From a virus, in the IMG/VR virus record IMGVR_UViG_3300017527_000131, positions 1-47,772 of that record: 47,772 nucleotides of DNA, one strand, 5' to 3'. The translations under genes were made by a program, and so were the position numbers. This document shows, piece by piece, positions 1-47,772 of the stretch. The notes beneath the pieces are model-generated. The model ran no database searches. It was not told where the DNA came from and was given only the letters and a program-made list of their open reading frames with translations. Within the stretch, counting starts at the first letter, position 1. The number at the start of each line of letters is the position of its first letter.

Positions 1-60
1 AATCGTCGTGGCAGACAAATTCCGACACCTCGCGTAGACAGCTTGATACTACGGGGATAA
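1..60 (+). CDS. Possible 3' end of an upstream gene (partial)
   Basis: Frame 1 is open from the window edge to a TAA at 58-60 and reads as a basic C-terminal tail containing GRQIPTPRVD. The next gene starts three bases after this stop, as is usual in this operon. If the window were joined end to end as a circle, this frame would hit a TAA a few codons earlier with no start codon between. So it is coding only if the window edge is an artificial cut. I do not recognise the product. Confidence 0.25.
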   Translation, partial: NRRGRQIPTPRVDSLILRG

Positions 61-62
61 AG

Positions 63-563
63 TTGCGTCCTCAGTTCGTATCAATCTCACTCGATACTAA
101 ACCGACAGTTGTACCTGCCTTAATCGACACAATAAGCAAAGCAACAAAAGGAGTAAATGTTCTAATGAATAATAGCACTTCAAATCAGCAAATCGACAAC
201 GCTATAGCCGACAAGTATATTGACGAGCAGTTCGACTATATTTGTGATAGGGATATACCTCATTTCAATCCAATAAATCCAAATAACAATCGGAGTCTGA
301 AAGACTCCCGCTGTTACCAAGATGAAGAACACTACTGCGAACTTGATTTCGACGCTAATCAAGATACATACGAGGTTGTTGTCGACGGTAAACAAGTTAA
401 ATTAGTCGATATTGAATTAGAAAAGATGAATGAAATTTCGATACGGGAGTTTACTCCCGACGATGAAGTCGAAATTGAACTTGAGGGTTTGATGATTGAC
501 ATTATCAAGAGACAAATCAGAGAACAAGAGCTTATCGAACAAGCAATTAAAGTGAGGGGGTAA
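63..563 (+). CDS. Hypothetical acidic early protein
   Basis: Not recognised. The 166-residue product starts at TTG 63, with GGGGA at 53-57 as ribosome site and only two bases after the upstream stop. An in-frame ATG at 165 preceded by AAAAGGAG (146-153, spacing 11) would give a 132-residue protein, so the start is uncertain. The C-terminal half is acidic and rich in beta-type residues, with a Glu-rich helix near the end. It is the first complete gene of the rightward early operon and is followed one base later by the next gene. Confidence 0.6.
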   Translation: MRPQFVSISLDTKPTVVPALIDTISKATKGVNVLMNNSTSNQQIDNAIADKYIDEQFDYICDRDIPHFNPINPNNNRSLKDSRCYQDEEHYCELDFDANQDTYEVVVDGKQVKLVDIELEKMNEISIREFTPDDEVEIELEGLMIDIIKRQIREQELIEQAIKVRG

Positions 564-564
564 T

Positions 565-1011
565 ATGGCTAAACCAAAATTTGACCTGCTGAAATCGTCG
601 GTTAATAACGATACACTTAAAGAGTTTGAGAAACCCTCAGAGAAACTGAGGGTATTCTCAGCAATCAAATATCGTAATGCTGTCGTTGATTACGGGATTG
701 TACTCGGGGAGAGAGTTGGTCGTTGGGAACTAAAAAAGACTCGCAAGCCTGCTTGGGCGAGAAATCTCTCAAGCGGAGATTACATCTCCGAAACCTCTCC
801 ACACAAGAAAGACCTAAAGGTCTACATTTCGTCGGTTGATGTCAATATAGCCGACGAGATATTAGTGTTCAAAAATAACCAATACTCTCGGATATTGATT
901 ACCAAGAAAGAGGATAAAACCTTTGGTTTTAAGCTCCTCAGCACTTGGTTTAATACCGTCAGGGTTAATCACTTTCCGTCAGGAAGTACAAAACTAACAG
1001 GGGAGATTTAA
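565..1011 (+). CDS. Hypothetical early protein, 148 aa
   Basis: Not recognised. It is a basic, beta-rich soluble protein without membrane segments or cysteine motifs. ATG 565 lies just after a GAGGGGG ribosome site that overlaps the end of the previous gene. The gene sits in a tight rightward cluster (1-bp gap upstream, 3-bp gap downstream), so it is expressed with the other small early proteins. The central part holds several Lys/Arg clusters (KKTRKPAWARN), compatible with nucleic-acid contact, but that is only a possibility. Confidence 0.7.
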   Translation: MAKPKFDLLKSSVNNDTLKEFEKPSEKLRVFSAIKYRNAVVDYGIVLGERVGRWELKKTRKPAWARNLSSGDYISETSPHKKDLKVYISSVDVNIADEILVFKNNQYSRILITKKEDKTFGFKLLSTWFNTVRVNHFPSGSTKLTGEI

Positions 1012-1014
1012 CTG

Positions 1015-1317
1015 ATGAATAAATCTGAAATAAAAGCTCTAATGATAAAAGAAACTTTCCGCAAGAAAAATCCTGCCGACAGTAAGCTGACGAGATTAGG
1101 TAGAAAATATGCTCTGCTTATGGGATATAAGTCCGTCGGTTTAGGTAAGTGGGAGAATTTGAGCGGTCGCAAAGTTACTTCGCGTGAGATTGGTTGTCAG
1201 TTACCGTCGCTAAACTTCTTGAATCGCAAAGGTACGGACATCAACGTAGAGGCAGTCAAGCGAGTAAATAAAGCCTGCGTACTAAATCAACGTCAGTTAC
1301 CGATAGTAAACTTATAG
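1015..1317 (+). CDS. Small basic protein, paralogue of the gene at 5337
   Basis: Function unknown. The 100-residue basic protein shares an evident pattern with the 84-residue product at 5337-5591. Common elements are a basic N-terminus, an LxRxGxxYAxxMGY segment, GxWxxxSG, a T-x-S/T element, a conserved NF, and a C-terminal VxRVNxxCxxNQ. The pattern suggests a small duplicated fold present twice in the early operon. High Lys/Arg content suggests nucleic-acid or protein-complex binding, which is inference. Translation likely depends on weak SD sequence and coupling to the gene ending 3 bp upstream. Confidence 0.7.
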   Translation: MNKSEIKALMIKETFRKKNPADSKLTRLGRKYALLMGYKSVGLGKWENLSGRKVTSREIGCQLPSLNFLNRKGTDINVEAVKRVNKACVLNQRQLPIVNL

Positions 1318-1329
1318 GAGATTGTAAAT

Positions 1330-1569
1330 ATGAGTAAAAAATCAGAGTTTGTCGTTAGTAAACGAATTGAAAAGCGGAGAACTTTTCAGTATTGGGCGAG
1401 AGTAGCCTCTCGGTTTACTAATGTTACTGTCAAGCAATTAGAAATTATCCTCTTCGAGATATTCTACGCTCTTGACGGAGCGCGGAGATATGGTAGCGTC
1501 CGAGCGAGCGATTTCGCTGAGGAAAGCCTGATATACTTTATGAATAAAAAGAGAGCGAGATTGATATGA
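1330..1569 (+). CDS. Hypothetical basic protein, 79 aa
   Basis: Not recognised. The ATG at 1330 follows a TAGGAG ribosome site (1316-1321). The product is helical and strongly basic (KRIEKRRTFQYWARVASRF), with a second half resembling a short helical bundle. Its stop overlaps the ATG of the 35-residue membrane peptide at 1566 by four bases (ATGA), which points to translational coupling. Confidence 0.65.
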   Translation: MSKKSEFVVSKRIEKRRTFQYWARVASRFTNVTVKQLEIILFEIFYALDGARRYGSVRASDFAEESLIYFMNKKRARLI

Positions 1570-1673
1570 AATGGCAATCGAAACCTTTGTATGACAGTAA
1601 AAGCATAGCATTGTATTGGCTGTCAATAATTACAGTTGGACTAACCTTGATACTATTAGCAGGAGGAAACTAA
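1566..1673 (+). CDS. Small single-pass membrane peptide, 35 aa
   Basis: The frame begins MKWQSKPLYD, continues as one hydrophobic helix of about 19 residues (roughly residues 14-32), and stops after GGN. ATGA overlap with the gene upstream and TAATG overlap with the lipoprotein gene downstream make a real gene likely despite its size. Positively charged residues precede the helix, suggesting N-in topology. It may act with the next tiny lipoprotein at the cell envelope; that partnership is inferred only from linkage. Confidence 0.5.
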   Translation: MKWQSKPLYDSKSIALYWLSIITVGLTLILLAGGN

Positions 1674-1768
1674 TGAATTTTGCAAAATTGTTTATCGTAA
1701 TGGTAACGACATTACTGCTATTCTTGGCAGGCTGTCATATTATCGTCAATTATAGGGGGATATTTTAA
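1673..1768 (+). CDS. Tiny predicted lipoprotein, 31 aa
   Basis: The product has a charged start (MNFAK), a hydrophobic stretch and a lipobox LAGC at residues 18-21, leaving a mature peptide of only about 11 residues beginning with the lipidated cysteine. Signal peptidase II processing and envelope anchoring follow from the motif. AGGAGG lies just upstream (1661-1666). Start and stop both overlap neighbours (TAATG at each side). Tiny phage lipoproteins include superinfection-exclusion factors and outer-membrane spanin subunits. Its position far from the lysis genes argues for the former, but this is inference. It could also be a chance frame. Confidence 0.5.
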   Translation: MNFAKLFIVMVTTLLLFLAGCHIIVNYRGIF

Positions 1769-2109
1769 TGAAAATAATCACGAAAGAAATCCAAAACGCG
1801 TTCGACAAACAGGGGGAAACTGCTCAAATGCCTCCCTCAGATATTGTCGTAATCTGTAAACTGTTCAATCCAACGGGAGCAGGGACGTGGTATCTATACG
1901 AACAGGATAGAGTCAATCCCGACATATATTGGTGTTTCGCTAATCTCGGAGATACTTACTTGGCTGAGTGCGGGACAGTAAGCCTGTCGGAGTTAATGAG
2001 CGTTCGACTTCCTCTCGGTCTCAGTATCGAGAGAGATATGCAATTTCCTGTCGGTAAAATGATCTTAGCCGACGTAATAAGCAAAGTTAAATCAGGAGGA
2101 CACGTATGA
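1768..2109 (+). CDS. DUF2958 family protein
   Basis: The 113-residue protein contains the hallmarks of DUF2958: a KLFNPTGAGTWYLYE segment (about residues 31-45), a central acidic stretch, a VSLSEL motif and a PLGLSIERDMQF segment (about residues 82-93). The family occurs on plasmids, integrative elements and phages near replication or transfer genes and has no established biochemical role. The length is typical of a stand-alone DUF2958 protein. The ATG overlaps the preceding stop (TAATG), and the downstream gene overlaps its stop by four bases, placing it in the middle of the early operon. Confidence 0.75.
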   Translation: MKIITKEIQNAFDKQGETAQMPPSDIVVICKLFNPTGAGTWYLYEQDRVNPDIYWCFANLGDTYLAECGTVSLSELMSVRLPLGLSIERDMQFPVGKMILADVISKVKSGGHV

Positions 2110-2321
2110 GCGTAAATACTAACTACCCACTTAGTACAACTCGGATTGAGTTTTCAGTCCCTCGCGTAGAATGGGACGAAATGAATGACGACGATTTAGA
2201 CGCAGTAACGGACGAAATCGAGGAAGTAATGGACGAAGTATTGTTACCGTTAATAAACAGAATCGAAAATTTACCGTTAGTGAAGAAATATCAAATAGAT
2301 ATTTCTTTGGGGAGCATATGA
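2106..2321 (+). CDS. Small acidic protein, 71 aa
   Basis: Not recognised. A strongly acidic helix (DDDLDAVTDEIEEVMDEV) occupies the middle of the protein. The ATG overlaps the preceding stop as ATGA, and AGGAGG stands upstream at 2095-2100. Phages often use acidic small proteins as DNA mimics or inhibitors of host factors; the composition allows this but nothing here proves it. The next gene again overlaps by four bases. Confidence 0.65.
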   Translation: MSVNTNYPLSTTRIEFSVPRVEWDEMNDDDLDAVTDEIEEVMDEVLLPLINRIENLPLVKKYQIDISLGSI

Positions 2322-2665
2322 GCAACACTCGACAATACATAAAGGTATTGAATTACGTTAAATCTGCTCAGAAACGCATTGACGAGAGCCTACTTCGTGA
2401 GGATATACCCGTAGTAATTACCGCGAACAAAATTAGCAACGGTAATTGTGATTTTGAATACGACGCTATTGCCAAGACTATAGACGGATATGACAAGACC
2501 GACGAGAACAACCAACCTGCGTGCTATAATAAGACGCGAAGAGGGATTGATAAAGCGTGGAGACTTCTCGTCAGTAAGTTCGATAATAGTACGACAATGT
2601 ATTCAGGATTGAGAATTTTAACTGACGCGGGACTTCGTATGAGAAGTTTCTGCCGAATGGACTAA
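2318..2665 (+). CDS. Hypothetical early protein, 115 aa
   Basis: Not recognised. It is predicted to be mainly alpha-helical at both ends with a short central beta region. There are no membrane segments and no catalytic motif that I can name. Translation is coupled to the upstream acidic protein by a four-base overlap. A 25-bp gap follows, carrying AAAAGGAG for the next gene, so this gene ends the first tightly coupled block of the early operon. Confidence 0.65.
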   Translation: MSNTRQYIKVLNYVKSAQKRIDESLLREDIPVVITANKISNGNCDFEYDAIAKTIDGYDKTDENNQPACYNKTRRGIDKAWRLLVSKFDNSTTMYSGLRILTDAGLRMRSFCRMD

Positions 2666-2690
2666 CCCTTAATCAAAAGGAGTAAGATTA

Positions 2691-4199
2691 ATGCCTACAG
2701 CACGAACAACACCGATACCAAGTAGCCAAAAGTTCCTTAGTGGCTCTATGGAGCGGATACTTAAAGACCGTATCAACGCAGTCGCTCAACAACGAGCGAG
2801 AGACGAGGGTACAAGTAGCGTAGACTCGTATAAGTACGCTGAGGAGACGCAAAGGATAGCTACGACGCTAATCAAACTTAACCTAACGAGTAAGAACAAG
2901 CTGTATATCAGGAATGTTACTACTCGTAACAATGGTATGATAAGTTTCCTACCGAAAGGACAGGAATGTCTCCTCACTTCTGACGGTAAGTGGAGCAGAC
3001 AAAATCGCGTTGACTGTAAAGCAGGGAAATTCCTGAACAAGGTCAAGAACGAGCGTGGATACGATTGGACTGCCCAAGATATTGAGCAATTTGTGAATTA
3101 CTATAAGTCAAAGACTATAGTAAAAGGCGAATTTTCAGTCGTGAAAGGCGAGGAAATTCGTGAGTGGTATCACTACTCAACGTATCAGGACGGTAGCGGT
3201 AGCCTGAATAATTCTTGTATGAAATACGACCAATGTGGCAAATATTTCGGAATTTATACAGATAACCCTGAAGTATCTATGATAGTGCTTGTGAATGACG
3301 AGGACAAACTCGTCGGTAGAGCGCTGTTATGGAATAACAGATATATGGATAGGGTGTATGGTAGCGACGACACCATAGTAGCATTTCACAATTTTGCTGA
3401 CGATAATGAATATATACCGATATTTCAATGCTCGGTAGGAAATATTAGCGTCGAGTTAAGCTATACAGAGTTTGACAGGTATCCGTATATGGATAGCCTG
3501 AGTCAAATCTTCAGCAGGGGAGTAGCAAATCATCACTCAAGCTCTATCGGTACTTATGTTGGTAGCGCACAAAGTACAGGAGGATACTTAGAGGGCAACG
3601 AGGATAATTATGACGAAGATTATTATTGCAGTTGCGAAGATTGTGGGTGTGGTATGTATGAGGACGATTACTATTACATCAACGACCAATACTACTGCTC
3701 CGAATGTATTTGCTATTCTGAGGTACACGGAGAGGACATACCCAGACATCAGGCGACGAGACTTCACGACGGAGATTATTGTTACGACGATTGTACCGTC
3801 GTACTCCATAACGGTAATTACGCTTGGCAAGACGACGATTACCTTATCGGGCTACCGAGTGGAGAATATGCGTTAGAGGACGAGGTAACATATTGCGACT
3901 ATTCCGAACAGCATTATTTAACTAACGAGGTAATACTGTACTCCCTTGACGACATCACTATTGTAAACCTAAATGTTGACGACTATTTACACGAGGAATA
4001 TGGCTTTAGGTTGATTGACTACAGTACGACGATAGACCACGCTGACGAGTCAGAAGTTCAAGACATAATCAAAAGACATCTTGAGGCGGACGATCACACA
4101 ACCGTACCGGTAGATGTATATATCAAACCTGCGACAGACACGAGACAACAAATCGAACTATTCGCAACAACCATAGGAGAATCGAATCATAATGGATAA
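2691..4199 (+). CDS. Large early protein with cysteine-rich zinc-ribbon region
   Basis: The 502-residue protein has an N-terminal basic helical part. It is followed by a domain (about residues 170-290) with GKYFGIYTDNPE and VGRALLW motifs, seen in uncharacterised proteins of many environmental phages. After it comes a Cys/Tyr/Asp-rich region (about 305-345: CSCEDCGCG and CSECICYS) that should bind one or two zinc ions. The third section repeats short D-G-x-Y and DDC units. AAAAGGAG gives a clear ribosome site. The stop overlaps the M20 peptidase gene by eight bases, so the two are probably co-translated and may act together. No enzymatic function can be assigned. Confidence 0.7.
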   Translation: MPTARTTPIPSSQKFLSGSMERILKDRINAVAQQRARDEGTSSVDSYKYAEETQRIATTLIKLNLTSKNKLYIRNVTTRNNGMISFLPKGQECLLTSDGKWSRQNRVDCKAGKFLNKVKNERGYDWTAQDIEQFVNYYKSKTIVKGEFSVVKGEEIREWYHYSTYQDGSGSLNNSCMKYDQCGKYFGIYTDNPEVSMIVLVNDEDKLVGRALLWNNRYMDRVYGSDDTIVAFHNFADDNEYIPIFQCSVGNISVELSYTEFDRYPYMDSLSQIFSRGVANHHSSSIGTYVGSAQSTGGYLEGNEDNYDEDYYCSCEDCGCGMYEDDYYYINDQYYCSECICYSEVHGEDIPRHQATRLHDGDYCYDDCTVVLHNGNYAWQDDDYLIGLPSGEYALEDEVTYCDYSEQHYLTNEVILYSLDDITIVNLNVDDYLHEEYGFRLIDYSTTIDHADESEVQDIIKRHLEADDHTTVPVDVYIKPATDTRQQIELFATTIGESNHNG

Positions 4200-5340
4200 A
4201 CAACTACTAATTGATACACTATCAGTCCAAACGCATACACGAGAGACAAAGCGTATGAGAAAATACATCAAGCGCTTTTGTAAGGCTAACGACCTTAAAT
4301 GTAAGCAGGATAACGGAAACCTTTACGTTACTAAAGGTAAGGCTGACATATATCCTTGCATTGTCGCTCATACTGATACTGTGCATAGAATAAAAAAGGA
4401 ACTCAACGTAGTTGAGCATAACGGAGTGTTGCTTGCTCTCGATAAAGATGTTCAGCAAACAGGAATAGGTGGCGACGATAAGTGTGGTATATTTATAGCG
4501 TTACATATGCTCCTGAAATACGACGCGTTAAAGTGTGCGTTCTTCAGAGACGAAGAGTGTGGCGGAGACGGGAGTCAACTTGCTGACCTAAAGTTCTTTG
4601 ATGATGTAAGTATGATTATCCAACCCGACCGCAGAGGTAATGACGAAGTGATACAAAATAGTGGCGGAGCAATACTTTTCAGCAAGGAATTGTTACATCA
4701 TATAGAGCCTCTAATGAAAAAGCATAGTCGAGAGTTGGGAAGTGGCTCGTTTACTGACTGTAACATTCTTACCGACCGTGAGGTAGGTATATGTACTATG
4801 AACGTAGGCTGTGGGTACTATAGAGCGCATACTTCTACTGAGGTCGTGGTAGTTCAGGACGTTAGCGACACTATTGACTTCATAGCGGAGTTGATTGACA
4901 TAACAAGCGACAAGCGTTGGTTACATAAAGACGACAGCTACAAAAAGGTATCAGGATTTGGCTCAGGTTGGGGAGGACACGCTTACGGTGGGTATTATGA
5001 TACCGAGTATGATACTGTTCAGGAATGTTACTACTGCGGAGGCTATCTTGCTACAGATAGAGAGCTGAATTGTGGAATTTGTGAAGATTGTATTGACTAT
5101 TACAGTATAGGACACGACGAGGTTATGGAGAGGTGTACGTCGAGAAAGGAATATCTTACAGAAATGTTTGGCGAATACGACGAGGACGGAGTAGCTGAGG
5201 AAGATGATAGTAACGAAGATCAAGAAAGTATTTGGGAGGAACACGCGAGGAAGATAGACGAAGAGACCGATAGAATTTGTGGAAAACCGTCAGATTATTT
5301 GTCCCGATATAAACAAAAAGTTAAGAGGCTTAGACTATGA
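4192..5340 (+). CDS. M20/peptidase-T-like zinc metallopeptidase with C-terminal zinc ribbon
   Basis: The order of metal ligands fits co-catalytic M20-type peptidases: H60-x-D62 (AHTDTVH), the bridging acid in GIGGDD (D95 or D96), the catalytic pair E121-E122 (RDEECGG), D146 (IQPDR) and H213 (RAHTS). Such enzymes hydrolyse small peptides or amide bonds with two zinc ions. The family usually has a dimerisation lid inserted between the fourth and fifth ligands; here the insert is short. A Cys4-type ribbon follows (C279, C282, then CGICEDC around 294-300), and the tail is highly acidic. It is translationally linked to the cysteine-rich 502-residue protein. A small-peptide or modified-metabolite substrate is possible but unknown. 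Confidence 0.7.
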   Translation: MDKQLLIDTLSVQTHTRETKRMRKYIKRFCKANDLKCKQDNGNLYVTKGKADIYPCIVAHTDTVHRIKKELNVVEHNGVLLALDKDVQQTGIGGDDKCGIFIALHMLLKYDALKCAFFRDEECGGDGSQLADLKFFDDVSMIIQPDRRGNDEVIQNSGGAILFSKELLHHIEPLMKKHSRELGSGSFTDCNILTDREVGICTMNVGCGYYRAHTSTEVVVVQDVSDTIDFIAELIDITSDKRWLHKDDSYKKVSGFGSGWGGHAYGGYYDTEYDTVQECYYCGGYLATDRELNCGICEDCIDYYSIGHDEVMERCTSRKEYLTEMFGEYDEDGVAEEDDSNEDQESIWEEHARKIDEETDRICGKPSDYLSRYKQKVKRLRL

Positions 5341-5591
5341 AAAGAAAAAAGAAAAAGAAACTTACCAAGCGTGCATTAGAGCGCATAGGAAAAGACTACG
5401 CTATGTATATGGGTTACACTCCCCTGTCTAATGGCAGGTGGCGCACAAAATCAGGTGGCGTGTTCACTACGTCTAAGCTCGCAAAGGTATTGACGACGAT
5501 ACCGAATTTTATTGTCGACGACACCCTTAATTACAACGAAGTACGCAGGGTTAATCGAGGTTGCCCTGCTAATCAGGAGAAAATGATATGA
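5337..5591 (+). CDS. Small basic protein, paralogue of the gene at 1015
   Basis: The 84-residue protein begins with a run of Lys/Arg and then follows the same scaffold as the protein at 1015-1317: RxGKxYAxxMGY, GRWxxxSGG, TTSKL, a central NF, and VRRVNxxCxxNQ at the C-terminus. Function is unknown. The ATG overlaps the peptidase stop and its own stop overlaps the next ATG (ATGA both times), so it belongs to the same translational unit. Confidence 0.7.
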   Translation: MKRKKKKKLTKRALERIGKDYAMYMGYTPLSNGRWRTKSGGVFTTSKLAKVLTTIPNFIVDDTLNYNEVRRVNRGCPANQEKMI

Positions 5592-5743
5592 AAATAAAAG
5601 AGCTGATTGAATCGTTAAAGAAGTATGACGAAAACCTAACAGTTTTTGTCGGTAACTATAAGTCCTGTGAAAATGACCGCGACATTAAGGCGGTTGACCA
5701 AGACGCAAACAATGAAGTGATGATAGTTGTGGAGGATTTATGA
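5588..5743 (+). CDS. Small phage protein of the KELIESLKKY type, 51 aa
   Basis: The frame begins MKIKELIESLKKYDENLTVFV and ends MIVVEDL. It resembles a widespread kind of very small phage/plasmid protein in which an N-terminal amphipathic helix (KELIExLxxxxxD) is followed by short beta strands. No function is established for these. Both ends overlap neighbours by four bases (ATGA), supporting a real gene. Confidence in the family resemblance is moderate. Confidence 0.6.
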   Translation: MKIKELIESLKKYDENLTVFVGNYKSCENDRDIKAVDQDANNEVMIVVEDL

Positions 5744-6111
5744 GAATTGTAACGAAAAAGAAATATAACCCGACAACGTGTCCGGGTTGCGAAGAGAAAC
5801 CCCGTCTGAACTACAATGGCGGGGGGAACTACACCGTTACCTGTAATTGTGATGAAACTAAAATAACAAAGTCTCCCGACGAGGCTTACGACGCGTGGGA
5901 GAAATTAGTACCACTCAAGAGGGACAACCTCGACACCGTATACGCTACGATTATGTACGAAATGCAGACGGACGACCAAGATCCCTTTATGACATCAGGG
6001 CAATTAGTATCTCAACACGAACAAAACCCTGAGATTATCGACAACTTCCTTATGTCCTTATGTGGTTGGACTATGGAAACTTTATTAAAGAAAAGCAGAG
6101 GAGAAATGTAA
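5740..6111 (+). CDS. Lar-like zinc-ribbon protein
   Basis: The N-terminal 55 residues carry CPGC (residues 14-17) and CNC (about 36-38), with the spacing and the EAYDAWEKL helix typical of Lar-like zinc ribbons (CPxCG ... C.xC ... eAi.aWN). Lar proteins were described as alleviating host type I restriction, but most homologues are untested. The C-terminal half is helical and not recognised. TTATGA overlap couples it to the previous gene, and a one-base TAATG overlap links it to the next. Confidence 0.55.
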   Translation: MRIVTKKKYNPTTCPGCEEKPRLNYNGGGNYTVTCNCDETKITKSPDEAYDAWEKLVPLKRDNLDTVYATIMYEMQTDDQDPFMTSGQLVSQHEQNPEIIDNFLMSLCGWTMETLLKKSRGEM

Positions 6112-6503
6112 TGGCTGAATCAAAAGAAAAGAAAAAAATAATGTGTGAGGTGTGCGGTATACACGAGGTAGCGCAGAAAGACTATCGCTTTATTGATAGC
6201 TGTGGATTTCAGGGCAAGGTACTCTCTTGTCAATGGTGTGCGGGATTGAACGACGTTGCAATCTCTGACATAGTGAGGAACAGGGGGACTAAGGACGCGA
6301 TTGATCCGTTAGGCACATACACTTGGGACAAGCCTGTAGAATTTTCAGCAACGGTTGTACTGTCTGCGTTTACAGGCAATCACATTAAGGCGACAAGTAA
6401 GAGTGATTACATTTATAAACTACAAGATAGTTTCGAGGACGAGTTCGGGATTGAACTTGACGAGTCAGAAATTACTAACATTAAAGTAAAGGGGTTAAAA
6501 TGA
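6111..6503 (+). CDS. Zinc-finger protein, 130 aa
   Basis: I chose ATG 6111 over the upstream in-frame ATG at 6060. It overlaps the previous stop as TAATG, has AGAGGAG just upstream, and avoids 50 bases of overlap. The protein has two CxxC pairs (CEVC near residue 12 and CQWC near 42) separated by about 30 residues, a probable zinc-binding treble-clef or ribbon. The remainder is a small alpha/beta domain with an acidic C-terminal helix. Function unknown. Confidence 0.65.
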   Translation: MAESKEKKKIMCEVCGIHEVAQKDYRFIDSCGFQGKVLSCQWCAGLNDVAISDIVRNRGTKDAIDPLGTYTWDKPVEFSATVVLSAFTGNHIKATSKSDYIYKLQDSFEDEFGIELDESEITNIKVKGLK

Positions 6504-6679
6504 GTAGAGATTTTTCAGACTATATGGACGAATACTGTGAGGAGTTATTCGGACATACACATTGGGCTTACCTTGACACCTGCTCTAAGGAACAGTTAGA
6601 AAAATATCCGCATAGAGCAGAAAACGGGATAGCATTTTTTGAAGAGGATACAAGAGACGAAGAGGGGGATTGGGAATGA
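6500..6679 (+). CDS. Small acidic protein, 59 aa
   Basis: The frame starts MSRDFSDYMDEYCEE and ends EEGDWE; it is very acidic. It overlaps both neighbours by four bases (ATGA at 6500 and at 6676), the normal arrangement in this operon, which supports a real gene. Not recognised. Its acidity suggests an interaction or inhibitor role, which is speculative. Confidence 0.6.
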   Translation: MSRDFSDYMDEYCEELFGHTHWAYLDTCSKEQLEKYPHRAENGIAFFEEDTRDEEGDWE

Positions 6680-7110
6680 AATACAAATTGATTGACAAAA
6701 CTACAGGCGAACAGGTTAAGATCTTCGACGGTATCTTAGAACTGTTAGAGCATTTAGATACTCCGCGTTTAACGTACATCATAGACGACTACATACCGCA
6801 CGGTCTATACGCTCAGATTGAGGGACTGTTCGAGAAACTAAAGGCTGATGAAGTTAATAAGTATAACCTACTTATCACGGACTATCACAACCTATTGTTC
6901 AATGATGTCCTCAAAATCATTAAAGAGACAGAAAATAATCTACTCAAGACTCTCTCTACTGCTCTCTCTTTTGTGTCTGAACTACACGGAACTTGTGAAA
7001 TGTATACATACAACGGATTGCGAGACGAGGACACCGAGAAGTATTTTAAATTGGAGGACGCGATTATTAAATTTTACGCTGACAATGAGGAGGTCATAAA
7101 ACAATGTTAG
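6676..7110 (+). CDS. Hypothetical helical early protein, 144 aa
   Basis: The start was taken at ATG 6676 (MKYKLIDK), which overlaps the previous stop and has GAGGGGG about seven bases upstream. An in-frame TTG two codons earlier is less likely. The protein is largely alpha-helical, without cysteine or membrane motifs, and is not recognised. Its end overlaps the next gene by seven bases. Confidence 0.65.
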   Translation: MKYKLIDKTTGEQVKIFDGILELLEHLDTPRLTYIIDDYIPHGLYAQIEGLFEKLKADEVNKYNLLITDYHNLLFNDVLKIIKETENNLLKTLSTALSFVSELHGTCEMYTYNGLRDEDTEKYFKLEDAIIKFYADNEEVIKQC

Positions 7111-7463
7111 AAGAAATATTAAACTATCAACTAATAGGCGGGTTTCGTGTGCTACACTTGCTTTTTGTTGCGCCTGTTTTGTATTTTTTCATATACGAAA
7201 TTAACCAAATTAACAGGTATGGTATGGATATGAGAGCAAAAGCTACTGCAACAATTTTAGATTTCATTGGTAAGGACTCAGATAATAAGTGGCAGATATT
7301 ATTTTTTCAAGGTCATTCTGTCTTTATTAAAAACCCTGAAGATGTTGACAGGCTGTTCGATATGGCAAACTGTAGATATACAGAGGACATATGCGGGACG
7401 ATAATCAAATTCCATACTGATAATTCTAACACAATTATAAGCGACAGCTTGGAGGTATTATGA
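7104..7463 (+). CDS. Membrane-anchored hypothetical protein, 119 aa
   Basis: One predicted transmembrane helix (about residues 14-34, VLHLLFVAPVLYFFIY) is followed by a soluble alpha/beta domain of about 80 residues, probably cytoplasmic. No catalytic motif is seen. AATGAGGAGG lies upstream, and the stop overlaps the next ATG (ATGA). It might be an early envelope-acting protein, but no family is recognised. Confidence 0.65.
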   Translation: MLEEILNYQLIGGFRVLHLLFVAPVLYFFIYEINQINRYGMDMRAKATATILDFIGKDSDNKWQILFFQGHSVFIKNPEDVDRLFDMANCRYTEDICGTIIKFHTDNSNTIISDSLEVL

Positions 7464-8113
7464 GAGAGGACGCGAAGAAAGTATTGCTCGCGAAAGATAA
7501 AGACGCGGAACAAAGGCGCATTGATAATAAACTTGCGAAGAAAAAAGACATTAAGGAGGACAATGTAAACACGCTCGTACAGGCAAAGGAGATTGGTTTG
7601 ATCGGGAGCGAGTTAGATGTCAATGAACTTGTCGCGTCCCTCGAAAACGTCGAGCCTCTATATGATATTAAGCAGGCAGAAGATAGGATTGATAATAAAA
7701 TTCTATGCGTTATGCTAATGGAGGGTATGCAACGCGACTATAAGGGGGAGTTCCTACCCAACTTTACCTTAGCAGGTAAATTGGTGGGTAGGTCTAAATC
7801 TTATATGTATAAACTTTGGCAAGATAAAGCTGAAGTCCTTGCTCAAAAGAATAACCTCGTTAATAATGGCTTACAAATGGTACAAGTAAAGCTCGTTATT
7901 AACCTATTGAAAATGACTCACGCATTAGACAGCGTTGAGGATTGGAGTATCTTTATGGATAGTGCGGGACAGTTCAAGAATTTCATTGAGCTGTTCGACA
8001 AGCTACTCTTGAGAGCGAGGCTGTTAGGTAATATGTCAACAGAAAACGTAGCACATAAACACGAACACGCTCACGGAGGTAAGGTAGCCTTAGTGAAAAC
8101 GGACGATATGTAG
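7460..8113 (+). CDS. HTH protein, possible small terminase or regulator
   Basis: The 217-residue protein has a charged N-terminal helix-rich part and a central helix-turn-helix-like stretch (LAGKLVGRSKSYMYKLW, near residues 104-120). Long helices follow, and the C-terminus is His-rich (HKHEHAHGG). HTH plus oligomerisation helices is the layout of small terminase subunits, and no other good TerS is seen beside TerL. A transcription or replication factor is equally possible. It lies just upstream of the integrase and is coupled to the preceding gene by ATGA. Confidence 0.55.
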   Translation: MREDAKKVLLAKDKDAEQRRIDNKLAKKKDIKEDNVNTLVQAKEIGLIGSELDVNELVASLENVEPLYDIKQAEDRIDNKILCVMLMEGMQRDYKGEFLPNFTLAGKLVGRSKSYMYKLWQDKAEVLAQKNNLVNNGLQMVQVKLVINLLKMTHALDSVEDWSIFMDSAGQFKNFIELFDKLLLRARLLGNMSTENVAHKHEHAHGGKVALVKTDDM

Positions 8114-8122
8114 GAGGATATA

Positions 8123-8692
8123 GTGGCAACAGTAACAGCAATCAGAGATATAAATAAAGTTTTGGAACTACTCAGGTGGTTTGAAAAACGTAATGACCGA
8201 AGTGCATTGTTATTTCGATTAGGAATTAATACTGCTCTTCGTATCGGGGACTTGTTGGATATAAAGTATACTCACGTATTCGATCCTGCGGGCAGGTTTC
8301 GTGAGTACCTACACCTGAACGAGAATAAAACAGGCAAGGAACGCAAGGTCAAACTCAACGATAAGATTAGACCACACATAAAAAAATACTGCGAGTTCTA
8401 TGAAATGGTAGGCGAGGACTATTTATTTTTTAGTAACGACGATCCTAATAATCATATGCACAGGGTAACTGCGTGGCGTGCATTAAAGGCGGGAGCTGAC
8501 GCTTGTGGTATCGAACACTTTGGTACTCATACACTACGCAAGACTGCCGGATATCACATATATCAAAAGAGCGGTAACGATATAGCTTTAGTTATGACGT
8601 TACTTAACCATAGCAATCCGAAAGTAACCCTCAGATATATCGGAGCAAGTCAACAGGAAGTTGACAAAGCCTTGCAAGAATTTGGTATATAG
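8123..8692 (+). CDS. int: Minimal tyrosine recombinase/integrase
   Basis: The 189-residue protein consists almost entirely of the catalytic domain. The visible active-site residues are R40 (NTALRIGDL), K69 (NKTGK), H136-x-x-R139 (HTLRK), H163 (LNHSNP) and the nucleophile Y172 (RYIG). The usual N-terminal arm- and core-binding domains are absent. It should cut and rejoin DNA through a 3'-phosphotyrosine bond, either for integration or for resolving genome multimers. It starts at GTG 8123 after AGGAGGATAT. An excisionase-like gene follows, supporting an integration role, but no repressor is recognised in the window. Confidence 0.85.
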   Translation: MATVTAIRDINKVLELLRWFEKRNDRSALLFRLGINTALRIGDLLDIKYTHVFDPAGRFREYLHLNENKTGKERKVKLNDKIRPHIKKYCEFYEMVGEDYLFFSNDDPNNHMHRVTAWRALKAGADACGIEHFGTHTLRKTAGYHIYQKSGNDIALVMTLLNHSNPKVTLRYIGASQQEVDKALQEFGI

Positions 8693-8729
8693 TTTGCTAT
8701 TCTAATCCATTGGCATTAATATTGGAGGT

Positions 8730-8751
8730 TAAATTAATAGGATAAATTAAT
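8730..8751 (+). repeat. Two direct copies of TAAATTAAT between integrase and excisionase
   Basis: TAAATTAAT occurs at 8730-8738 and again at 8743-8751, the second copy overlapping the ATG at 8750. GGAGG at 8725-8729 precedes the first copy and AGGA (8739-8742) the second. The 13-bp periodicity could be a binding site for the small HTH protein encoded immediately downstream, or a local duplication. An attP core may lie in this gap but cannot be defined without the host site. Confidence 0.35.
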
Positions 8752-8935
8752 GTCAAGAGATAAGAAGTTCCTCACTCCCGCAGACGCAGCGAACTATCTC
8801 TCTATCTCAAAATCTCATTTACTATTTTTATTCCGTAAGGGTAAAATAGTTGGATATAAACTTGGGCATAGGACTGTCCGTTTCACGCGGGAGGGACTCG
8901 ATACCTACACAAATTCAAAGGAGAAAATTATATGA
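8750..8935 (+). CDS. Excisionase-type HTH DNA-binding protein
   Basis: The 61-residue protein has the compact winged helix-turn-helix pattern of excisionase/MerR-like proteins: LTPADAANYLSISKSHLLFLFRKGKI followed by a short wing (YKLGHRTVRF) and a C-terminal helix. Such proteins bind direct repeats and bend DNA to steer integrase toward excision, or act as repressors. Its place directly after the integrase favours a recombination directionality factor. It overlaps the YqaJ-type exonuclease by four bases. Confidence 0.7.
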   Translation: MSRDKKFLTPADAANYLSISKSHLLFLFRKGKIVGYKLGHRTVRFTREGLDTYTNSKEKII

Positions 8936-9903
8936 ACGACGTAACAAGCGAAGTAACTGCACACGAGGCTTGGTTAGAGGCGCGCAGGCAGGGGGTTGGT
9001 GGCTCTGATATAGGAGCTATGTTTAACCTTGAGCCTTACGGGTGTCAACGTATGCTTTGGTATGATAAGCGCAATCAAGAGCCTGACTACCCGCGTAAAG
9101 AGGGTGGCGTATTAGACAGGGGACACGCATTAGAGCCTGTAATCGCTGAACAATTCACTAAAGATTATGGATTGAAAGTTAGAAATGTAAATCAAATTAA
9201 ACAGCACAAGACTGAGCATTGGGCGTTAGCAAACCTCGATAGGAAAGTTGAGGGCGAAGATATTTTATTGGAATGTAAGACAGCAGGTAGGGAGATATTC
9301 CATAGAATCAAAAGAGACGGTATCCCTGAGCATTACATTATGCAAGTACAGCAGTACCTATGGATAACAGGATATAAAAAAGCAATCCTCGCTATCCTTT
9401 GGGCAGACGGTTGGAAGTTTTTATATGAAGAGATTGAGGCAGATCCGAACATACATAGGCTCATACAGGATACAGGCAGGTGGTTTTGGCGAATGGTTAC
9501 GGAGGGAGGCATACCCGACCGACTCGATCCTAACGACAAGCGCTGTCAAACCTGTATTTTCAGGACGACCTGTCAAGGACAGGCTTTATTAGATAAGATA
9601 GACGACGCTACAGGCGAGGAGATCGTTGATATGTCTAATGAATTAGATCCTTTAATGGAGGATTTGGTAAATGTAGAGGGTGTATTGCTTGAGGCTAAAG
9701 GAATGAAAGAGGAGCTGACGACTAAGATTAAAGCAGTCTTGAACAAAACTCCTGTTGCTAACTGTACCGGTTATCGCGTACACTTCCGTCCGCACAAACG
9801 GACATCAGTTCAGTCAGCAAAATTAAAAAAAGAACAGCCTGATATATATGAGAAGTATTCATCTACTTCAGTTGTTAGACCACTTCGTAAATATCCAATA
9901 TAG
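8932..9903 (+). CDS. YqaJ-type viral exonuclease with Cas4-like cysteine set
   Basis: It is a 5'-3' exonuclease of the lambda-Exo/YqaJ PD-(D/E)XK superfamily, expected to resect double-strand ends for the RecT-type annealase encoded next. Visible motifs are GVGGSDIGAMF (21-31), H65 and E68 in RGHALEP, D103 in NLDRK, the catalytic E114-x-K116 (LECKTA), and the QxxxY helix at about 138-142. It also carries C38 in GCQRMLWYDK and C205, C208 and C214 (CQTCIFRTTC), the arrangement that holds an iron-sulphur cluster in Cas4/AddB-like nucleases. The length of 323 residues fits YqaJ proteins. Confidence 0.85.
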   Translation: MNDVTSEVTAHEAWLEARRQGVGGSDIGAMFNLEPYGCQRMLWYDKRNQEPDYPRKEGGVLDRGHALEPVIAEQFTKDYGLKVRNVNQIKQHKTEHWALANLDRKVEGEDILLECKTAGREIFHRIKRDGIPEHYIMQVQQYLWITGYKKAILAILWADGWKFLYEEIEADPNIHRLIQDTGRWFWRMVTEGGIPDRLDPNDKRCQTCIFRTTCQGQALLDKIDDATGEEIVDMSNELDPLMEDLVNVEGVLLEAKGMKEELTTKIKAVLNKTPVANCTGYRVHFRPHKRTSVQSAKLKKEQPDIYEKYSSTSVVRPLRKYPI

Positions 9904-9912
9904 GAGAAATCA

Positions 9913-11061
9913 ATGGCTAAATCTACAGCATTAGAAAGAAAGGACAATTTTACTACTGTCAGGGATATGCTTAACACGCTCACAGACGCAATAAGTAGTG
10001 CGCTACCTAAGCATTTAACAGCAGAAAGACAAATAAGGATAGCAAGTACAGGCTTGCAAAAGAATCCTGCTTTATTGGACTGTACTGCGCACTCAATCGT
10101 GAGCTGTATAATTCAAGCGTCGCAATTAGGTCTTGAGCCTGACGGAGTTACAGGACAGGCGTACTTAGTTCCCTTTAATAACACTAAGACAGGACAGCGT
10201 GAGTGTCAGCTGATACCCGGATACAAAGGCTATCTATCTTTAGCTTATAATTCAGGACAGGTTGATAGTGTGAACGCAAAGGTCGTACACGACGGAGATA
10301 AGTTCCAATACAACTACGGACTTAACCCTGACCTCATTCACGTCCCTGTATTCGACAGCAAAAAGCGTAATGTTACTCACGTCTATTGTGTTATCAAGAT
10401 GAAATCAGGGGGACACGTCTTTGATGTTATGTCGAGAGAGGAAATTGAGGAACATAAGAAACGCTACTCTCACGGAGCTAAACTTAAAGGCTCAGTTTGG
10501 GAGAAAGAGTGGGAGTCTATGGCTATGAAAACTGTCATACGCAGAACACTCAAGCTCGTACCGCAGTCGTCTGATCTACGCTTGGCGATTACTTTGGACG
10601 AGAGCGCGGAGGTTGGTATGGCTCAGAAGTTTTCAGGTATGGAAATGGGAGAAATTTTAGATGTAACTACGGAACAGCAAACAGACCAATTAAAAGATAA
10701 ATTGGAACATCAAAAGAAAAAGACCAAGAGCCAATCTGCTACGGTCAAATCTGACACGGTTAAAACTGACGAGGTTAAGACTTCTACCAAAACAGATGAA
10801 AAGGTACAGGATAAAGAAGAAACGCAGGATACGGGCAAATTTGAGGGCGATTATGAAAAGATAGCGATTGATAAATATAATCAGCTTACTGCATTAGGCG
10901 GGGACGCAAAGGGTTTACTCGATCAGCTGACAGGTAACACTCGTGTAGTTGATACTATTAGCGACAATCTAAAGAAGAGAGTCATAGCAGTATTCGACCA
11001 ACAGATTGACGAGCTGACACCTAAGCAAGAATCTATTTTAAAAGAGACTCAGAATGACTGA
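9913..11061 (+). CDS. recT: RecT-family single-strand annealing protein
   Basis: The first 245 residues follow RecT closely: TAERQIRIASTGLQKNP, then SIVSCIIQASQLGLEPDG, then AYLVPFNN, LIPGYKGYLSLAYNSG, and a C-terminal EWESMAMKTVIRRTLK helix. RecT proteins anneal complementary strands made by the partner exonuclease, promoting recombination and concatemer formation. The remaining residues (about 260-382) form a charged Lys/Thr-rich linker and a helical tail that may recruit partners. AGGAG precedes ATG 9913, ten bases after the exonuclease stop. Confidence 0.9.
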   Translation: MAKSTALERKDNFTTVRDMLNTLTDAISSALPKHLTAERQIRIASTGLQKNPALLDCTAHSIVSCIIQASQLGLEPDGVTGQAYLVPFNNTKTGQRECQLIPGYKGYLSLAYNSGQVDSVNAKVVHDGDKFQYNYGLNPDLIHVPVFDSKKRNVTHVYCVIKMKSGGHVFDVMSREEIEEHKKRYSHGAKLKGSVWEKEWESMAMKTVIRRTLKLVPQSSDLRLAITLDESAEVGMAQKFSGMEMGEILDVTTEQQTDQLKDKLEHQKKKTKSQSATVKSDTVKTDEVKTSTKTDEKVQDKEETQDTGKFEGDYEKIAIDKYNQLTALGGDAKGLLDQLTGNTRVVDTISDNLKKRVIAVFDQQIDELTPKQESILKETQND

Positions 11062-11716
11062 GGATTTAACTAAGGGGGACACTCCTCAGTCTGCCACGAC
11101 AAAGGAAGAGGCGGGACTTACTCCCCCCGCCTCCGTCCCCCCTGTATTCACACACCCGCGCAAGAAGAGGGAGGATTTTGACAGCGACGAGGAGCATTGG
11201 TTTTACCTATGGTTAGGCGAGGCTGTTGAGAATAAGTTGGTAAAAGGTTGGAACTATCACACTCAGGGATTTTTATTATCAGGTAGGAAAACAATTAAAG
11301 TTCCTGCTCCAATCAAAAAAGATTTAATGCGGAAAAAGAATATCTTTCTATTACACCCGCAGTACTATACCCCTGACTTCGTATTTGGTATAACAGCAGA
11401 GTTTATGGATCTGATAGGATACAAAGCTAAGATCTATCCTCCGTCCCATAAATTAGCAAGGGTTATTATTGTTGATGTTAAGGGTAAGTATGCAGGTAAA
11501 AATAATAATTCAGCGATTACATTCCCCGTACTTCAGAAGTGGCTATGCGATAAGCAAGATGTACTCGTGAACAAGTTAGTGCCTGAAGTATTTTTCAGAA
11601 AGACGTGGTGTCCTTACAAGGTGGCGTTCTCTAAGAACGGTAAGCGATACAAAAAGTGGGAGGACTTCCCTCTATATGAGGAATGGTGGCGGGGGGATAA
11701 ACCATTGGAGAAGTAA
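11054..11716 (+). CDS. PD-(D/E)XK-like nuclease of the phage recombination set
   Basis: After a Pro/Thr-rich N-terminus, the 220-residue protein shows an acidic helix (DSDEEHWFYLWL, about 43-54), YTPDFVF (about 108-114) and VIIVDVKGKY (about 137-146). This is the E...PD...DxK order of PD-(D/E)XK enzymes similar to DUF1064-type phage nucleases. A FPVLQKWLCD helix follows. Its position directly after the exonuclease and RecT genes (8-bp overlap) suggests a role in processing recombination branches. The exact substrate is unknown, and the nuclease assignment rests on motif order. Confidence 0.6.
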   Translation: MTEDLTKGDTPQSATTKEEAGLTPPASVPPVFTHPRKKREDFDSDEEHWFYLWLGEAVENKLVKGWNYHTQGFLLSGRKTIKVPAPIKKDLMRKKNIFLLHPQYYTPDFVFGITAEFMDLIGYKAKIYPPSHKLARVIIVDVKGKYAGKNNNSAITFPVLQKWLCDKQDVLVNKLVPEVFFRKTWCPYKVAFSKNGKRYKKWEDFPLYEEWWRGDKPLEK

Positions 11717-11731
11717 CTCCCTATTAAAAAG

Positions 11732-11762
11732 CCGGAGTGAGTTGGATAAGCTCTCACTCCGG
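11732..11762. terminator. Bidirectional intrinsic terminator
   Basis: A perfect 10-bp stem, CCGGAGTGAG (11732-11741) with CTCACTCCGG (11753-11762), encloses an 11-base loop. It has AAAAAG on its left and TTTG on its right, so each strand carries a T-tract after the hairpin; the leftward T-tract is longer. It sits between the convergent early (rightward) and late (leftward) operons and should end both transcripts. Confidence 0.85.
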
Positions 11763-11793
11763 TTTGCTCTTTTCTCTTGCCTACAACAAGGAG

Positions 11794-14700
11794 CTAAAAT
11801 TTAATTTGTATATCCTCGTCAGGAACTATCTCGTAGTTATAATCTTTTTCATAATCTTCAAACTTCCCTGTCATTTGTTGCATAGTATTCTTATGTCTCT
11901 CAATCAATGACAACTGCGCGCCAATCCTTTGTGCGCCTACCTGAAACTTATAATATTCTTTCCACTTCGCGTTAATCTTCTTTTGAATAAACGACCGTTC
12001 AATAGCAGAGTCAGCTTTGGATAATTCTTTTTCAAGTTCCTCAATGGTATTCTTTCCTAACAGCATTTCAGATTTAGCCTCAGCCTCTATAACTCCGAGC
12101 GCAGCCTTGAATAGCGGGTACGGATCTATTCCATTTTGAATAGCTGTAAAGTTTAGCGATTGGATTTCGTGTTCAATATCTTCAGGACTATCGTGCTTAC
12201 CGAAACCTTTGATCGCATATTCATATAGATCTATCAACTTCCTGCGCGTCGCTCCCTTTGAAGAGGGCATAGCAACGTCCAATAAGTATGACTCCTTATG
12301 AGGATATATCAAATTGCGAGTGCTGAATGGTAATGGCGTTTGTGCTATTGTTACCGCAGCCTGCCAAGTCCACGCCCAACCTTTAGCGTCCTTTAAAGCA
12401 TAGTTTTCAAATCCGCTTAGAGTGCTACCCGTAAATAATTCTATTGGTTTCTGCAATACAGGGTTAGCCTTTGCTCCAACTTTTTTAAGGAATGGTTTGC
12501 CAACTACAATCCCTCCGAAGTCAGATAGGAACAGCTCGAACAATTCTCTGAATTGTTTACCCCAACGTACATAGCGCTCAGTCCCGTCCTTGTATCTGCC
12601 TGCGAATAAGTGGCTCTTATGACCTACCACATTCCTGAACATTGTATCATCTTTCCAACCATAACTGTCCTGCTGATAATACTCTGGATTTTCCTCGCGG
12701 TCTCTGCGTCTAAAGAAAGCGTTTAACATATTCATACCGACACCGTAGTAAAGGAAAGCTCTCAACCAAAATGCTCCACCTATTTTCATTCGTAATCTTT
12801 TATTTGCTTTGTCGCTGTAGATAGCTCCTATACCTGCCGGAGAGAGTGCCTGCCTGATCGTAGATACCTGCCAATCAAAACTCAGTAACAATCGTTGAGC
12901 AGCCTTGACTCCTGACGGTTTCCTTATTGACTGCTGTATCTTCCCAACCTTTGGATTGAGCATAAGTATATCGAAGTTCTGTCCTCCAAAGGTATCATTG
13001 ACGAGCTGTGCTATTTCTCTTTTTGCGCGTACTAAGTCAGTACCGGTTACATCTTTTTTAATCTTTGCTACCTGAGACTCATACGCATACAGTTTTAAAC
13101 CGTCGTGTAACCAATCCCAAAGCGCGTGATCCCAACGCTCGTTGAATCCTGCCATAAGTTTAGCAACCCCGCCTCTAAAGAAATGATCTTTATGCTTATG
13201 AACTAAATTGTTTAGGAATTGTTGGATCTTCTGTACGGGAAAATCTGCTGACGCTCCCAACTGTAACCCGTGTATAACCCCGTCCTTTGCCAAATCAAGT
13301 TTAGTAAATGCAAGGTTATCTTTCTTAATGAATCCTCGATACACTAATGAAATAGGATTGATAATCTTTGCGGTTTGTTTAACGCCCATCATAGCAATTC
13401 CTGTTTCAGCAAGAGCGATATGGTGGAACAAACTGAGAGATAGGTTGGTTTTCTTTACAACTCCGCTTACCATATCATAGGCACGCCCAAGAGCATTAGA
13501 GTCGTGGACTTCAAGGATAACGTCGAGCGCGTCTTTGAGATCAGGGTGTACTGCAACGTCGACAGTAGACATTGTAGTTCCTTTGCCTTTGCCCGCAGAT
13601 CCAAACACAAGCCTGCGTAATGCAGGGTGGGACATACGTACCCAATTATCAGGAGCTTTACTAAGTTCTGAGATTAGTGGAACTCCCTCGACATTCATTT
13701 CTTTTACATCTTCAATAAACTGAGCGTTAGCCATAGCTCTGTATGTATTGCGACCGTGTAACATTATCAGGTTATTAATATCTAATTCTTTCGGAGCTAA
13801 ACCGTGTTCAGTAATACCCTCCATAAGTGTACCAATATATCTTTTCTTTAAGAACGGGTTAGTCCTTTGAAACCATTGAGTTACCGCTAAGTGTTTCTTA
13901 CCTTTCCACCTACCTACGTCCCATACGTGAGGCACATAGTTTAACTTCTGTTCATAGGTTAGATCCTCGTGGTACTCAGTCATTTCTTTCCATATATTAT
14001 CGAAGTGAGTCCTTGCCATATCAACGATTATGTTGAACTCTTTATCATTCTTCAGCTGTTGATAAAGTTTCTCAAGGTCAGGTCTGTTCAATACTTTAGG
14101 GACACCAGACTGCTCTATCAGGAATGGAATTACCTCTCTCTCTTCCTTAGTAGTGAGACTGTCTATCGTGTTTGTCAGGTCTTTAAGGTCAAGCATTTTA
14201 GAGGAGATCAATGCGTTGCGTAAGTATGCAAGCTCCCTAACCTGATAGCGATTTTGACTTCTAAATTCTTTTGACTCCTCAATGCCCTCCATAGCTTGAC
14301 GTTCAAGCTCGCGCTTTTTCATACGGTCGTCTAACTTCTTAACAACCTCAGATGTTGGTACAAGGTCATAGCTTATATCGGGAGTCTTTGCGCTGAACTC
14401 TCCGGTATTGTATAACGACTTAATAGCATTATCCTTATATACGCAGTAGGTATTAAACCCTGACTCGTTTAAGTAGGAGCTATCGTATCCGTACTTCTTA
14501 GCAATCTCTCCTACTATGTCCTGATCTACATAAGAAAAGATTTTAAGAGATCTATTCTCTGAGTGTGCGAGGAATAAATGATTTGAGTTTGAAGTCTCCC
14601 ACCCTGACATATCATAGTCAGTCTTACCTACAGCTGTTTGATCTTCTAACCATAGGTTATAATCGCGGACGAAACTCTCTTCTAACTCAGTAAGCATTTT

Positions 14701-17700
14701 CTCCGGTACGCCTGCCTCTCTCATATAGGATAGAAATTCTTTATAGTTACCAATCTCTTCCTCAGCCTGAACTTTAAACTTGATAGGATTTTTAATTGAT
14801 ACAAGCAACGGTAGTATATTCGCGCCCTTAATATCAGAACTGCTAAGATATTCGTGCATTGTAAACGGAGGCTTATAGTGAGGATCTATCTCTGTAAGCG
14901 CAGCAATCGCAGACCAATGAACACCGGTATACATCATAGCATACTCGCTCTCGTCTGTTATCCACCCTGCTACATTAGGCGAGGTATGGAACTTATTACC
15001 GTGTAACCCCTGATTGCGCGTCCCGTGATACATTATAACCGGATCTCCTAACTCGTCGATTAAGATAGATCCTTTATAGAACTGTTTAAATTTTGGATTG
15101 GTTGCAATTCCGTGTCGAACTTCGCGCATATCATAATCTTTTACAACCCGCTGCCCTTTATCATTCCTCTCTACAGGGTTATCTGTCCTATCAACAAAGG
15201 TATTCAATAGATCCTCGTCCGATATAAGCGCGTTACTCTCAGCGATTGCGTCCTGTTCTAAACTTAATTGATCCTGCTCCGTTATAGGCAGGGACTTCTT
15301 ATGTTTCTTTCTTTTGTTCTCAGTTAAATCCTGTTGCTGTTTCTTGACGGTCTTAGTGTTTTGTGCTTTTGGTTTATTAACAATAGGTTTCGTCTTGGTA
15401 TCAAGTGCCTCGATTGTTGCCTCCAACTTCGCAACCTCTTTTGCCACCCACTTATCAGCCTGAGTTTTTTTCTTCCCTGTAAGTTTTGTTGTTGAGCCTT
15501 TTAATGCAGAGATCTCCTGACGCATACGCGCCTCAGTAGGTTGGGAGGTATCTGTCTTATATCCTTTACTCCAAAGGAAGTGCTGTTCTGCAAAACCAAT
15601 GGTCTCAGCTATTCTATTCTTATCGCTTTCGAGAGATATAAATTTCTCCGTCATAACAGCGTCCTCTTCCGCTTCCCAATATTTTTCCTTACCTAATGTC
15701 TTTTCCCTGAAGATCGTCTTTAATAATATAGATCCGTCAGCGTCATACACATTAGTCGTAAGAGTATTCTTGCCCTTAACGAGCTGTATATTGTAGGTTT
15801 TACCTGCCACCTTAAACTGTTCAAATCCTTTTTTCTTCCACGTAGGAGACTTGTGTTCTGTAAACTTAGCAGGGTTGGGGTATCCTATCCATAAATCGCT
15901 AATCTTTACTGCTTTTTTCTTTTTCCCTTTAGCCTGTTGTTTTTTAGGAGTAACCTTTTTTGGCTTAGAAACTTTCTTACTTGGTGTCGTCTTAGCGCCT
16001 TTCTTATCTTTTGGTTTAGCTTTAACAAATTTCTTTTTCGCTTTTGGTTCTGCCTTATCCTCAATTAGTTCGAGGACATTTGTAAGTTTATATTTTTCTA
16101 TCTTACCACTTTTACCCTTTGCAGCAATATATGTATCGGTTATCTCTTCAACAACTATCGGATTAACATTATTGATTAATACTTTATCGCCAACTTGGAT
16201 TTTTTTACCGTTAAAATCTACAAGCGGTTTTGATTTCTTTTTGGGTTTAGTTTTCGGCTTGGTCTTAGACTTGGTAGTCTGCGGGTTTAACATCTGTGCT
16301 ATCCGCTTAGTTCTTTTCGCAGTAGGCTCATTAACAGATCTATCTAAATAGTCTACTAATTCCTCGTTTATCTTGCCCTCCTTAACTAATCGTGCAAAGG
16401 TTTGAGCGTCGCCAAACATAAGACTGAAATAATTTCTGACCTTATCTAATATCTTCCGTAACTCTTTATGGATTTTTCCTTTCGGCTCAACACCGGCAGC
16501 GTACCTGCGAGCTAAGGTACTAAACCATTCCTTGTTACTCTTATTGATTATGTCTCCAATGCTTGCCTCATACTCAGTTTTCCATTGTCCCACCTTAGTA
16601 TCCCAATCAGCGTCGTGTATACCCTCGTTATTATAGAACGCCTCGACTCTCTCCTCGACTACTGTCAATGGATTCGCTCCACCTAACACCTTAATTAAAT
16701 CCTTAGAGGCGTTACCTATCATAGCCTTTTCGTTAGAGCCAAGTATCTGAAACTGCTCAGGAGTCATTTTGATAGGATCAAATCCGTGTTCCTCGATCTT
16801 CTGCATAGCGTCTAACCACGTAATAGTACCGTCGTCTATATCGCTTTGTAGTGTACGAACTAAACTTGACAGCTCATATATCTGCTCGTCAGCTGTATCT
16901 AAATTCTCAAAATGTTTAACCGCGTCCTTAACTGCTGTATCAATATCTTTTTGAATAAGCGTAATTCTATCCTGTGTCTGCTCGCTTATCGTACCTAAGT
17001 CCCGCGTGATCGCTACCCACTCAGGCGTACCATAATCAAACTGCGAGCGCTTATCCTGTAATACCCATAACTGCGCATTTAACTGTCTAAGCGTTGGATC
17101 AGGAATGTTCTTAGTATTCTCAAGTCCTGCCTTTCCCTCTTCAGTTTGCATTTCTGCTTTGAGTTGGTCTATCTGCTCGACGGTTATATTGTCAGGTATG
17201 ACAATGTTGTCAGCAAGTACCAAGTTCCCTGCTCCCTCAACCTTACCACTCTTCAGGGTTTCCCTTAAAGTTTCTAATTGTTGGATAGTATTCTCAGTAT
17301 TCTCGCGGTTACGTAGATCTAACTCAGCTATCTCTTTTTCTGATACGACGTGCTTTCCCTCTTCAATAAATTTTATTGCCTGTTCAACTTCTTTATCCGC
17401 AGCAGCTCGTACTTCCTTGATAGTGTCATCAATGTTTGTGTCTATCCGTTTCTCAACTTTCTTCTGTACCGAGCGCGTATACATCTGCATAGGTAGCGTA
17501 GTAACTGACGACGCTCCAAGTCCTACAGCAAACGCGTCGAATGAGCCACTCCAAGCGTTAAGTTCTTTATTAACACCTGTATAGATGTCGTTTAAATTTT
17601 GTGTTACCTGTGTTGCAAGCTCTTCAACCCCCTCTATAACTCTGTCTGTTAATATAACTCCCTTATTTTTTAGTGAGCGTACAAAGGATTTTCCGAAAGC

Positions 17701-19155
17701 CTTATTGAAAGCCAACCCGCCTGTCTTAGATCCAAAGCGTTTTACAAACGCTCCATACATCTGACCTAATCTACCTGTACCTAATGTTTCAAATACACCC
17801 TCAGCTCCACCGTGTATAATCGCGTTTATTTGTTTGGTAATCATAGACGTATCGTCATAAGTACCATAATGTTCTGCTAACTGTTCATTAAGACCGTCAA
17901 TCATTTTTTGCTGTTTTATATCGGTAGGCTCTCCGTGAGTTCTACTTCGCTGTTCTTTCTGCCTGTTCTCTTCGTCAGCTGATAGCTCTGTAAACTTATC
18001 CCCTGCTGACATAGTGGATACTGTACCCATAATTGCGGGTAAGGGTACACCTGCATAGGCACTTGCCATTATTGCTAACTGCATAGGTATAGCCTCAGCT
18101 ATAGACTGAGAAGTTTGAGCAAGAGCGCGCATATAGTTACCCTCTTTGATGTCTCCACCAATAGAGTTGTCGAACTGTACCATTTCTGCCTGAGCGCTCT
18201 TTTGAATATTGTCATACAGCTGATACATTTTGTTACCGGTTGTAAGCACTTTAGGCGCGTGTCTCTCCATATTCTTGAACAATTCAGGGTTAGCTCTGCC
18301 GGTTACAGCGAGAGGTTTTAACCAAGAATTGCCGGGCAGTACCGACATAGCCTCTAATATATCTGCGTTCTCAGGTACTAATGATAATAAGTTTTGAGGT
18401 AGATACGCCATTTCTGCTACAGCTGTTGGAATTTGTGATACGCCTTTCCAAAACCACGCTGTACCTGATACTGCTCCCTGATATAAGCCTTTTCCCCACT
18501 CTTTAATTGAGATCTCTGCCTCGTCCTTTGCTAATATATTCGCGCGGATCTCTTCTTTTGATAAACGGGGAGACTTCGGAGGTACAAAGGTAGATTCGGC
18601 AGCTGCTTGTTCTGTTTCAATATTGTTAAATACTGCGTCCTCTTTCATTCTTCTCGCTCTGTCCCAACCTAAATAGTCCTTTTCAGACATAGCTGTACCG
18701 TTTTTAGTGTCTAAATAAGTACCGTCCTCCTGTGGAACTACGCGATTAGGGTGGTAATCATCTTTAAATTCAGACGGAAAGTGAGCGTTAGGCTCTCTAA
18801 TTCGTGCCATTTCCTCTTCATTCCACCTGTATTTATCATAATAACCGCGATAATCGTACATATTCTTTGGATCGTCAGGGTTTTGATTGAGGTATTTAGC
18901 TCCTGATATCTCACTATAAAACGATTGGAAGTCCTCTTCGGGATTTTTAATAGGCTCAGTCTTTGGCTCTCGTATTAATGCGTTAGGATATTTCTGCTTG
19001 AACAATCCTTGCATATCTTCAGGTACATATAGATCCTTTTCATCAGACGTATACAATATACCGCGTTGAGCTTTAGGATATTTCTGTAGAAATGCGTCTA
19101 ATTTTTCGTCAGCAACATCTACCTTTTGACCGTCAACATAGTACCGCTCAGGCAT
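11794..19155 (-). CDS. Giant polyvalent virion protein with ADP-ribosyltransferase-like domain
   Basis: The 2,453-residue protein is the last gene of the late operon and is probably packaged and injected with the DNA, as known for polyvalent proteins. The N-terminus has FxQKYPxA-type repeats and the DYRGYYDKY...HFPSEFKDDYHP element common to such proteins. Amphipathic segments (about 225-390) and coiled coil (about 560-760) follow. Next come Lys-rich linkers around a small KOW-like beta module (about 955-1090) and a separate domain to about 1205. An ART-like domain (about 1345-1600) shows VIMYHGT, GWITDESEYAMMY and NAIKSLYNTGEF. The FNTY segment lacks the glutamate expected in NEY-type ART motifs, so activity is uncertain. 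The C-terminal third contains LLLSFDWQVSTIRQ (about 2085) and a hydrophobic helix (about 2120-2143), typical of phage polyvalent C-termini. Confidence 0.75.
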   Translation of the reverse strand: MPERYYVDGQKVDVADEKLDAFLQKYPKAQRGILYTSDEKDLYVPEDMQGLFKQKYPNALIREPKTEPIKNPEEDFQSFYSEISGAKYLNQNPDDPKNMYDYRGYYDKYRWNEEEMARIREPNAHFPSEFKDDYHPNRVVPQEDGTYLDTKNGTAMSEKDYLGWDRARRMKEDAVFNNIETEQAAAESTFVPPKSPRLSKEEIRANILAKDEAEISIKEWGKGLYQGAVSGTAWFWKGVSQIPTAVAEMAYLPQNLLSLVPENADILEAMSVLPGNSWLKPLAVTGRANPELFKNMERHAPKVLTTGNKMYQLYDNIQKSAQAEMVQFDNSIGGDIKEGNYMRALAQTSQSIAEAIPMQLAIMASAYAGVPLPAIMGTVSTMSAGDKFTELSADEENRQKEQRSRTHGEPTDIKQQKMIDGLNEQLAEHYGTYDDTSMITKQINAIIHGGAEGVFETLGTGRLGQMYGAFVKRFGSKTGGLAFNKAFGKSFVRSLKNKGVILTDRVIEGVEELATQVTQNLNDIYTGVNKELNAWSGSFDAFAVGLGASSVTTLPMQMYTRSVQKKVEKRIDTNIDDTIKEVRAAADKEVEQAIKFIEEGKHVVSEKEIAELDLRNRENTENTIQQLETLRETLKSGKVEGAGNLVLADNIVIPDNITVEQIDQLKAEMQTEEGKAGLENTKNIPDPTLRQLNAQLWVLQDKRSQFDYGTPEWVAITRDLGTISEQTQDRITLIQKDIDTAVKDAVKHFENLDTADEQIYELSSLVRTLQSDIDDGTITWLDAMQKIEEHGFDPIKMTPEQFQILGSNEKAMIGNASKDLIKVLGGANPLTVVEERVEAFYNNEGIHDADWDTKVGQWKTEYEASIGDIINKSNKEWFSTLARRYAAGVEPKGKIHKELRKILDKVRNYFSLMFGDAQTFARLVKEGKINEELVDYLDRSVNEPTAKRTKRIAQMLNPQTTKSKTKPKTKPKKKSKPLVDFNGKKIQVGDKVLINNVNPIVVEEITDTYIAAKGKSGKIEKYKLTNVLELIEDKAEPKAKKKFVKAKPKDKKGAKTTPSKKVSKPKKVTPKKQQAKGKKKKAVKISDLWIGYPNPAKFTEHKSPTWKKKGFEQFKVAGKTYNIQLVKGKNTLTTNVYDADGSILLKTIFREKTLGKEKYWEAEEDAVMTEKFISLESDKNRIAETIGFAEQHFLWSKGYKTDTSQPTEARMRQEISALKGSTTKLTGKKKTQADKWVAKEVAKLEATIEALDTKTKPIVNKPKAQNTKTVKKQQQDLTENKRKKHKKSLPITEQDQLSLEQDAIAESNALISDEDLLNTFVDRTDNPVERNDKGQRVVKDYDMREVRHGIATNPKFKQFYKGSILIDELGDPVIMYHGTRNQGLHGNKFHTSPNVAGWITDESEYAMMYTGVHWSAIAALTEIDPHYKPPFTMHEYLSSSDIKGANILPLLVSIKNPIKFKVQAEEEIGNYKEFLSYMREAGVPEKMLTELEESFVRDYNLWLEDQTAVGKTDYDMSGWETSNSNHLFLAHSENRSLKIFSYVDQDIVGEIAKKYGYDSSYLNESGFNTYCVYKDNAIKSLYNTGEFSAKTPDISYDLVPTSEVVKKLDDRMKKRELERQAMEGIEESKEFRSQNRYQVRELAYLRNALISSKMLDLKDLTNTIDSLTTKEEREVIPFLIEQSGVPKVLNRPDLEKLYQQLKNDKEFNIIVDMARTHFDNIWKEMTEYHEDLTYEQKLNYVPHVWDVGRWKGKKHLAVTQWFQRTNPFLKKRYIGTLMEGITEHGLAPKELDINNLIMLHGRNTYRAMANAQFIEDVKEMNVEGVPLISELSKAPDNWVRMSHPALRRLVFGSAGKGKGTTMSTVDVAVHPDLKDALDVILEVHDSNALGRAYDMVSGVVKKTNLSLSLFHHIALAETGIAMMGVKQTAKIINPISLVYRGFIKKDNLAFTKLDLAKDGVIHGLQLGASADFPVQKIQQFLNNLVHKHKDHFFRGGVAKLMAGFNERWDHALWDWLHDGLKLYAYESQVAKIKKDVTGTDLVRAKREIAQLVNDTFGGQNFDILMLNPKVGKIQQSIRKPSGVKAAQRLLLSFDWQVSTIRQALSPAGIGAIYSDKANKRLRMKIGGAFWLRAFLYYGVGMNMLNAFFRRRDREENPEYYQQDSYGWKDDTMFRNVVGHKSHLFAGRYKDGTERYVRWGKQFRELFELFLSDFGGIVVGKPFLKKVGAKANPVLQKPIELFTGSTLSGFENYALKDAKGWAWTWQAAVTIAQTPLPFSTRNLIYPHKESYLLDVAMPSSKGATRRKLIDLYEYAIKGFGKHDSPEDIEHEIQSLNFTAIQNGIDPYPLFKAALGVIEAEAKSEMLLGKNTIEELEKELSKADSAIERSFIQKKINAKWKEYYKFQVGAQRIGAQLSLIERHKNTMQQMTGKFEDYEKDYNYEIVPDEDIQIKF

Positions 19156-19159
19156 AGGA

Positions 19160-20956
19160 CTACTCCCACACCGATAAGTCGTTAGGAACTTCGCTATATT
19201 TATCTATCTGTAAATGTCCCTCCGTCGGCAGATAAGGCACGCCCTCAAAGCTCGGTGGAACATAATTTAATAGAGACTCAGGGTTTAATACACCCGGATA
19301 GTCGGACGCAGCGAGGATCTTCATAACATTTTTATTTAATTCCTGCTCGTACCTATTGCGGAGATAACGAACTTTCTCTTTTGAATTGTAATTATCAAAG
19401 GCGTTCCGTGTTCTCTCGTCTATGGAGTCGGGAGATACGCCTATCAGCTCAGTAAATCCCGGTAGCGTCATAGGTATATCCGCGATTTTAGCGACCTCGT
19501 GGATATGTGCCTGTACTGTAGCGAGATTACTGCCAAGTTCTTCTACGTCTGTATAGTTCAGGACGTTTAGTTTGTCTCTCAAATATTTAACTGACTCGTG
19601 ATTATTATTCTTACCAACCGTCAGCGATAGAGTATTTCTTTCCATATGACTAAGCGCCACACTCTCAGCTATTTGCTTACGCTCAGGAGAGAGGTCTTTA
19701 ATCGACGCAAGTTTCTGTTTATATAAACCCGCAACAAACGCTGCTTCCTTTTTAGTGATACCTTTTTTATCCATATGTTTCAATAAATCTTCAGCAGGTC
19801 TCGTGTTATCAAAGAAATTGTCATAAATGCTCTTCTGAAATGAAGTTAGCTTATTCCTATTCATTGAGATTTCTTCCTTAGCCAATGCCATTCTCTCTTG
19901 AGGGGGTAGGTCTGACTGTGAAATAGTTTGTAATCTTCTCGCGTAACCGTCAGGATCAGTTTCTCTGCTTGACTCAAGTCCGGTATAAAGATTCATATAG
20001 TTATCAACGTATTTGTCCTGTTTTGCTTTGTAATCAAGTACATCAATGAACTCCTGTCCCTGTTTGGTAGTGATATTCCCTGCCTCAACTTCTTTATAAA
20101 TATCCTCTTCCGTTACAGTCTCAGGATCTATTTGATTACGAGCCTCGAACTGTGCGATTTCGTTTTTAACCTCAATAGCTTTCTGTTTCATTTCTCTGCC
20201 CTGAGCAATCCCAACCTGACCTGATTTAACCATAGCGTCTATAGCGTCGGCAGTAGGAATGTTGGACGGATCATATACATTAAGCGCCTGATCTATACCC
20301 CTTGTGCGACCTAATTGATTAACATATTCATCTAAATTATCAAAACCTGCGTTAGCTGCGACCTGTTTAAAATCTTTTAAGTTCGTATCATCTTCAATAA
20401 GATCTAACGCTTTAGCCTTTTGCATAGTATTTGAGGCTGCCTTTGCTGTTTGTGCCACTTGAGAGGCTGCTGCTGCTCCAAGACTTAACCCTGCCTGAAG
20501 TACCTGACCTCTGTGCGCGCTCTTGGCTTGAGCATATTGCTGTTTCCCTTGCGACTCAATCTGTCCTTTCTGAAGTTCAGCCTGAGCAATAATTTGTTGT
20601 ATCCTTTTATTCTCTCCGTACTGAGCTTTAAATGCTTTTTCTCCTGCGACAGATAGAGCCTCTAATGCTTGTTGATTAGTACCCATTCGCATTTGAGCCT
20701 CAATGCCACCGCCCGGTTTGTTCCTTGCTACAAACTGATCCGTCCCGCGATTAGCTCTTTGAGACTGCTTACCTATTTGTCTAAGTGCGGGTTGCATTAC
20801 CATATGGCTTATGCGTCCCTCAAAGGCTTGACCTTTTAAATTATTGATGTATCTATCCATATACTTCGTGTCATATTGATAGTCTTTCTTTCTCGGTTTG
20901 TTAAGTAGTGTTCCCGCTAAGGACGCAGCTGCCGGTAATAATGCCCATAAACTCAT
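19160..20956 (-). CDS. Internal virion/ejection protein
   Basis: The ATG at 20956 was chosen because it overlaps the upstream stop as ATGA; an in-frame GTG at 20968 is the alternative. The 598-residue protein starts with a short hydrophobic Ala/Leu segment (WALLPAAASLAGTLL). A long helical, Gln/Ala-rich part follows (about 60-180), including AGLSLGAAAASQVAQTA, then charged helices to the end. This composition, and its place beside the giant polyvalent protein at the end of a podovirus late operon, matches internal core or ejection proteins that form a trans-envelope channel. No enzymatic motif is seen. Confidence 0.6.
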   Translation of the reverse strand: MSLWALLPAAASLAGTLLNKPRKKDYQYDTKYMDRYINNLKGQAFEGRISHMVMQPALRQIGKQSQRANRGTDQFVARNKPGGGIEAQMRMGTNQQALEALSVAGEKAFKAQYGENKRIQQIIAQAELQKGQIESQGKQQYAQAKSAHRGQVLQAGLSLGAAAASQVAQTAKAASNTMQKAKALDLIEDDTNLKDFKQVAANAGFDNLDEYVNQLGRTRGIDQALNVYDPSNIPTADAIDAMVKSGQVGIAQGREMKQKAIEVKNEIAQFEARNQIDPETVTEEDIYKEVEAGNITTKQGQEFIDVLDYKAKQDKYVDNYMNLYTGLESSRETDPDGYARRLQTISQSDLPPQERMALAKEEISMNRNKLTSFQKSIYDNFFDNTRPAEDLLKHMDKKGITKKEAAFVAGLYKQKLASIKDLSPERKQIAESVALSHMERNTLSLTVGKNNNHESVKYLRDKLNVLNYTDVEELGSNLATVQAHIHEVAKIADIPMTLPGFTELIGVSPDSIDERTRNAFDNYNSKEKVRYLRNRYEQELNKNVMKILAASDYPGVLNPESLLNYVPPSFEGVPYLPTEGHLQIDKYSEVPNDLSVWE

Positions 20957-23421
20957 TTTTCGCCCCACATTTTAATATCAATTAATATATTTCTTATTAT
21001 GTTAGCTCCCTCAACAAGAATAGACATAGTTCTGCCTCTTGATTTTGCAAGGGTTACTTGTCTTATTTCGTTTGGAACTACGCTACTTTTTTTGTCCTCT
21101 ACCTGCGTCTCTATGTCATTTACAACACGATTAACTCTCGTAGTAACATCAACACCGCTCCCCACAAAGTCCACTATCCACCGTTGGAATACTCCTTTTT
21201 TGATATAGAAGTTTTTGGTTTCAATTTTGGTCTCCGCGAGACAATATGATGTACCGGGATATTGCTGTAATTGCAGGTCAGAGTCTATCCATACGTTATA
21301 ATTCTTGTCTAAACTTCCACCTGCTAAGGTTATCGGTATATCAAGAATATTCAGTCCGTCAAATGTCGTCCACTTCCCTTTGTCTATATGATAAGCGTAT
21401 GATCTTGTCTGATCAATTATTCTTCCCCATACTTGTTGGTAGCCTAATGCTCCTGAGTATTTTGCCCACTTGACAAAGAAGAGTCCTCCCGTTAAAGGAA
21501 TACCCTCTTTATCCATACGACAGTCGTCCGTTGTCGCTACTTCCAACGTATAGGATAATAAAGTAACAACAGTATCGTTTGCATAACCATATATAACAGT
21601 AAGCGCCTGTGAGTTAGAATAATCTGAATATACCAACATAAACCCTGAGTCTGTACCGTCGCTCATAACTATAGGACGTGTTCCTGAATTGTTTACGCCT
21701 GCTAATTGCGTTGGAGTCCCTATTGTAACAGTCATATCGTCAACCGCTACAGGATATACACCCAAATCATAAGCTCCACCTCCAAAATAAGTCCCAACCC
21801 ATTGAGCGCATATAGCTCTCGTTGCAGAGGCTATTGTCATAGCTGTATATGAAGCGTTTGCAATAAATCCGGGATCTACTGAAGTCCCAAATGTAAGCAC
21901 GTCCCCTGTACCCGGATATTCTGCTACTGTATATTTATTACCTTGAGGAGCAAGGTTTTGATGATGTGTTATTAATAGTCTGTTGGTCTCTATTTGTTTT
22001 GCCTGAACAGAGGTAACTACTCCTCCTGAAATCCACGTTTGTACTGCGCCAAGAGTGATTACATTCCCCGCAACAGTCCCTACTTGATACTTCATTCCGC
22101 TTGCGTCAGCGCCAAAGACTACAAATTTTGTCGTTCCGTTTAGCCTTGCAATAGATGTTCGATATATTACAGTAAGGTCTGTAAGGACAGGAGTATGAAG
22201 TGTTATTGTAGTCCCTGAAACAGTCCCTACTACAATAGCTGTACCACCAATAGCTACCTGAGTATAACAATAAAGGAACTTGTCGTCCTCCCAACCAAAG
22301 ATAGACGTAGAACTTCTCCTTACATTTACAACGGTTTCAGGAAGTCCCTCAACTGATGATAAGAGTGTCTTGTCTATTGTGCTGACAATTATTTCATCAT
22401 CATCATAAGTCCCGCCATTTTGATTATTGGCAGTTACTACCTTTGCAGTTGTGTCTGTTTCTCCTATTACCCCAATATCAACAGCTGCCGCTTTCTCGGC
22501 ACTTGCAACAATAGCTCCCTTATCTAATGAATATAACTTCTCTCCAACAGCAAGGGTTTGTTTGTGTAGAATATATTGGTTTCTGATAGAGTTGTAAAAC
22601 GCCATATACTCGTCGTCGCCCACATCATCAATATTGATAATATCTTTACTAATTAACTCCATACCATTTTTATTCCACTTCCATACACCTTTCTCGCTTT
22701 GTCCGAATAGAGTTTCCCCCGCAAGAACAAGCGTTTTGGCGTGCATTAGTCCGAGATCTTTAAACTCTTCAATAAGATTGTCGGTCTGTGCGCGCCATTG
22801 TCCCGTACTAACGTCTGAGGTCAATATGAAACGATTGATAGTATTTCGCGTGAATAGCAAAAATGAGTTGTCATACTTAAACTGTAAGAATGACGGAGCA
22901 GGCATTATTCTAACTATAGGCTCTTTTAGATCCTTATAGTTAAGATCCGGTACTGCAATACCATTATAGTTCGTCCACCTAAATCTATGTGATACTTCCC
23001 TGTAGTCAATGTCTTTTGTCTCTCCAAAAGAAACATTTATATTCCTTTGATATGTATAGGTTTGCACTACTTGTACGAGGTCAACCTCGTCGTATAGGTG
23101 TACCGTGTCATTTGTAATCGCAATAATGTTAGTAACCACAACATCTTTAGTATAGTCGTCCCACAGATGAACTGTATCAGCTGTAGATTGAGCCAAAGAC
23201 GGTTGCCCTGAAACCCAAACAATCGGAGTCTCTTCGTATAGATGTACTTCATCATTTTGATATTTACTTAATGTCCCAACTCCTCCCGTTACGTCTGCGC
23301 TATCAACGTCGTCGTACAGATGTACCGTGTCCTCTTGAGTTAGATCTACGGGAGAGACTTGATCCGACCAATTATCCCGTAGATGTACCGTATCATTTTG
23401 ATATTGTGGTGTTAATGCCAT
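20953..23421 (-). CDS. Beta-rich tail protein with five N-terminal TVHL repeats
   Basis: The 822-residue protein opens with five units containing a (N/D/E)D(T/E)VHL(Y/W/R)(D/E) core, at about residues 11, 32, 58, 83 and 106, each followed by a short variable strand. The rest is beta-rich with WKWNKNG, QWRAQTD and Gly/Thr-rich segments, resembling propeller-like tail nozzle or stabilisation proteins of short-tailed phages. It could also be a receptor-contacting tail component. It is coupled to the ejection protein downstream and lies two genes from the second nozzle-like protein at 24559. The assignment is by composition and position only. Confidence 0.55.
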   Translation of the reverse strand: MALTPQYQNDTVHLRDNWSDQVSPVDLTQEDTVHLYDDVDSADVTGGVGTLSKYQNDEVHLYEETPIVWVSGQPSLAQSTADTVHLWDDYTKDVVVTNIIAITNDTVHLYDEVDLVQVVQTYTYQRNINVSFGETKDIDYREVSHRFRWTNYNGIAVPDLNYKDLKEPIVRIMPAPSFLQFKYDNSFLLFTRNTINRFILTSDVSTGQWRAQTDNLIEEFKDLGLMHAKTLVLAGETLFGQSEKGVWKWNKNGMELISKDIINIDDVGDDEYMAFYNSIRNQYILHKQTLAVGEKLYSLDKGAIVASAEKAAAVDIGVIGETDTTAKVVTANNQNGGTYDDDEIIVSTIDKTLLSSVEGLPETVVNVRRSSTSIFGWEDDKFLYCYTQVAIGGTAIVVGTVSGTTITLHTPVLTDLTVIYRTSIARLNGTTKFVVFGADASGMKYQVGTVAGNVITLGAVQTWISGGVVTSVQAKQIETNRLLITHHQNLAPQGNKYTVAEYPGTGDVLTFGTSVDPGFIANASYTAMTIASATRAICAQWVGTYFGGGAYDLGVYPVAVDDMTVTIGTPTQLAGVNNSGTRPIVMSDGTDSGFMLVYSDYSNSQALTVIYGYANDTVVTLLSYTLEVATTDDCRMDKEGIPLTGGLFFVKWAKYSGALGYQQVWGRIIDQTRSYAYHIDKGKWTTFDGLNILDIPITLAGGSLDKNYNVWIDSDLQLQQYPGTSYCLAETKIETKNFYIKKGVFQRWIVDFVGSGVDVTTRVNRVVNDIETQVEDKKSSVVPNEIRQVTLAKSRGRTMSILVEGANIIRNILIDIKMWGEK

Positions 23422-23424
23422 ATT

Positions 23425-23982
23425 TTAGCTTATCTGATGTTTAATAGTCCATTGGATAGTTAGAGTTTCTGTTAGCAATACCGGTGTGGAAGTCCAACTT
23501 GACGGTATGGCGTAGATGTGATTAAATGGAGCAGCATAATCGCGTCCCAAATTAACCTCCGCTGCAAGAGCGACCGTGATACCAACGCCTGTGAATGTTC
23601 CGACAAAGGTAGTATTACCACCTGCTTGTGTTGGCGTATCCATATCCATTTCATACCAAGTACCACCGCTATCTTTAATAGCTATTCCGTCCTCTCCATT
23701 TGTAGGGGGAGTTACATTCCCATTGAAAAGATTGTCAAGAGCTGCGCTTGTACCTACAGCTGTATCCATAGCGTCAGGGATAGCAGCTGCGTAGGCAGCT
23801 TGAATTGAATTGCGAGTCTCAAAGTGGAGTCTTTTCTTCCCTGTTATGTTATCTGTAATGAATACCTTTACCTCTCCCAAAATCTTCATTCCGCGAGCCT
23901 GTTTAAGATCAATCTTATTGACCGCAGATCCGTCGACCGGTATGCCCTTTTTAATATTCTCAAGTGCTTTTGATAGTCTCAT
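23425..23982 (-). CDS. Minor virion protein, tandem paralogue of 23992-24543
   Basis: The 185-residue protein has a helical N-terminus and a beta-rich C-terminal domain with NGEDGIAIKDSG, FVGTFTGVG and LTETLTIQWTI. The same order of motifs (NGEDGIxI, CTGTFTNGSG, STEVLTITWTI) appears in the neighbouring 183-residue protein, indicating an old tandem duplication. The TWTI-type last strand is frequent in tail and baseplate-associated proteins of phages. AGGAGAAAACT precedes the ATG at 23982. A tail-associated role is inferred from position between the two nozzle-like proteins. Confidence 0.6.
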   Translation of the reverse strand: MRLSKALENIKKGIPVDGSAVNKIDLKQARGMKILGEVKVFITDNITGKKRLHFETRNSIQAAYAAAIPDAMDTAVGTSAALDNLFNGNVTPPTNGEDGIAIKDSGGTWYEMDMDTPTQAGGNTTFVGTFTGVGITVALAAEVNLGRDYAAPFNHIYAIPSSWTSTPVLLTETLTIQWTIKHQIS

Positions 23983-23991
23983 AGTTTTCTC

Positions 23992-24543
23992 CTAATGCGC
24001 GGTAAAGTTTATAGTCCAAGTAATCGTCAATACTTCTGTACTTGGAACTGTCGTTAATGTAAAGGTTGTGAACGTGGCAACCCAATAATTTGTAAATGCG
24101 GGTATAGGAACTAAGGGATTAAACCACCACCCATTCCCTAAAAGCGGATTTACCATATCTAAGCTACCGCCCGATCCGTTGGTAAACGTACCCGTGCAAA
24201 TAAATTGTGTTGCTGTATTAGAGATAACACTAACCATACTGTAGTGATTCTCAATGTATGGAGCAGCATATTCCCCTATGATAATACCGTCCTCTCCATT
24301 TACCGCTATACCGCTCGCGGTAAAAGGATTGTCAAATTCGATATTAGCAAAGTTAGCGTCAGTCGCTCCTAAGTGTTTGGCGAGAGCCTCATAGAACTCA
24401 GGATATATATAGTTCTCTCCTGATTGATGTTGATGTTGTCTACCAAATTTGTCGGTAACAACAGAGTCAAAGTGTCCTCTGATCCCTAACTTCTCAACAC
24501 TTCTGTCGATAATGTTTCTGTCTAATCTTAATATCTTACTCAT
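23992..24543 (-). CDS. Minor virion protein, tandem paralogue of 23425-23982
   Basis: It shares NGEDGIIIGEY, a GTFTNG turn and the C-terminal VLTITWTINF strand with the gene downstream, while the N-terminal 60 residues (HFDSVVTDKFGRQHQHQSG) differ. Its beta-rich fold and genomic place suggest a tail accessory protein. AGGAAATAAA precedes the ATG. The two copies may form a hetero-oligomer or represent specialised versions; the sequence does not tell which. Confidence 0.6.
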   Translation of the reverse strand: MSKILRLDRNIIDRSVEKLGIRGHFDSVVTDKFGRQHQHQSGENYIYPEFYEALAKHLGATDANFANIEFDNPFTASGIAVNGEDGIIIGEYAAPYIENHYSMVSVISNTATQFICTGTFTNGSGGSLDMVNPLLGNGWWFNPLVPIPAFTNYWVATFTTFTLTTVPSTEVLTITWTINFTAH

Positions 24544-24558
24544 TTTATTTCCTGTTAT

Positions 24559-27000
24559 TTAGTCATTTAGTAGTTTTATACCAATAGCGTTCTCAAATGA
24601 GGGCATATAACTTGCCACATTCCACATAGCTGTTTTATCATTGTGGTCGATACCGCTATAGTATCTATTAATCAACACCTGTAATTGTGTAGTATACATT
24701 AAAAAGCCTGCTCCGTGTGAGTCCAAGCCTGAGTCGTGTCCGTTGTTCCCAATAGAGAACATTCCAATATCGGTTAAGTATTCTTCATCAGGCGCGCTGT
24801 CTGCGGGGACTGTCATTTCCCACCTGTCCCAAGTTAATTCCTGTGTATAATAATTCTTAGTACCAAGAACTGCTACAAATAGAGACATTTTATTCTCATA
24901 ATCTATTGATAAACAGACAAATACCTCTCCCTGAGCTGTATCAGATATAGGAATGTCGTCAAACATAGCTCTGCCTATTCTGCCACCGGTGTCTACCGCT
25001 GTAGACGCAAATACACCCCACCTATATTCCCCGCGATATTCATAAACGCTTAAATATATGGCGTGATGATCGGTTGCTGCGTCGTCTCTTAACATCATTA
25101 TAGGTCTATCTTCAGCTTGGTCTAAATTAAAATATTCTAATCTTGCCCACATTGTAGTTTTTTGAGGTATAGCGCTAAAAGGTAGGTTGCTGTATCTTAA
25201 TTCAGAAAGATTTGTACCATTTGACGCGTTGGATTTGCTCTCAAACTTCCCAACGCTCATAGCCATTTCAGTTAGAAAGTGAGTCGTTGTTCTTGTGTCT
25301 ACGAAACCACCCTCGTCGTCGTCGCCTAAGATAATCTCTCCGGGAGCGTTGTCGTCTGCGAGGTTAATGATCTCTCCGGTATTCTCTTGATAGTCCATAG
25401 GGGAGCATATAATTGTTTGTGCGCTTTTAACTCTTTCCGAGTCAAAGAAATCTTGTAGGTTAGTAGCTGATATTTTAGTGAACTCTCCATATTCCGCTGA
25501 TTGATACGTGGCGACAGTAGAGGGGACTCCAATATCGTCCGTGTCTGCGTCCTCAGTATTAAATGCTACATAAAGAGTTTTGACCTGCCCTGCGAATACT
25601 AACGGTACTTTTATAAATAGATCTATATAGTACCCACCAAGAGCCTCTATATAACCAACGCGTAAGGGGGTTGTTAGGTCGTCGTCATAAATCCTGATTT
25701 CGTTTTCGTTGGCAATATATCCTGTACTCCCATTGGTATATCTTTCTATATCAAGATCTTCAATATAATCTACCTGTACTCCGTCAGCGTCGAGCTTACC
25801 GTCAGCCTGTTTCCCATATAGCCTAATTTGAAAAAGACCGTCAACAAAGTTCTTATTGTTTACATTGTTAATTGTAATCGTTGAATACTTTTCAAATTGA
25901 TGTGGAAATCTTGTTTTTTCACGGATATTAGCAAAGCCTACAATCCCTGAAACTTCAGCAGCGTGTTTAGCATAAGGAGCAATATCATTTTCATAGCTGA
26001 CCTGTATGCTATTATCTACCGGGACAGTTACTATATAACCGTTGCCTGTAGTTCCCAAAGTGCTATCAACAGCAGTTTTATCAACTATCTCAAATCTTTG
26101 TGAGAAATAAAATGGAGCTGCGTCGTCTCCCTCACTATATCTAATGATTCTGAAGTATACATAAAAATATTTCAACTGTTCGATTAGATCTCCTGTTAGA
26201 TCAGGAACACTCAGATTGTCTATTCTAAAGCTATCTAACCACCTCTCGTCATTAAAGTCTGTGAGGTCTTTCTTAAAGAACTGTGCCATTTTTGTAATTG
26301 ACATAGGCGACGGGTTACTCTCGTCTCCCTCCTCAGTAACAACCGTGTATAAGCATTGTATCAGTCCACACTCCCCTGCGTTTTGTGCGGTCGTATCTTC
26401 CTCAAAGTCGCTCGGATCGAACGCTGTTGTTGGTGTTAGTACAGGTTTATTTGCAGGAGATTGTATAGAGAATAGTCCCGTTATTAGATCTCCAAGAGGA
26501 TCTACCTTAACATAATGCGGGAAATTCAAAGTTTCGTGATAGGTGTCGGTAATAATCATTTTATCGTCGCCAACAAAAAACTCTAAGTAAGTATTAATAG
26601 TATATTCAATACCGTCAATATCAACCTTTGTAGCAGTCCAAGTGTTAGAGGTATTCTCATAACACATATAAAGATAAAAGTCCCCGTCTGAAGTTTCTCC
26701 ATATACAAGCAGTATATAGTCCCCTGATTGATCTGAAAGTTTCTTTACGGGATAATACGGAGGCGATACCTGAGTTACTGAGGTTTGTAATACTCCCGTA
26801 ACAGCGTCAGTAAGAACATCATTTAAGCTGTCTCCTGAAACATCTGCTCCAAACTCAGCCTCCTGCATACGCCTTGTAAGATTACCGTCGCCAAGTATTT
26901 CAAAATTAACACATTGTCGAAGTACGTCGGGAGGTAGAGTGTCAGGGTTTGCCAACTCATTCAAACCACCCGTGAGCTTTTCTATTGTTTTAAATGGCAT
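24559..27000 (-). CDS. Tail nozzle/stabilisation-type protein
   Basis: The N-terminus (LTGGLNELANPDTLPPDVLRQCVNFEILGDGNLTRR) is the signature seen at the start of podovirus nozzle/stabilisation proteins related to P22 gp10: GGLN, a loop, then a conserved N and G-x-L-x-R. The remaining 770 residues are beta-rich with many aromatic and acidic turns, consistent with a large propeller and insertion domains. Nozzle proteins close the tail and retain DNA. The start codon overlaps the upstream adaptor gene (TAATG). The length of 813 residues is within the range for such proteins. Confidence 0.65.
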   Translation of the reverse strand: MPFKTIEKLTGGLNELANPDTLPPDVLRQCVNFEILGDGNLTRRMQEAEFGADVSGDSLNDVLTDAVTGVLQTSVTQVSPPYYPVKKLSDQSGDYILLVYGETSDGDFYLYMCYENTSNTWTATKVDIDGIEYTINTYLEFFVGDDKMIITDTYHETLNFPHYVKVDPLGDLITGLFSIQSPANKPVLTPTTAFDPSDFEEDTTAQNAGECGLIQCLYTVVTEEGDESNPSPMSITKMAQFFKKDLTDFNDERWLDSFRIDNLSVPDLTGDLIEQLKYFYVYFRIIRYSEGDDAAPFYFSQRFEIVDKTAVDSTLGTTGNGYIVTVPVDNSIQVSYENDIAPYAKHAAEVSGIVGFANIREKTRFPHQFEKYSTITINNVNNKNFVDGLFQIRLYGKQADGKLDADGVQVDYIEDLDIERYTNGSTGYIANENEIRIYDDDLTTPLRVGYIEALGGYYIDLFIKVPLVFAGQVKTLYVAFNTEDADTDDIGVPSTVATYQSAEYGEFTKISATNLQDFFDSERVKSAQTIICSPMDYQENTGEIINLADDNAPGEIILGDDDEGGFVDTRTTTHFLTEMAMSVGKFESKSNASNGTNLSELRYSNLPFSAIPQKTTMWARLEYFNLDQAEDRPIMMLRDDAATDHHAIYLSVYEYRGEYRWGVFASTAVDTGGRIGRAMFDDIPISDTAQGEVFVCLSIDYENKMSLFVAVLGTKNYYTQELTWDRWEMTVPADSAPDEEYLTDIGMFSIGNNGHDSGLDSHGAGFLMYTTQLQVLINRYYSGIDHNDKTAMWNVASYMPSFENAIGIKLLND

Positions 27001-27863
27001 TAGTTGTAATAATTCCTTGCGTCTCTTTTCGGAGTATGGAACGCTACCTCCTGCTCGTCCCTTAATAATTGTAACATACTATAAAACTTCTCTTTAGCCT
27101 CTTTATTTATAAATTCATCTTTGTACTGTGGCATTGAGGTTAGGAAGTATATAACTCCCTCCTGTATAATTTCCTCGTAATCTGACGGTACATCAATGAC
27201 AGTTGTTCTTGTAGAGGCTGAAATATTAGTAATATCATACCAACCCATAACAGAAATATCAGATCCTAACACATCTGAAGAGATCCTGAACTTACGCCTG
27301 CCTAATGGTGTGTACGTTTCGAGAGTTGCGTCAGCTGCTAATTGGTCTAAATCAACCACATCAAGCTCCGAATCATCAGCAAATATCTCTTGAGACTCCT
27401 TAATATCGTCTCCCATTGTAATATCGCCTGTCAAATGATTATACGAAACTTCGCTGAGTAGGGTAAATCCGGCTAATACTCCCGAAATAGCACTATCGTT
27501 GACTATAACCTCGCTTACGGTAATTTGATCGTTTGTAGCAGCGTCATTTTGGATTGATACAATAGTCATTTTGATAATGTTAAGTGCGCCTGTACCGCTA
27601 AACCATATTTCGTCGCCTGCTGTAAACCCTAAAGTTGTGAAATTACCAAGACCGTCGTCGTTAATTGTCTTACCCGCAGCTGCAAATGTGAACGTACCGG
27701 TATAAGCGTCAACAGCTGTTATGATTTTCTTTGTATCTCTCAGTCCCTTGTGCCTGTTATTAATTAATTTTATTGTCCTTTGGATACCAATTACAACGTC
27801 TCTGTGGCGAGATAGCTTTGCAATTTGATGTGCAGCGTTGGAAAATACATCATTGATCGTCAT
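27000..27863 (-). CDS. Head-tail adaptor/neck protein
   Basis: The 287-residue protein has a helical N-terminus (IQRTIKLINNRHKG), a Gly/Thr-rich beta insertion (about 50-130), and then a helical C-terminus (IIQEGVIYFLTSMPQYKDEFINKEAKEKFYSMLQLLRDE) like that of portal-adaptor or tail tubular A proteins. Position directly before the nozzle protein supports a connector role. The beta insertion could be an exposed domain. It overlaps its upstream neighbour by four bases. The assignment is based on context and helical pattern. Confidence 0.55.
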   Translation of the reverse strand: MTINDVFSNAAHQIAKLSRHRDVVIGIQRTIKLINNRHKGLRDTKKIITAVDAYTGTFTFAAAGKTINDDGLGNFTTLGFTAGDEIWFSGTGALNIIKMTIVSIQNDAATNDQITVSEVIVNDSAISGVLAGFTLLSEVSYNHLTGDITMGDDIKESQEIFADDSELDVVDLDQLAADATLETYTPLGRRKFRISSDVLGSDISVMGWYDITNISASTRTTVIDVPSDYEEIIQEGVIYFLTSMPQYKDEFINKEAKEKFYSMLQLLRDEQEVAFHTPKRDARNYYN

Positions 27864-28429
27864 TCTGTAGCTCCTCCCTTATTGAGTATATTAGAGACAG
27901 CGAGATCTATTACCTTTCTGACAAATGACGAGCTGAACATATAAGCAGCGTTGTCGCTAAGTTCATAGTCGTCTGCAATTCTTGTGTCAGACTGAAAATC
28001 TTTAATATATAACATATGAAATACTTGCGAGGCTATCGTAATAACCGAAGAGGCGTGAACAATAGGATATAATAAATTCCCCACCCTGTATATAAATACA
28101 TCATTTTCAGTAGGTTGCAGGGAGTCTATTCCTGCCATATTTGCTATCTCTTCTTTTGATAAATAGGTAACTGTCGCTGAGACCGCTGTTCCCGGAGTTA
28201 AGTGAATTGATTTCACTCTCAACATTTGGAGAACTTTAGCGTCGTATGGAATTACTGAGAAGTCTAAATCCGTCTTTAGTGTGTAGTAACCGGGTATATC
28301 TTCCTGACTTGCGTCTGGCATTAACGCTGATACTGCTTTATTAAACTCAACCACCGCCCTGTCTTTCTTTGCAAGGATTGGATCTCCCGTCTTTGCTCCG
28401 ATCTGCTGTAATGCTCGTAAATAAATCAT
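27860..28429 (-). CDS. Virion neck-type protein, tandem paralogue of 28429-28998
   Basis: The 189-residue product and the product encoded immediately upstream are of equal length and align along their whole length: MxYL at the start, GYxxLKTDLxFSxxPxDAxxLxML near residues 48-71, LQPxxNxVFxYxVG, FxMxYIxD, and a C-terminal FxRKxIDLAxxxL. They clearly arose by tandem duplication. Location between capsid/lysis genes and the adaptor suggests head-completion or neck components. No catalytic motif is present. Stop and start overlap at position 28429. Confidence 0.65.
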   Translation of the reverse strand: MIYLRALQQIGAKTGDPILAKKDRAVVEFNKAVSALMPDASQEDIPGYYTLKTDLDFSVIPYDAKVLQMLRVKSIHLTPGTAVSATVTYLSKEEIANMAGIDSLQPTENDVFIYRVGNLLYPIVHASSVITIASQVFHMLYIKDFQSDTRIADDYELSDNAAYMFSSSFVRKVIDLAVSNILNKGGATE

Positions 28430-28998
28430 TAGGTATTAACCTCCTCTAATAGAGTGCCGGTTGCTAAATCAATTCCTTTTCGGATAAAGGTTTCGGTTAG
28501 AAATATTGGAGTTGCTGTTAGATCTGTAGAATCAATCCAAGCTGAGTCGTCTATATCTTCAATGTATTTCATATAGAACGTATCAGATCCAACCGTAAAG
28601 TTTGAGGCTGAGGTATTATAGACACAATAGATATTAAATCCTACGGTATAAACAAACACCTCATTAGCATTAGGCTGTAACTCAACGAGCTGAGAGACAA
28701 GAGTCATTTCAGCAAACGACTTGATATACGCTGAGAAATCATTAGGAACGAGAGGATTTGGCATAATCTCGTGCATTTTCAGCATACTCAAACCGGACGC
28801 GTCAAAAGGATTTGTACTGAAAACAAGATCTGTTTTTAGCTTAACATATCCCTTAATATCTAATTCAGTATATTCCCCCGCCTCTATCATTTTAACTAAA
28901 GCGCGGTGGAAGTGATCCTTAGCTCTGTCTTTGTATCTGTCGAGATAAACGTCCCCAACACGAGAACATATATCAGTCAGTATCTCCAAGTACGTCAT
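28429..28998 (-). CDS. Virion neck-type protein, tandem paralogue of 27860-28429
   Basis: I set the start at ATG 28998 (MTYLEIL) because the first residue then aligns with the paralogue, both proteins become 189 residues, and AAAGG lies eight bases upstream. ATG 29004 and an upstream start at 29088 are less likely. Features shared with the paralogue are GYVKLKTDLVFSTNPFDA, LQPNANEVFVYTVG, FYMKYIEDI and FIRKGIDLA. It overlaps the previous gene by 26 bases. Confidence 0.65.
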   Translation of the reverse strand: MTYLEILTDICSRVGDVYLDRYKDRAKDHFHRALVKMIEAGEYTELDIKGYVKLKTDLVFSTNPFDASGLSMLKMHEIMPNPLVPNDFSAYIKSFAEMTLVSQLVELQPNANEVFVYTVGFNIYCVYNTSASNFTVGSDTFYMKYIEDIDDSAWIDSTDLTATPIFLTETFIRKGIDLATGTLLEEVNT

Positions 28999-29407
28999 TA
29001 TCATTACCTTTATTTTTTTTGAACTCTTCGTAAACTTCTTCGTCCATAGGTAACTCGTAAGCAAGTAGCTTTTTCTTGATAATAGCAAATAGCTGATCTT
29101 TCTTAATACTCACTTCCTTGATACCCATACCATAGCGGAGTCCATACACTTTGAGCTTGTTGTATTCTAACCCTGCTACGTGAGCGATTATTTTATCAAT
29201 CTCCATAACTGTAGGCTTAATGGTTTCAAACTTACCCATTAAAAACTTTGCGACATTTTCATCTTCTACTAATACCGGCTTACCATATCTAAATGTAAAA
29301 TACTTTCTGCGCGGTATTTGACTCGGATAGATTATTTTCCAATCTCCCTGAGTAACAACTCTATTTAGAGCTGTCGATTTTGTTACTGCTGTGTCCATTA
29401 AATACAT
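28973..29407 (-). CDS. Hypothetical late protein, 144 aa
   Basis: Not recognised. The ATG at 29407 follows AAAGGG. The protein is basic in the middle (IPRRKYFTFRYGKPVLV), mixed alpha/beta, with a C-terminal charged helix. It lies between the lysis-type membrane genes and the neck proteins, so a virion assembly role is possible. Its 3' end overlaps the first neck paralogue by 26 bases, long for this genome. Confidence 0.6.
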   Translation of the reverse strand: MYLMDTAVTKSTALNRVVTQGDWKIIYPSQIPRRKYFTFRYGKPVLVEDENVAKFLMGKFETIKPTVMEIDKIIAHVAGLEYNKLKVYGLRYGMGIKEVSIKKDQLFAIIKKKLLAYELPMDEEVYEEFKKNKGNDNDVLGDTD

Positions 29408-29423
29408 AATTATCCCTTTATGT

Positions 29424-29726
29424 TTATTGTTTTTTATCCATATAAATTATTGTCATTATAAATCCTACTATTCCAACAAAGACTGCCCCTATAGAGATAA
29501 GAGAAACTATAGCGTTTGTTTCTACTCTATGTGAGAGTTCCAAGAATAGCCATATTCCTCTTGATAATACACCTATTCCTATCATAGAGAATAAGCCAAT
29601 TAATGCCCTACGCAACATTCCGTCCTTTCTTACAAAAAAGAAGTACGCTGCATATACAAAGAGTAGTCCTGTAATTATATATATTAATGCTCCTATGTCT
29701 AAGAGAGCGATATTCTGTGTTTCCAT
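29424..29726 (-). CDS. Three-helix membrane protein, holin candidate
   Basis: The 100-residue protein has three predicted transmembrane segments (about residues 10-31, 40-60 and 73-94) and a short basic end (MDKKQ), the class I holin layout. It is adjacent to a one-helix protein with coiled coil and to a peptidoglycan endopeptidase. Holins form membrane lesions that time lysis. Because three small membrane proteins are clustered here, which one is the true holin cannot be decided from sequence. Confidence 0.5.
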   Translation of the reverse strand: METQNIALLDIGALIYIITGLLFVYAAYFFFVRKDGMLRRALIGLFSMIGIGVLSRGIWLFLELSHRVETNAIVSLISIGAVFVGIVGFIMTIIYMDKKQ

Positions 29727-29989
29727 TATTTTCCTTTATTCTCTATAAGTGTTTTTAAACTCTGTACTACTGTGTTACTTTTTTCCGTAACCTCAACTAC
29801 TGTCTTGAATTGTTCCTTTGATTCTGTTCTCCACTCCTTACGCTCTTCCTTGTGCATTTCTAATATTTGTTTACGCTCTTTCTTGCTATCGTAAAATAAA
29901 TAGACAATAACCGCAGCCATTACAATTAAAGCTACGCCAATAAATCTATATTCATTAATTAAATATTGACTAATTTCTGCTGTTTCCAT
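29726..29989 (-). CDS. Single-pass membrane protein with coiled coil, holin/antiholin or spanin candidate
   Basis: One transmembrane helix (about residues 15-33, FIGVALIVMAAVIVYLFY) is followed by a highly charged coiled coil (SKKERKQILEMHKEERKEWRTE... to residue 87). This pattern resembles BhlA/UviB-type small holin-like proteins, but also inner-membrane spanins. Start and stop overlap neighbours at single bases (TAATG), linking it to the endopeptidase gene upstream in the transcript. No Rz1-like partner is seen beside it. Confidence 0.5.
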   Translation of the reverse strand: METAEISQYLINEYRFIGVALIVMAAVIVYLFYDSKKERKQILEMHKEERKEWRTESKEQFKTVVEVTEKSNTVVQSLKTLIENKGK

Positions 29990-30417
29990 TATAATACCTT
30001 TACAAATCCTGCCGGATTTTGTTGATACCTATAAATAGGTCTTATCATTATATAAGCATTTTCGGATATTGCGTCCTGTACCGTATCTGTTCCTCGCCTG
30101 CCTCCCCTTGCTCCAATAGAGAGTTTGTCGGTAAGACAGTATTCAACGTGAACTTTAGTCCCATTTGCGTTCGACCAAAAGACTAAACACCCCTCTGTAG
30201 GGAGGTCGTCCTCTACATCTTTAAATCTTTTCCATAGCATATCGGCAGTCCAATCCCCAACCATTGGAAGTTTGCCAATAGACTTTAATAATTCAATAAC
30301 AAAGCCACTACAGTCAAATCCTGCGACGGGATCGTCGCCTCCCCATACATAAGGTTTTCCTAAATATGAAAAGGCGGTTTCCCTAATTATAACTTTATTT
30401 GTCAGCTTTGGAGGCAT
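29989..30417 (-). CDS. NlpC/P60 peptidoglycan endopeptidase (endolysin)
   Basis: The 142-residue protein is a single NlpC/P60 domain: YLGKPYVWGG (18-27), the nucleophile C36 in FDCSGFV, and the catalytic H90 in KVHVEYCL, with a polar residue expected shortly after. These cysteine peptidases cleave D-gamma-glutamyl-diaminopimelate bonds in peptidoglycan stem peptides. No signal peptide is present, so export would need the holin. Neighbouring small membrane proteins complete a lysis cassette. The length is that of a stand-alone domain without a cell-wall binding module. Confidence 0.85.
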   Translation of the reverse strand: MPPKLTNKVIIRETAFSYLGKPYVWGGDDPVAGFDCSGFVIELLKSIGKLPMVGDWTADMLWKRFKDVEDDLPTEGCLVFWSNANGTKVHVEYCLTDKLSIGARGGRRGTDTVQDAISENAYIMIRPIYRYQQNPAGFVKVL

Positions 30418-30660
30418 TTATGCAGGTTTTCCCACTTTTGTAACGCCTGCCCTTATTGCGCTCAGACTTCCCCAAGCGAAAAATGTTTGCACATTCTCGC
30501 TATTAACAAATTCAATTAGCGATATGTCTCCATTTATCCATAGTAACATTGTTGCCAAAACCTGAATTAGCTGAGATAACATTCCTATTATTGAAATGAT
30601 ATAAGCCTTTTTTCCCTCAAGCCAATTTTTAATAGTAAAGATGAATTTAAAGAATTTCAT
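30418..30660 (-). CDS. Small holin-like membrane protein, 80 aa
   Basis: The sequence follows a common layout of short phage membrane proteins near lysins: a basic N-terminus (NWLEGKKAYI), a hydrophobic stretch (about 19-43), a polar break, then an amphipathic or hydrophobic C-terminal segment ending in AIRAGVTKVGKPA. That GKKAY...AxRAGxxK pattern is frequent in putative holins. It lies between the two papain-fold enzymes and ends one base before the endopeptidase start. Confidence 0.55.
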   Translation of the reverse strand: MKFFKFIFTIKNWLEGKKAYIISIIGMLSQLIQVLATMLLWINGDISLIEFVNSENVQTFFAWGSLSAIRAGVTKVGKPA

Positions 30661-30669
30661 ATTAACTCC

Positions 30670-31302
30670 TTATAGTACCTTTGTTTTGTTATATCCTGAT
30701 ATACCCTTATTTTTACCTTTGAGGGTAATAAAATCAGTCTTGTAAAGATTGTATTGACATACATTTAGAGGCATTTCCTCGCTTGCGTTTACCTTGATCT
30801 TCAATCCCGCCTTAAACGCCCACGCTGCGCAACCGGAGCAAACGACTTTCGCCATTGTTTCGGTATTCTGAAACATTCCTTTCAGAGTTTTTAATATCCA
30901 CTTCGGTATCTTCGGAAATATTGACAGCCAATCTATATGCCAATCGTCTATCGCCACTCCTAAAAAATGCAATACGTCGTAAGGAAGATTTTGGAGCTGT
31001 ATAACTTTTTCTCCGAAAGCCTCCTCGTTAAGTTTTTTCCTAACATCTTCTCTCAGCTCAAGATAATAAACACTACCGTCAGCGTCTCTTACAGCGCTTT
31101 CAATAGATTTAAACCTTGTTCCGTGAGAGTCAGCACTAAAACATTCCAAATTTCCTGTATTTGGATTTTGTGCGACTATTTCTGTATGATTAATTCCAAT
31201 GCTAAAAAACCTAATTAGCGTTGACAATAACCCTTTTGTATTAAATGCAAGTATGTCTCCCGCTTTTGCCTCGTGTGGAACATAGAACGTATCTTTATCC
31301 AT
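30670..31302 (-). CDS. Permuted NlpC/P60 (YiiX/LRAT-like) papain-fold protein
   Basis: AGDILAFN (14-21) and INHTEIV with H39 come first, and the nucleophile cysteine C155 in VVCSGCAAWAF comes last. This is the circularly permuted papain-like order of YiiX/YebB and LRAT-type proteins. An inner YDVLHFLGVAI helix (about 108-118) is also typical of them. Members cleave amide or thioester bonds, and several act on cell-wall or lipid substrates. Its position beside a classical NlpC/P60 lysin suggests a second envelope-degrading activity, though a virion role is possible. Confidence 0.65.
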   Translation of the reverse strand: MDKDTFYVPHEAKAGDILAFNTKGLLSTLIRFFSIGINHTEIVAQNPNTGNLECFSADSHGTRFKSIESAVRDADGSVYYLELREDVRKKLNEEAFGEKVIQLQNLPYDVLHFLGVAIDDWHIDWLSIFPKIPKWILKTLKGMFQNTETMAKVVCSGCAAWAFKAGLKIKVNASEEMPLNVCQYNLYKTDFITLKGKNKGISGYNKTKVL

Positions 31303-32558
31303 TATTCTACCCCGCTTACTTTTGTGAATGTTTCTGCTGCATTAACTTTTGTTGGTGTCTCCACGCCCATAATTTTATGACTCCACCCCGTAGCTGCTCC
31401 CGTAGCTGTTACTATAGCAACGTATCCGTCAAGAGAGGTAACTTCAGGATAAATAACGACATAAGTGCTTGAGCCTGAATCTTCGGCTAATAAATCAGCT
31501 CGTAACTGCCCTCCCGTTGTTCCATAAGGGACAATATTACTAAACTTTGTTGAGTCTGAATTAGCGGTAACTTCATAAGTGCTTGGATCAACATTATAAC
31601 TCCGTACATTAAGAACTCCGTTAAACATTCGGAAATATATAAAATTGTCGTCGCTTTGATACCTCTCCAAATGACCATTAGTCCTTTGAAGTCCTGTATC
31701 CATAACCGACTCTGTAAGAACATCAACAGAAGTTAAGCTCGCTCCCGTGCCTGATGTAAATGAGACCGACTCAAGAAATGAGCGATCTCCGTCATAATCA
31801 GTATAAGCAAAAAGAGCGTGAGTATTATCTACCCTTGCTACTTGTGCATTACCATAAGAGGTATATACCTGCCACCGCGTTTGTTCTGTAATCGTAGTCC
31901 AAGCTGTGTTAAGTTGTTGCATTTGTGCATAAACGTCGCCATTATACTCAAAGACTTCTAAGAATAAAGTGTCGCTAATCGCCACCGCCTCAACATATTG
32001 GTCGTGGTCGTTACTCGGATAATCAATAGCAACTTGCCCTATATTATCGCCTGTTCCGTCGTCCCAATCAATAATAGCGGTATAGCCAACTGAATTATTG
32101 CCTGAAATTACCATACCCTTATCGCTTGTAGTTACTCCATTTAAAAAATCATAGTAGCCCGCCATATCAGCAAAATTAAAAGTATCAATTTTAGTAGCCT
32201 GCCAACTTGCGTTATAATCAAAAGTATATACAGTTTCCGTTGCTCCGTGAGTTGCTATAGCCATAATTATATCATCTTCTATTTTTATTAGCCTACTATG
32301 TACGGGATAGTCCGTATGAAACATCAATGAGTCTACTTGCGTAATATTGTCGTAGTTAGAATCAACCTCGTATGTTTCCAAGACTGTATCTGAGCCTGAG
32401 CCTCCAACGTGTAGAATTGCGAATATAGAATCGTTCAGAGCTACAACATCACAACGATCTCCCCGAAATGTATCATATTCAATTTCATCAACGGTCGTAA
32501 AAGTATATTGACCGAAACAGAGTGAAACCAATAATAATATTGATATTAGCCACTTCAT
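31302..32558 (-). CDS. Secreted beta-rich fibre/spike-region protein
   Basis: The ATG at 32558 gives MKWLISILLLVSLCFG, a Sec signal peptide with probable cleavage after G16, leaving Q17. A TTG at 32570 is unlikely. The mature part (about 400 residues) is beta-rich, with propeller-like repeats such as VALNDSIFAILHV and AISDTLFLEVFEY. It ends in a short Gly/Val module (HKIMGVETPTKVNA...KVSGVE) of a kind seen at the C-termini of phage receptor-binding or fibre-associated proteins. A signal peptide is abnormal for a virion protein; alternatively it is a secreted factor acting on the cell surface. Confidence 0.6.
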   Translation of the reverse strand: MKWLISILLLVSLCFGQYTFTTVDEIEYDTFRGDRCDVVALNDSIFAILHVGGSGSDTVLETYEVDSNYDNITQVDSLMFHTDYPVHSRLIKIEDDIIMAIATHGATETVYTFDYNASWQATKIDTFNFADMAGYYDFLNGVTTSDKGMVISGNNSVGYTAIIDWDDGTGDNIGQVAIDYPSNDHDQYVEAVAISDTLFLEVFEYNGDVYAQMQQLNTAWTTITEQTRWQVYTSYGNAQVARVDNTHALFAYTDYDGDRSFLESVSFTSGTGASLTSVDVLTESVMDTGLQRTNGHLERYQSDDNFIYFRMFNGVLNVRSYNVDPSTYEVTANSDSTKFSNIVPYGTTGGQLRADLLAEDSGSSTYVVIYPEVTSLDGYVAIVTATGAATGWSHKIMGVETPTKVNAAETFTKVSGVE

Positions 32559-32559
32559 T

Positions 32560-35337
32560 TTAAATCTCAACTAATACTAAGCTCGGAGTAAATGTCATTC
32601 TATCTACGTTGGTAGCCATTCCTATAACCTGTACCTGCTCTCCTGCAACTGCGGGAGCTGTCTGAGACAGCGTATTCCCTGTAGTTCCGGTTATTGTAAG
32701 ATAGATCAGTCCACCTACAGTCCAATTCCAAGTATCGTCTCTTATAACACCTGTCATAAGAAAGTCGCTCGCCACTCCGTCTGCGCCTGTTTCTATACAC
32801 ATAAACAAGGCAGGAGCTTTAGTTGCGTCAGTAGCGTCTGCAAGGTAAATCTCTCCGTCCGCATTTTGATAACAAACGTCTCCAACATTAAGAACTTCGC
32901 CTGCGGTTAATTCAATAATAACACCGCTTGCAGTTTCGTCTGTGTCGGGAGTTGAATCTATATGAAGTCTGTCTATTGTATATAGATCCATTGTGTTGTT
33001 TGGAGAGGTTAAAATGTTATGGTCGTCTCCGTCGTCGTCAGTATACATTGGAATATTTGGAGCTGCGCTTTCAACCCAAAATTCTCCCTCAGTTGCTATC
33101 GTTGCTACCTGCGCTGCTCTTTCAGTTAATTTTAGTACGCCTGTAACTCTTGCGTCTCCGTCAATAGTCATAAACTCGCTATTTATAGGTGTGTCTAACC
33201 CAAAGCCAATATACCCGTCGCTACCTCGTAAGAAGAAACCATATTGGTCTGTGTCGGTTTCAATCCTAAAATCGTTATCTGCTTGGTCGTCATTAAAGAC
33301 TACAGTATTCTGAGTTGCCTCAGTAAACTTAACCATTTCGATACCGCCCGCCTCATACTGAATATTGTCCCCTCCAAGTAGTATTTTAGTGTCCGTATCT
33401 CCTGAGTGGAAGATTTCATCAGCTACTTCTACAGTAGTAAACAATGGTGTCCCAAAATTTATATCCCAATCAGGAAAGGTTAATGTTCTTGTTGTTGAGG
33501 CAGTAATACCGTCAACTTCAAGAGCAAGTTCTTTTGTAGCGTCAACACTTCCATATACTCTGAATTGACTATCATCAAATTCGTTTGAGGCTACTGCTCC
33601 TGCTCCACCCGACCTTGCACCCGCCGGAGTTCCTAATAATGAATAGACTCCTAATTCAGTCCAAGTTCCGCTTGCTGCGGAGGTATATTTCAATGCTACC
33701 CGTGAAATCATAAAGGCTACTGAACGTAAATCGTTAGGTACTGTATAATCTGCGGTGTTGTTCCTATCTGCTTTTGCGGCGTTATCGGTATTATATACAC
33801 CATTTGGTAAATTGACATATAATTTACATTCGCCTGAAGAGATATTTACCGCTCCCCAAATAACAAGATTAAATCTTTTGTTATTTGTAATAGCAGTTCC
33901 GTCTGCCTTCATTAAGGCTGTACTTAGGTCTGATATTGCTGTGTAAGGAGTAGTCCCGTTTCCATAATAATAGTCGCCTATTGTGAACGCAGGGAAAGCC
34001 TGTCTGTGAAGTTGATATACAACGCCTGCTCCTGTAGCAAGATGTACGTTATCAACTGCTCCACCGTTAGCTGTAATATTTAAAGTTTGTGTTATGCCTG
34101 AAAGATAGACAGCTCCTAATACTCTTAATTTCTCTCTTGCGTGAGATTGTGTTCCTCTTGAGTCATTTTCAAACATTTCTGTATATCTCTGAAAACCATA
34201 AGCTCCTGTACTCGCCCAAGTAGTTGCGTCAGGGACGATTACCTTACCTATCCAAGCAAAAGCTCCTGTAGGTAATGATGTGGACGCTGCTAAGGTGGCT
34301 GTACCCGCTGCGTCTGTAACATAAATGTAATTTGTAACAGGGTTGTTCTCGTCAGCTCCCGCTGTTAGCGCTACACGCGCGTCTCCACCTACGCCTGCGC
34401 CTGTTACACAATCTAAGGTAGAAACAACACCCGCTATTAAAAATCTCATATTGCCACCACCAACAACTTCAGCTACATCTAATTGTAAGCCTCCGTCGTC
34501 AACAATAGTCATAGAGGGTTTATCAAAAGCCAATCCGCTTGTATTTCCGATTATATCATTTAGATCTGTGTCGAGATCCGCCAAACCAATAGCTCCGGGA
34601 GCAACCGCAGCTCCTATGTCTATTCCGTCGACAAAGAGTTTTCCTGCTATATCAACCTGCCCGTCTGTAATTTCTTTTAAGGTAAAGTCGTCTAATGTAT
34701 AACTTCCCTCTGTATCTGTACCTGATATAATTTGTATTACAAATGCTTGAGTAATATTGTCTGTTCTAAAATAATAAGTGTGCGTTCCCGCCTCAAGACT
34801 TAAAGCTACAGGAGAGTCAAACAATGCACTATTAAACTGCATAGCTCCGTCTCCGTCAAAGGCTGTATTAACCACAACTGTATAGTCAAATCTATACCAA
34901 CGATCATCTAAGGGAGCAGTAGAGAAAGAGGCTGCGAGCTGTGTCAATGTTGAGGTCTGATTAGCAGTCCAAACATAAGCAGCATTACCTCCTGTATCGT
35001 CAAAGTCGTTAGTAACAGACCAAGTTGCGTGAGTAGCAAAGTCCTCTTCTGCTAAAACCTCAGTTGATAGAGAGGTAGGATCTAATACTAATAACCCGTC
35101 AACTATAAGATTATCATTAACGTCAATAGCCAACCCGTCTACATTTGCCTTTAATGCACTATTTGTTTCGTCAAGAGCTATGTTAAAAGCCTCCTGAGTA
35201 GAATAATAATGCAAATCAACTGATGTCGCGGGATCGTCAAGGACAATATTCATAACTTCCTGAGTTGAATATTTGTGTAAGTCCTGTGAAAAGATCGCGC
35301 TAACAAAGATTAATAGCGTGAATAGTATATTTTTCAT
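32560..35337 (-). CDS. Tail fibre-type protein with signal peptide
   Basis: The ATG at 35337 (ATGA overlap) gives MKNILFTLLIFVSAIFSQ, a signal peptide cut before Q18. In the mature protein two near-identical units (LHKYSTQEVMNIVLDD and LHYYSTQEAFNIALDE) come first. A carbohydrate-binding-like beta domain (about 90-230), a long fibre part with DGDARVTGVLKLTERAA-type repeats, and a C-terminal module (about 800-925: GDVCYQNADGEIYLAD) common in phage fibres follow. It should mediate host recognition. ATG 35349 is an alternative start. Length 925 residues. Whether the signal peptide is used in fibre biogenesis is unknown. Confidence 0.65.
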   Translation of the reverse strand: MKNILFTLLIFVSAIFSQDLHKYSTQEVMNIVLDDPATSVDLHYYSTQEAFNIALDETNSALKANVDGLAIDVNDNLIVDGLLVLDPTSLSTEVLAEEDFATHATWSVTNDFDDTGGNAAYVWTANQTSTLTQLAASFSTAPLDDRWYRFDYTVVVNTAFDGDGAMQFNSALFDSPVALSLEAGTHTYYFRTDNITQAFVIQIISGTDTEGSYTLDDFTLKEITDGQVDIAGKLFVDGIDIGAAVAPGAIGLADLDTDLNDIIGNTSGLAFDKPSMTIVDDGGLQLDVAEVVGGGNMRFLIAGVVSTLDCVTGAGVGGDARVALTAGADENNPVTNYIYVTDAAGTATLAASTSLPTGAFAWIGKVIVPDATTWASTGAYGFQRYTEMFENDSRGTQSHAREKLRVLGAVYLSGITQTLNITANGGAVDNVHLATGAGVVYQLHRQAFPAFTIGDYYYGNGTTPYTAISDLSTALMKADGTAITNNKRFNLVIWGAVNISSGECKLYVNLPNGVYNTDNAAKADRNNTADYTVPNDLRSVAFMISRVALKYTSAASGTWTELGVYSLLGTPAGARSGGAGAVASNEFDDSQFRVYGSVDATKELALEVDGITASTTRTLTFPDWDINFGTPLFTTVEVADEIFHSGDTDTKILLGGDNIQYEAGGIEMVKFTEATQNTVVFNDDQADNDFRIETDTDQYGFFLRGSDGYIGFGLDTPINSEFMTIDGDARVTGVLKLTERAAQVATIATEGEFWVESAAPNIPMYTDDDGDDHNILTSPNNTMDLYTIDRLHIDSTPDTDETASGVIIELTAGEVLNVGDVCYQNADGEIYLADATDATKAPALFMCIETGADGVASDFLMTGVIRDDTWNWTVGGLIYLTITGTTGNTLSQTAPAVAGEQVQVIGMATNVDRMTFTPSLVLVEI

Positions 35338-35525
35338 TCGTTGCTCCATTCTCTAATTGTATTGATATTTTTCCTGTCTAAATATTGATCTATAATTACC
35401 CAACCCACAAAAATTCCAATCATTATTTTCATTGGTTTCATCACTTGCTCTTTGTACCACTCCTGCGGTACTGTTTTAGTAATCGTGATCTCTTTATGAG
35501 TTGGCGGTATTTCACTTAAAAGTCT
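35334..35525 (-). CDS. -1 frame extension after a run of nine A's, or separate small membrane protein
   Basis: The gene at 35516-35785 ends ATT AAA AAA AAA GAC TTT TAA. From the A-run (35525-35533) the -1 frame is open for 63 codons. It reads SEIPPTHKEITITKTVPQ and then a transmembrane segment (IMIGIFVGWVIIDQYL), ending in TGA that overlaps the fibre ATG as ATGA. No ordinary start codon lies before GTG 35444 / ATG 35441. So either ribosomal or transcriptional slippage on the A-run makes a longer product, or a 35-residue membrane protein is made from ATG 35441. The protein-like sequence before that ATG favours slippage. Confidence 0.5.
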   Translation of the reverse strand, partial: RLLSEIPPTHKEITITKTVPQEWYKEQVMKPMKIMIGIFVGWVIIDQYLDRKNINTIREWSNE

Positions 35526-35785
35526 TTTTTTTTAATAGTTATATAAAGGGTATCTCCGTTCGCTGCTATAGCTTGCAAGCCTCCGTCTTTAAATCCGAAA
35601 GCTCCTTTACCAAAGATATATAAAATAGGCTCGTCGCCTATGCTTAATTGCTTACCATTATCGTAATAGGAATAATTAAGAGCGTCCTCCGGTATTGTCT
35701 GTCCCTCGCCTCTTGTTGCTAAGATTAAAAATAGGATAAATATTACTATCCAAAAGATCATAAATCTCTTATTCGCGCGTGTCAT
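35516..35785 (-). CDS. Small secreted protein, 89 aa
   Basis: ATG 35785 follows AGGAG at good spacing; an upstream in-frame start at 35824 would run through the terminator hairpin. A basic N-terminus (MTRANKRF) and a long hydrophobic core (9-23) precede RGEG|QT, so cleavage after G28 is probable; the segment could also stay as an anchor. The mature domain of about 60 residues is beta-rich (EPILYIFGKGAFGFKDGG). It ends KKKDF just after nine A's, where the -1 frame remains open. It is the first gene after the terminator that follows the decoration-type genes. Confidence 0.6.
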   Translation of the reverse strand: MTRANKRFMIFWIVIFILFLILATRGEGQTIPEDALNYSYYDNGKQLSIGDEPILYIFGKGAFGFKDGGLQAIAANGDTLYITIKKKDF

Positions 35786-35801
35786 ACTTTCTCCTGTTCC
35801 T

Positions 35802-35833
35802 AAAAAGGCGGTAGCGTAAACCACCGCCTTTTT
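35802..35833. terminator. Intrinsic terminator after capsid/decoration genes
   Basis: An 11-bp inverted repeat, AAAAAGGCGGT (35802-35812) with ACCGCCTTTTT (35823-35833), has a 10-base loop. Read on the leftward transcript it is a GC-rich hairpin ending in a T-tract, directly downstream of the second decoration-type gene. It probably reduces expression of the fibre and lysis genes relative to the abundant capsid proteins. Its GGCGGTAGCG core is repeated at 36747. Confidence 0.75.
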
Positions 35834-35846
35834 AAATTGGAATAAC

Positions 35847-36275
35847 CTATACGGTTGGCTCGATCTCTATTTCAACAACACCTGTGAAAGCGCCTGTTGC
35901 AATAGTTAAACGAAGATCGTCGTCGCCCTTTGCAAAACTTGGGGACGTGTCGTCAATCGCGACAGCTACGTCTAAGTCAGTATCGCTTGCAGCGATAGCG
36001 ATAGCTCCGGTAATAGCTTGAGCTGCGTTACCTACTGCTACTGAGGAGGCAGTTGCGTTATCGTGGCGAATACGAACATAGCGCACTACAAATCCCAACG
36101 GGGTTGTAATGGTTATTGTTTTCGCTGTCTGAGCAGCTGCGCAGGTTACTACAATCTTATTTCCTAAGAGATAAGCTGTGGCTGTTCCTGTACCACTTAG
36201 CGTAGTTGTTAGATCGAATGGTTGCATATTCTTCTGTTTCCACCAAACGTCAGTTGTCATTTTATTTTGACTCAT
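35847..36275 (-). CDS. Capsid decoration-type protein, tandem paralogue of 36297-36728
   Basis: The 142-residue beta-rich protein and the 143-residue protein upstream align along their full length: QPxDLTxTLxGTGTAxAYLxGNKI, LxFVxRYVRxRHD, AASDTDLDVA, KGxDDLRxxxAT, and FTGxVExEIEPxV. Position directly after the major capsid protein, small size and beta structure fit head decoration or stabilising proteins. This is inference from context. A terminator follows immediately. GGAGAACTAAAACATA precedes the ATG. Confidence 0.65.
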   Translation of the reverse strand: MSQNKMTTDVWWKQKNMQPFDLTTTLSGTGTATAYLLGNKIVVTCAAAQTAKTITITTPLGFVVRYVRIRHDNATASSVAVGNAAQAITGAIAIAASDTDLDVAVAIDDTSPSFAKGDDDLRLTIATGAFTGVVEIEIEPTV

Positions 36276-36296
36276 TATGTTTTAGTTCTCCTTTGC

Positions 36297-36728
36297 CTAC
36301 TCGACTATTGGCTCAATTTCAAATTCTACAATACCTGTGAACACATCAGTAGCCACATCAACTCGTAAGTCGTCCTCTCCTTTATAGAAAGTAGCGTAGT
36401 CGTCGTCAACGTCAGCTGCAACATCTAAATCGGTGTCGCTCGCAGCAACCGTAATCGCGGAGATTACAGTATCGGTCGTATTGGATATGGTTAATTCTGA
36501 GTTAGTACCGTCGTCGTGGCGCGAGCGCACATAACGCAATACAAAGCTCAAAGGTGTGGATATGTTTACATATTTGGTAGCCTGAGCAGAGGCACAAGTA
36601 AGAATAATCTTGTTGCCAATTAAATATGCGGAGGCTGTCCCCGTACCCTCAAGTGTAACTGTGAGGTCTATCGGTTGTAGATTTTCTAATTTCGCGTGAG
36701 CGTCAGCAGGTCGTTTTACTATAGTCAT
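36297..36728 (-). CDS. Capsid decoration-type protein, tandem paralogue of 35847-36275
   Basis: It shares nearly all structural motifs with its downstream copy but has a more acidic loop (VDDDYATFYKGEDDLRVD). It is encoded directly downstream of the major capsid protein and separated from it by a hairpin at 36747. AGGAGAAAATTAG gives a strong ribosome site, fitting a highly expressed virion protein. Two diverged copies could occupy different capsid positions; that cannot be told from sequence. Confidence 0.65.
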   Translation of the reverse strand: MTIVKRPADAHAKLENLQPIDLTVTLEGTGTASAYLIGNKIILTCASAQATKYVNISTPLSFVLRYVRSRHDDGTNSELTISNTTDTVISAITVAASDTDLDVAADVDDDYATFYKGEDDLRVDVATDVFTGIVEFEIEPIVE

Positions 36729-36746
36729 CTAATTTTCTCCTTTTAG

Positions 36747-36776
36747 AGTGGCGGTAGCGAAAACACCACCGCCATT
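36747..36776. other. Hairpin downstream of the capsid gene, related to the 35802 terminator
   Basis: AGTGGCGGT (36747-36755) pairs with ACCGCCATT (36768-36776), allowing one G-U pair, around the loop AGCGAAAACACC. The GGCGGTAGCG(A/T)AAAC core is the same as in the terminator at 35802. Here no T-tract follows on the leftward transcript, so it may be an mRNA-stabilising 3' hairpin or a weak attenuator between the capsid and decoration genes. Confidence 0.55.
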
Positions 36777-36793
36777 CCGACTAAGTTAATTAC

Positions 36794-38053
36794 CTATGCG
36801 TCGTCCGTCATTAAGATCGCTGAACTTTGATTCAAGGCAGCGAGACCACTTGCAACTCCACCTGTGGTATTCTTATAGAACAGATCGCCTGAAACTTCTC
36901 CTGCGTCTGCCTCTGCTCCCCACTCGATACGGTTGAAACCGTCGATTATAGCTCCACCAATTTCTTGAGTGTTACCGTGATCGTCAGTTTCCTCTGTGAA
37001 CTGCAATCTACTTGCAATTCCGCGAGCCATTGAGCTATTTGAGAAAACGATAGAACAGGCGTTATCTGTAATAGCTGTAGGATCGAACGCTGAGGCTATT
37101 GGGTTTGCGTCGTCGTCTCCGAAGAAACCACCACCGGCATTGTCCCAACCACGAATTGACGCAACATCTTCATAAATCGCGAACTCTGCATAATAAGCCA
37201 TAGCTCCCGCTAAATCAGGCTGTTTCAACATATTTGTTGAATACGCTGACTGTATAGCAGTCAAGAATACTGAGTCTTGGAATAGCTTTTTGACTGAACT
37301 TGGGTGCATTATAATAGGATAGAATTTATACCCCTCTGCTGTTACGATTTGTGGGATTTTCAATTCTAAAAGTTTAATTCTGAAAGCCTGCAACAACTTA
37401 GCTTGCATTGTTAAACCTGCGACATTACCTACCGCTGTATCTAATTCAGCTGCGGTTGGTGTTTGTCCCTCCGTACCTGCAACTTTAGTTACAGTACCGG
37501 CTGCGGATTGGTAGTAAAAATTTGGGTGGTATCTTTTGTATAAACCTAAACCGTCCTCAGCATTTGAGGCAGATAGATTTTTGGAAACACCCTCGTAGAA
37601 TGTACGAGCAATTTCCTGATTCCACAATTTACTATACCAACGAGCGAGTAAAGGCATAGCTTGTTCAAACAAACGTAATGACGCTTGACGTTGTTCGGAC
37701 ATTTTACCCTCACGTTTCCATACAGCTTTACGGACTTGGTTAATGTATACACGCGCCCATTTCATAGCCATTGACTCTCCTGTACCTTTCAATACAGTAT
37801 CGCCATAAACCGGAGCGCCTGTTAAATCTGATAAAAATGGCATTAATAGATTATCTCTGCCCTCTTGAATAAACTCTGTGAGCATTTCTATTGGTTTGCC
37901 GGATAGTTGGTAATCTTTTTGACCGTTGTCGTCAGTAAGAACTTTTACGTCCCCTGAAAACTTATTCCAAAAAGTATTATGCCAACTTTCTTTTTGTAAC
38001 CGCTTTTCTAAAATCGCAAGATTCTCAATAGCGGATTGAGTTCTTAGTGCCAT
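36794..38053 (-). CDS. Major capsid protein, N4-gp56 type
   Basis: The 419-residue protein follows a scaffold-type gene and has the N4-gp56/DUF4043 pattern: an N-terminal WNKFSG segment, a spaced GDTVLKGTGESMAMKWARVYINQVRKAVWKREGKMSEQR motif (about residues 84-122) and a MPLLARWYSKLWNQEIARTFYEG helix. Such proteins adopt the HK97 fold and build the icosahedral shell. AAGGAGAATAATTTAGT precedes the ATG. Nothing suggests proteolytic processing by a phage protease, and none is recognised in the operon. Confidence 0.8.
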   Translation of the reverse strand: MALRTQSAIENLAILEKRLQKESWHNTFWNKFSGDVKVLTDDNGQKDYQLSGKPIEMLTEFIQEGRDNLLMPFLSDLTGAPVYGDTVLKGTGESMAMKWARVYINQVRKAVWKREGKMSEQRQASLRLFEQAMPLLARWYSKLWNQEIARTFYEGVSKNLSASNAEDGLGLYKRYHPNFYYQSAAGTVTKVAGTEGQTPTAAELDTAVGNVAGLTMQAKLLQAFRIKLLELKIPQIVTAEGYKFYPIIMHPSSVKKLFQDSVFLTAIQSAYSTNMLKQPDLAGAMAYYAEFAIYEDVASIRGWDNAGGGFFGDDDANPIASAFDPTAITDNACSIVFSNSSMARGIASRLQFTEETDDHGNTQEIGGAIIDGFNRIEWGAEADAGEVSGDLFYKNTTGGVASGLAALNQSSAILMTDDA

Positions 38054-38079
38054 ACTAAATTATTCTCCTTACCCGAAAT

Positions 38080-38973
38080 TTATTTCCGAGTCTGTTTATT
38101 GTATAAATCTGCTAATTCAGCAGGGGATAAGCTCTCAAGATAGTCGTCTAACTGTTTTCCACTCATTGTACTTATGTTTCTTAGTTTGACTCCCGTCCCT
38201 TTTGCTCCTTTGGTACTGACTTTCGTCGATACCTTAGATCCTGCTGCCTTTATTTTCTTTCGTGCGTTTGCCTCCCCTTGCATTGAAAAGAATTTTACAA
38301 CACGCTCAGAGCCAAATTTATCAATAAGTCCCTTAGTGAATGAGCGATCCGTAATCTTACCTTTTTCCATATATCTTTCGGAGTAGGTAGTTACCTCGTC
38401 AAACTCTTCGGGTGTAATCTCGATTTCTAAATCAGCATATTCTTTACGCTTACTTTCAATGAACTCCACATTTTTCTCGGCATTGACATTAGTTTCTATG
38501 ATTTCTCTTTGACTTGCAGTAATGTACCGTCTATTGAGAGTACGTTGCTGTTTTTTAAGATCATCATATCCCTCGTCAAATTTGCTCATACCGTCTAACT
38601 GATCCTCGACTTTATCGAGTTCGCTTTCATAGTACGCAGCGTCTTTGACTTTGGTGTCCTCTGTCTTTTTCTTGATTGAGGCGGGTGGAGCTTTTAAACT
38701 TTTTTTGTGCATTTGAGCTATTTCAGCTGCGGACTTGCCCTCATAAATAGTTCCTTTAAGGTCGTCCTCAGAAAGTTCTTCCTCTTCGGTCTCTTCGGTT
38801 TCTTCAGTTTCCTCTTCCTCAGTTTCCTCAGTCTCTTCAATTTCGTCAGCGGGTTTTTCATCTTCCTCTTTAACGAAAACCTGACCGTCTTTTACAAAGA
38901 ACTTGCCCTCTTGCTCTTTTAATTCTTCCGGTGTTACTTCAATACTATCAACTGTTTTATTTTCTTCAGCCAT
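38080..38973 (-). CDS. Scaffolding protein
   Basis: The 297-residue acidic protein lies between portal and capsid genes, the standard place for scaffold. The first third holds an EETEE-type low-complexity tract (about residues 45-70) and is followed by long charged helices and a basic segment (KVSTKVSTKGAKGTGVKL). A C-terminal helical element (LSPAELADLYNK) could contact the capsid protein. Scaffolds of short-tailed phages direct procapsid assembly and leave afterwards. Assignment is by composition and synteny. AAGGATAAAAA precedes the ATG. Confidence 0.75.
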   Translation of the reverse strand: MAEENKTVDSIEVTPEELKEQEGKFFVKDGQVFVKEEDEKPADEIEETEETEEEETEETEETEEEELSEDDLKGTIYEGKSAAEIAQMHKKSLKAPPASIKKKTEDTKVKDAAYYESELDKVEDQLDGMSKFDEGYDDLKKQQRTLNRRYITASQREIIETNVNAEKNVEFIESKRKEYADLEIEITPEEFDEVTTYSERYMEKGKITDRSFTKGLIDKFGSERVVKFFSMQGEANARKKIKAAGSKVSTKVSTKGAKGTGVKLRNISTMSGKQLDDYLESLSPAELADLYNKQTRK

Positions 38974-38976
38974 TTT

Positions 38977-40833
38977 TTATCCTTGTGTTGTAGGGTTAAT
39001 ACTCGATTCTAAAGCCTTATTTTCTAAGACCTGTTTAGCCTTGTCTAATGACTCAGCCTCTTCGCTACCCGCTTTCTGTTTTTCCAACTCCTCATTAAGT
39101 ACCACAAGAAATTTATCCACATTCTTGATCGGAGCTTGTTCTACCAATACCGCCACTAATCTTGAGGCAACCGCAGGGTTAGCCTGTATGATTAAATTAT
39201 AAATAGCGAGCAGTTTTTCAAAGTTATCCTCTTTGGTTGTAATATTTTGCTCTCCCTCGTCCAATTCAACAAGTACGGAGGGATTTCTAACATCATTAAA
39301 TACTTCTCCCAAGATAGAGAGATTGAGCAATTCGTCCTGTAATTCGCCCTCTTTATTTTTAATAACAACAGGTCGGTCTAAATCAGAATAGACTTCCCCA
39401 ACATTGTTAATAAAATCAACAGCTAAGGCGTATCTCATATTAGAAAGGTTTTTAAAGTATGGATTGATCGCTGTTGTTGCGCGTTCAACTTTACTTTCAA
39501 ATAATGTGCCTGATTCTCCACTCTTTTGAGATTCTCCTCTCATAGCTGAATTAATCAGCGTTATTCTATCGGAGAAACCTAAAGACATATCAGTAGTTAA
39601 TAATACTTCTGACGGGATATTACCGGGAGCAAATCTCTCAGGTTTTTGTTGCATATTTTTTAACGGTACAACTAAATTGGTTTTGCCTGCCTCTTCCTGT
39701 AAGAGCTTAATTGCCTCTTCCTCGCGTTTGTCAATAAAGAAACCACCGCCCAATATCTGCGTGATTAGATCTCTTTGTTGAGATTTGGTTTTATTAACGT
39801 CGTCCTGAATATCTTTTAATAGCTCTACGAGACTTAAATTCTCAGGTAAGGCGACATTAAAGGCATAACTGAATACATTGAACATATCAAACCTGCAAAC
39901 ATTTTGGTCAATATCTTCATCAATAGCAACCACGTTGTCGAAATACGGGATCAGCGTGGACTTACGCATAACTTGAGTTGTGCTTGTATCAATAATCTTT
40001 AAACTTGGATCTTCCTGTTTAGCGGACTCATAATCGGCAGGCTGATGTTCTGAATAATCGCCCTCAGCATTATGACACCGGTATACAGATCTATTCTCTT
40101 TCCTCTGTAATTCAAGAACGAGAACAAGGTCATTTTCTTTATTATAAATATTTGTTAGCGGTTGTGAATAATCTCGATCGTAAAATCTCCTCACGGTCTT
40201 TTGAAGTTTGTCGTACCACTTAACTTCTTGCTCGCTTTTGATTAAACTTGAGGCGAGACCTGCTAAATCATACGTATCAATAACTTCGTCGGCAGGATAC
40301 CAAGCCTCTTTAAGCAGATAGCGACATTTATTTAACATAAAATCATTCGCTAATGTTTCGGGATCTGCATAAACCCGCATATTATTCGCCACTTCATAAA
40401 AGAAATCTAAATAACCCTCGTCGGTCATTTTAATATCGCGCTGTACCCAACCTCCACGATTGGCGATTAGTCCGTCAAAGAGCGCTGCCTGTAGTTTCTC
40501 CTCAAGATTTTGCTCGTCAATAACTCTTTCCCAACGACCTTGCAAGAGATCTACGGTATCAATATCAGTCCCATTTCTTTTTGTCGGTTTAAAAATTGCT
40601 TTGCGCTTGTATAATTGTTCATTACCAACAATAGCCAAGAGTGCCGGTATCAAAATATTATATTTCAATAACGGTTTATTATATTTTTCAGCTTTTGCTT
40701 TTTCGGTATCCGTATATGGCTCGTTGATAACATAGCGCATATTTTCTTCGGACTTCTCTGTATTGTCAGCATAGGAGTCTCTAAGATGTTTATAAACTTT
40801 TATAATTTGATCTGCGTCTTTTGTTAATGCCAT
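38977..40833 (-). CDS. Portal protein
   Basis: I chose ATG 40833, which overlaps the TerL stop as TAATG; ATG 40848 would add five residues. The 618-residue protein follows TerL and precedes the scaffold. It contains a helical N-terminus (AEKYNKPLLKYNILIPALLAIVGNEQLYKRKAIFKPTKRNGTD region), GGWVQRDI, MRVYADPETL and a long C-terminal helical part, matching P22-type portal proteins. Twelve copies form the DNA entry vertex and bind terminase. Confidence 0.8.
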   Translation of the reverse strand: MALTKDADQIIKVYKHLRDSYADNTEKSEENMRYVINEPYTDTEKAKAEKYNKPLLKYNILIPALLAIVGNEQLYKRKAIFKPTKRNGTDIDTVDLLQGRWERVIDEQNLEEKLQAALFDGLIANRGGWVQRDIKMTDEGYLDFFYEVANNMRVYADPETLANDFMLNKCRYLLKEAWYPADEVIDTYDLAGLASSLIKSEQEVKWYDKLQKTVRRFYDRDYSQPLTNIYNKENDLVLVLELQRKENRSVYRCHNAEGDYSEHQPADYESAKQEDPSLKIIDTSTTQVMRKSTLIPYFDNVVAIDEDIDQNVCRFDMFNVFSYAFNVALPENLSLVELLKDIQDDVNKTKSQQRDLITQILGGGFFIDKREEEAIKLLQEEAGKTNLVVPLKNMQQKPERFAPGNIPSEVLLTTDMSLGFSDRITLINSAMRGESQKSGESGTLFESKVERATTAINPYFKNLSNMRYALAVDFINNVGEVYSDLDRPVVIKNKEGELQDELLNLSILGEVFNDVRNPSVLVELDEGEQNITTKEDNFEKLLAIYNLIIQANPAVASRLVAVLVEQAPIKNVDKFLVVLNEELEKQKAGSEEAESLDKAKQVLENKALESSINPTTQG

Positions 40834-42455
40834 TAGCTTGCTTTCCATAAATTATTGCTAAGATTTTTCTGTCCGGGTAGATTGTGATTTGCTAAATCAT
40901 TCCTCCAACCTTTTTTAACTTTCTCTTTGTGCGATCTAATGTGCAACACCTGAGTACAACCATACCTGATAGCGTCGTAAGAGTGATCTTCTGACTTAGT
41001 GTCTACATCTTCGGGATCTCTTTCTGACGCGGGTAATGTCGGGAAAGTTTCACAGCTATATTCACAATTATCGGTAAATCTTAAATAAGGGATCTGTTCC
41101 CCATTCTCGTCTTTATCTTCGGGTATTTGTAGAGCGTCATATACCATTTTCGCTCCTACCTTACGATCATTAACACCCGCAGTTAAATAGATACCTCCGT
41201 CGAGGTAAAAATCTTTTGGAGAATAACGCATACCGTCTTTTTCTCCACCGCGTATCCAATATGCCGGATCTGCGATCTCTCCTGAAAAATGTTCAGCTGT
41301 CAGTCCATAATGTTCTTTCGTGTACGTGTTCACGTATGCGACTTGGCGAGACGCTGATAGTCCCGTCATAACTATTTCATCAAATATTGTAATCTTGCCT
41401 GCTTTATCAACAGCTGCAAAAGCACAAACGAATGGAGCTTTTGTACCATAGTCATAAAATCTATATAACGAGTGTGTGTCTACGTGGAAATCTTTTCCCC
41501 AAACAAATTCCTCTCTCGGTACGACGTGATGTAAAATATTCCACATATCGAAATACATACCTGCGAATACGTCCCAACGTCCCTCAAGCCACATAGCTCT
41601 CAGAGTCGGGTTTAGATTTTTTAATTTTTTAACGTATGCAGGATCATTCTGTAAAATTGACGGGTTATCAAATACTGTTGACGGAATAAATTGCCAAGAT
41701 ATACCCTCAGAGTCGATATATGGAGGAGCTGTAACCTTTGGTTGATAATAAACGTCGAACTCTTCTGAATAAACCGGATCTCCAAAATCAACAGGCTGAC
41801 ATTTGTCAACGAATTTTCTCTTGAGCCACAAGTGTCCGATACCACCGGGATTTGATGTTAAACATAATTGGGGTTTTAAATCAGGATTTGTAGATCTAAC
41901 GGAAGTTGAAAGTTTATTTACCCACTCTTCAGGGAATAAATTTGCCTCGTCTATACCCATAAACGTATAGTTACCACCAATAAAGTTCCAAAGAGCGTCC
42001 TCGTCCTTACAATGAACTAAATAGATCTTCGCTCCGCTCGGAAATACATAACACTTGTTACGATCCTGCCACCTACCGCCATATAATTTATACAGCTTAT
42101 CGCACTCAGGTTTGAGGTTACGTTCTAACTGAGGGAAAGTTCGTCTAATCAGGATACCAATGTAGTCAGGAAAGTCAATAGAGACCTTATCAATCTCAAT
42201 TTGAACATTCTCCCCCGCAGCTTTTAATAGATCTGCCTCGTGTTTTGAGATTACATTATCCTTACTATCGTAGTAAGTCCAAGTGCGAGGCTGTAGTGCT
42301 GCTTTCCAAGCTAATGAAAAGGATTTTGTTCCACCGCGAGCGCCACCAAAGAAAATATTATCAATCGTAGACGCAAGAAATTCCGTCTGCTTACCCTCGT
42401 GAGCTGTATACTTAGCAACTCTCTTTTTTACAATCTGCGTAGCTTGCGGTGTCAT
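40833..42455 (-). CDS. terL: Large terminase subunit
   Basis: The ATPase half shows Walker A FFGGARGGTKS (residues 35-45) and Walker B FMGIDEAN with D169 and E170. LCLTSNPGG (about 198-205) is a coupling-type motif. The nuclease half has D335 in YRFYDYG and D494 in HSYDAIRYG as metal-binding candidates of the RNase H-like fold. It translocates DNA into the procapsid and cuts the concatemer. It is the first gene of the leftward late operon, preceded by a three-codon leader frame. The length of 540 residues is typical. Confidence 0.9.
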   Translation of the reverse strand: MTPQATQIVKKRVAKYTAHEGKQTEFLASTIDNIFFGGARGGTKSFSLAWKAALQPRTWTYYDSKDNVISKHEADLLKAAGENVQIEIDKVSIDFPDYIGILIRRTFPQLERNLKPECDKLYKLYGGRWQDRNKCYVFPSGAKIYLVHCKDEDALWNFIGGNYTFMGIDEANLFPEEWVNKLSTSVRSTNPDLKPQLCLTSNPGGIGHLWLKRKFVDKCQPVDFGDPVYSEEFDVYYQPKVTAPPYIDSEGISWQFIPSTVFDNPSILQNDPAYVKKLKNLNPTLRAMWLEGRWDVFAGMYFDMWNILHHVVPREEFVWGKDFHVDTHSLYRFYDYGTKAPFVCAFAAVDKAGKITIFDEIVMTGLSASRQVAYVNTYTKEHYGLTAEHFSGEIADPAYWIRGGEKDGMRYSPKDFYLDGGIYLTAGVNDRKVGAKMVYDALQIPEDKDENGEQIPYLRFTDNCEYSCETFPTLPASERDPEDVDTKSEDHSYDAIRYGCTQVLHIRSHKEKVKKGWRNDLANHNLPGQKNLSNNLWKAS

Positions 42456-42466
42456 TAATTACTCAT
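42455..42466 (-). promoter_or_regulatory. Three-codon leader frame overlapping the terL start
   Basis: Read leftward, AAGGTAGAAAATGAGTAATTA leads into the terL ATG. ATG AGT AAT TAA forms a Met-Ser-Asn leader whose stop overlaps the terL start as TAATG, while AAGG is spaced correctly for the leader and too far for terL. terL translation may therefore depend on re-initiation after the leader. Confidence 0.4.
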
Positions 42467-42483
42467 TTTCTACCTTAAATTAT

Positions 42484-42612
42484 GTTGCAAAAAGCCTGTA
42501 TTTAAAAATAATTACGACGAGAATTTAGTTGCAATAGCAATTTCCCTTGACATCAAAAACAATATTCCCCTAAGTTAACGCAAGTTGAGGTTGCAAAAAC
42601 CGCAATTTCACA
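42484..42612. promoter_or_regulatory. Operator-like GTTGCAA repeats in the divergent intergenic region
   Basis: GTTGCAA occurs at 42484, 42528 and 42590. The second and third copies are each followed by GCAATTTC after a few bases, forming a longer repeated element. The 176-bp region separates the leftward terL operon from the rightward replication operon, whose first gene encodes a small HTH protein. It is the natural place for a switch controlling early against late transcription. Confidence 0.5.
42547..42576 (+). promoter_or_regulatory. Candidate sigma70-type promoter for the replication operon
   Basis: TTGACA (42547-42552) is a consensus -35 box; an 18-bp spacer leads to TAAGTT (42571-42576), a weak -10 box. 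It lies about 65 bp upstream of the HTH gene and between two GTTGCAA repeats, so a bound regulator could control it. If the host uses a Bacteroidota sigma factor this consensus would be less relevant. Confidence 0.4.
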
Positions 42613-42642
42613 TTTCAGAAAAAATCCTAAATAGGAGGATAT

Positions 42643-42843
42643 ATGTCAAAAAGTGTTAAGCAGCTCCCTGAAGAATTATTCACTACAGCGGAGATATGTA
42701 AGCGTTTCAAAGTATCCCGTCAGGCAATATTCCAATGGCGTAAACAAGGTATGCCTGTAGCGTGGCAATCCGGTGTAATAATCAGATACGACCTTGCGGA
42801 AGTATTAAATTGGTTGGATAAAAGAAAACATAATAGGAGATAG
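42643..42843 (+). CDS. Small HTH regulator
   Basis: The 66-residue protein carries a helix-turn-helix (TTAEICKRFKVSRQAIFQWRKQGMPVAW), a short beta wing (IIRYDLAEVLNWL) and a basic tail. It looks like an excisionase/MerR-like or Nu1-type DNA-binding protein. AGGAGGATAT immediately precedes the ATG. As the first gene of the rightward replication operon and directly opposite terL, it could be the autoregulator binding the GTTGCAA repeats, or less likely a small terminase. It ends two bases before the next gene. Confidence 0.65.
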   Translation: MSKSVKQLPEELFTTAEICKRFKVSRQAIFQWRKQGMPVAWQSGVIIRYDLAEVLNWLDKRKHNRR

Positions 42844-42845
42844 TT

Positions 42846-43577
42846 ATGGCGAAACGATTTACCGACTCGGATAAGTGGAAAAAAGGTTGGTTTCGTCGTC
42901 TTAGTCCTACACATAAGGTATTTTGGGAGTATATCAGAGATAATTGCGACGTAGCAGGAGTGTGGGAGGTTGACTTCGACCTTGCTATGTTTAACATTGG
43001 CGGGGAGTTAGATCCCTCAGAATGTTTAACTATATTCGAGAGGCACGTTCAAGTTATGAGTGTTACTCGTTGGCTCTTAATTGATTATATACCATTTCAA
43101 TATGGCTGTACTGCTGACGAATTGAATCCAAGCAACCCTGCCCATAAAGCTGTTATCAAATTGTTAAAGAAATACAATGCCCCTACCAATGCCCCTACCA
43201 ATGCCCCATACAATGGGGTACTGTATATGGATAAGGACAAGGATAAAGACAAGGATAAAGAAAAAACAGACGAGAAAACTGAAACAAAAGCTGAATCCTA
43301 TCAAAAAATAATTCCATACTTCTTGGATACTAACTTCTACGTAGCTTGGACGGAGCATAGATCCGTTCGCAAAAAGAAAAAAGGCGCACTCACACAGCGA
43401 GCTGATCTTTTGATATTAAATGCTTTGGCGAAATTAACAGAGTCCAAAGACGAGGCTATTATGATATTAGACCAAAGTTCTCGTAGCGGTTGGACGGGAG
43501 TGTTTGCGTTGAATACCGGGAAGAGCAATTCAAAAAGAACACCTATAGGAGATAAGAGCCAATATGAAAATTTATAA
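42846..43577 (+). CDS. Replication initiator-type protein
   Basis: The N-terminus (FTDSDKWKKGWFRRLSPTHKVFWEYIRDNCDVAGVWEVDF) matches phage replisome-organiser proteins with a winged-helix start. A middle linker holds NAPTNAPTNAPY repeats and a (DK)n tract, and the C-terminal helical domain ends near TPIGDKSQ. The helicase-loader gene overlaps its 3' end by 14 bases, the lambda O/P or DnaA-DnaC-like arrangement. The DNA encoding the NAPT repeats is a 12-bp iteron array, as in lambda where the origin lies inside gene O. It probably binds these iterons and recruits the loader. Confidence 0.7.
   Translation: MAKRFTDSDKWKKGWFRRLSPTHKVFWEYIRDNCDVAGVWEVDFDLAMFNIGGELDPSECLTIFERHVQVMSVTRWLLIDYIPFQYGCTADELNPSNPAHKAVIKLLKKYNAPTNAPTNAPYNGVLYMDKDKDKDKDKEKTDEKTETKAESYQKIIPYFLDTNFYVAWTEHRSVRKKKKGALTQRADLLILNALAKLTESKDEAIMILDQSSRSGWTGVFALNTGKSNSKRTPIGDKSQYENL
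43175..43220. repeat. 12-bp iteron array inside the initiator gene (candidate origin)
   Basis: CAATGCCCCTAC is repeated at 43175 and 43187, with CAATGCCCCATA at 43199 and the inverted form CAATGGGGTA at 43211. The GCCCC cores begin at 43179, 43191 and 43203, exactly 12 bp apart, with GGGG at 43215. CCCCAT-ACA-ATGGGG forms an inverted repeat at the right end. The same 12-bp periodic GCCCCATA motif recurs at 47109-47151. AT-rich, AAGGATAAAGAC-type repeats follow to the right. Confidence 0.65.
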
Positions 43578-44094
43578 AGACGCTAAACTCTCTAAACTTA
43601 TCAAGTTAGATTTTAAATTATCTTGGTATTTGTGGGGAGACGTAGGTGTAGGTAAGACGCATAATGCCTTTGGGTTACTCTATAAGTGGAACTTGAAATT
43701 AGAAAAACAACGCACAGTTGACGAGGAAAAAGGTATTTATGTAGGTTATCCATATATGCGTTTAGTTAATTGGGCGATATTAACAGACGACTTTCGTAAT
43801 ACACCCTTAGACGTAGATGTATTCGCAGGACAGAATCGTACAGAGAAAGAACGCTCTCTAATTCATAATAGATACCTTGTAATAGACGACATTGGAGCTG
43901 AGAAACGCAGCGACTATACTGACGATCTTTTAATGAGGTTGACTGAATACCGGTACTCTAACGGGTTATACACGGGGTTTACCTCAAATCTTTCTATTGG
44001 TAAGCTCCCGTATGACGCAAGAATAGTCTCGCGGATAGTGGGTATTACAGGTAATAACAAATTTAAAATAACCGGTAAAGACAGGAGGTTGTAA
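43564..44094 (+). CDS. DnaC-like helicase loader ATPase
   Basis: The 176-residue AAA+ ATPase has Walker A GDVGVGKT (residues 25-32), Walker B YLVIDDIG with D108 and D109, a sensor-like SN at 141-142 and Arg residues 153 and 157 as candidate fingers. The order and size fit phage DnaC/IstB-like loaders that place the replicative helicase at the origin. No phage helicase or polymerase is recognised in the window, so the host replisome is probably recruited. It overlaps the initiator gene by 14 bases. Confidence 0.8.
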   Translation: MKIYKDAKLSKLIKLDFKLSWYLWGDVGVGKTHNAFGLLYKWNLKLEKQRTVDEEKGIYVGYPYMRLVNWAILTDDFRNTPLDVDVFAGQNRTEKERSLIHNRYLVIDDIGAEKRSDYTDDLLMRLTEYRYSNGLYTGFTSNLSIGKLPYDARIVSRIVGITGNNKFKITGKDRRL

Positions 44095-44336
44095 TGGCAG
44101 AGGTTGAATTAGTTGAAAAGGTAATACAGGAACACGAAAACCTGAGAGAAACCACACTTTGTACTACGGTACAATTCGGTTATAGGCTCTCAGATAAAAA
44201 ATGGGTAGCGCATTTTATTAATCGCTACGGAGTATCAGTAACAGGAGATAATCTCGTCGACGTACTTGAGGAAGTCAATAGATACATAAAAGAGAATAGA
44301 CACCCAAAGCCTAATCACACGAAATTTATACTATGA
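44094..44336 (+). CDS. Hypothetical small protein, 80 aa
   Basis: Not recognised. It is a compact alpha/beta protein (KKWVAHFINRYGVSVTGDN, then an amphipathic helix LVDVLEEVNRYIKEN). The one-base overlap with the loader stop (TAATG), the AGGAGG-like site (44085-44091) and the four-base overlap with the next gene mark it as part of the replication operon. Confidence 0.6.
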   Translation: MAEVELVEKVIQEHENLRETTLCTTVQFGYRLSDKKWVAHFINRYGVSVTGDNLVDVLEEVNRYIKENRHPKPNHTKFIL

Positions 44337-44524
44337 GAGAGGAACTCTTAACTGTTCACGGGACAATTAAAACTGATAGGTTAATAGTTTTCTATAAGAT
44401 CCTGAAAGAAAAAAGATCCCGCGAGGGTAAGAAGTGCGAGGGGATAACCCGCAGAATTGACGAATTACAAAAGATAGAACTAAGAAAACACCTGAGAAAA
44501 AAATACGGAGTAACGAATGTTTGA
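44333..44524 (+). CDS. Small basic protein, 63 aa, related to 46142-46405
   Basis: The helical basic protein contains DRLIVFYKILKEKRSREGKKCEGITRRIDEL. The first part of the protein at 46142 has a similar LIQFYKELLKSKPRHKCVGIRNRLQQL, suggesting a duplicated helical hairpin with a conserved KCxGI. Function unknown. It overlaps both neighbours (4 and 8 bases). Confidence 0.6.
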   Translation: MREELLTVHGTIKTDRLIVFYKILKEKRSREGKKCEGITRRIDELQKIELRKHLRKKYGVTNV

Positions 44525-44687
44525 TTGTAGAAAAAAAGACTGTAACGGTAAATATAGAGTTAAGGCATACGCAGATCCACCTAAAATAGCCTTTTGTGAT
44601 AAATGTAATCATCAAATCACTCTGTCTGATCTGCGCGACGAGCAGATAGACCACGATATTAAAGAAATGAAAGAAAAAGATTTATAA
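44517..44687 (+). CDS. Zinc-finger peptide, 56 aa
   Basis: The frame MFDCRKKDCNGKYRV...AFCDKCNHQITL contains C4, C9, C27 and C30, a plausible Cys4 zinc site of the kind found in small ribbon proteins. An acidic helical tail follows (DLRDEQIDHDIKEM). The start overlaps the previous gene by eight bases. It may be a small transcription or replication accessory factor, but this is not shown. Confidence 0.6.
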   Translation: MFDCRKKDCNGKYRVKAYADPPKIAFCDKCNHQITLSDLRDEQIDHDIKEMKEKDL

Positions 44688-44824
44688 TTAAATTTGGTGG
44701 TAACTACAAAGGGGTTAAAACTTATTAAATGATTAAGGGTTAATCAGATTAAATTTATTTGTTTTGCTTGGAATCAAACTAAATAATAAATCAAGTTGCC
44801 ACCAAAAACTTAGGGAGAATATAA
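44688..44824. promoter_or_regulatory. Intergenic control region with inverted repeats
   Basis: TTTGGTGGTAACT (44693-44705) is matched by AGTTGCCACCAAA (44794-44806), an inverted repeat with one mismatch and 88 bases between arms. Inside lies a perfect palindrome, GATTAA-GGG-TTAATC (44731-44745). The stretch is AT-rich and separates the replication genes from the block of tiny genes. Operator, internal promoter or long hairpin are all possible. Confidence 0.45.
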
Positions 44825-45049
44825 ATGCCAAAGAAAATAATAGTTAGACTCTTTCAGAATGAGAAAGAAAAATTAGCTGCGGATAACAGGGAAATGTTCG
44901 TTGATAAGGACAACCATTTATCCATACAGAACGAACAAGACTCCATACCGGTACTCACACTCGCCCTCGACGACAAAGGTAGATTAATGGTAAATACGAA
45001 CTCGCGGAATCACATTAAGGAGGTTATGAAGAATCGAGTACAGTCGTGA
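44825..45049 (+). CDS. Hypothetical small protein, 74 aa
   Basis: Not recognised. The ATG at 44825 follows TAGGGAGAATATAA. The product has a basic, charged N-terminus (KKIIVRLFQNEKEKLAADN) and a beta-rich middle (IPVLTLALDDKGRLMVN). It is the first gene after the regulatory gap at 44688-44824 and overlaps the next gene by four bases (GTGA). Confidence 0.55.
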   Translation: MPKKIIVRLFQNEKEKLAADNREMFVDKDNHLSIQNEQDSIPVLTLALDDKGRLMVNTNSRNHIKEVMKNRVQS

Positions 45050-45243
45050 AAAAACTACTAAAAAGTATAAAGTGGTATCATTATATTTTTTTATGGTTGA
45101 TACCGGTACGAAAAACTATAGATATTGACAAAAAAACAGGTACTCTTACGGAGATCTACTACAAATACGTGGGTGGAAAGTTTTACATATACAAAGAAAG
45201 ATTTATAAAAACTACGGAAAATAAGGAATTAAATGAAAAATAA
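45046..45243 (+). CDS. Small protein with one hydrophobic segment, 65 aa
   Basis: The GTG start at 45046 overlaps the upstream stop (GTGA). A short hydrophobic stretch (YHYIFLWLIPV, residues 11-21) between basic residues suggests peripheral or single-pass membrane association. The rest is a small charged beta/alpha domain. Function unknown. Confidence 0.55.
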   Translation: MKKLLKSIKWYHYIFLWLIPVRKTIDIDKKTGTLTEIYYKYVGGKFYIYKERFIKTTENKELNEK

Positions 45244-45349
45244 AAAGCTATGCAAACTACATAGAGAAGAATTACATACGAATTTATTTGTGTTGCTAAT
45301 TGCTTTAATAGTTGGTGTAATTGTATATCTTTATGGAGGTTTTGAATGA
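45233..45349 (+). CDS. Single-pass membrane peptide, 38 aa
   Basis: The frame starts MKNKKLCKLHREEL and has one transmembrane helix (about residues 17-34, NLFVLLIALIVGVIVYLY). It overlaps the previous gene by 11 bases and the next by four (ATGA). N-terminal positive charges predict N-in topology. It belongs to a run of three membrane peptides, the other two at 45346 and 45631. Confidence 0.5.
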   Translation: MKNKKLCKLHREELHTNLFVLLIALIVGVIVYLYGGFE

Positions 45350-45477
45350 AAATAATTGACGAAATCGTCTCAATAGTCCTGAGCATTATAGCGATAGTAG
45401 TAATCTTTGTCGTCGCTTTGCTATTGGTATCTTGGGACTTAATTACAGGAGGAAGTAATGCTAAAAAAGCTGATTAA
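45346..45477 (+). CDS. Single-pass membrane peptide, 43 aa
   Basis: A long hydrophobic helix (about residues 7-29, VSIVLSIIAIVVIFVVALLLV) follows a short charged start (MKIIDE). ATGA overlap with the upstream gene and AGGAGG (preceding the next ATG) inside its 3' end show dense coding. Function unknown; it could modify the envelope or bind another membrane peptide. Confidence 0.5.
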   Translation: MKIIDEIVSIVLSIIAIVVIFVVALLLVSWDLITGGSNAKKAD

Positions 45478-45634
45478 GTGGATACATCAAAATTTTATTT
45501 GTCAACACGAAATTTGGAATCCGCACGAGGGTTGCAAGCCTTTCAGGATAGAGGGGAAATCATATAAATGGGGTTTGCACGCAGTTTGCGACAAATGCGG
45601 TCTTGAGCGCATACTAACTTCACGTCTCCCGTGA
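45458..45634 (+). CDS. Small zinc-binding protein, 58 aa
   Basis: AGGAGGAAGTA gives a strong ribosome site for ATG 45458. The product has an amphipathic basic helix (MLKKLIKWIHQNF), then C15, H17, C26 and a CDKCG pair at 44-47, a likely Cys/His zinc site. It overlaps the upstream gene by 20 bases. Similar CDKC peptides occur at 44517, hinting at a related role. Confidence 0.6.
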   Translation: MLKKLIKWIHQNFICQHEIWNPHEGCKPFRIEGKSYKWGLHAVCDKCGLERILTSRLP

Positions 45635-45735
45635 AGAGATACGTACTCATAATCGTAGGATTTATAGCTTTTGCGATAGTATATACCTATTACCTAAACT
45701 GTTTATTAACAATCTTAAAATGGATAGCAAAATGA
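45631..45735 (+). CDS. Single-pass membrane peptide, 34 aa
   Basis: The GTG at 45631 overlaps the upstream stop (GTGA). The reading frame (VKRYVLIIVGFIAFAIVYTYY) is one hydrophobic helix flanked by Lys/Arg, and its stop overlaps ATG 45732 as ATGA. The precise overlaps argue for translation. Confidence 0.45.
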   Translation: MKRYVLIIVGFIAFAIVYTYYLNCLLTILKWIAK

Positions 45736-46142
45736 AACTACATCTTAAAGCGCGTTGGATCTTATTTAAGCATTGGTTTGACAAGAAAACCTATAAGATA
45801 CGCGGGATACAAATGGAATTGGATTTTATTCATCAATTATTTGGACTTACCTATGCCTCTTGGATAGTAATGCCTCGTGTATTAATGGAAAATATGCCTC
45901 CTGATTGGCAGAAAAGATTTGTCGATATATGGGAAGAATTTAATGATACGTGGGATATGAACGAGGTATACAAACACGGAGATCCACACGTACAGCTGAG
46001 GAAAGGCGGTCGTTTTAACTCCATAAAACATACAGGTTTGCCTCACTACAGACACGCAAGTATGGCAGATCTCGAAAAATTTTTAAACAAATACGAGGGT
46101 TTGAGAAAATATGCAGGTTATCACGTACCGGAGGATCTATAA
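45732..46142 (+). CDS. Hypothetical protein, 136 aa
   Basis: ATG 45732 overlaps the preceding stop as ATGA; an in-frame ATG at 45720 would add four residues. The protein is helical with aromatic segments (YASWIVMPRVLMENMPPDWQKRFVDIWEEF) and a basic middle (LRKGGRFNSIKHTGLPHYRHAS). Not recognised. It overlaps the next gene by one base (TAATG), with CGGAGG as ribosome site for that gene. Confidence 0.6.
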   Translation: MKLHLKARWILFKHWFDKKTYKIRGIQMELDFIHQLFGLTYASWIVMPRVLMENMPPDWQKRFVDIWEEFNDTWDMNEVYKHGDPHVQLRKGGRFNSIKHTGLPHYRHASMADLEKFLNKYEGLRKYAGYHVPEDL

Positions 46143-46405
46143 TGGGTAAGCCACTTGGATACGTCGCAGACGACGCAAAATTTGAACATAACCTTAGTGA
46201 TGTATATTTAATACAGTTTTACAAAGAACTATTAAAAAGCAAGCCACGTCATAAGTGCGTAGGTATCAGAAATCGCCTACAACAGCTCATAGATCGCAAG
46301 AATCAGCCAAAGCCTGAGCCTAAAAAGCTCCCGCTCGGAAAGCCACACTTCAAAGGAGATCTAAACTTCCTCCTGTTTAAAACATTAAATAAGGATCTAT
46401 TATGA
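46142..46405 (+). CDS. Small basic protein, 87 aa, related to 44333-44524
   Basis: The first 60 residues hold LIQFYKELLKSKPRHKCVGIRNRLQQL, similar to the helical hairpin in the 63-residue protein at 44333. A Pro/Lys-rich linker (NQPKPEPKKLPLGKP) and a short C-terminal segment follow. Function unknown. Stop and start overlap the neighbours. Confidence 0.55.
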   Translation: MGKPLGYVADDAKFEHNLSDVYLIQFYKELLKSKPRHKCVGIRNRLQQLIDRKNQPKPEPKKLPLGKPHFKGDLNFLLFKTLNKDLL

Positions 46406-46743
46406 GCATTACTGCATTAACTCCACAAGTAGAGAAAGCTCTAAAAGATGTACCTGAATACAGAGACAGCGATACGCGCCTCGTAGCTTATTTAATTTGG
46501 AAAGCAGTACAAAAACACGGGGTATATTCAAAAGAAGAGCTGTCCGCGATACATAGGTTTCTATCTTTCTACGCTAAAAAGAAATATCCACACCCTCCGA
46601 CAATAAAAAGAGTCCGCGCAAAGCTACAGGAGGAAAATCCGGAACTCAGAGGCGAAAAATATTACGAAAGAAAACACACCCAAGCTCCCGCAGTTCAACA
46701 AGAATTAGGCTACGGTAACGTCTATAAGGATAAGAGATTATGA
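46402..46743 (+). CDS. Hypothetical phage protein with RDSD motif, 113 aa
   Basis: The N-terminal half (VEKALKDVPEYRDSDTRLVAYLIWKAVQKHG) resembles a type of small phage protein with a PxxRDSDxxL motif found near replication genes in many genomes. The second half is basic and helical (YPHPPTIKRVRAKLQEENPELRG). No function is established for such proteins. Four-base overlaps occur on both sides. Confidence 0.6.
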   Translation: MSITALTPQVEKALKDVPEYRDSDTRLVAYLIWKAVQKHGVYSKEELSAIHRFLSFYAKKKYPHPPTIKRVRAKLQEENPELRGEKYYERKHTQAPAVQQELGYGNVYKDKRL

Positions 46744-46931
46744 AAAAAATCGGTCAACAAAGATTTATTGAAACTTACTGTCTTGTAAGGGTATTAGTTA
46801 CAAGAGAAAAACATTTCGACCACAAGAAAGTTAAACAATTTTCCAAATTTAACGATCATTATGTAGAAGAGTGCAAAAAACAACTCATACACGAGGGAGT
46901 AATAGACCAAGATACTCTAAAGGTAATCTAA
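46740..46931 (+). CDS. Hypothetical small protein, 63 aa
   Basis: Last gene of the rightward replication block. The product is basic and helical (FIETYCLVRVLVTREKHFDHKKVKQF) and may be a small winged-helix-like domain; no family is recognised. ATGA overlap couples it to the previous gene. A weak hairpin followed by eight T's begins about 36 bases after its stop. Confidence 0.55.
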   Translation: MKKIGQQRFIETYCLVRVLVTREKHFDHKKVKQFSKFNDHYVEECKKQLIHEGVIDQDTLKVI

Positions 46932-47049
46932 AAATCCTCGCCCGCAGCGGTTTTGTTCCATTCAGCCGGAGGCGGTGTAGTCCACTATAACATACTTCCT
47001 CCGACTCGAAATTTTTTTTATTCCAACCTTTTTCGTATATTCCTATCAT
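46885..47049 (-). CDS. Doubtful antisense frame with strong ribosome site
   Basis: TAAGGAGGTATCAATG (leftward) gives near-perfect ribosome-site spacing to ATG 47049 and opens a 54-codon frame (MIGIYEKGWNKKNFESEEV...) that overlaps the end of the rightward gene at 46740. The peptide is basic and resembles nothing I know, and an inverted repeat stands just upstream (47064-47100). It may be a small counter-transcribed gene or chance. Confidence 0.2.
   Translation of the reverse strand: MIGIYEKGWNKKNFESEEVCYSGLHRLRLNGTKPLRARIFRLPLEYLGLLLPRV
46967..47019 (+). terminator. Weak terminator candidate
   Basis: CGGAGG (46967-46972) pairs with CCTCCG (46998-47003) around a 25-base loop, and eight T's follow at 47012-47019. 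It lies directly after the last rightward gene. The stem is short and the T-run is eight bases away, so termination strength is doubtful. Confidence 0.35.
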
Positions 47050-47063
47050 TGATACCTCCTTAT

Positions 47064-47100
47064 GGCAGTCAAGTTACCTATTACTTACCACTTGGCTGCC
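47064..47100. repeat. Imperfect inverted repeat (hairpin)
   Basis: GGCAGTCAAGT (47064-47074) and ACTTGGCTGCC (47090-47100) form an 11-bp stem with one wobble or mismatch and a 15-base loop. TATCTTTTAT follows on the right and TAAGGAGGT (leftward strand) on the left. It is directly adjacent to the iteron array, so it may be part of the origin, a terminator or an RNA structure. Confidence 0.5.
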
Positions 47101-47108
47101 TATCTTTT

Positions 47109-47151
47109 ATGCCCCATTGTATGCCCCATACGTTGCCCCATAGTAAGCCCC
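47109..47151. repeat. Second 12-bp iteron array (candidate origin)
   Basis: GCCCC cores start at 47111, 47123, 47135 and 47147, exactly 12 bp apart: GCCCCATTGTAT, GCCCCATACGTT, GCCCCATAGTAA and GCCCCTTTATAG. The motif and period equal those inside the initiator gene (43175-43220); both arrays contain ATGCCCCATAC. The same protein, probably the initiator encoded at 42846, should bind both. Confidence 0.65.
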
Positions 47152-47388
47152 TTTATAGCTCCTACTAAATTATTATTTTTTTTATTCTTAGAACACTAAG
47201 AGACTTCCGGTGGTGGGTGTGTGAGATATATATATAACCGACACCCCTCGCCCGCTTGATATGGGTGGGTATGCCTGATCGCATAACACGCCTGACCTGC
47301 CTGTAGCCTGCGAACTGACCGCTGTAAACGCTTACATATCATACACTTAGGTCTGCGTACCAATTTGTCGAGAGTTGCAACAAAATAG

Positions 47389-47757
47389 GTAAAATGTTGC
47401 AGGATTTGGATATACTGATACAATATCTCCTCCCCCCTACGTAGTTTCGTCGATATGTAAACAATCTTGTCGCCACTCCCTCTTGGAAACTCCCTATGAT
47501 TGACGAGAATAGCTTGTAAGTGTTTGTGGTGTGGGCAGATAGGGGTGTAGGCGAATGGTTAAGTTGCGAATCAGTCTCAATATAGTGAGGGATATTGGAA
47601 TTTGGGTAGCAAAAATGGTTTAAGGCTGAAAAGCCTTAACTGTACTGTACTGTACTATGTTAGTTATATATATATATAATATACTATACTGCGCCTGCGG
47701 GCGCGCACGCGTTCGGAGACCGACGGGAGACAGGGCTGTTTTTGCGCAACATTTTAC
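47389..47757. repeat. Long-range 12-bp inverted repeat
   Basis: GTAAAATGTTGC (47389-47400) is the exact reverse complement of GCAACATTTTAC (47746-47757). The arms lie 345 bases apart. A perfect palindrome GTTGCAAC stands 13 bases before the left arm (47374-47381), sharing the GTTGCAA operator-like motif of the terL intergenic region. Between the arms lie the GAAA hairpin and the AT-rich tract. Confidence 0.5.
47620..47690. other. Hairpin, CTGTA repeats and alternating AT tract
   Basis: TTAAGGCT-GAAA-AGCCTTAA (47620-47639) forms an 8-bp stem with a GNRA tetraloop. It is followed by CTGTA repeated three times and then an alternating TA stretch to about 47690. The AT tract would melt easily, as expected for a DNA-unwinding element, while the hairpin could be an RNA primer or structure signal. 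Confidence 0.45.
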
Positions 47758-47772
47758 TGATACTAAAGGCTA

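What the first reader, a model, noticed from the sequence alone, without database searches (positions are those of the whole stretch)
11794..19155. 2,453-residue polyvalent virion protein with an ART-like domain that may lack the usual catalytic glutamate
The region around residues 1345-1600 has YHGT, an aromatic GWIT segment and NAIKSLYNTGEF, typical of ADP-ribosyltransferases in polyvalent phage proteins. The segment where NEY is usual reads FNTY. The protein also has an internal KOW-like module between Lys-rich linkers and a further domain (about 1090-1205) I cannot place. It probably enters the host with the DNA and could modify host proteins at the start of infection.
Basis: partly seen in the sequence, partly recalled or inferred. 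Interest (0 to 1): 0.65.

Follow-up and report, generated by a model that had tools for sequence, protein, structure and literature searches.

The report
Phage giant protein with ADP-ribosyltransferase cargo
A short-tailed phage makes one very large protein, probably carried in the virus particle and injected with its DNA, in which a conserved carrier end is joined to an exchangeable ADP-ribosyltransferase domain; the missing glutamate that looked odd is in fact absent from about three quarters of such phage domains.

Summary
The ORF and motifs are real: minus strand 11794-19155, 2,453 aa, last gene of the late operon of a podovirus with P22-like portal. Residues 1347-1601 are an ART-PolyVal domain: Pfam gives 31.0 bits (curated cut-off 31.2), a profile built without the window gives 88 bits (best of 1,000 shuffles 6.5), and AlphaFold gives an ART-like strand order. 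The active-site positions read His1377, Trp1398 (usual Tyr), Tyr1409 and Thr1569 (usual Glu).

The missing glutamate is not unusual: only 28 of 119 phage ART-PolyVal domains have Glu there, including members well above Pfam's cut-off that have Ser, Val or Gln. Asp1558 and Lys1579, nearly invariant in the family, are present.

Residues 1605-2430 form a conserved C-terminal module found in 48 other viral giants but in no Pfam, PHROGs or PDB family. What stands before it varies (ART, GGDEF, nuclease, pyrophosphatase, acetyltransferase); ART is scattered over its tree (7 changes for 7 carriers). Its predicted fold matches C-terminal parts of "large polyvalent proteins". A polyvalent protein with a solved precedent, cyanophage A-4L gp27 (pre-ejectosome, ART-like motifs), is the best reading.

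Virion presence, injection and catalysis are inferred, not shown. New member of a known kind.

The parts
11794..19155 (-). Giant polyvalent protein gene, 2,453 aa, ATG start, GGAG-type ribosome site; start lies 4 bases after the end of the upstream gene
17296..18378 (-). N-terminal region, residues 260-620; relatives L066, L039, L056; no family match
16309..16866 (-). Residues 764-949: conserved domain shared with L051, L066, L075, L064, L091 and with orthologues L106, L108, L113, L114; possibly a degenerate zincin-type metallopeptidase (EERVE where HEXXH would stand, conserved EWFS): inference, no profile or fold test
16051..16215 (-).
15541..15888 (-). Residues 1090-1205: unplaced domain; weak NlpB/DapX match only
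14353..15117 (-). ART-PolyVal domain, residues 1347-1601, with a long insertion (about 1465-1545) relative to most relatives
15025..15027 (-). His1377 in strand 1 (YHGT); His in 122 of 125 relatives
14962..14964 (-). Trp1398 in strand 2 (GWIT), at the position of the usual Tyr
14929..14931 (-). Tyr1409, at the conserved Tyr after the strand-2 helix
14482..14484 (-). Asp1558 (GYD motif before strand 4); Asp in 119 of 120 relatives
14464..14466 (-). Glu1564, five residues before Thr1569; candidate displaced acid (hypothesis)
14449..14451 (-). Thr1569 in strand 5, where Glu stands in 28 of 119 relatives
14419..14421 (-). Lys1579; Lys in 117 of 119 relatives
11866..14343 (-). Conserved C-terminal module, residues 1605-2430, proposed carrier; 48 other viral giants; model pLDDT 84.7
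19160..20968 (-). Neighbouring late gene, 602 aa, candidate ejection protein; relatives beside the orthologous giants in L108 and L109
20953..23421 (-). Neighbouring late gene, 822 aa, candidate ejection protein; relative in L108

Best explanation
This is a phage polyvalent protein. Its C-terminal ~825 residues are a conserved carrier that most likely docks the protein in the internal core (pre-ejectosome) of the virion. The part before it is exchangeable cargo, here one ART-PolyVal domain plus less clear modules. On infection the protein would be ejected with the DNA, and the ART domain would use host NAD+ to attach single ADP-ribose groups to one or more host proteins, favouring early takeover or blocking defence. 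Shown here: ART-family sequence and predicted fold, loss of Glu at 1569, carrier conservation, cargo exchange, late-operon position. Inferred: packaging in the virion, injection, NAD+ binding, mono-ADP-ribosylation, host target. Catalysis without the strand-5 Glu would rest on His1377, Trp1398 and Tyr1409 for NAD+ binding, with another acid (Asp1558 or Glu1564) or the acceptor itself helping, as proposed for PARPs that lack the Glu.
For: ART profile and shuffle test. AF2 model, pLDDT 79, with ART-like strand order; Foldseek's best PDB chains are A-4L gp27, then the ADP-ribosylating anti-CRISPR AcrIF11 (6kyf), tankyrases and MbcT; VIA Z 7.0-7.5 to PARPs. Near-invariant His, Asp and Lys kept. 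C-terminal module in 48 other viral giants, at or near the C-terminal end, behind varied cargo; ART scattered on its tree: 7 changes for 7 carriers, at least 5 forced by supported branches, and 7 for 8 when truncated copies are left out. BFVD matches, E 2.6e-19 to 5e-4, many to proteins named large polyvalent. Orthologous phages keep RecT, exonuclease and two neighbouring proteins. A-4L gp27 is chain B of the pre-ejectosome structure 9k3a and has YHGT...GTYFS. Literature: polyvalent ARTs are predicted to be packaged and injected (PMC5512222).
Against: No direct evidence of virion presence, injection or activity. The fold matches are weak: no PDB match at E below 0.001 and Z below 8. The Foldseek superposition on A-4L gp27 is poor (TM 0.31, rmsd 19 A), gp27 scores only 4.8 bits against the ART profile, and I could not see whether its ART-like region is resolved. 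Loss of Tyr and Glu together may mean loss of activity. Of the closest orthologues by gene neighbourhood (L106, L108, L109, L113, L114), none carries the ART.
Confidence: 0.5

Rival explanations
1. Pseudoenzyme: the ART domain is virion-carried and injected but no longer transfers ADP-ribose; it binds NAD+, ADP-ribose or a host protein and blocks it.
For: Two of the canonical H-Y-E positions are changed (Trp1398, Thr1569). The strand-5 residue varies freely across the family (E 28, V 20, S 15, T 13, N 7, W 7, Q 7 of 119), which fits weak selection on a catalytic role there.
Against: His1377, Asp1558, Lys1579 and Tyr1409 are kept. ARTs without the Glu can be active: AcrIF11 works with H-F-H-D (PMC12421852), and some PARPs without it retain activity (PMC10789625).
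Confidence: 0.27
2. The ART-fold domain is a structural part of the ejection machine, as the ART-like part of A-4L gp27 could be, and has no enzymatic role in the host.
For: A-4L gp27 with ART-like motifs is built into a solved pre-ejectosome.
Against: The ART domain is absent from the giants of most orthologous phages, which keep the C-terminal module; a needed structural part would be conserved.
Confidence: 0.12
3. The domain degrades NAD+ (glycohydrolase or phosphorylase, like MbcT) rather than modifying proteins.
For: MbcT is among the best Foldseek matches; some ARTs are known to act on NAD+ itself (PMC9503650).
Against: Matches to protein-modifying ARTs (AcrIF11, tankyrases) are equally good or better.
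Confidence: 0.08

Closest known systems
Polyvalent proteins of phages and conjugative elements (Iyer et al. 2017, PMC5512222)
   Same: Very large multidomain phage protein beside virion genes, swappable effector domains including ART, conserved non-enzymatic regions
   Different: Its conserved C-terminal module (1605-2430) is in no Pfam or PHROGs family; only structure comparison links it to annotated large polyvalent proteins
ART-PolyVal domain, Pfam PF18760 (Tox-ART-HYD2 clade)
   Same: YHGT strand 1, aromatic strand 2, GYD, x-Y-[VI]-V-[FY]...IKS..N.G.F signature
   Different: Trp for Tyr in strand 2, Thr in strand 5, ~80-residue insertion, score 0.2 bits under the curated cut-off
Giant proteins of podoviruses ctQRb9, ctEw122 and Limnohabitans phage DC33 (2,792-3,209 aa)
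   Same: ART-PolyVal in a giant late gene after the ejection proteins; exonuclease and RecT genes on the opposite strand nearby
   Different: They carry LPD22 near the N-terminus, Glu in strand 5, tail fibre genes after the giant, and no significant sequence match outside the ART domain
Anabaena cyanophage A-4L gp27 (PDB 9k3a chain B)
   Same: Large late protein of a podovirus, component of the pre-ejectosome, ART-like YHGT...GTYFS motif
   Different: 1,717 aa, no detectable sequence similarity to the window protein by phmmer
Phage T4 Alt
   Same: Works like: virion ART injected with the DNA, modifies host proteins at the start of infection (PMC5512222)
   Different: R-S-E clade, small dedicated protein, not polyvalent (PMC5512222)

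Membership tests
Polyvalent proteins (Iyer et al. 2017) | Large single polypeptide combining several distinct domains | tested here: met
   2,453 aa with ART domain, conserved 764-949 domain and conserved C-terminal module
Polyvalent proteins (Iyer et al. 2017) | Effector domains exchanged between relatives | tested here: met
   Cargo before the same module differs; ART needs 7 changes for 7 carriers on the module tree, 7 for 8 with truncated copies left out
Polyvalent proteins (Iyer et al. 2017) | Encoded among virion genes | tested here: met
   Last gene of a ~31-kb same-strand block that begins with terminase, P22-like portal and capsid
Polyvalent proteins (Iyer et al. 2017) | Packaged in the virion and injected | not testable with these tools
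   Needs mass spectrometry of virions and an infection assay
ART-PolyVal, PF18760 | Score at or above Pfam's curated cut-off (31.2 bits) | tested here: inconclusive
   31.0 bits for the segment, 16.7 for the whole protein; 88 bits on a session-made profile without the window
ART-PolyVal, PF18760 | His in strand 1 | tested here: met
   His1377
ART-PolyVal, PF18760 | Tyr in strand 2 | tested here: inconclusive
   Trp1398 by model and profile alignment; relatives have Y 56, F 28, W 18, H 10 of 126 at this column
ART-PolyVal, PF18760 | Asp in strand 5 (as published, PMC5512222) | tested here: inconclusive
   The section read gives no residue number; the only near-invariant Asp in my alignment is Asp1558 just before strand 4 of the model, and strand 5 itself has Thr1569
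ART-PolyVal, PF18760 | ART fold | tested here: inconclusive
   Model pLDDT 79 with ART-type matches (AcrIF11, MbcT, PARPs) but none at E below 0.001 or Z of 8
H-Y-E PARP/diphtheria-type ARTs | Catalytic Glu at the start of strand 5 | tested here: not met
   Thr1569
R-S-E ARTs (T4 Alt) | R-S-E active site | tested here: not met
   The strand-1 residue is His1377, and Thr1569 stands at the Glu position
Zincin metallopeptidase of polyvalent proteins (for residues 764-949) | HEXXH motif | tested here: not met
   EERVE at the corresponding place; Glu kept, both His absent

The most novel reading that the evidence does not exclude
Phage ART-PolyVal domains, this one included, are active transferases that no longer depend on a strand-5 glutamate: the acid is supplied elsewhere, either the near-invariant Asp1558 or a loop Glu five residues upstream (Glu1564 here), giving an unrecognised catalytic layout (His-Trp-Thr here) in a very common class of injected phage effectors.
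Probability: 0.2. Interest if true: 0.6.

Novelty: new member of a known kind. Interest (0 to 1): 0.38.

Why it matters
It places the protein in a known class and shows how that class is built: a conserved ~825-residue C-terminal module, absent from Pfam and PHROGs, that keeps its place while the effector in front is exchanged. If the module is the packaging and ejection signal, it would be a handle for finding injected phage effectors by position alone. The strand-5 survey also corrects a natural misreading: lack of Glu does not single this domain out, and whether Glu-less ART-PolyVal domains are enzymes is an open, directly testable question about a widespread family.

Tried and rejected
Whole-protein searches found nothing in phages (tblastn; blastn) or in viral contigs with single-sequence patterns. 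The portal as bait failed. In one search the rows for segments without hits (N3, KOW, X, C1, C3, Call) reused a stale alignment and are ignored. An early alignment put His1413 at the strand-2 position; the model and the window-free profile put Trp1398 there, so I dropped the idea that the window belongs to the His-strand-2 / Ser-strand-5 subclass. The displaced-Glu idea is suggestive only: Glu at -5 in 21/87 domains without the strand-5 Glu against 1/26 with it (p 0.023, one of eight offsets tried, so not significant after correction), and the domain tree is too poorly resolved to test it with relatedness taken into account. PDB searches of the carrier found no clear match: Foldseek best E 0.13, best profile hits a designed protein and enzymes, VIA best phage match 'core proteins of the bacteriophage E1004' Z 6.7 over 168 residues, too weak to rely on. 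Carrier tblastn against deposited phages gave nothing significant. PHROGs and NCBIfam did not place the protein. Searches for papers on the A-4L or E1004 structures found none.

Full report
WHAT IS THERE. The window is a whole 47,772-base virus record with no tRNA genes. An uninterrupted ORF of 2,453 codons occupies 11794-19155 on the minus strand. The gene is the last of a same-strand late block that runs from 42455 down to 11794 and includes a terminase, a P22-type portal (PF16510, E 2.9e-38) and a PF13252 capsid (E 3.8e-15); RecE-like exonuclease and RecT genes face it from the other side. Its ATG lies 4 bases after the stop of the upstream gene and follows a GGAG.

THE ART DOMAIN. Against Pfam, segment 1340-1605 scores 31.0 bits for ART-PolyVal (E 4.9e-7; curated cut-off 31.2); the whole protein scores 16.7. 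tblastn of this segment against phage records found weak relatives (Tunturi_5 over 95% of the segment; ctEw122, ctQRb9, zth2-2 over parts). A profile of them recovered 80 viral loci and, after local iteration, 128 aligned domains. Rebuilt without the window, the profile scores the window domain at 88-96 bits, against 6.5 for the best of 1,000 shuffles. The relatives were gathered partly by likeness to the window, so this tests chance and not independence. AlphaFold2 with 88 sequences gives pLDDT 79 and pTM 0.77: strand 1 at 1374-1379 holds His1377, strand 2 at 1397-1400 is GWIT, a strand follows Asp1558, and the next strand, 1567-1572, holds Thr1569. Foldseek's best PDB chains are 9k3a_B, the anti-CRISPR 6kyf, tankyrases and MbcT, but none at E below 0.001; VIA gives Z 7.0-7.5 to PARPs, which is not decisive alone. 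6kyf is AcrIF11, an ADP-ribosyltransferase whose key residues are given as H-F-H-D instead of H-Y-Y-E (PMC12421852).

IS THE MISSING GLUTAMATE UNUSUAL? No. Among 119 domains aligned through strand 5, Glu occupies the Thr1569 position in 28; Val has 20, Ser 15, Thr 13, Asn, Trp and Gln 7 each. Domains well above Pfam's cut-off lack it: L086 (93.6 bits) has Ser, L075 (79.8) Gln, L091 (70.9) Val. By contrast His1377 (122/125), Asp1558 (119/120) and Lys1579 (117/119) are nearly invariant and are present in the window. The published description of the family names His in strand 1, Tyr in strand 2 and Asp in strand 5 (PMC5512222); the section gives no residue number, so I cannot say which Asp is meant. 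Trp at the strand-2 position, as in the window, occurs in 18 domains, none of which has Glu in strand 5 (0/18 against 27/96, p 0.006, relatedness not corrected). A loop Glu five residues upstream of the strand-5 position, Glu1564 in the window, is commoner in Glu-less domains (21/87 against 1/26) and commonest in the Ser/Thr class (14/27 including the window), but the p value of 0.023 does not survive correction for eight offsets and could not be tested on the tree. I treat it as a hypothesis. Enzymes of this fold can work without the Glu: the review PMC10789625 explains retained activity in some PARPs by the acceptor taking over its role.

THE REST OF THE PROTEIN. Alignment A4, residues 1880-2160 with two relatives, pulled out 47 viral loci. 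In these the similarity runs over about 1605-2430 at up to 50% identity; a profile finds the module in 48 proteins other than the window, at or near the C-terminal end. It is in no Pfam, PHROGs or PDB family at useful significance. Its model is mostly helical (pLDDT 84.7, pTM 0.82) and matches BFVD entries, many named large polyvalent proteins (also one named ART-PolyVal-like, one LT_GEWL, one RelA/SpoT), at E 2.6e-19 to 5e-4. What precedes it changes: among 22 giants Pfam finds inorganic pyrophosphatase, PBECR nucleases, MutS domain I, RadC, SNF2, Eco57I, GGDEF, GNAT and ART-PolyVal. On a tree of the module ART-bearing proteins are scattered: 7 changes for 7 carriers, at least 5 forced by supported branches, and 7 for 8 when truncated copies are left out. 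Five loci (L106, L108, L109, L113, L114) share RecT, exonuclease and two more neighbours with the window and are therefore the same phage group, yet have other cargo. Residues 764-949 recur in four of these and in five further giants; the pattern EERVE plus EWFS suggests a zincin that has lost both His, an inference from the alignment alone. The KOW-like module and domain 1090-1205 remain unplaced.

IS IT A VIRION PROTEIN? Not shown. Indirect support: late-operon position; the same place, after the lysozyme or peptidase ejection protein, of ART-bearing giants in ctQRb9 and ctEw122, with a matching gene order in DC33; and cyanophage A-4L gp27, which is chain B of the pre-ejectosome structure 9k3a and bears YHGT...GTYFS at 1424 onward. 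Its similarity to the ART profile is weak by sequence (4.8 bits) and by superposition on the window model (TM 0.31), and I could not check whether that part is resolved.

HOW IT MOST LIKELY WORKS. The carrier packs the protein in the internal core; the protein leaves with the DNA; the ART domain modifies host proteins with ADP-ribose from NAD+, as T4 Alt does. My estimates: polyvalent protein 0.9; virion-carried 0.8; injected 0.7; ART domain active 0.55. The main rival is an inactive, binding-only ART. The target is unknown.

NOVELTY. The class, the domain family and the proposed use are published (PMC5512222; also PMC9503650). New here are this divergent member, the sequence family of the C-terminal module with its exchanged cargo, and the count showing that the strand-5 Glu is a minority state. 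I file it as a new member of a known kind.

Noticed in passing
L035, L038, L064, L070, L086, L020, L034, L061 (ART domains): A subclass of phage ART-PolyVal domains has His at the strand-2 position together with Ser at the strand-5 position (8 of 9 His domains against 7 of 105 others, Fisher p 1e-7, relatedness not corrected), usually with N..EGxGDSY[IV]AF.
   Followed up: partly
L018, L016, L039, L023, L047, L054, L063, L078, L082, L095: Many giants carry two to four ART-PolyVal domains in one protein; the window protein has one.
   Followed up: no
L098:4798-10521: The related giant has a GGDEF-like domain as cargo, and an extra stretch with HEIGHH inside the C-terminal module where the window has a short loop.
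   Followed up: no
PQ492659.1 (L014): Limnohabitans phage DC33 is recorded as Inoviridae, but the record is 39 kb and its giant is 66% identical over 1,300 residues to that of the tailed phage ctQRb9: probably a taxonomy error in the record.
   Followed up: no
window 15541-15888 (-): Domain 1090-1205 has a weak match to NlpB/DapX (PF06804, E 0.0048, below cut-off).
   Followed up: no
window 4192-5340 (+): Gene with a strong PHROGs match to a phage 'peptidase' family (phrog_4191, E 1.2e-51) but only a weak Pfam M42 match.
   Followed up: no
window 38977-42455 (-): Portal and terminase are very divergent: no deposited phage matches the portal by tblastn, and the best terminase hits are under 30% identical.
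   Followed up: partly

Follow-up and report, generated by a model that had tools for sequence, protein, structure and literature searches.

The window, by which we mean the whole 47,772-base stretch of DNA analyzed here, is an IMG/VR virus record in which a gene for a putative replication initiator is preceded by a small helix-turn-helix (HTH) gene and followed by a gene for a DnaC-like helicase loader (Table 1). Two short arrays of repeats with GCCCC cores, designated arrays 1 and 2, lie within the initiator gene and in non-coding DNA toward the end of the window, respectively. A purine-rich hexamer tract directly follows array 1, and an AT-rich stretch lies beside array 2. The frame of the first gene in the window is open to base 1, where it is cut by the contig start, and a search of the window for an end repeat found none, so that the “terminal” position of array 2 refers to the contig end and not necessarily to the end of the genome.

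Table 1. Genes, repeat arrays and adjoining tracts at the initiator locus and around the second array.
Feature	Position	Strand	Basis
Gene for a small helix-turn-helix protein (66 aa), immediately before the initiator gene; alternative candidate repeat binder	42643..42843	+	PHROG; HTH_17-like
Putative replication initiator of 243 aa, with a conserved N-terminal domain (1-110), a disordered linker and a C-terminal part that is helical	42846..43577	+	PHROG 678; AlphaFold2; BFVD
Array 1: three direct 12-bp iterons (GCCCC cores) and one inverted GGGG site, in initiator linker codons	43176..43219	+	TRF; position and helical phasing kept in homologues
Hexamer tract ATGGAT-AAGGAC-AAGGAT-AAAGAC-AAGGAT-AAAGAA-AAAACA, read as MDKDKDKDKDKEKT; putative DNA unwinding element	43227..43268	+	
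DnaC-like helicase loader, 176 aa	43564..44094	+	PHROG 50 (E 2.5e-22); PHROG 3277 (E 1.2e-13)
Array 2: four GCCCC sites spaced by exactly 12 bp, in non-coding DNA; presumed to be a second cluster bound by the initiator	47108..47151	+	TRF; shared motif
AT-rich stretch TAAATTATTATTTTTTTTATTC beside array 2; no hexamer periodicity	47167..47189	.	

The GCCCC cores of array 1 lie at 43179, 43191 and 43203 and are followed at the same 12-bp spacing by the inverted GGGG at 43215, while those of array 2 lie at 47111, 47123, 47135 and 47147. ATGCCCCATAC is common to both arrays and occurs nowhere else in the window, and seven of the nine GCCCC/GGGGC sites in the whole 47.8 kb lie inside them. The window has five pairs of GCCCC at 12 bp and three triples, whereas 300 first-order random sequences yielded 0.017 such pairs on average, never more than 1, and no triples. 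TRF independently calls both arrays, each with a period of 12. Array 1 is translated as NAPTNAPTNAPY, whereas the sole ORF across array 2 (46953-47168, TTG start, 71 aa) looks non-genic. These observations bear out what a sequence-only reading had claimed of the locus, namely that two arrays share one period and one sequence, and that the first lies in the linker codons of the initiator gene and the second in non-coding DNA.

The putative initiator belongs to a large protein family. An AlphaFold2 model built on 54 homologues predicts the N-terminal domain (residues 1-110) with confidence, leaves residues ~121-151 unstructured and renders the C-terminal part helical with moderate confidence. 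The match to PHROG 678, “replication initiation O-like,” is weak (E 2e-6) and covers the linker and the C-terminal half; the same profile is matched by 15 of 55 initiator homologues. Foldseek matches in BFVD are viral proteins, some of them named replisome organizers, while no Pfam family was found for the protein and sequence and fold searches of the PDB returned nothing useful. The only GenBank phage record found to encode the N-terminal domain is that of Pseudanabaena phage Pan5, with the annotation “hypothetical protein.” Relatives are encoded in at least 454 viral-contig stretches (454 of the first 600 candidate stretches listed), in a few bacterial genomes or MAGs (Bacteroidota, Desulfobacterales, Omnitrophica, Melainabacteria) and in no member of a plasmid collection. 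The cultured strain Chitinophaga chungangae MAH-28 encodes one such relative (L093). Narrow searches of the open-access literature, with subscription papers outside their scope, found no account of the family. The homologues combine a single type of N-terminal domain with many kinds of C-terminal half (O-like, DnaD-like, Phg_2220_C, primosomal), the repeat-bearing linker forming the junction, which suggests domain swapping at that point. The HTH protein encoded just upstream has PHROG 57/66 and HTH_17-like matches, and it matches terminase-small-subunit and excisionase PHROGs about equally.

The conservation of array 1 became apparent from the linker DNA of 55 dereplicated initiator homologues, most of which carry short repeats there about one helical turn apart, mostly every 11 bp. 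Averaged over the homologues, the linker DNA has a self-identity of 0.447 at lag 11, 0.366 at lag 22 and 0.334 at lag 12, with values near 0.25 at most other lags, while the N-terminal codons of the 55 genes reach 0.30 at lag 11. With synonymous recoding of the linker peptides as the null model, the combined p-value for this periodicity is 2e-44; with random windows taken from the contigs concerned, it is 1e-37. Kinship among the homologues inflates the significance of both values. A qualitative argument is stronger than these values: with an 11-bp period, the reading frame shifts from one copy of the motif to another (AAG CCC CTT, then A AGC CCC TTA), a pattern that a peptide repeat cannot yield. 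As 11 is not a multiple of three, it is the DNA rather than the peptide that has been kept. Several homologues, e.g., L007, have no clear linker repeats. The sequence-only reading had proposed a search of the whole window and its relatives for GCCCC with a 12-bp period; a search for GCCCC pairs at 11-12 bp, run over 49 records genome-wide, found them almost only in the initiator gene; a read-backwards control gave none.

The initiator of the window is of a minority type with a 12-bp, in-frame period, and its own recoding p-value is 0.036, so that the window taken alone is weakly distinguishable from a peptide repeat. These two properties favor an explanation in which array 1 is a mere repetitive, disordered peptide linker (NAPT, KDKD) and its likeness to array 2 a coincidence. 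It is already disfavored, and we regard it as highly improbable, by the 11-bp period of the homologues and their use of the same DNA motif in different frames, by the restriction of ATGCCCCATAC and most GCCCC sites to the two arrays, and by the recurrence of hexamers and iterons in non-coding DNA of relatives, described below. The resemblance of array 1 to the lambda ori in gene O, which had been pointed out from the sequence, is thus well supported by conservation at the DNA level across a large family.

The position and phasing of the linker repeats are constant among relatives, while the iteron sequence differs. The cores found in different phages include AAGCCCCTT and its variants, TTGCCCAAC, AAGGGT, AACGGAC, GCCCC and AGAGGTC. 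The relatives nearest to the window phage by terminase (60-65% identity), G011 and L103, carry AAGGGKCAT at the same linker, and L101, also a near relative by terminase, carries ~7-8 copies of AGAGGTC there. Many iteron sites have symmetric arms, such as AAG-CCC-CTT, ATG-CCC-CAT and GTTG-CC-CAAC, as read by eye from the sequences. The family is a natural series, with iteron sequence and initiator varying in step, in which the co-evolution of initiators and origins could be studied.

Directly after the linker iterons, the hexamer tract has a 6-bp period (lag-6 self-identity 0.62), a purine content of 0.77 and an AT content of 0.69, against 0.64 for the whole gene, so that an AT-rich or strand-asymmetric tract is present beside the iterons. 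The tract is translated as KDKDKD or MDMVMDK, and in coding DNA alone it could be a charged linker. However, the hexamers TAAAGA and TAAAGC also follow extragenic iteron arrays in non-coding DNA of L070, L084, L085 and L087, with lag-6 values of 0.50-0.68 (95% of random windows have ≤0.45 and 99% ≤0.53). The extragenic hexamers of L053 are weaker (0.47), and ACAAGTACAAG is common to the extragenic and in-gene copies of that contig. The occurrence of hexamers beside iterons in non-coding DNA as well indicates that the tract is a DNA element, most likely an unwinding element. The KDKDKD linker, an odd feature for a protein, would then be a probable by-product of this element: a disordered linker tolerates any peptide that DNA dictates, which would account for the location of the repeats there and for a linker that reads NAPT-NAPT and KDKDKD.

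Iterons outside the initiator gene were found in six contigs besides the window. Clusters of at least three sites of a phage’s own motif outside this gene numbered seven in 1.25 Mb, where permuted cores gave 0.65 on average and reversed cores gave none; the seven include one near-duplicate contig pair (L052/L053) and two clusters inside ORFs (L009; L070 at 28675), which were set aside and not counted as modules. The whole iteron-plus-hexamer module is copied in non-coding DNA of L070, L084, L085 and L087, and also of L053, the modules of L084 and L085 having been detected as two-site clusters or with the cores of two close relatives, L070 and L087. L070 (G043:275-304 and 22928-22970) and L084 (3816-3858 and 14065-14094, with the contig oriented so that the initiator is on the + strand) have two extragenic modules each, one shortly upstream of a terS-terL-like pair and one beside lysis-like genes, where the gene names come from reading translations and not from a family search. 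Most relatives examined are without extragenic modules, and many of the contigs are partial. GCCCC hairpins with T runs or A/T flanks, present in G011 and L049, were discounted as likely terminators. Within the initiator gene, a second motif cluster occurs at codons 15-27 in ~16 of the 55 homologues, all of the AAGCCCCTT class; the recoding test for this cluster over all homologues is marginal (p = 0.034), so that protein constraint may also explain it. This cluster (e.g., AAGGGGCTTACAAGGGGCTTATAAGC) precedes the linker array by ~290 bp, within the codons of the conserved N-terminal domain, and its carriers are L014, L034, L043, L047, L049, L056, L061, L063, L072 and others.

The location of some modules just upstream of late-type genes makes a regulatory role the main rival to an origin. 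The repeats would then be operators of a phage transcription regulator, either the upstream HTH protein or the initiator acting as one, with the extragenic copies controlling late- or early-operon promoters and the copy inside the gene serving an internal promoter or autoregulation. The modules of L070, L084, L085 and L087 are indeed placed shortly upstream of the first gene of the terminase pair or of a lysis-type gene, TATAAT-like AT-rich DNA follows the extragenic arrays, and the HTH gene adjoins the initiator gene in L101, L102 and L103 as it does in the window. Nevertheless, the widespread copy is the one in the linker, with its hexamer tract, while extragenic copies are rare, and there is no obvious need for a promoter in the initiator linker of so many phages, whereas in-gene origins are well known. 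We consider operators unlikely, albeit the strongest of the competing explanations.

Unlike the extragenic modules, array 2 has no hexamers on either side. A full reading of the corresponding non-coding region of G011, the closest complete relative, found no counterpart of array 2; the apparent completeness of G011 is indicated by ~109 bases that recur at its two ends. No phage record matches the non-coding end region of the window at the DNA level. Searches with two genes near array 2 gave no relatives for one, and for the other gave relatives without GCCCC arrays nearby. As far as the data go, array 2 seems specific to this phage or its near kin. The sole viral-contig match to its exact motif, L124, is an unrelated contig with a two-copy coincidence and was rejected. 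The four sites of array 2, its adjoining AT-rich DNA and its freedom from coding constraint could be taken to mean that it is the working origin and array 1 a relic or autoregulatory site, but array 1 is intact, has the hexamers that array 2 does not and is conserved in the family where array 2 is not, and we find this reversal of roles improbable. Array 2 probably serves the initiator protein as a further binding site, most likely with a role like that of the SPP1 oriR, as a secondary origin or fork-stalling site, or as a control site; it may also be an operator. The two-site origin proposed in the sequence-only reading has thus fared unevenly. The shared motif is real, and a second array of this motif, together with comparable copies in some relatives, makes a two-site system plausible, whereas the absence of array 2 from G011 and of hexamers beside it counts against the proposal.

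We think it likely that array 1 and the hexamer tract constitute an in-gene replication origin bound by the initiator, and that array 2 is a second cluster of sites for this protein. In a series of steps modeled on this architecture and on SPP1, the N-terminal domain of the initiator would bind the GCCCC iterons, which, being about one helical turn apart, should share one face of the double helix; the purine-rich hexamers beside them would then melt, and the neighboring DnaC-like loader would deliver the replicative helicase. Array 2 would act as a separate cluster of sites for the same initiator. The replication neighborhood, with a helicase loader next door, an O-like profile match and structural matches to replisome organizers, supports an origin. 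GC skew, which had been suggested as a further mark of the origin, is confounded with gene direction and provides no independent signal.

Several known systems share parts of this design. In iteron plasmids, copy number is controlled by handcuffing, in which the initiator pairs arrays, and the initiator could likewise bring together the two same-iteron arrays here, although the present element is a phage. A close architectural parallel is with Bacillus phage SPP1, in which oriL, located within gene 38, and oriR both combine direct repeats bound by gp38 (G38P) with an AT-rich unwinding element; on oriR, gp38 has been proposed to stall forks and thereby trigger the switch to concatemers (PMC6316719). 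The window likewise has direct repeats in the initiator gene and a distant second site in non-coding DNA, linked by a shared motif, as well as a putative AT-rich unwinding element and a helicase loader gene adjoining the initiator gene. A two-site design, which had been thought unusual, accordingly has a precedent in oriL and the distant oriR, both bound by gp38 (PMC6316719). The two systems differ in that oriR combines repeats with an AT-rich unwinding element, whereas array 2 combines repeats with AT-rich DNA that is without the family’s hexamers, and in that binding and replication have been demonstrated for SPP1, whereas the present architecture is read from sequence. SPP1 was not among the matches in searches with this initiator family. 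In lambda and the Stx phages, iterons and an AT-rich tract are situated in the middle of gene O, between its functional halves (PMC7466680), and the window resembles them in that the coding sequence of its initiator contains tandem iterons, here conserved as DNA, with an AT-rich tract after them. Lambda has four iterons and the Stx phages six, with a single origin (PMC7466680), whereas the sites described here recur every 11-12 bp, vary widely in sequence between relatives and have further copies in some genomes. The oriL of phage P1 is placed in repL, and its AT-rich part is sensitive to synonymous mutation (PMC9948254); the likeness is an origin, putative here, within the initiator gene. That paper does not use the word iteron and is not known to describe a second array (PMC9948254).

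In-gene origins and two-site systems are already known, while the initiator family, the repeat grammar and the copied modules look new. Dozens of mostly uncultivated relatives appear to share the in-gene origin design with the window phage, and sequence alone points to a likely replication origin in a large set of uncultivated phages, with relatives encoded in the hundreds of stretches noted above. We suggest, tentatively and at somewhat less than even confidence, that a large, mostly uncultivated phage initiator family uses a two-part grammar of fast-changing 11-12-bp iterons and (AAAGAT)n-type hexamers, hidden in the linker and copied as a module, with up to three modules per phage, which would give several origins or fork-stalling sites per small genome. 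The system offers a test of why some phages retain more than one origin-like site.

Other features of the window may be recorded. The long non-coding end region (46932-47772) has (TA)n palindromes at ~47217-47247 and 47653-47686, an ACTGT pentamer run at 47639-47656 and a GC-rich segment near 47692-47712. By far the largest ORF of the window encodes 2453 aa on the minus strand (11794-19155), and part of it matches G011 at 37% identity.
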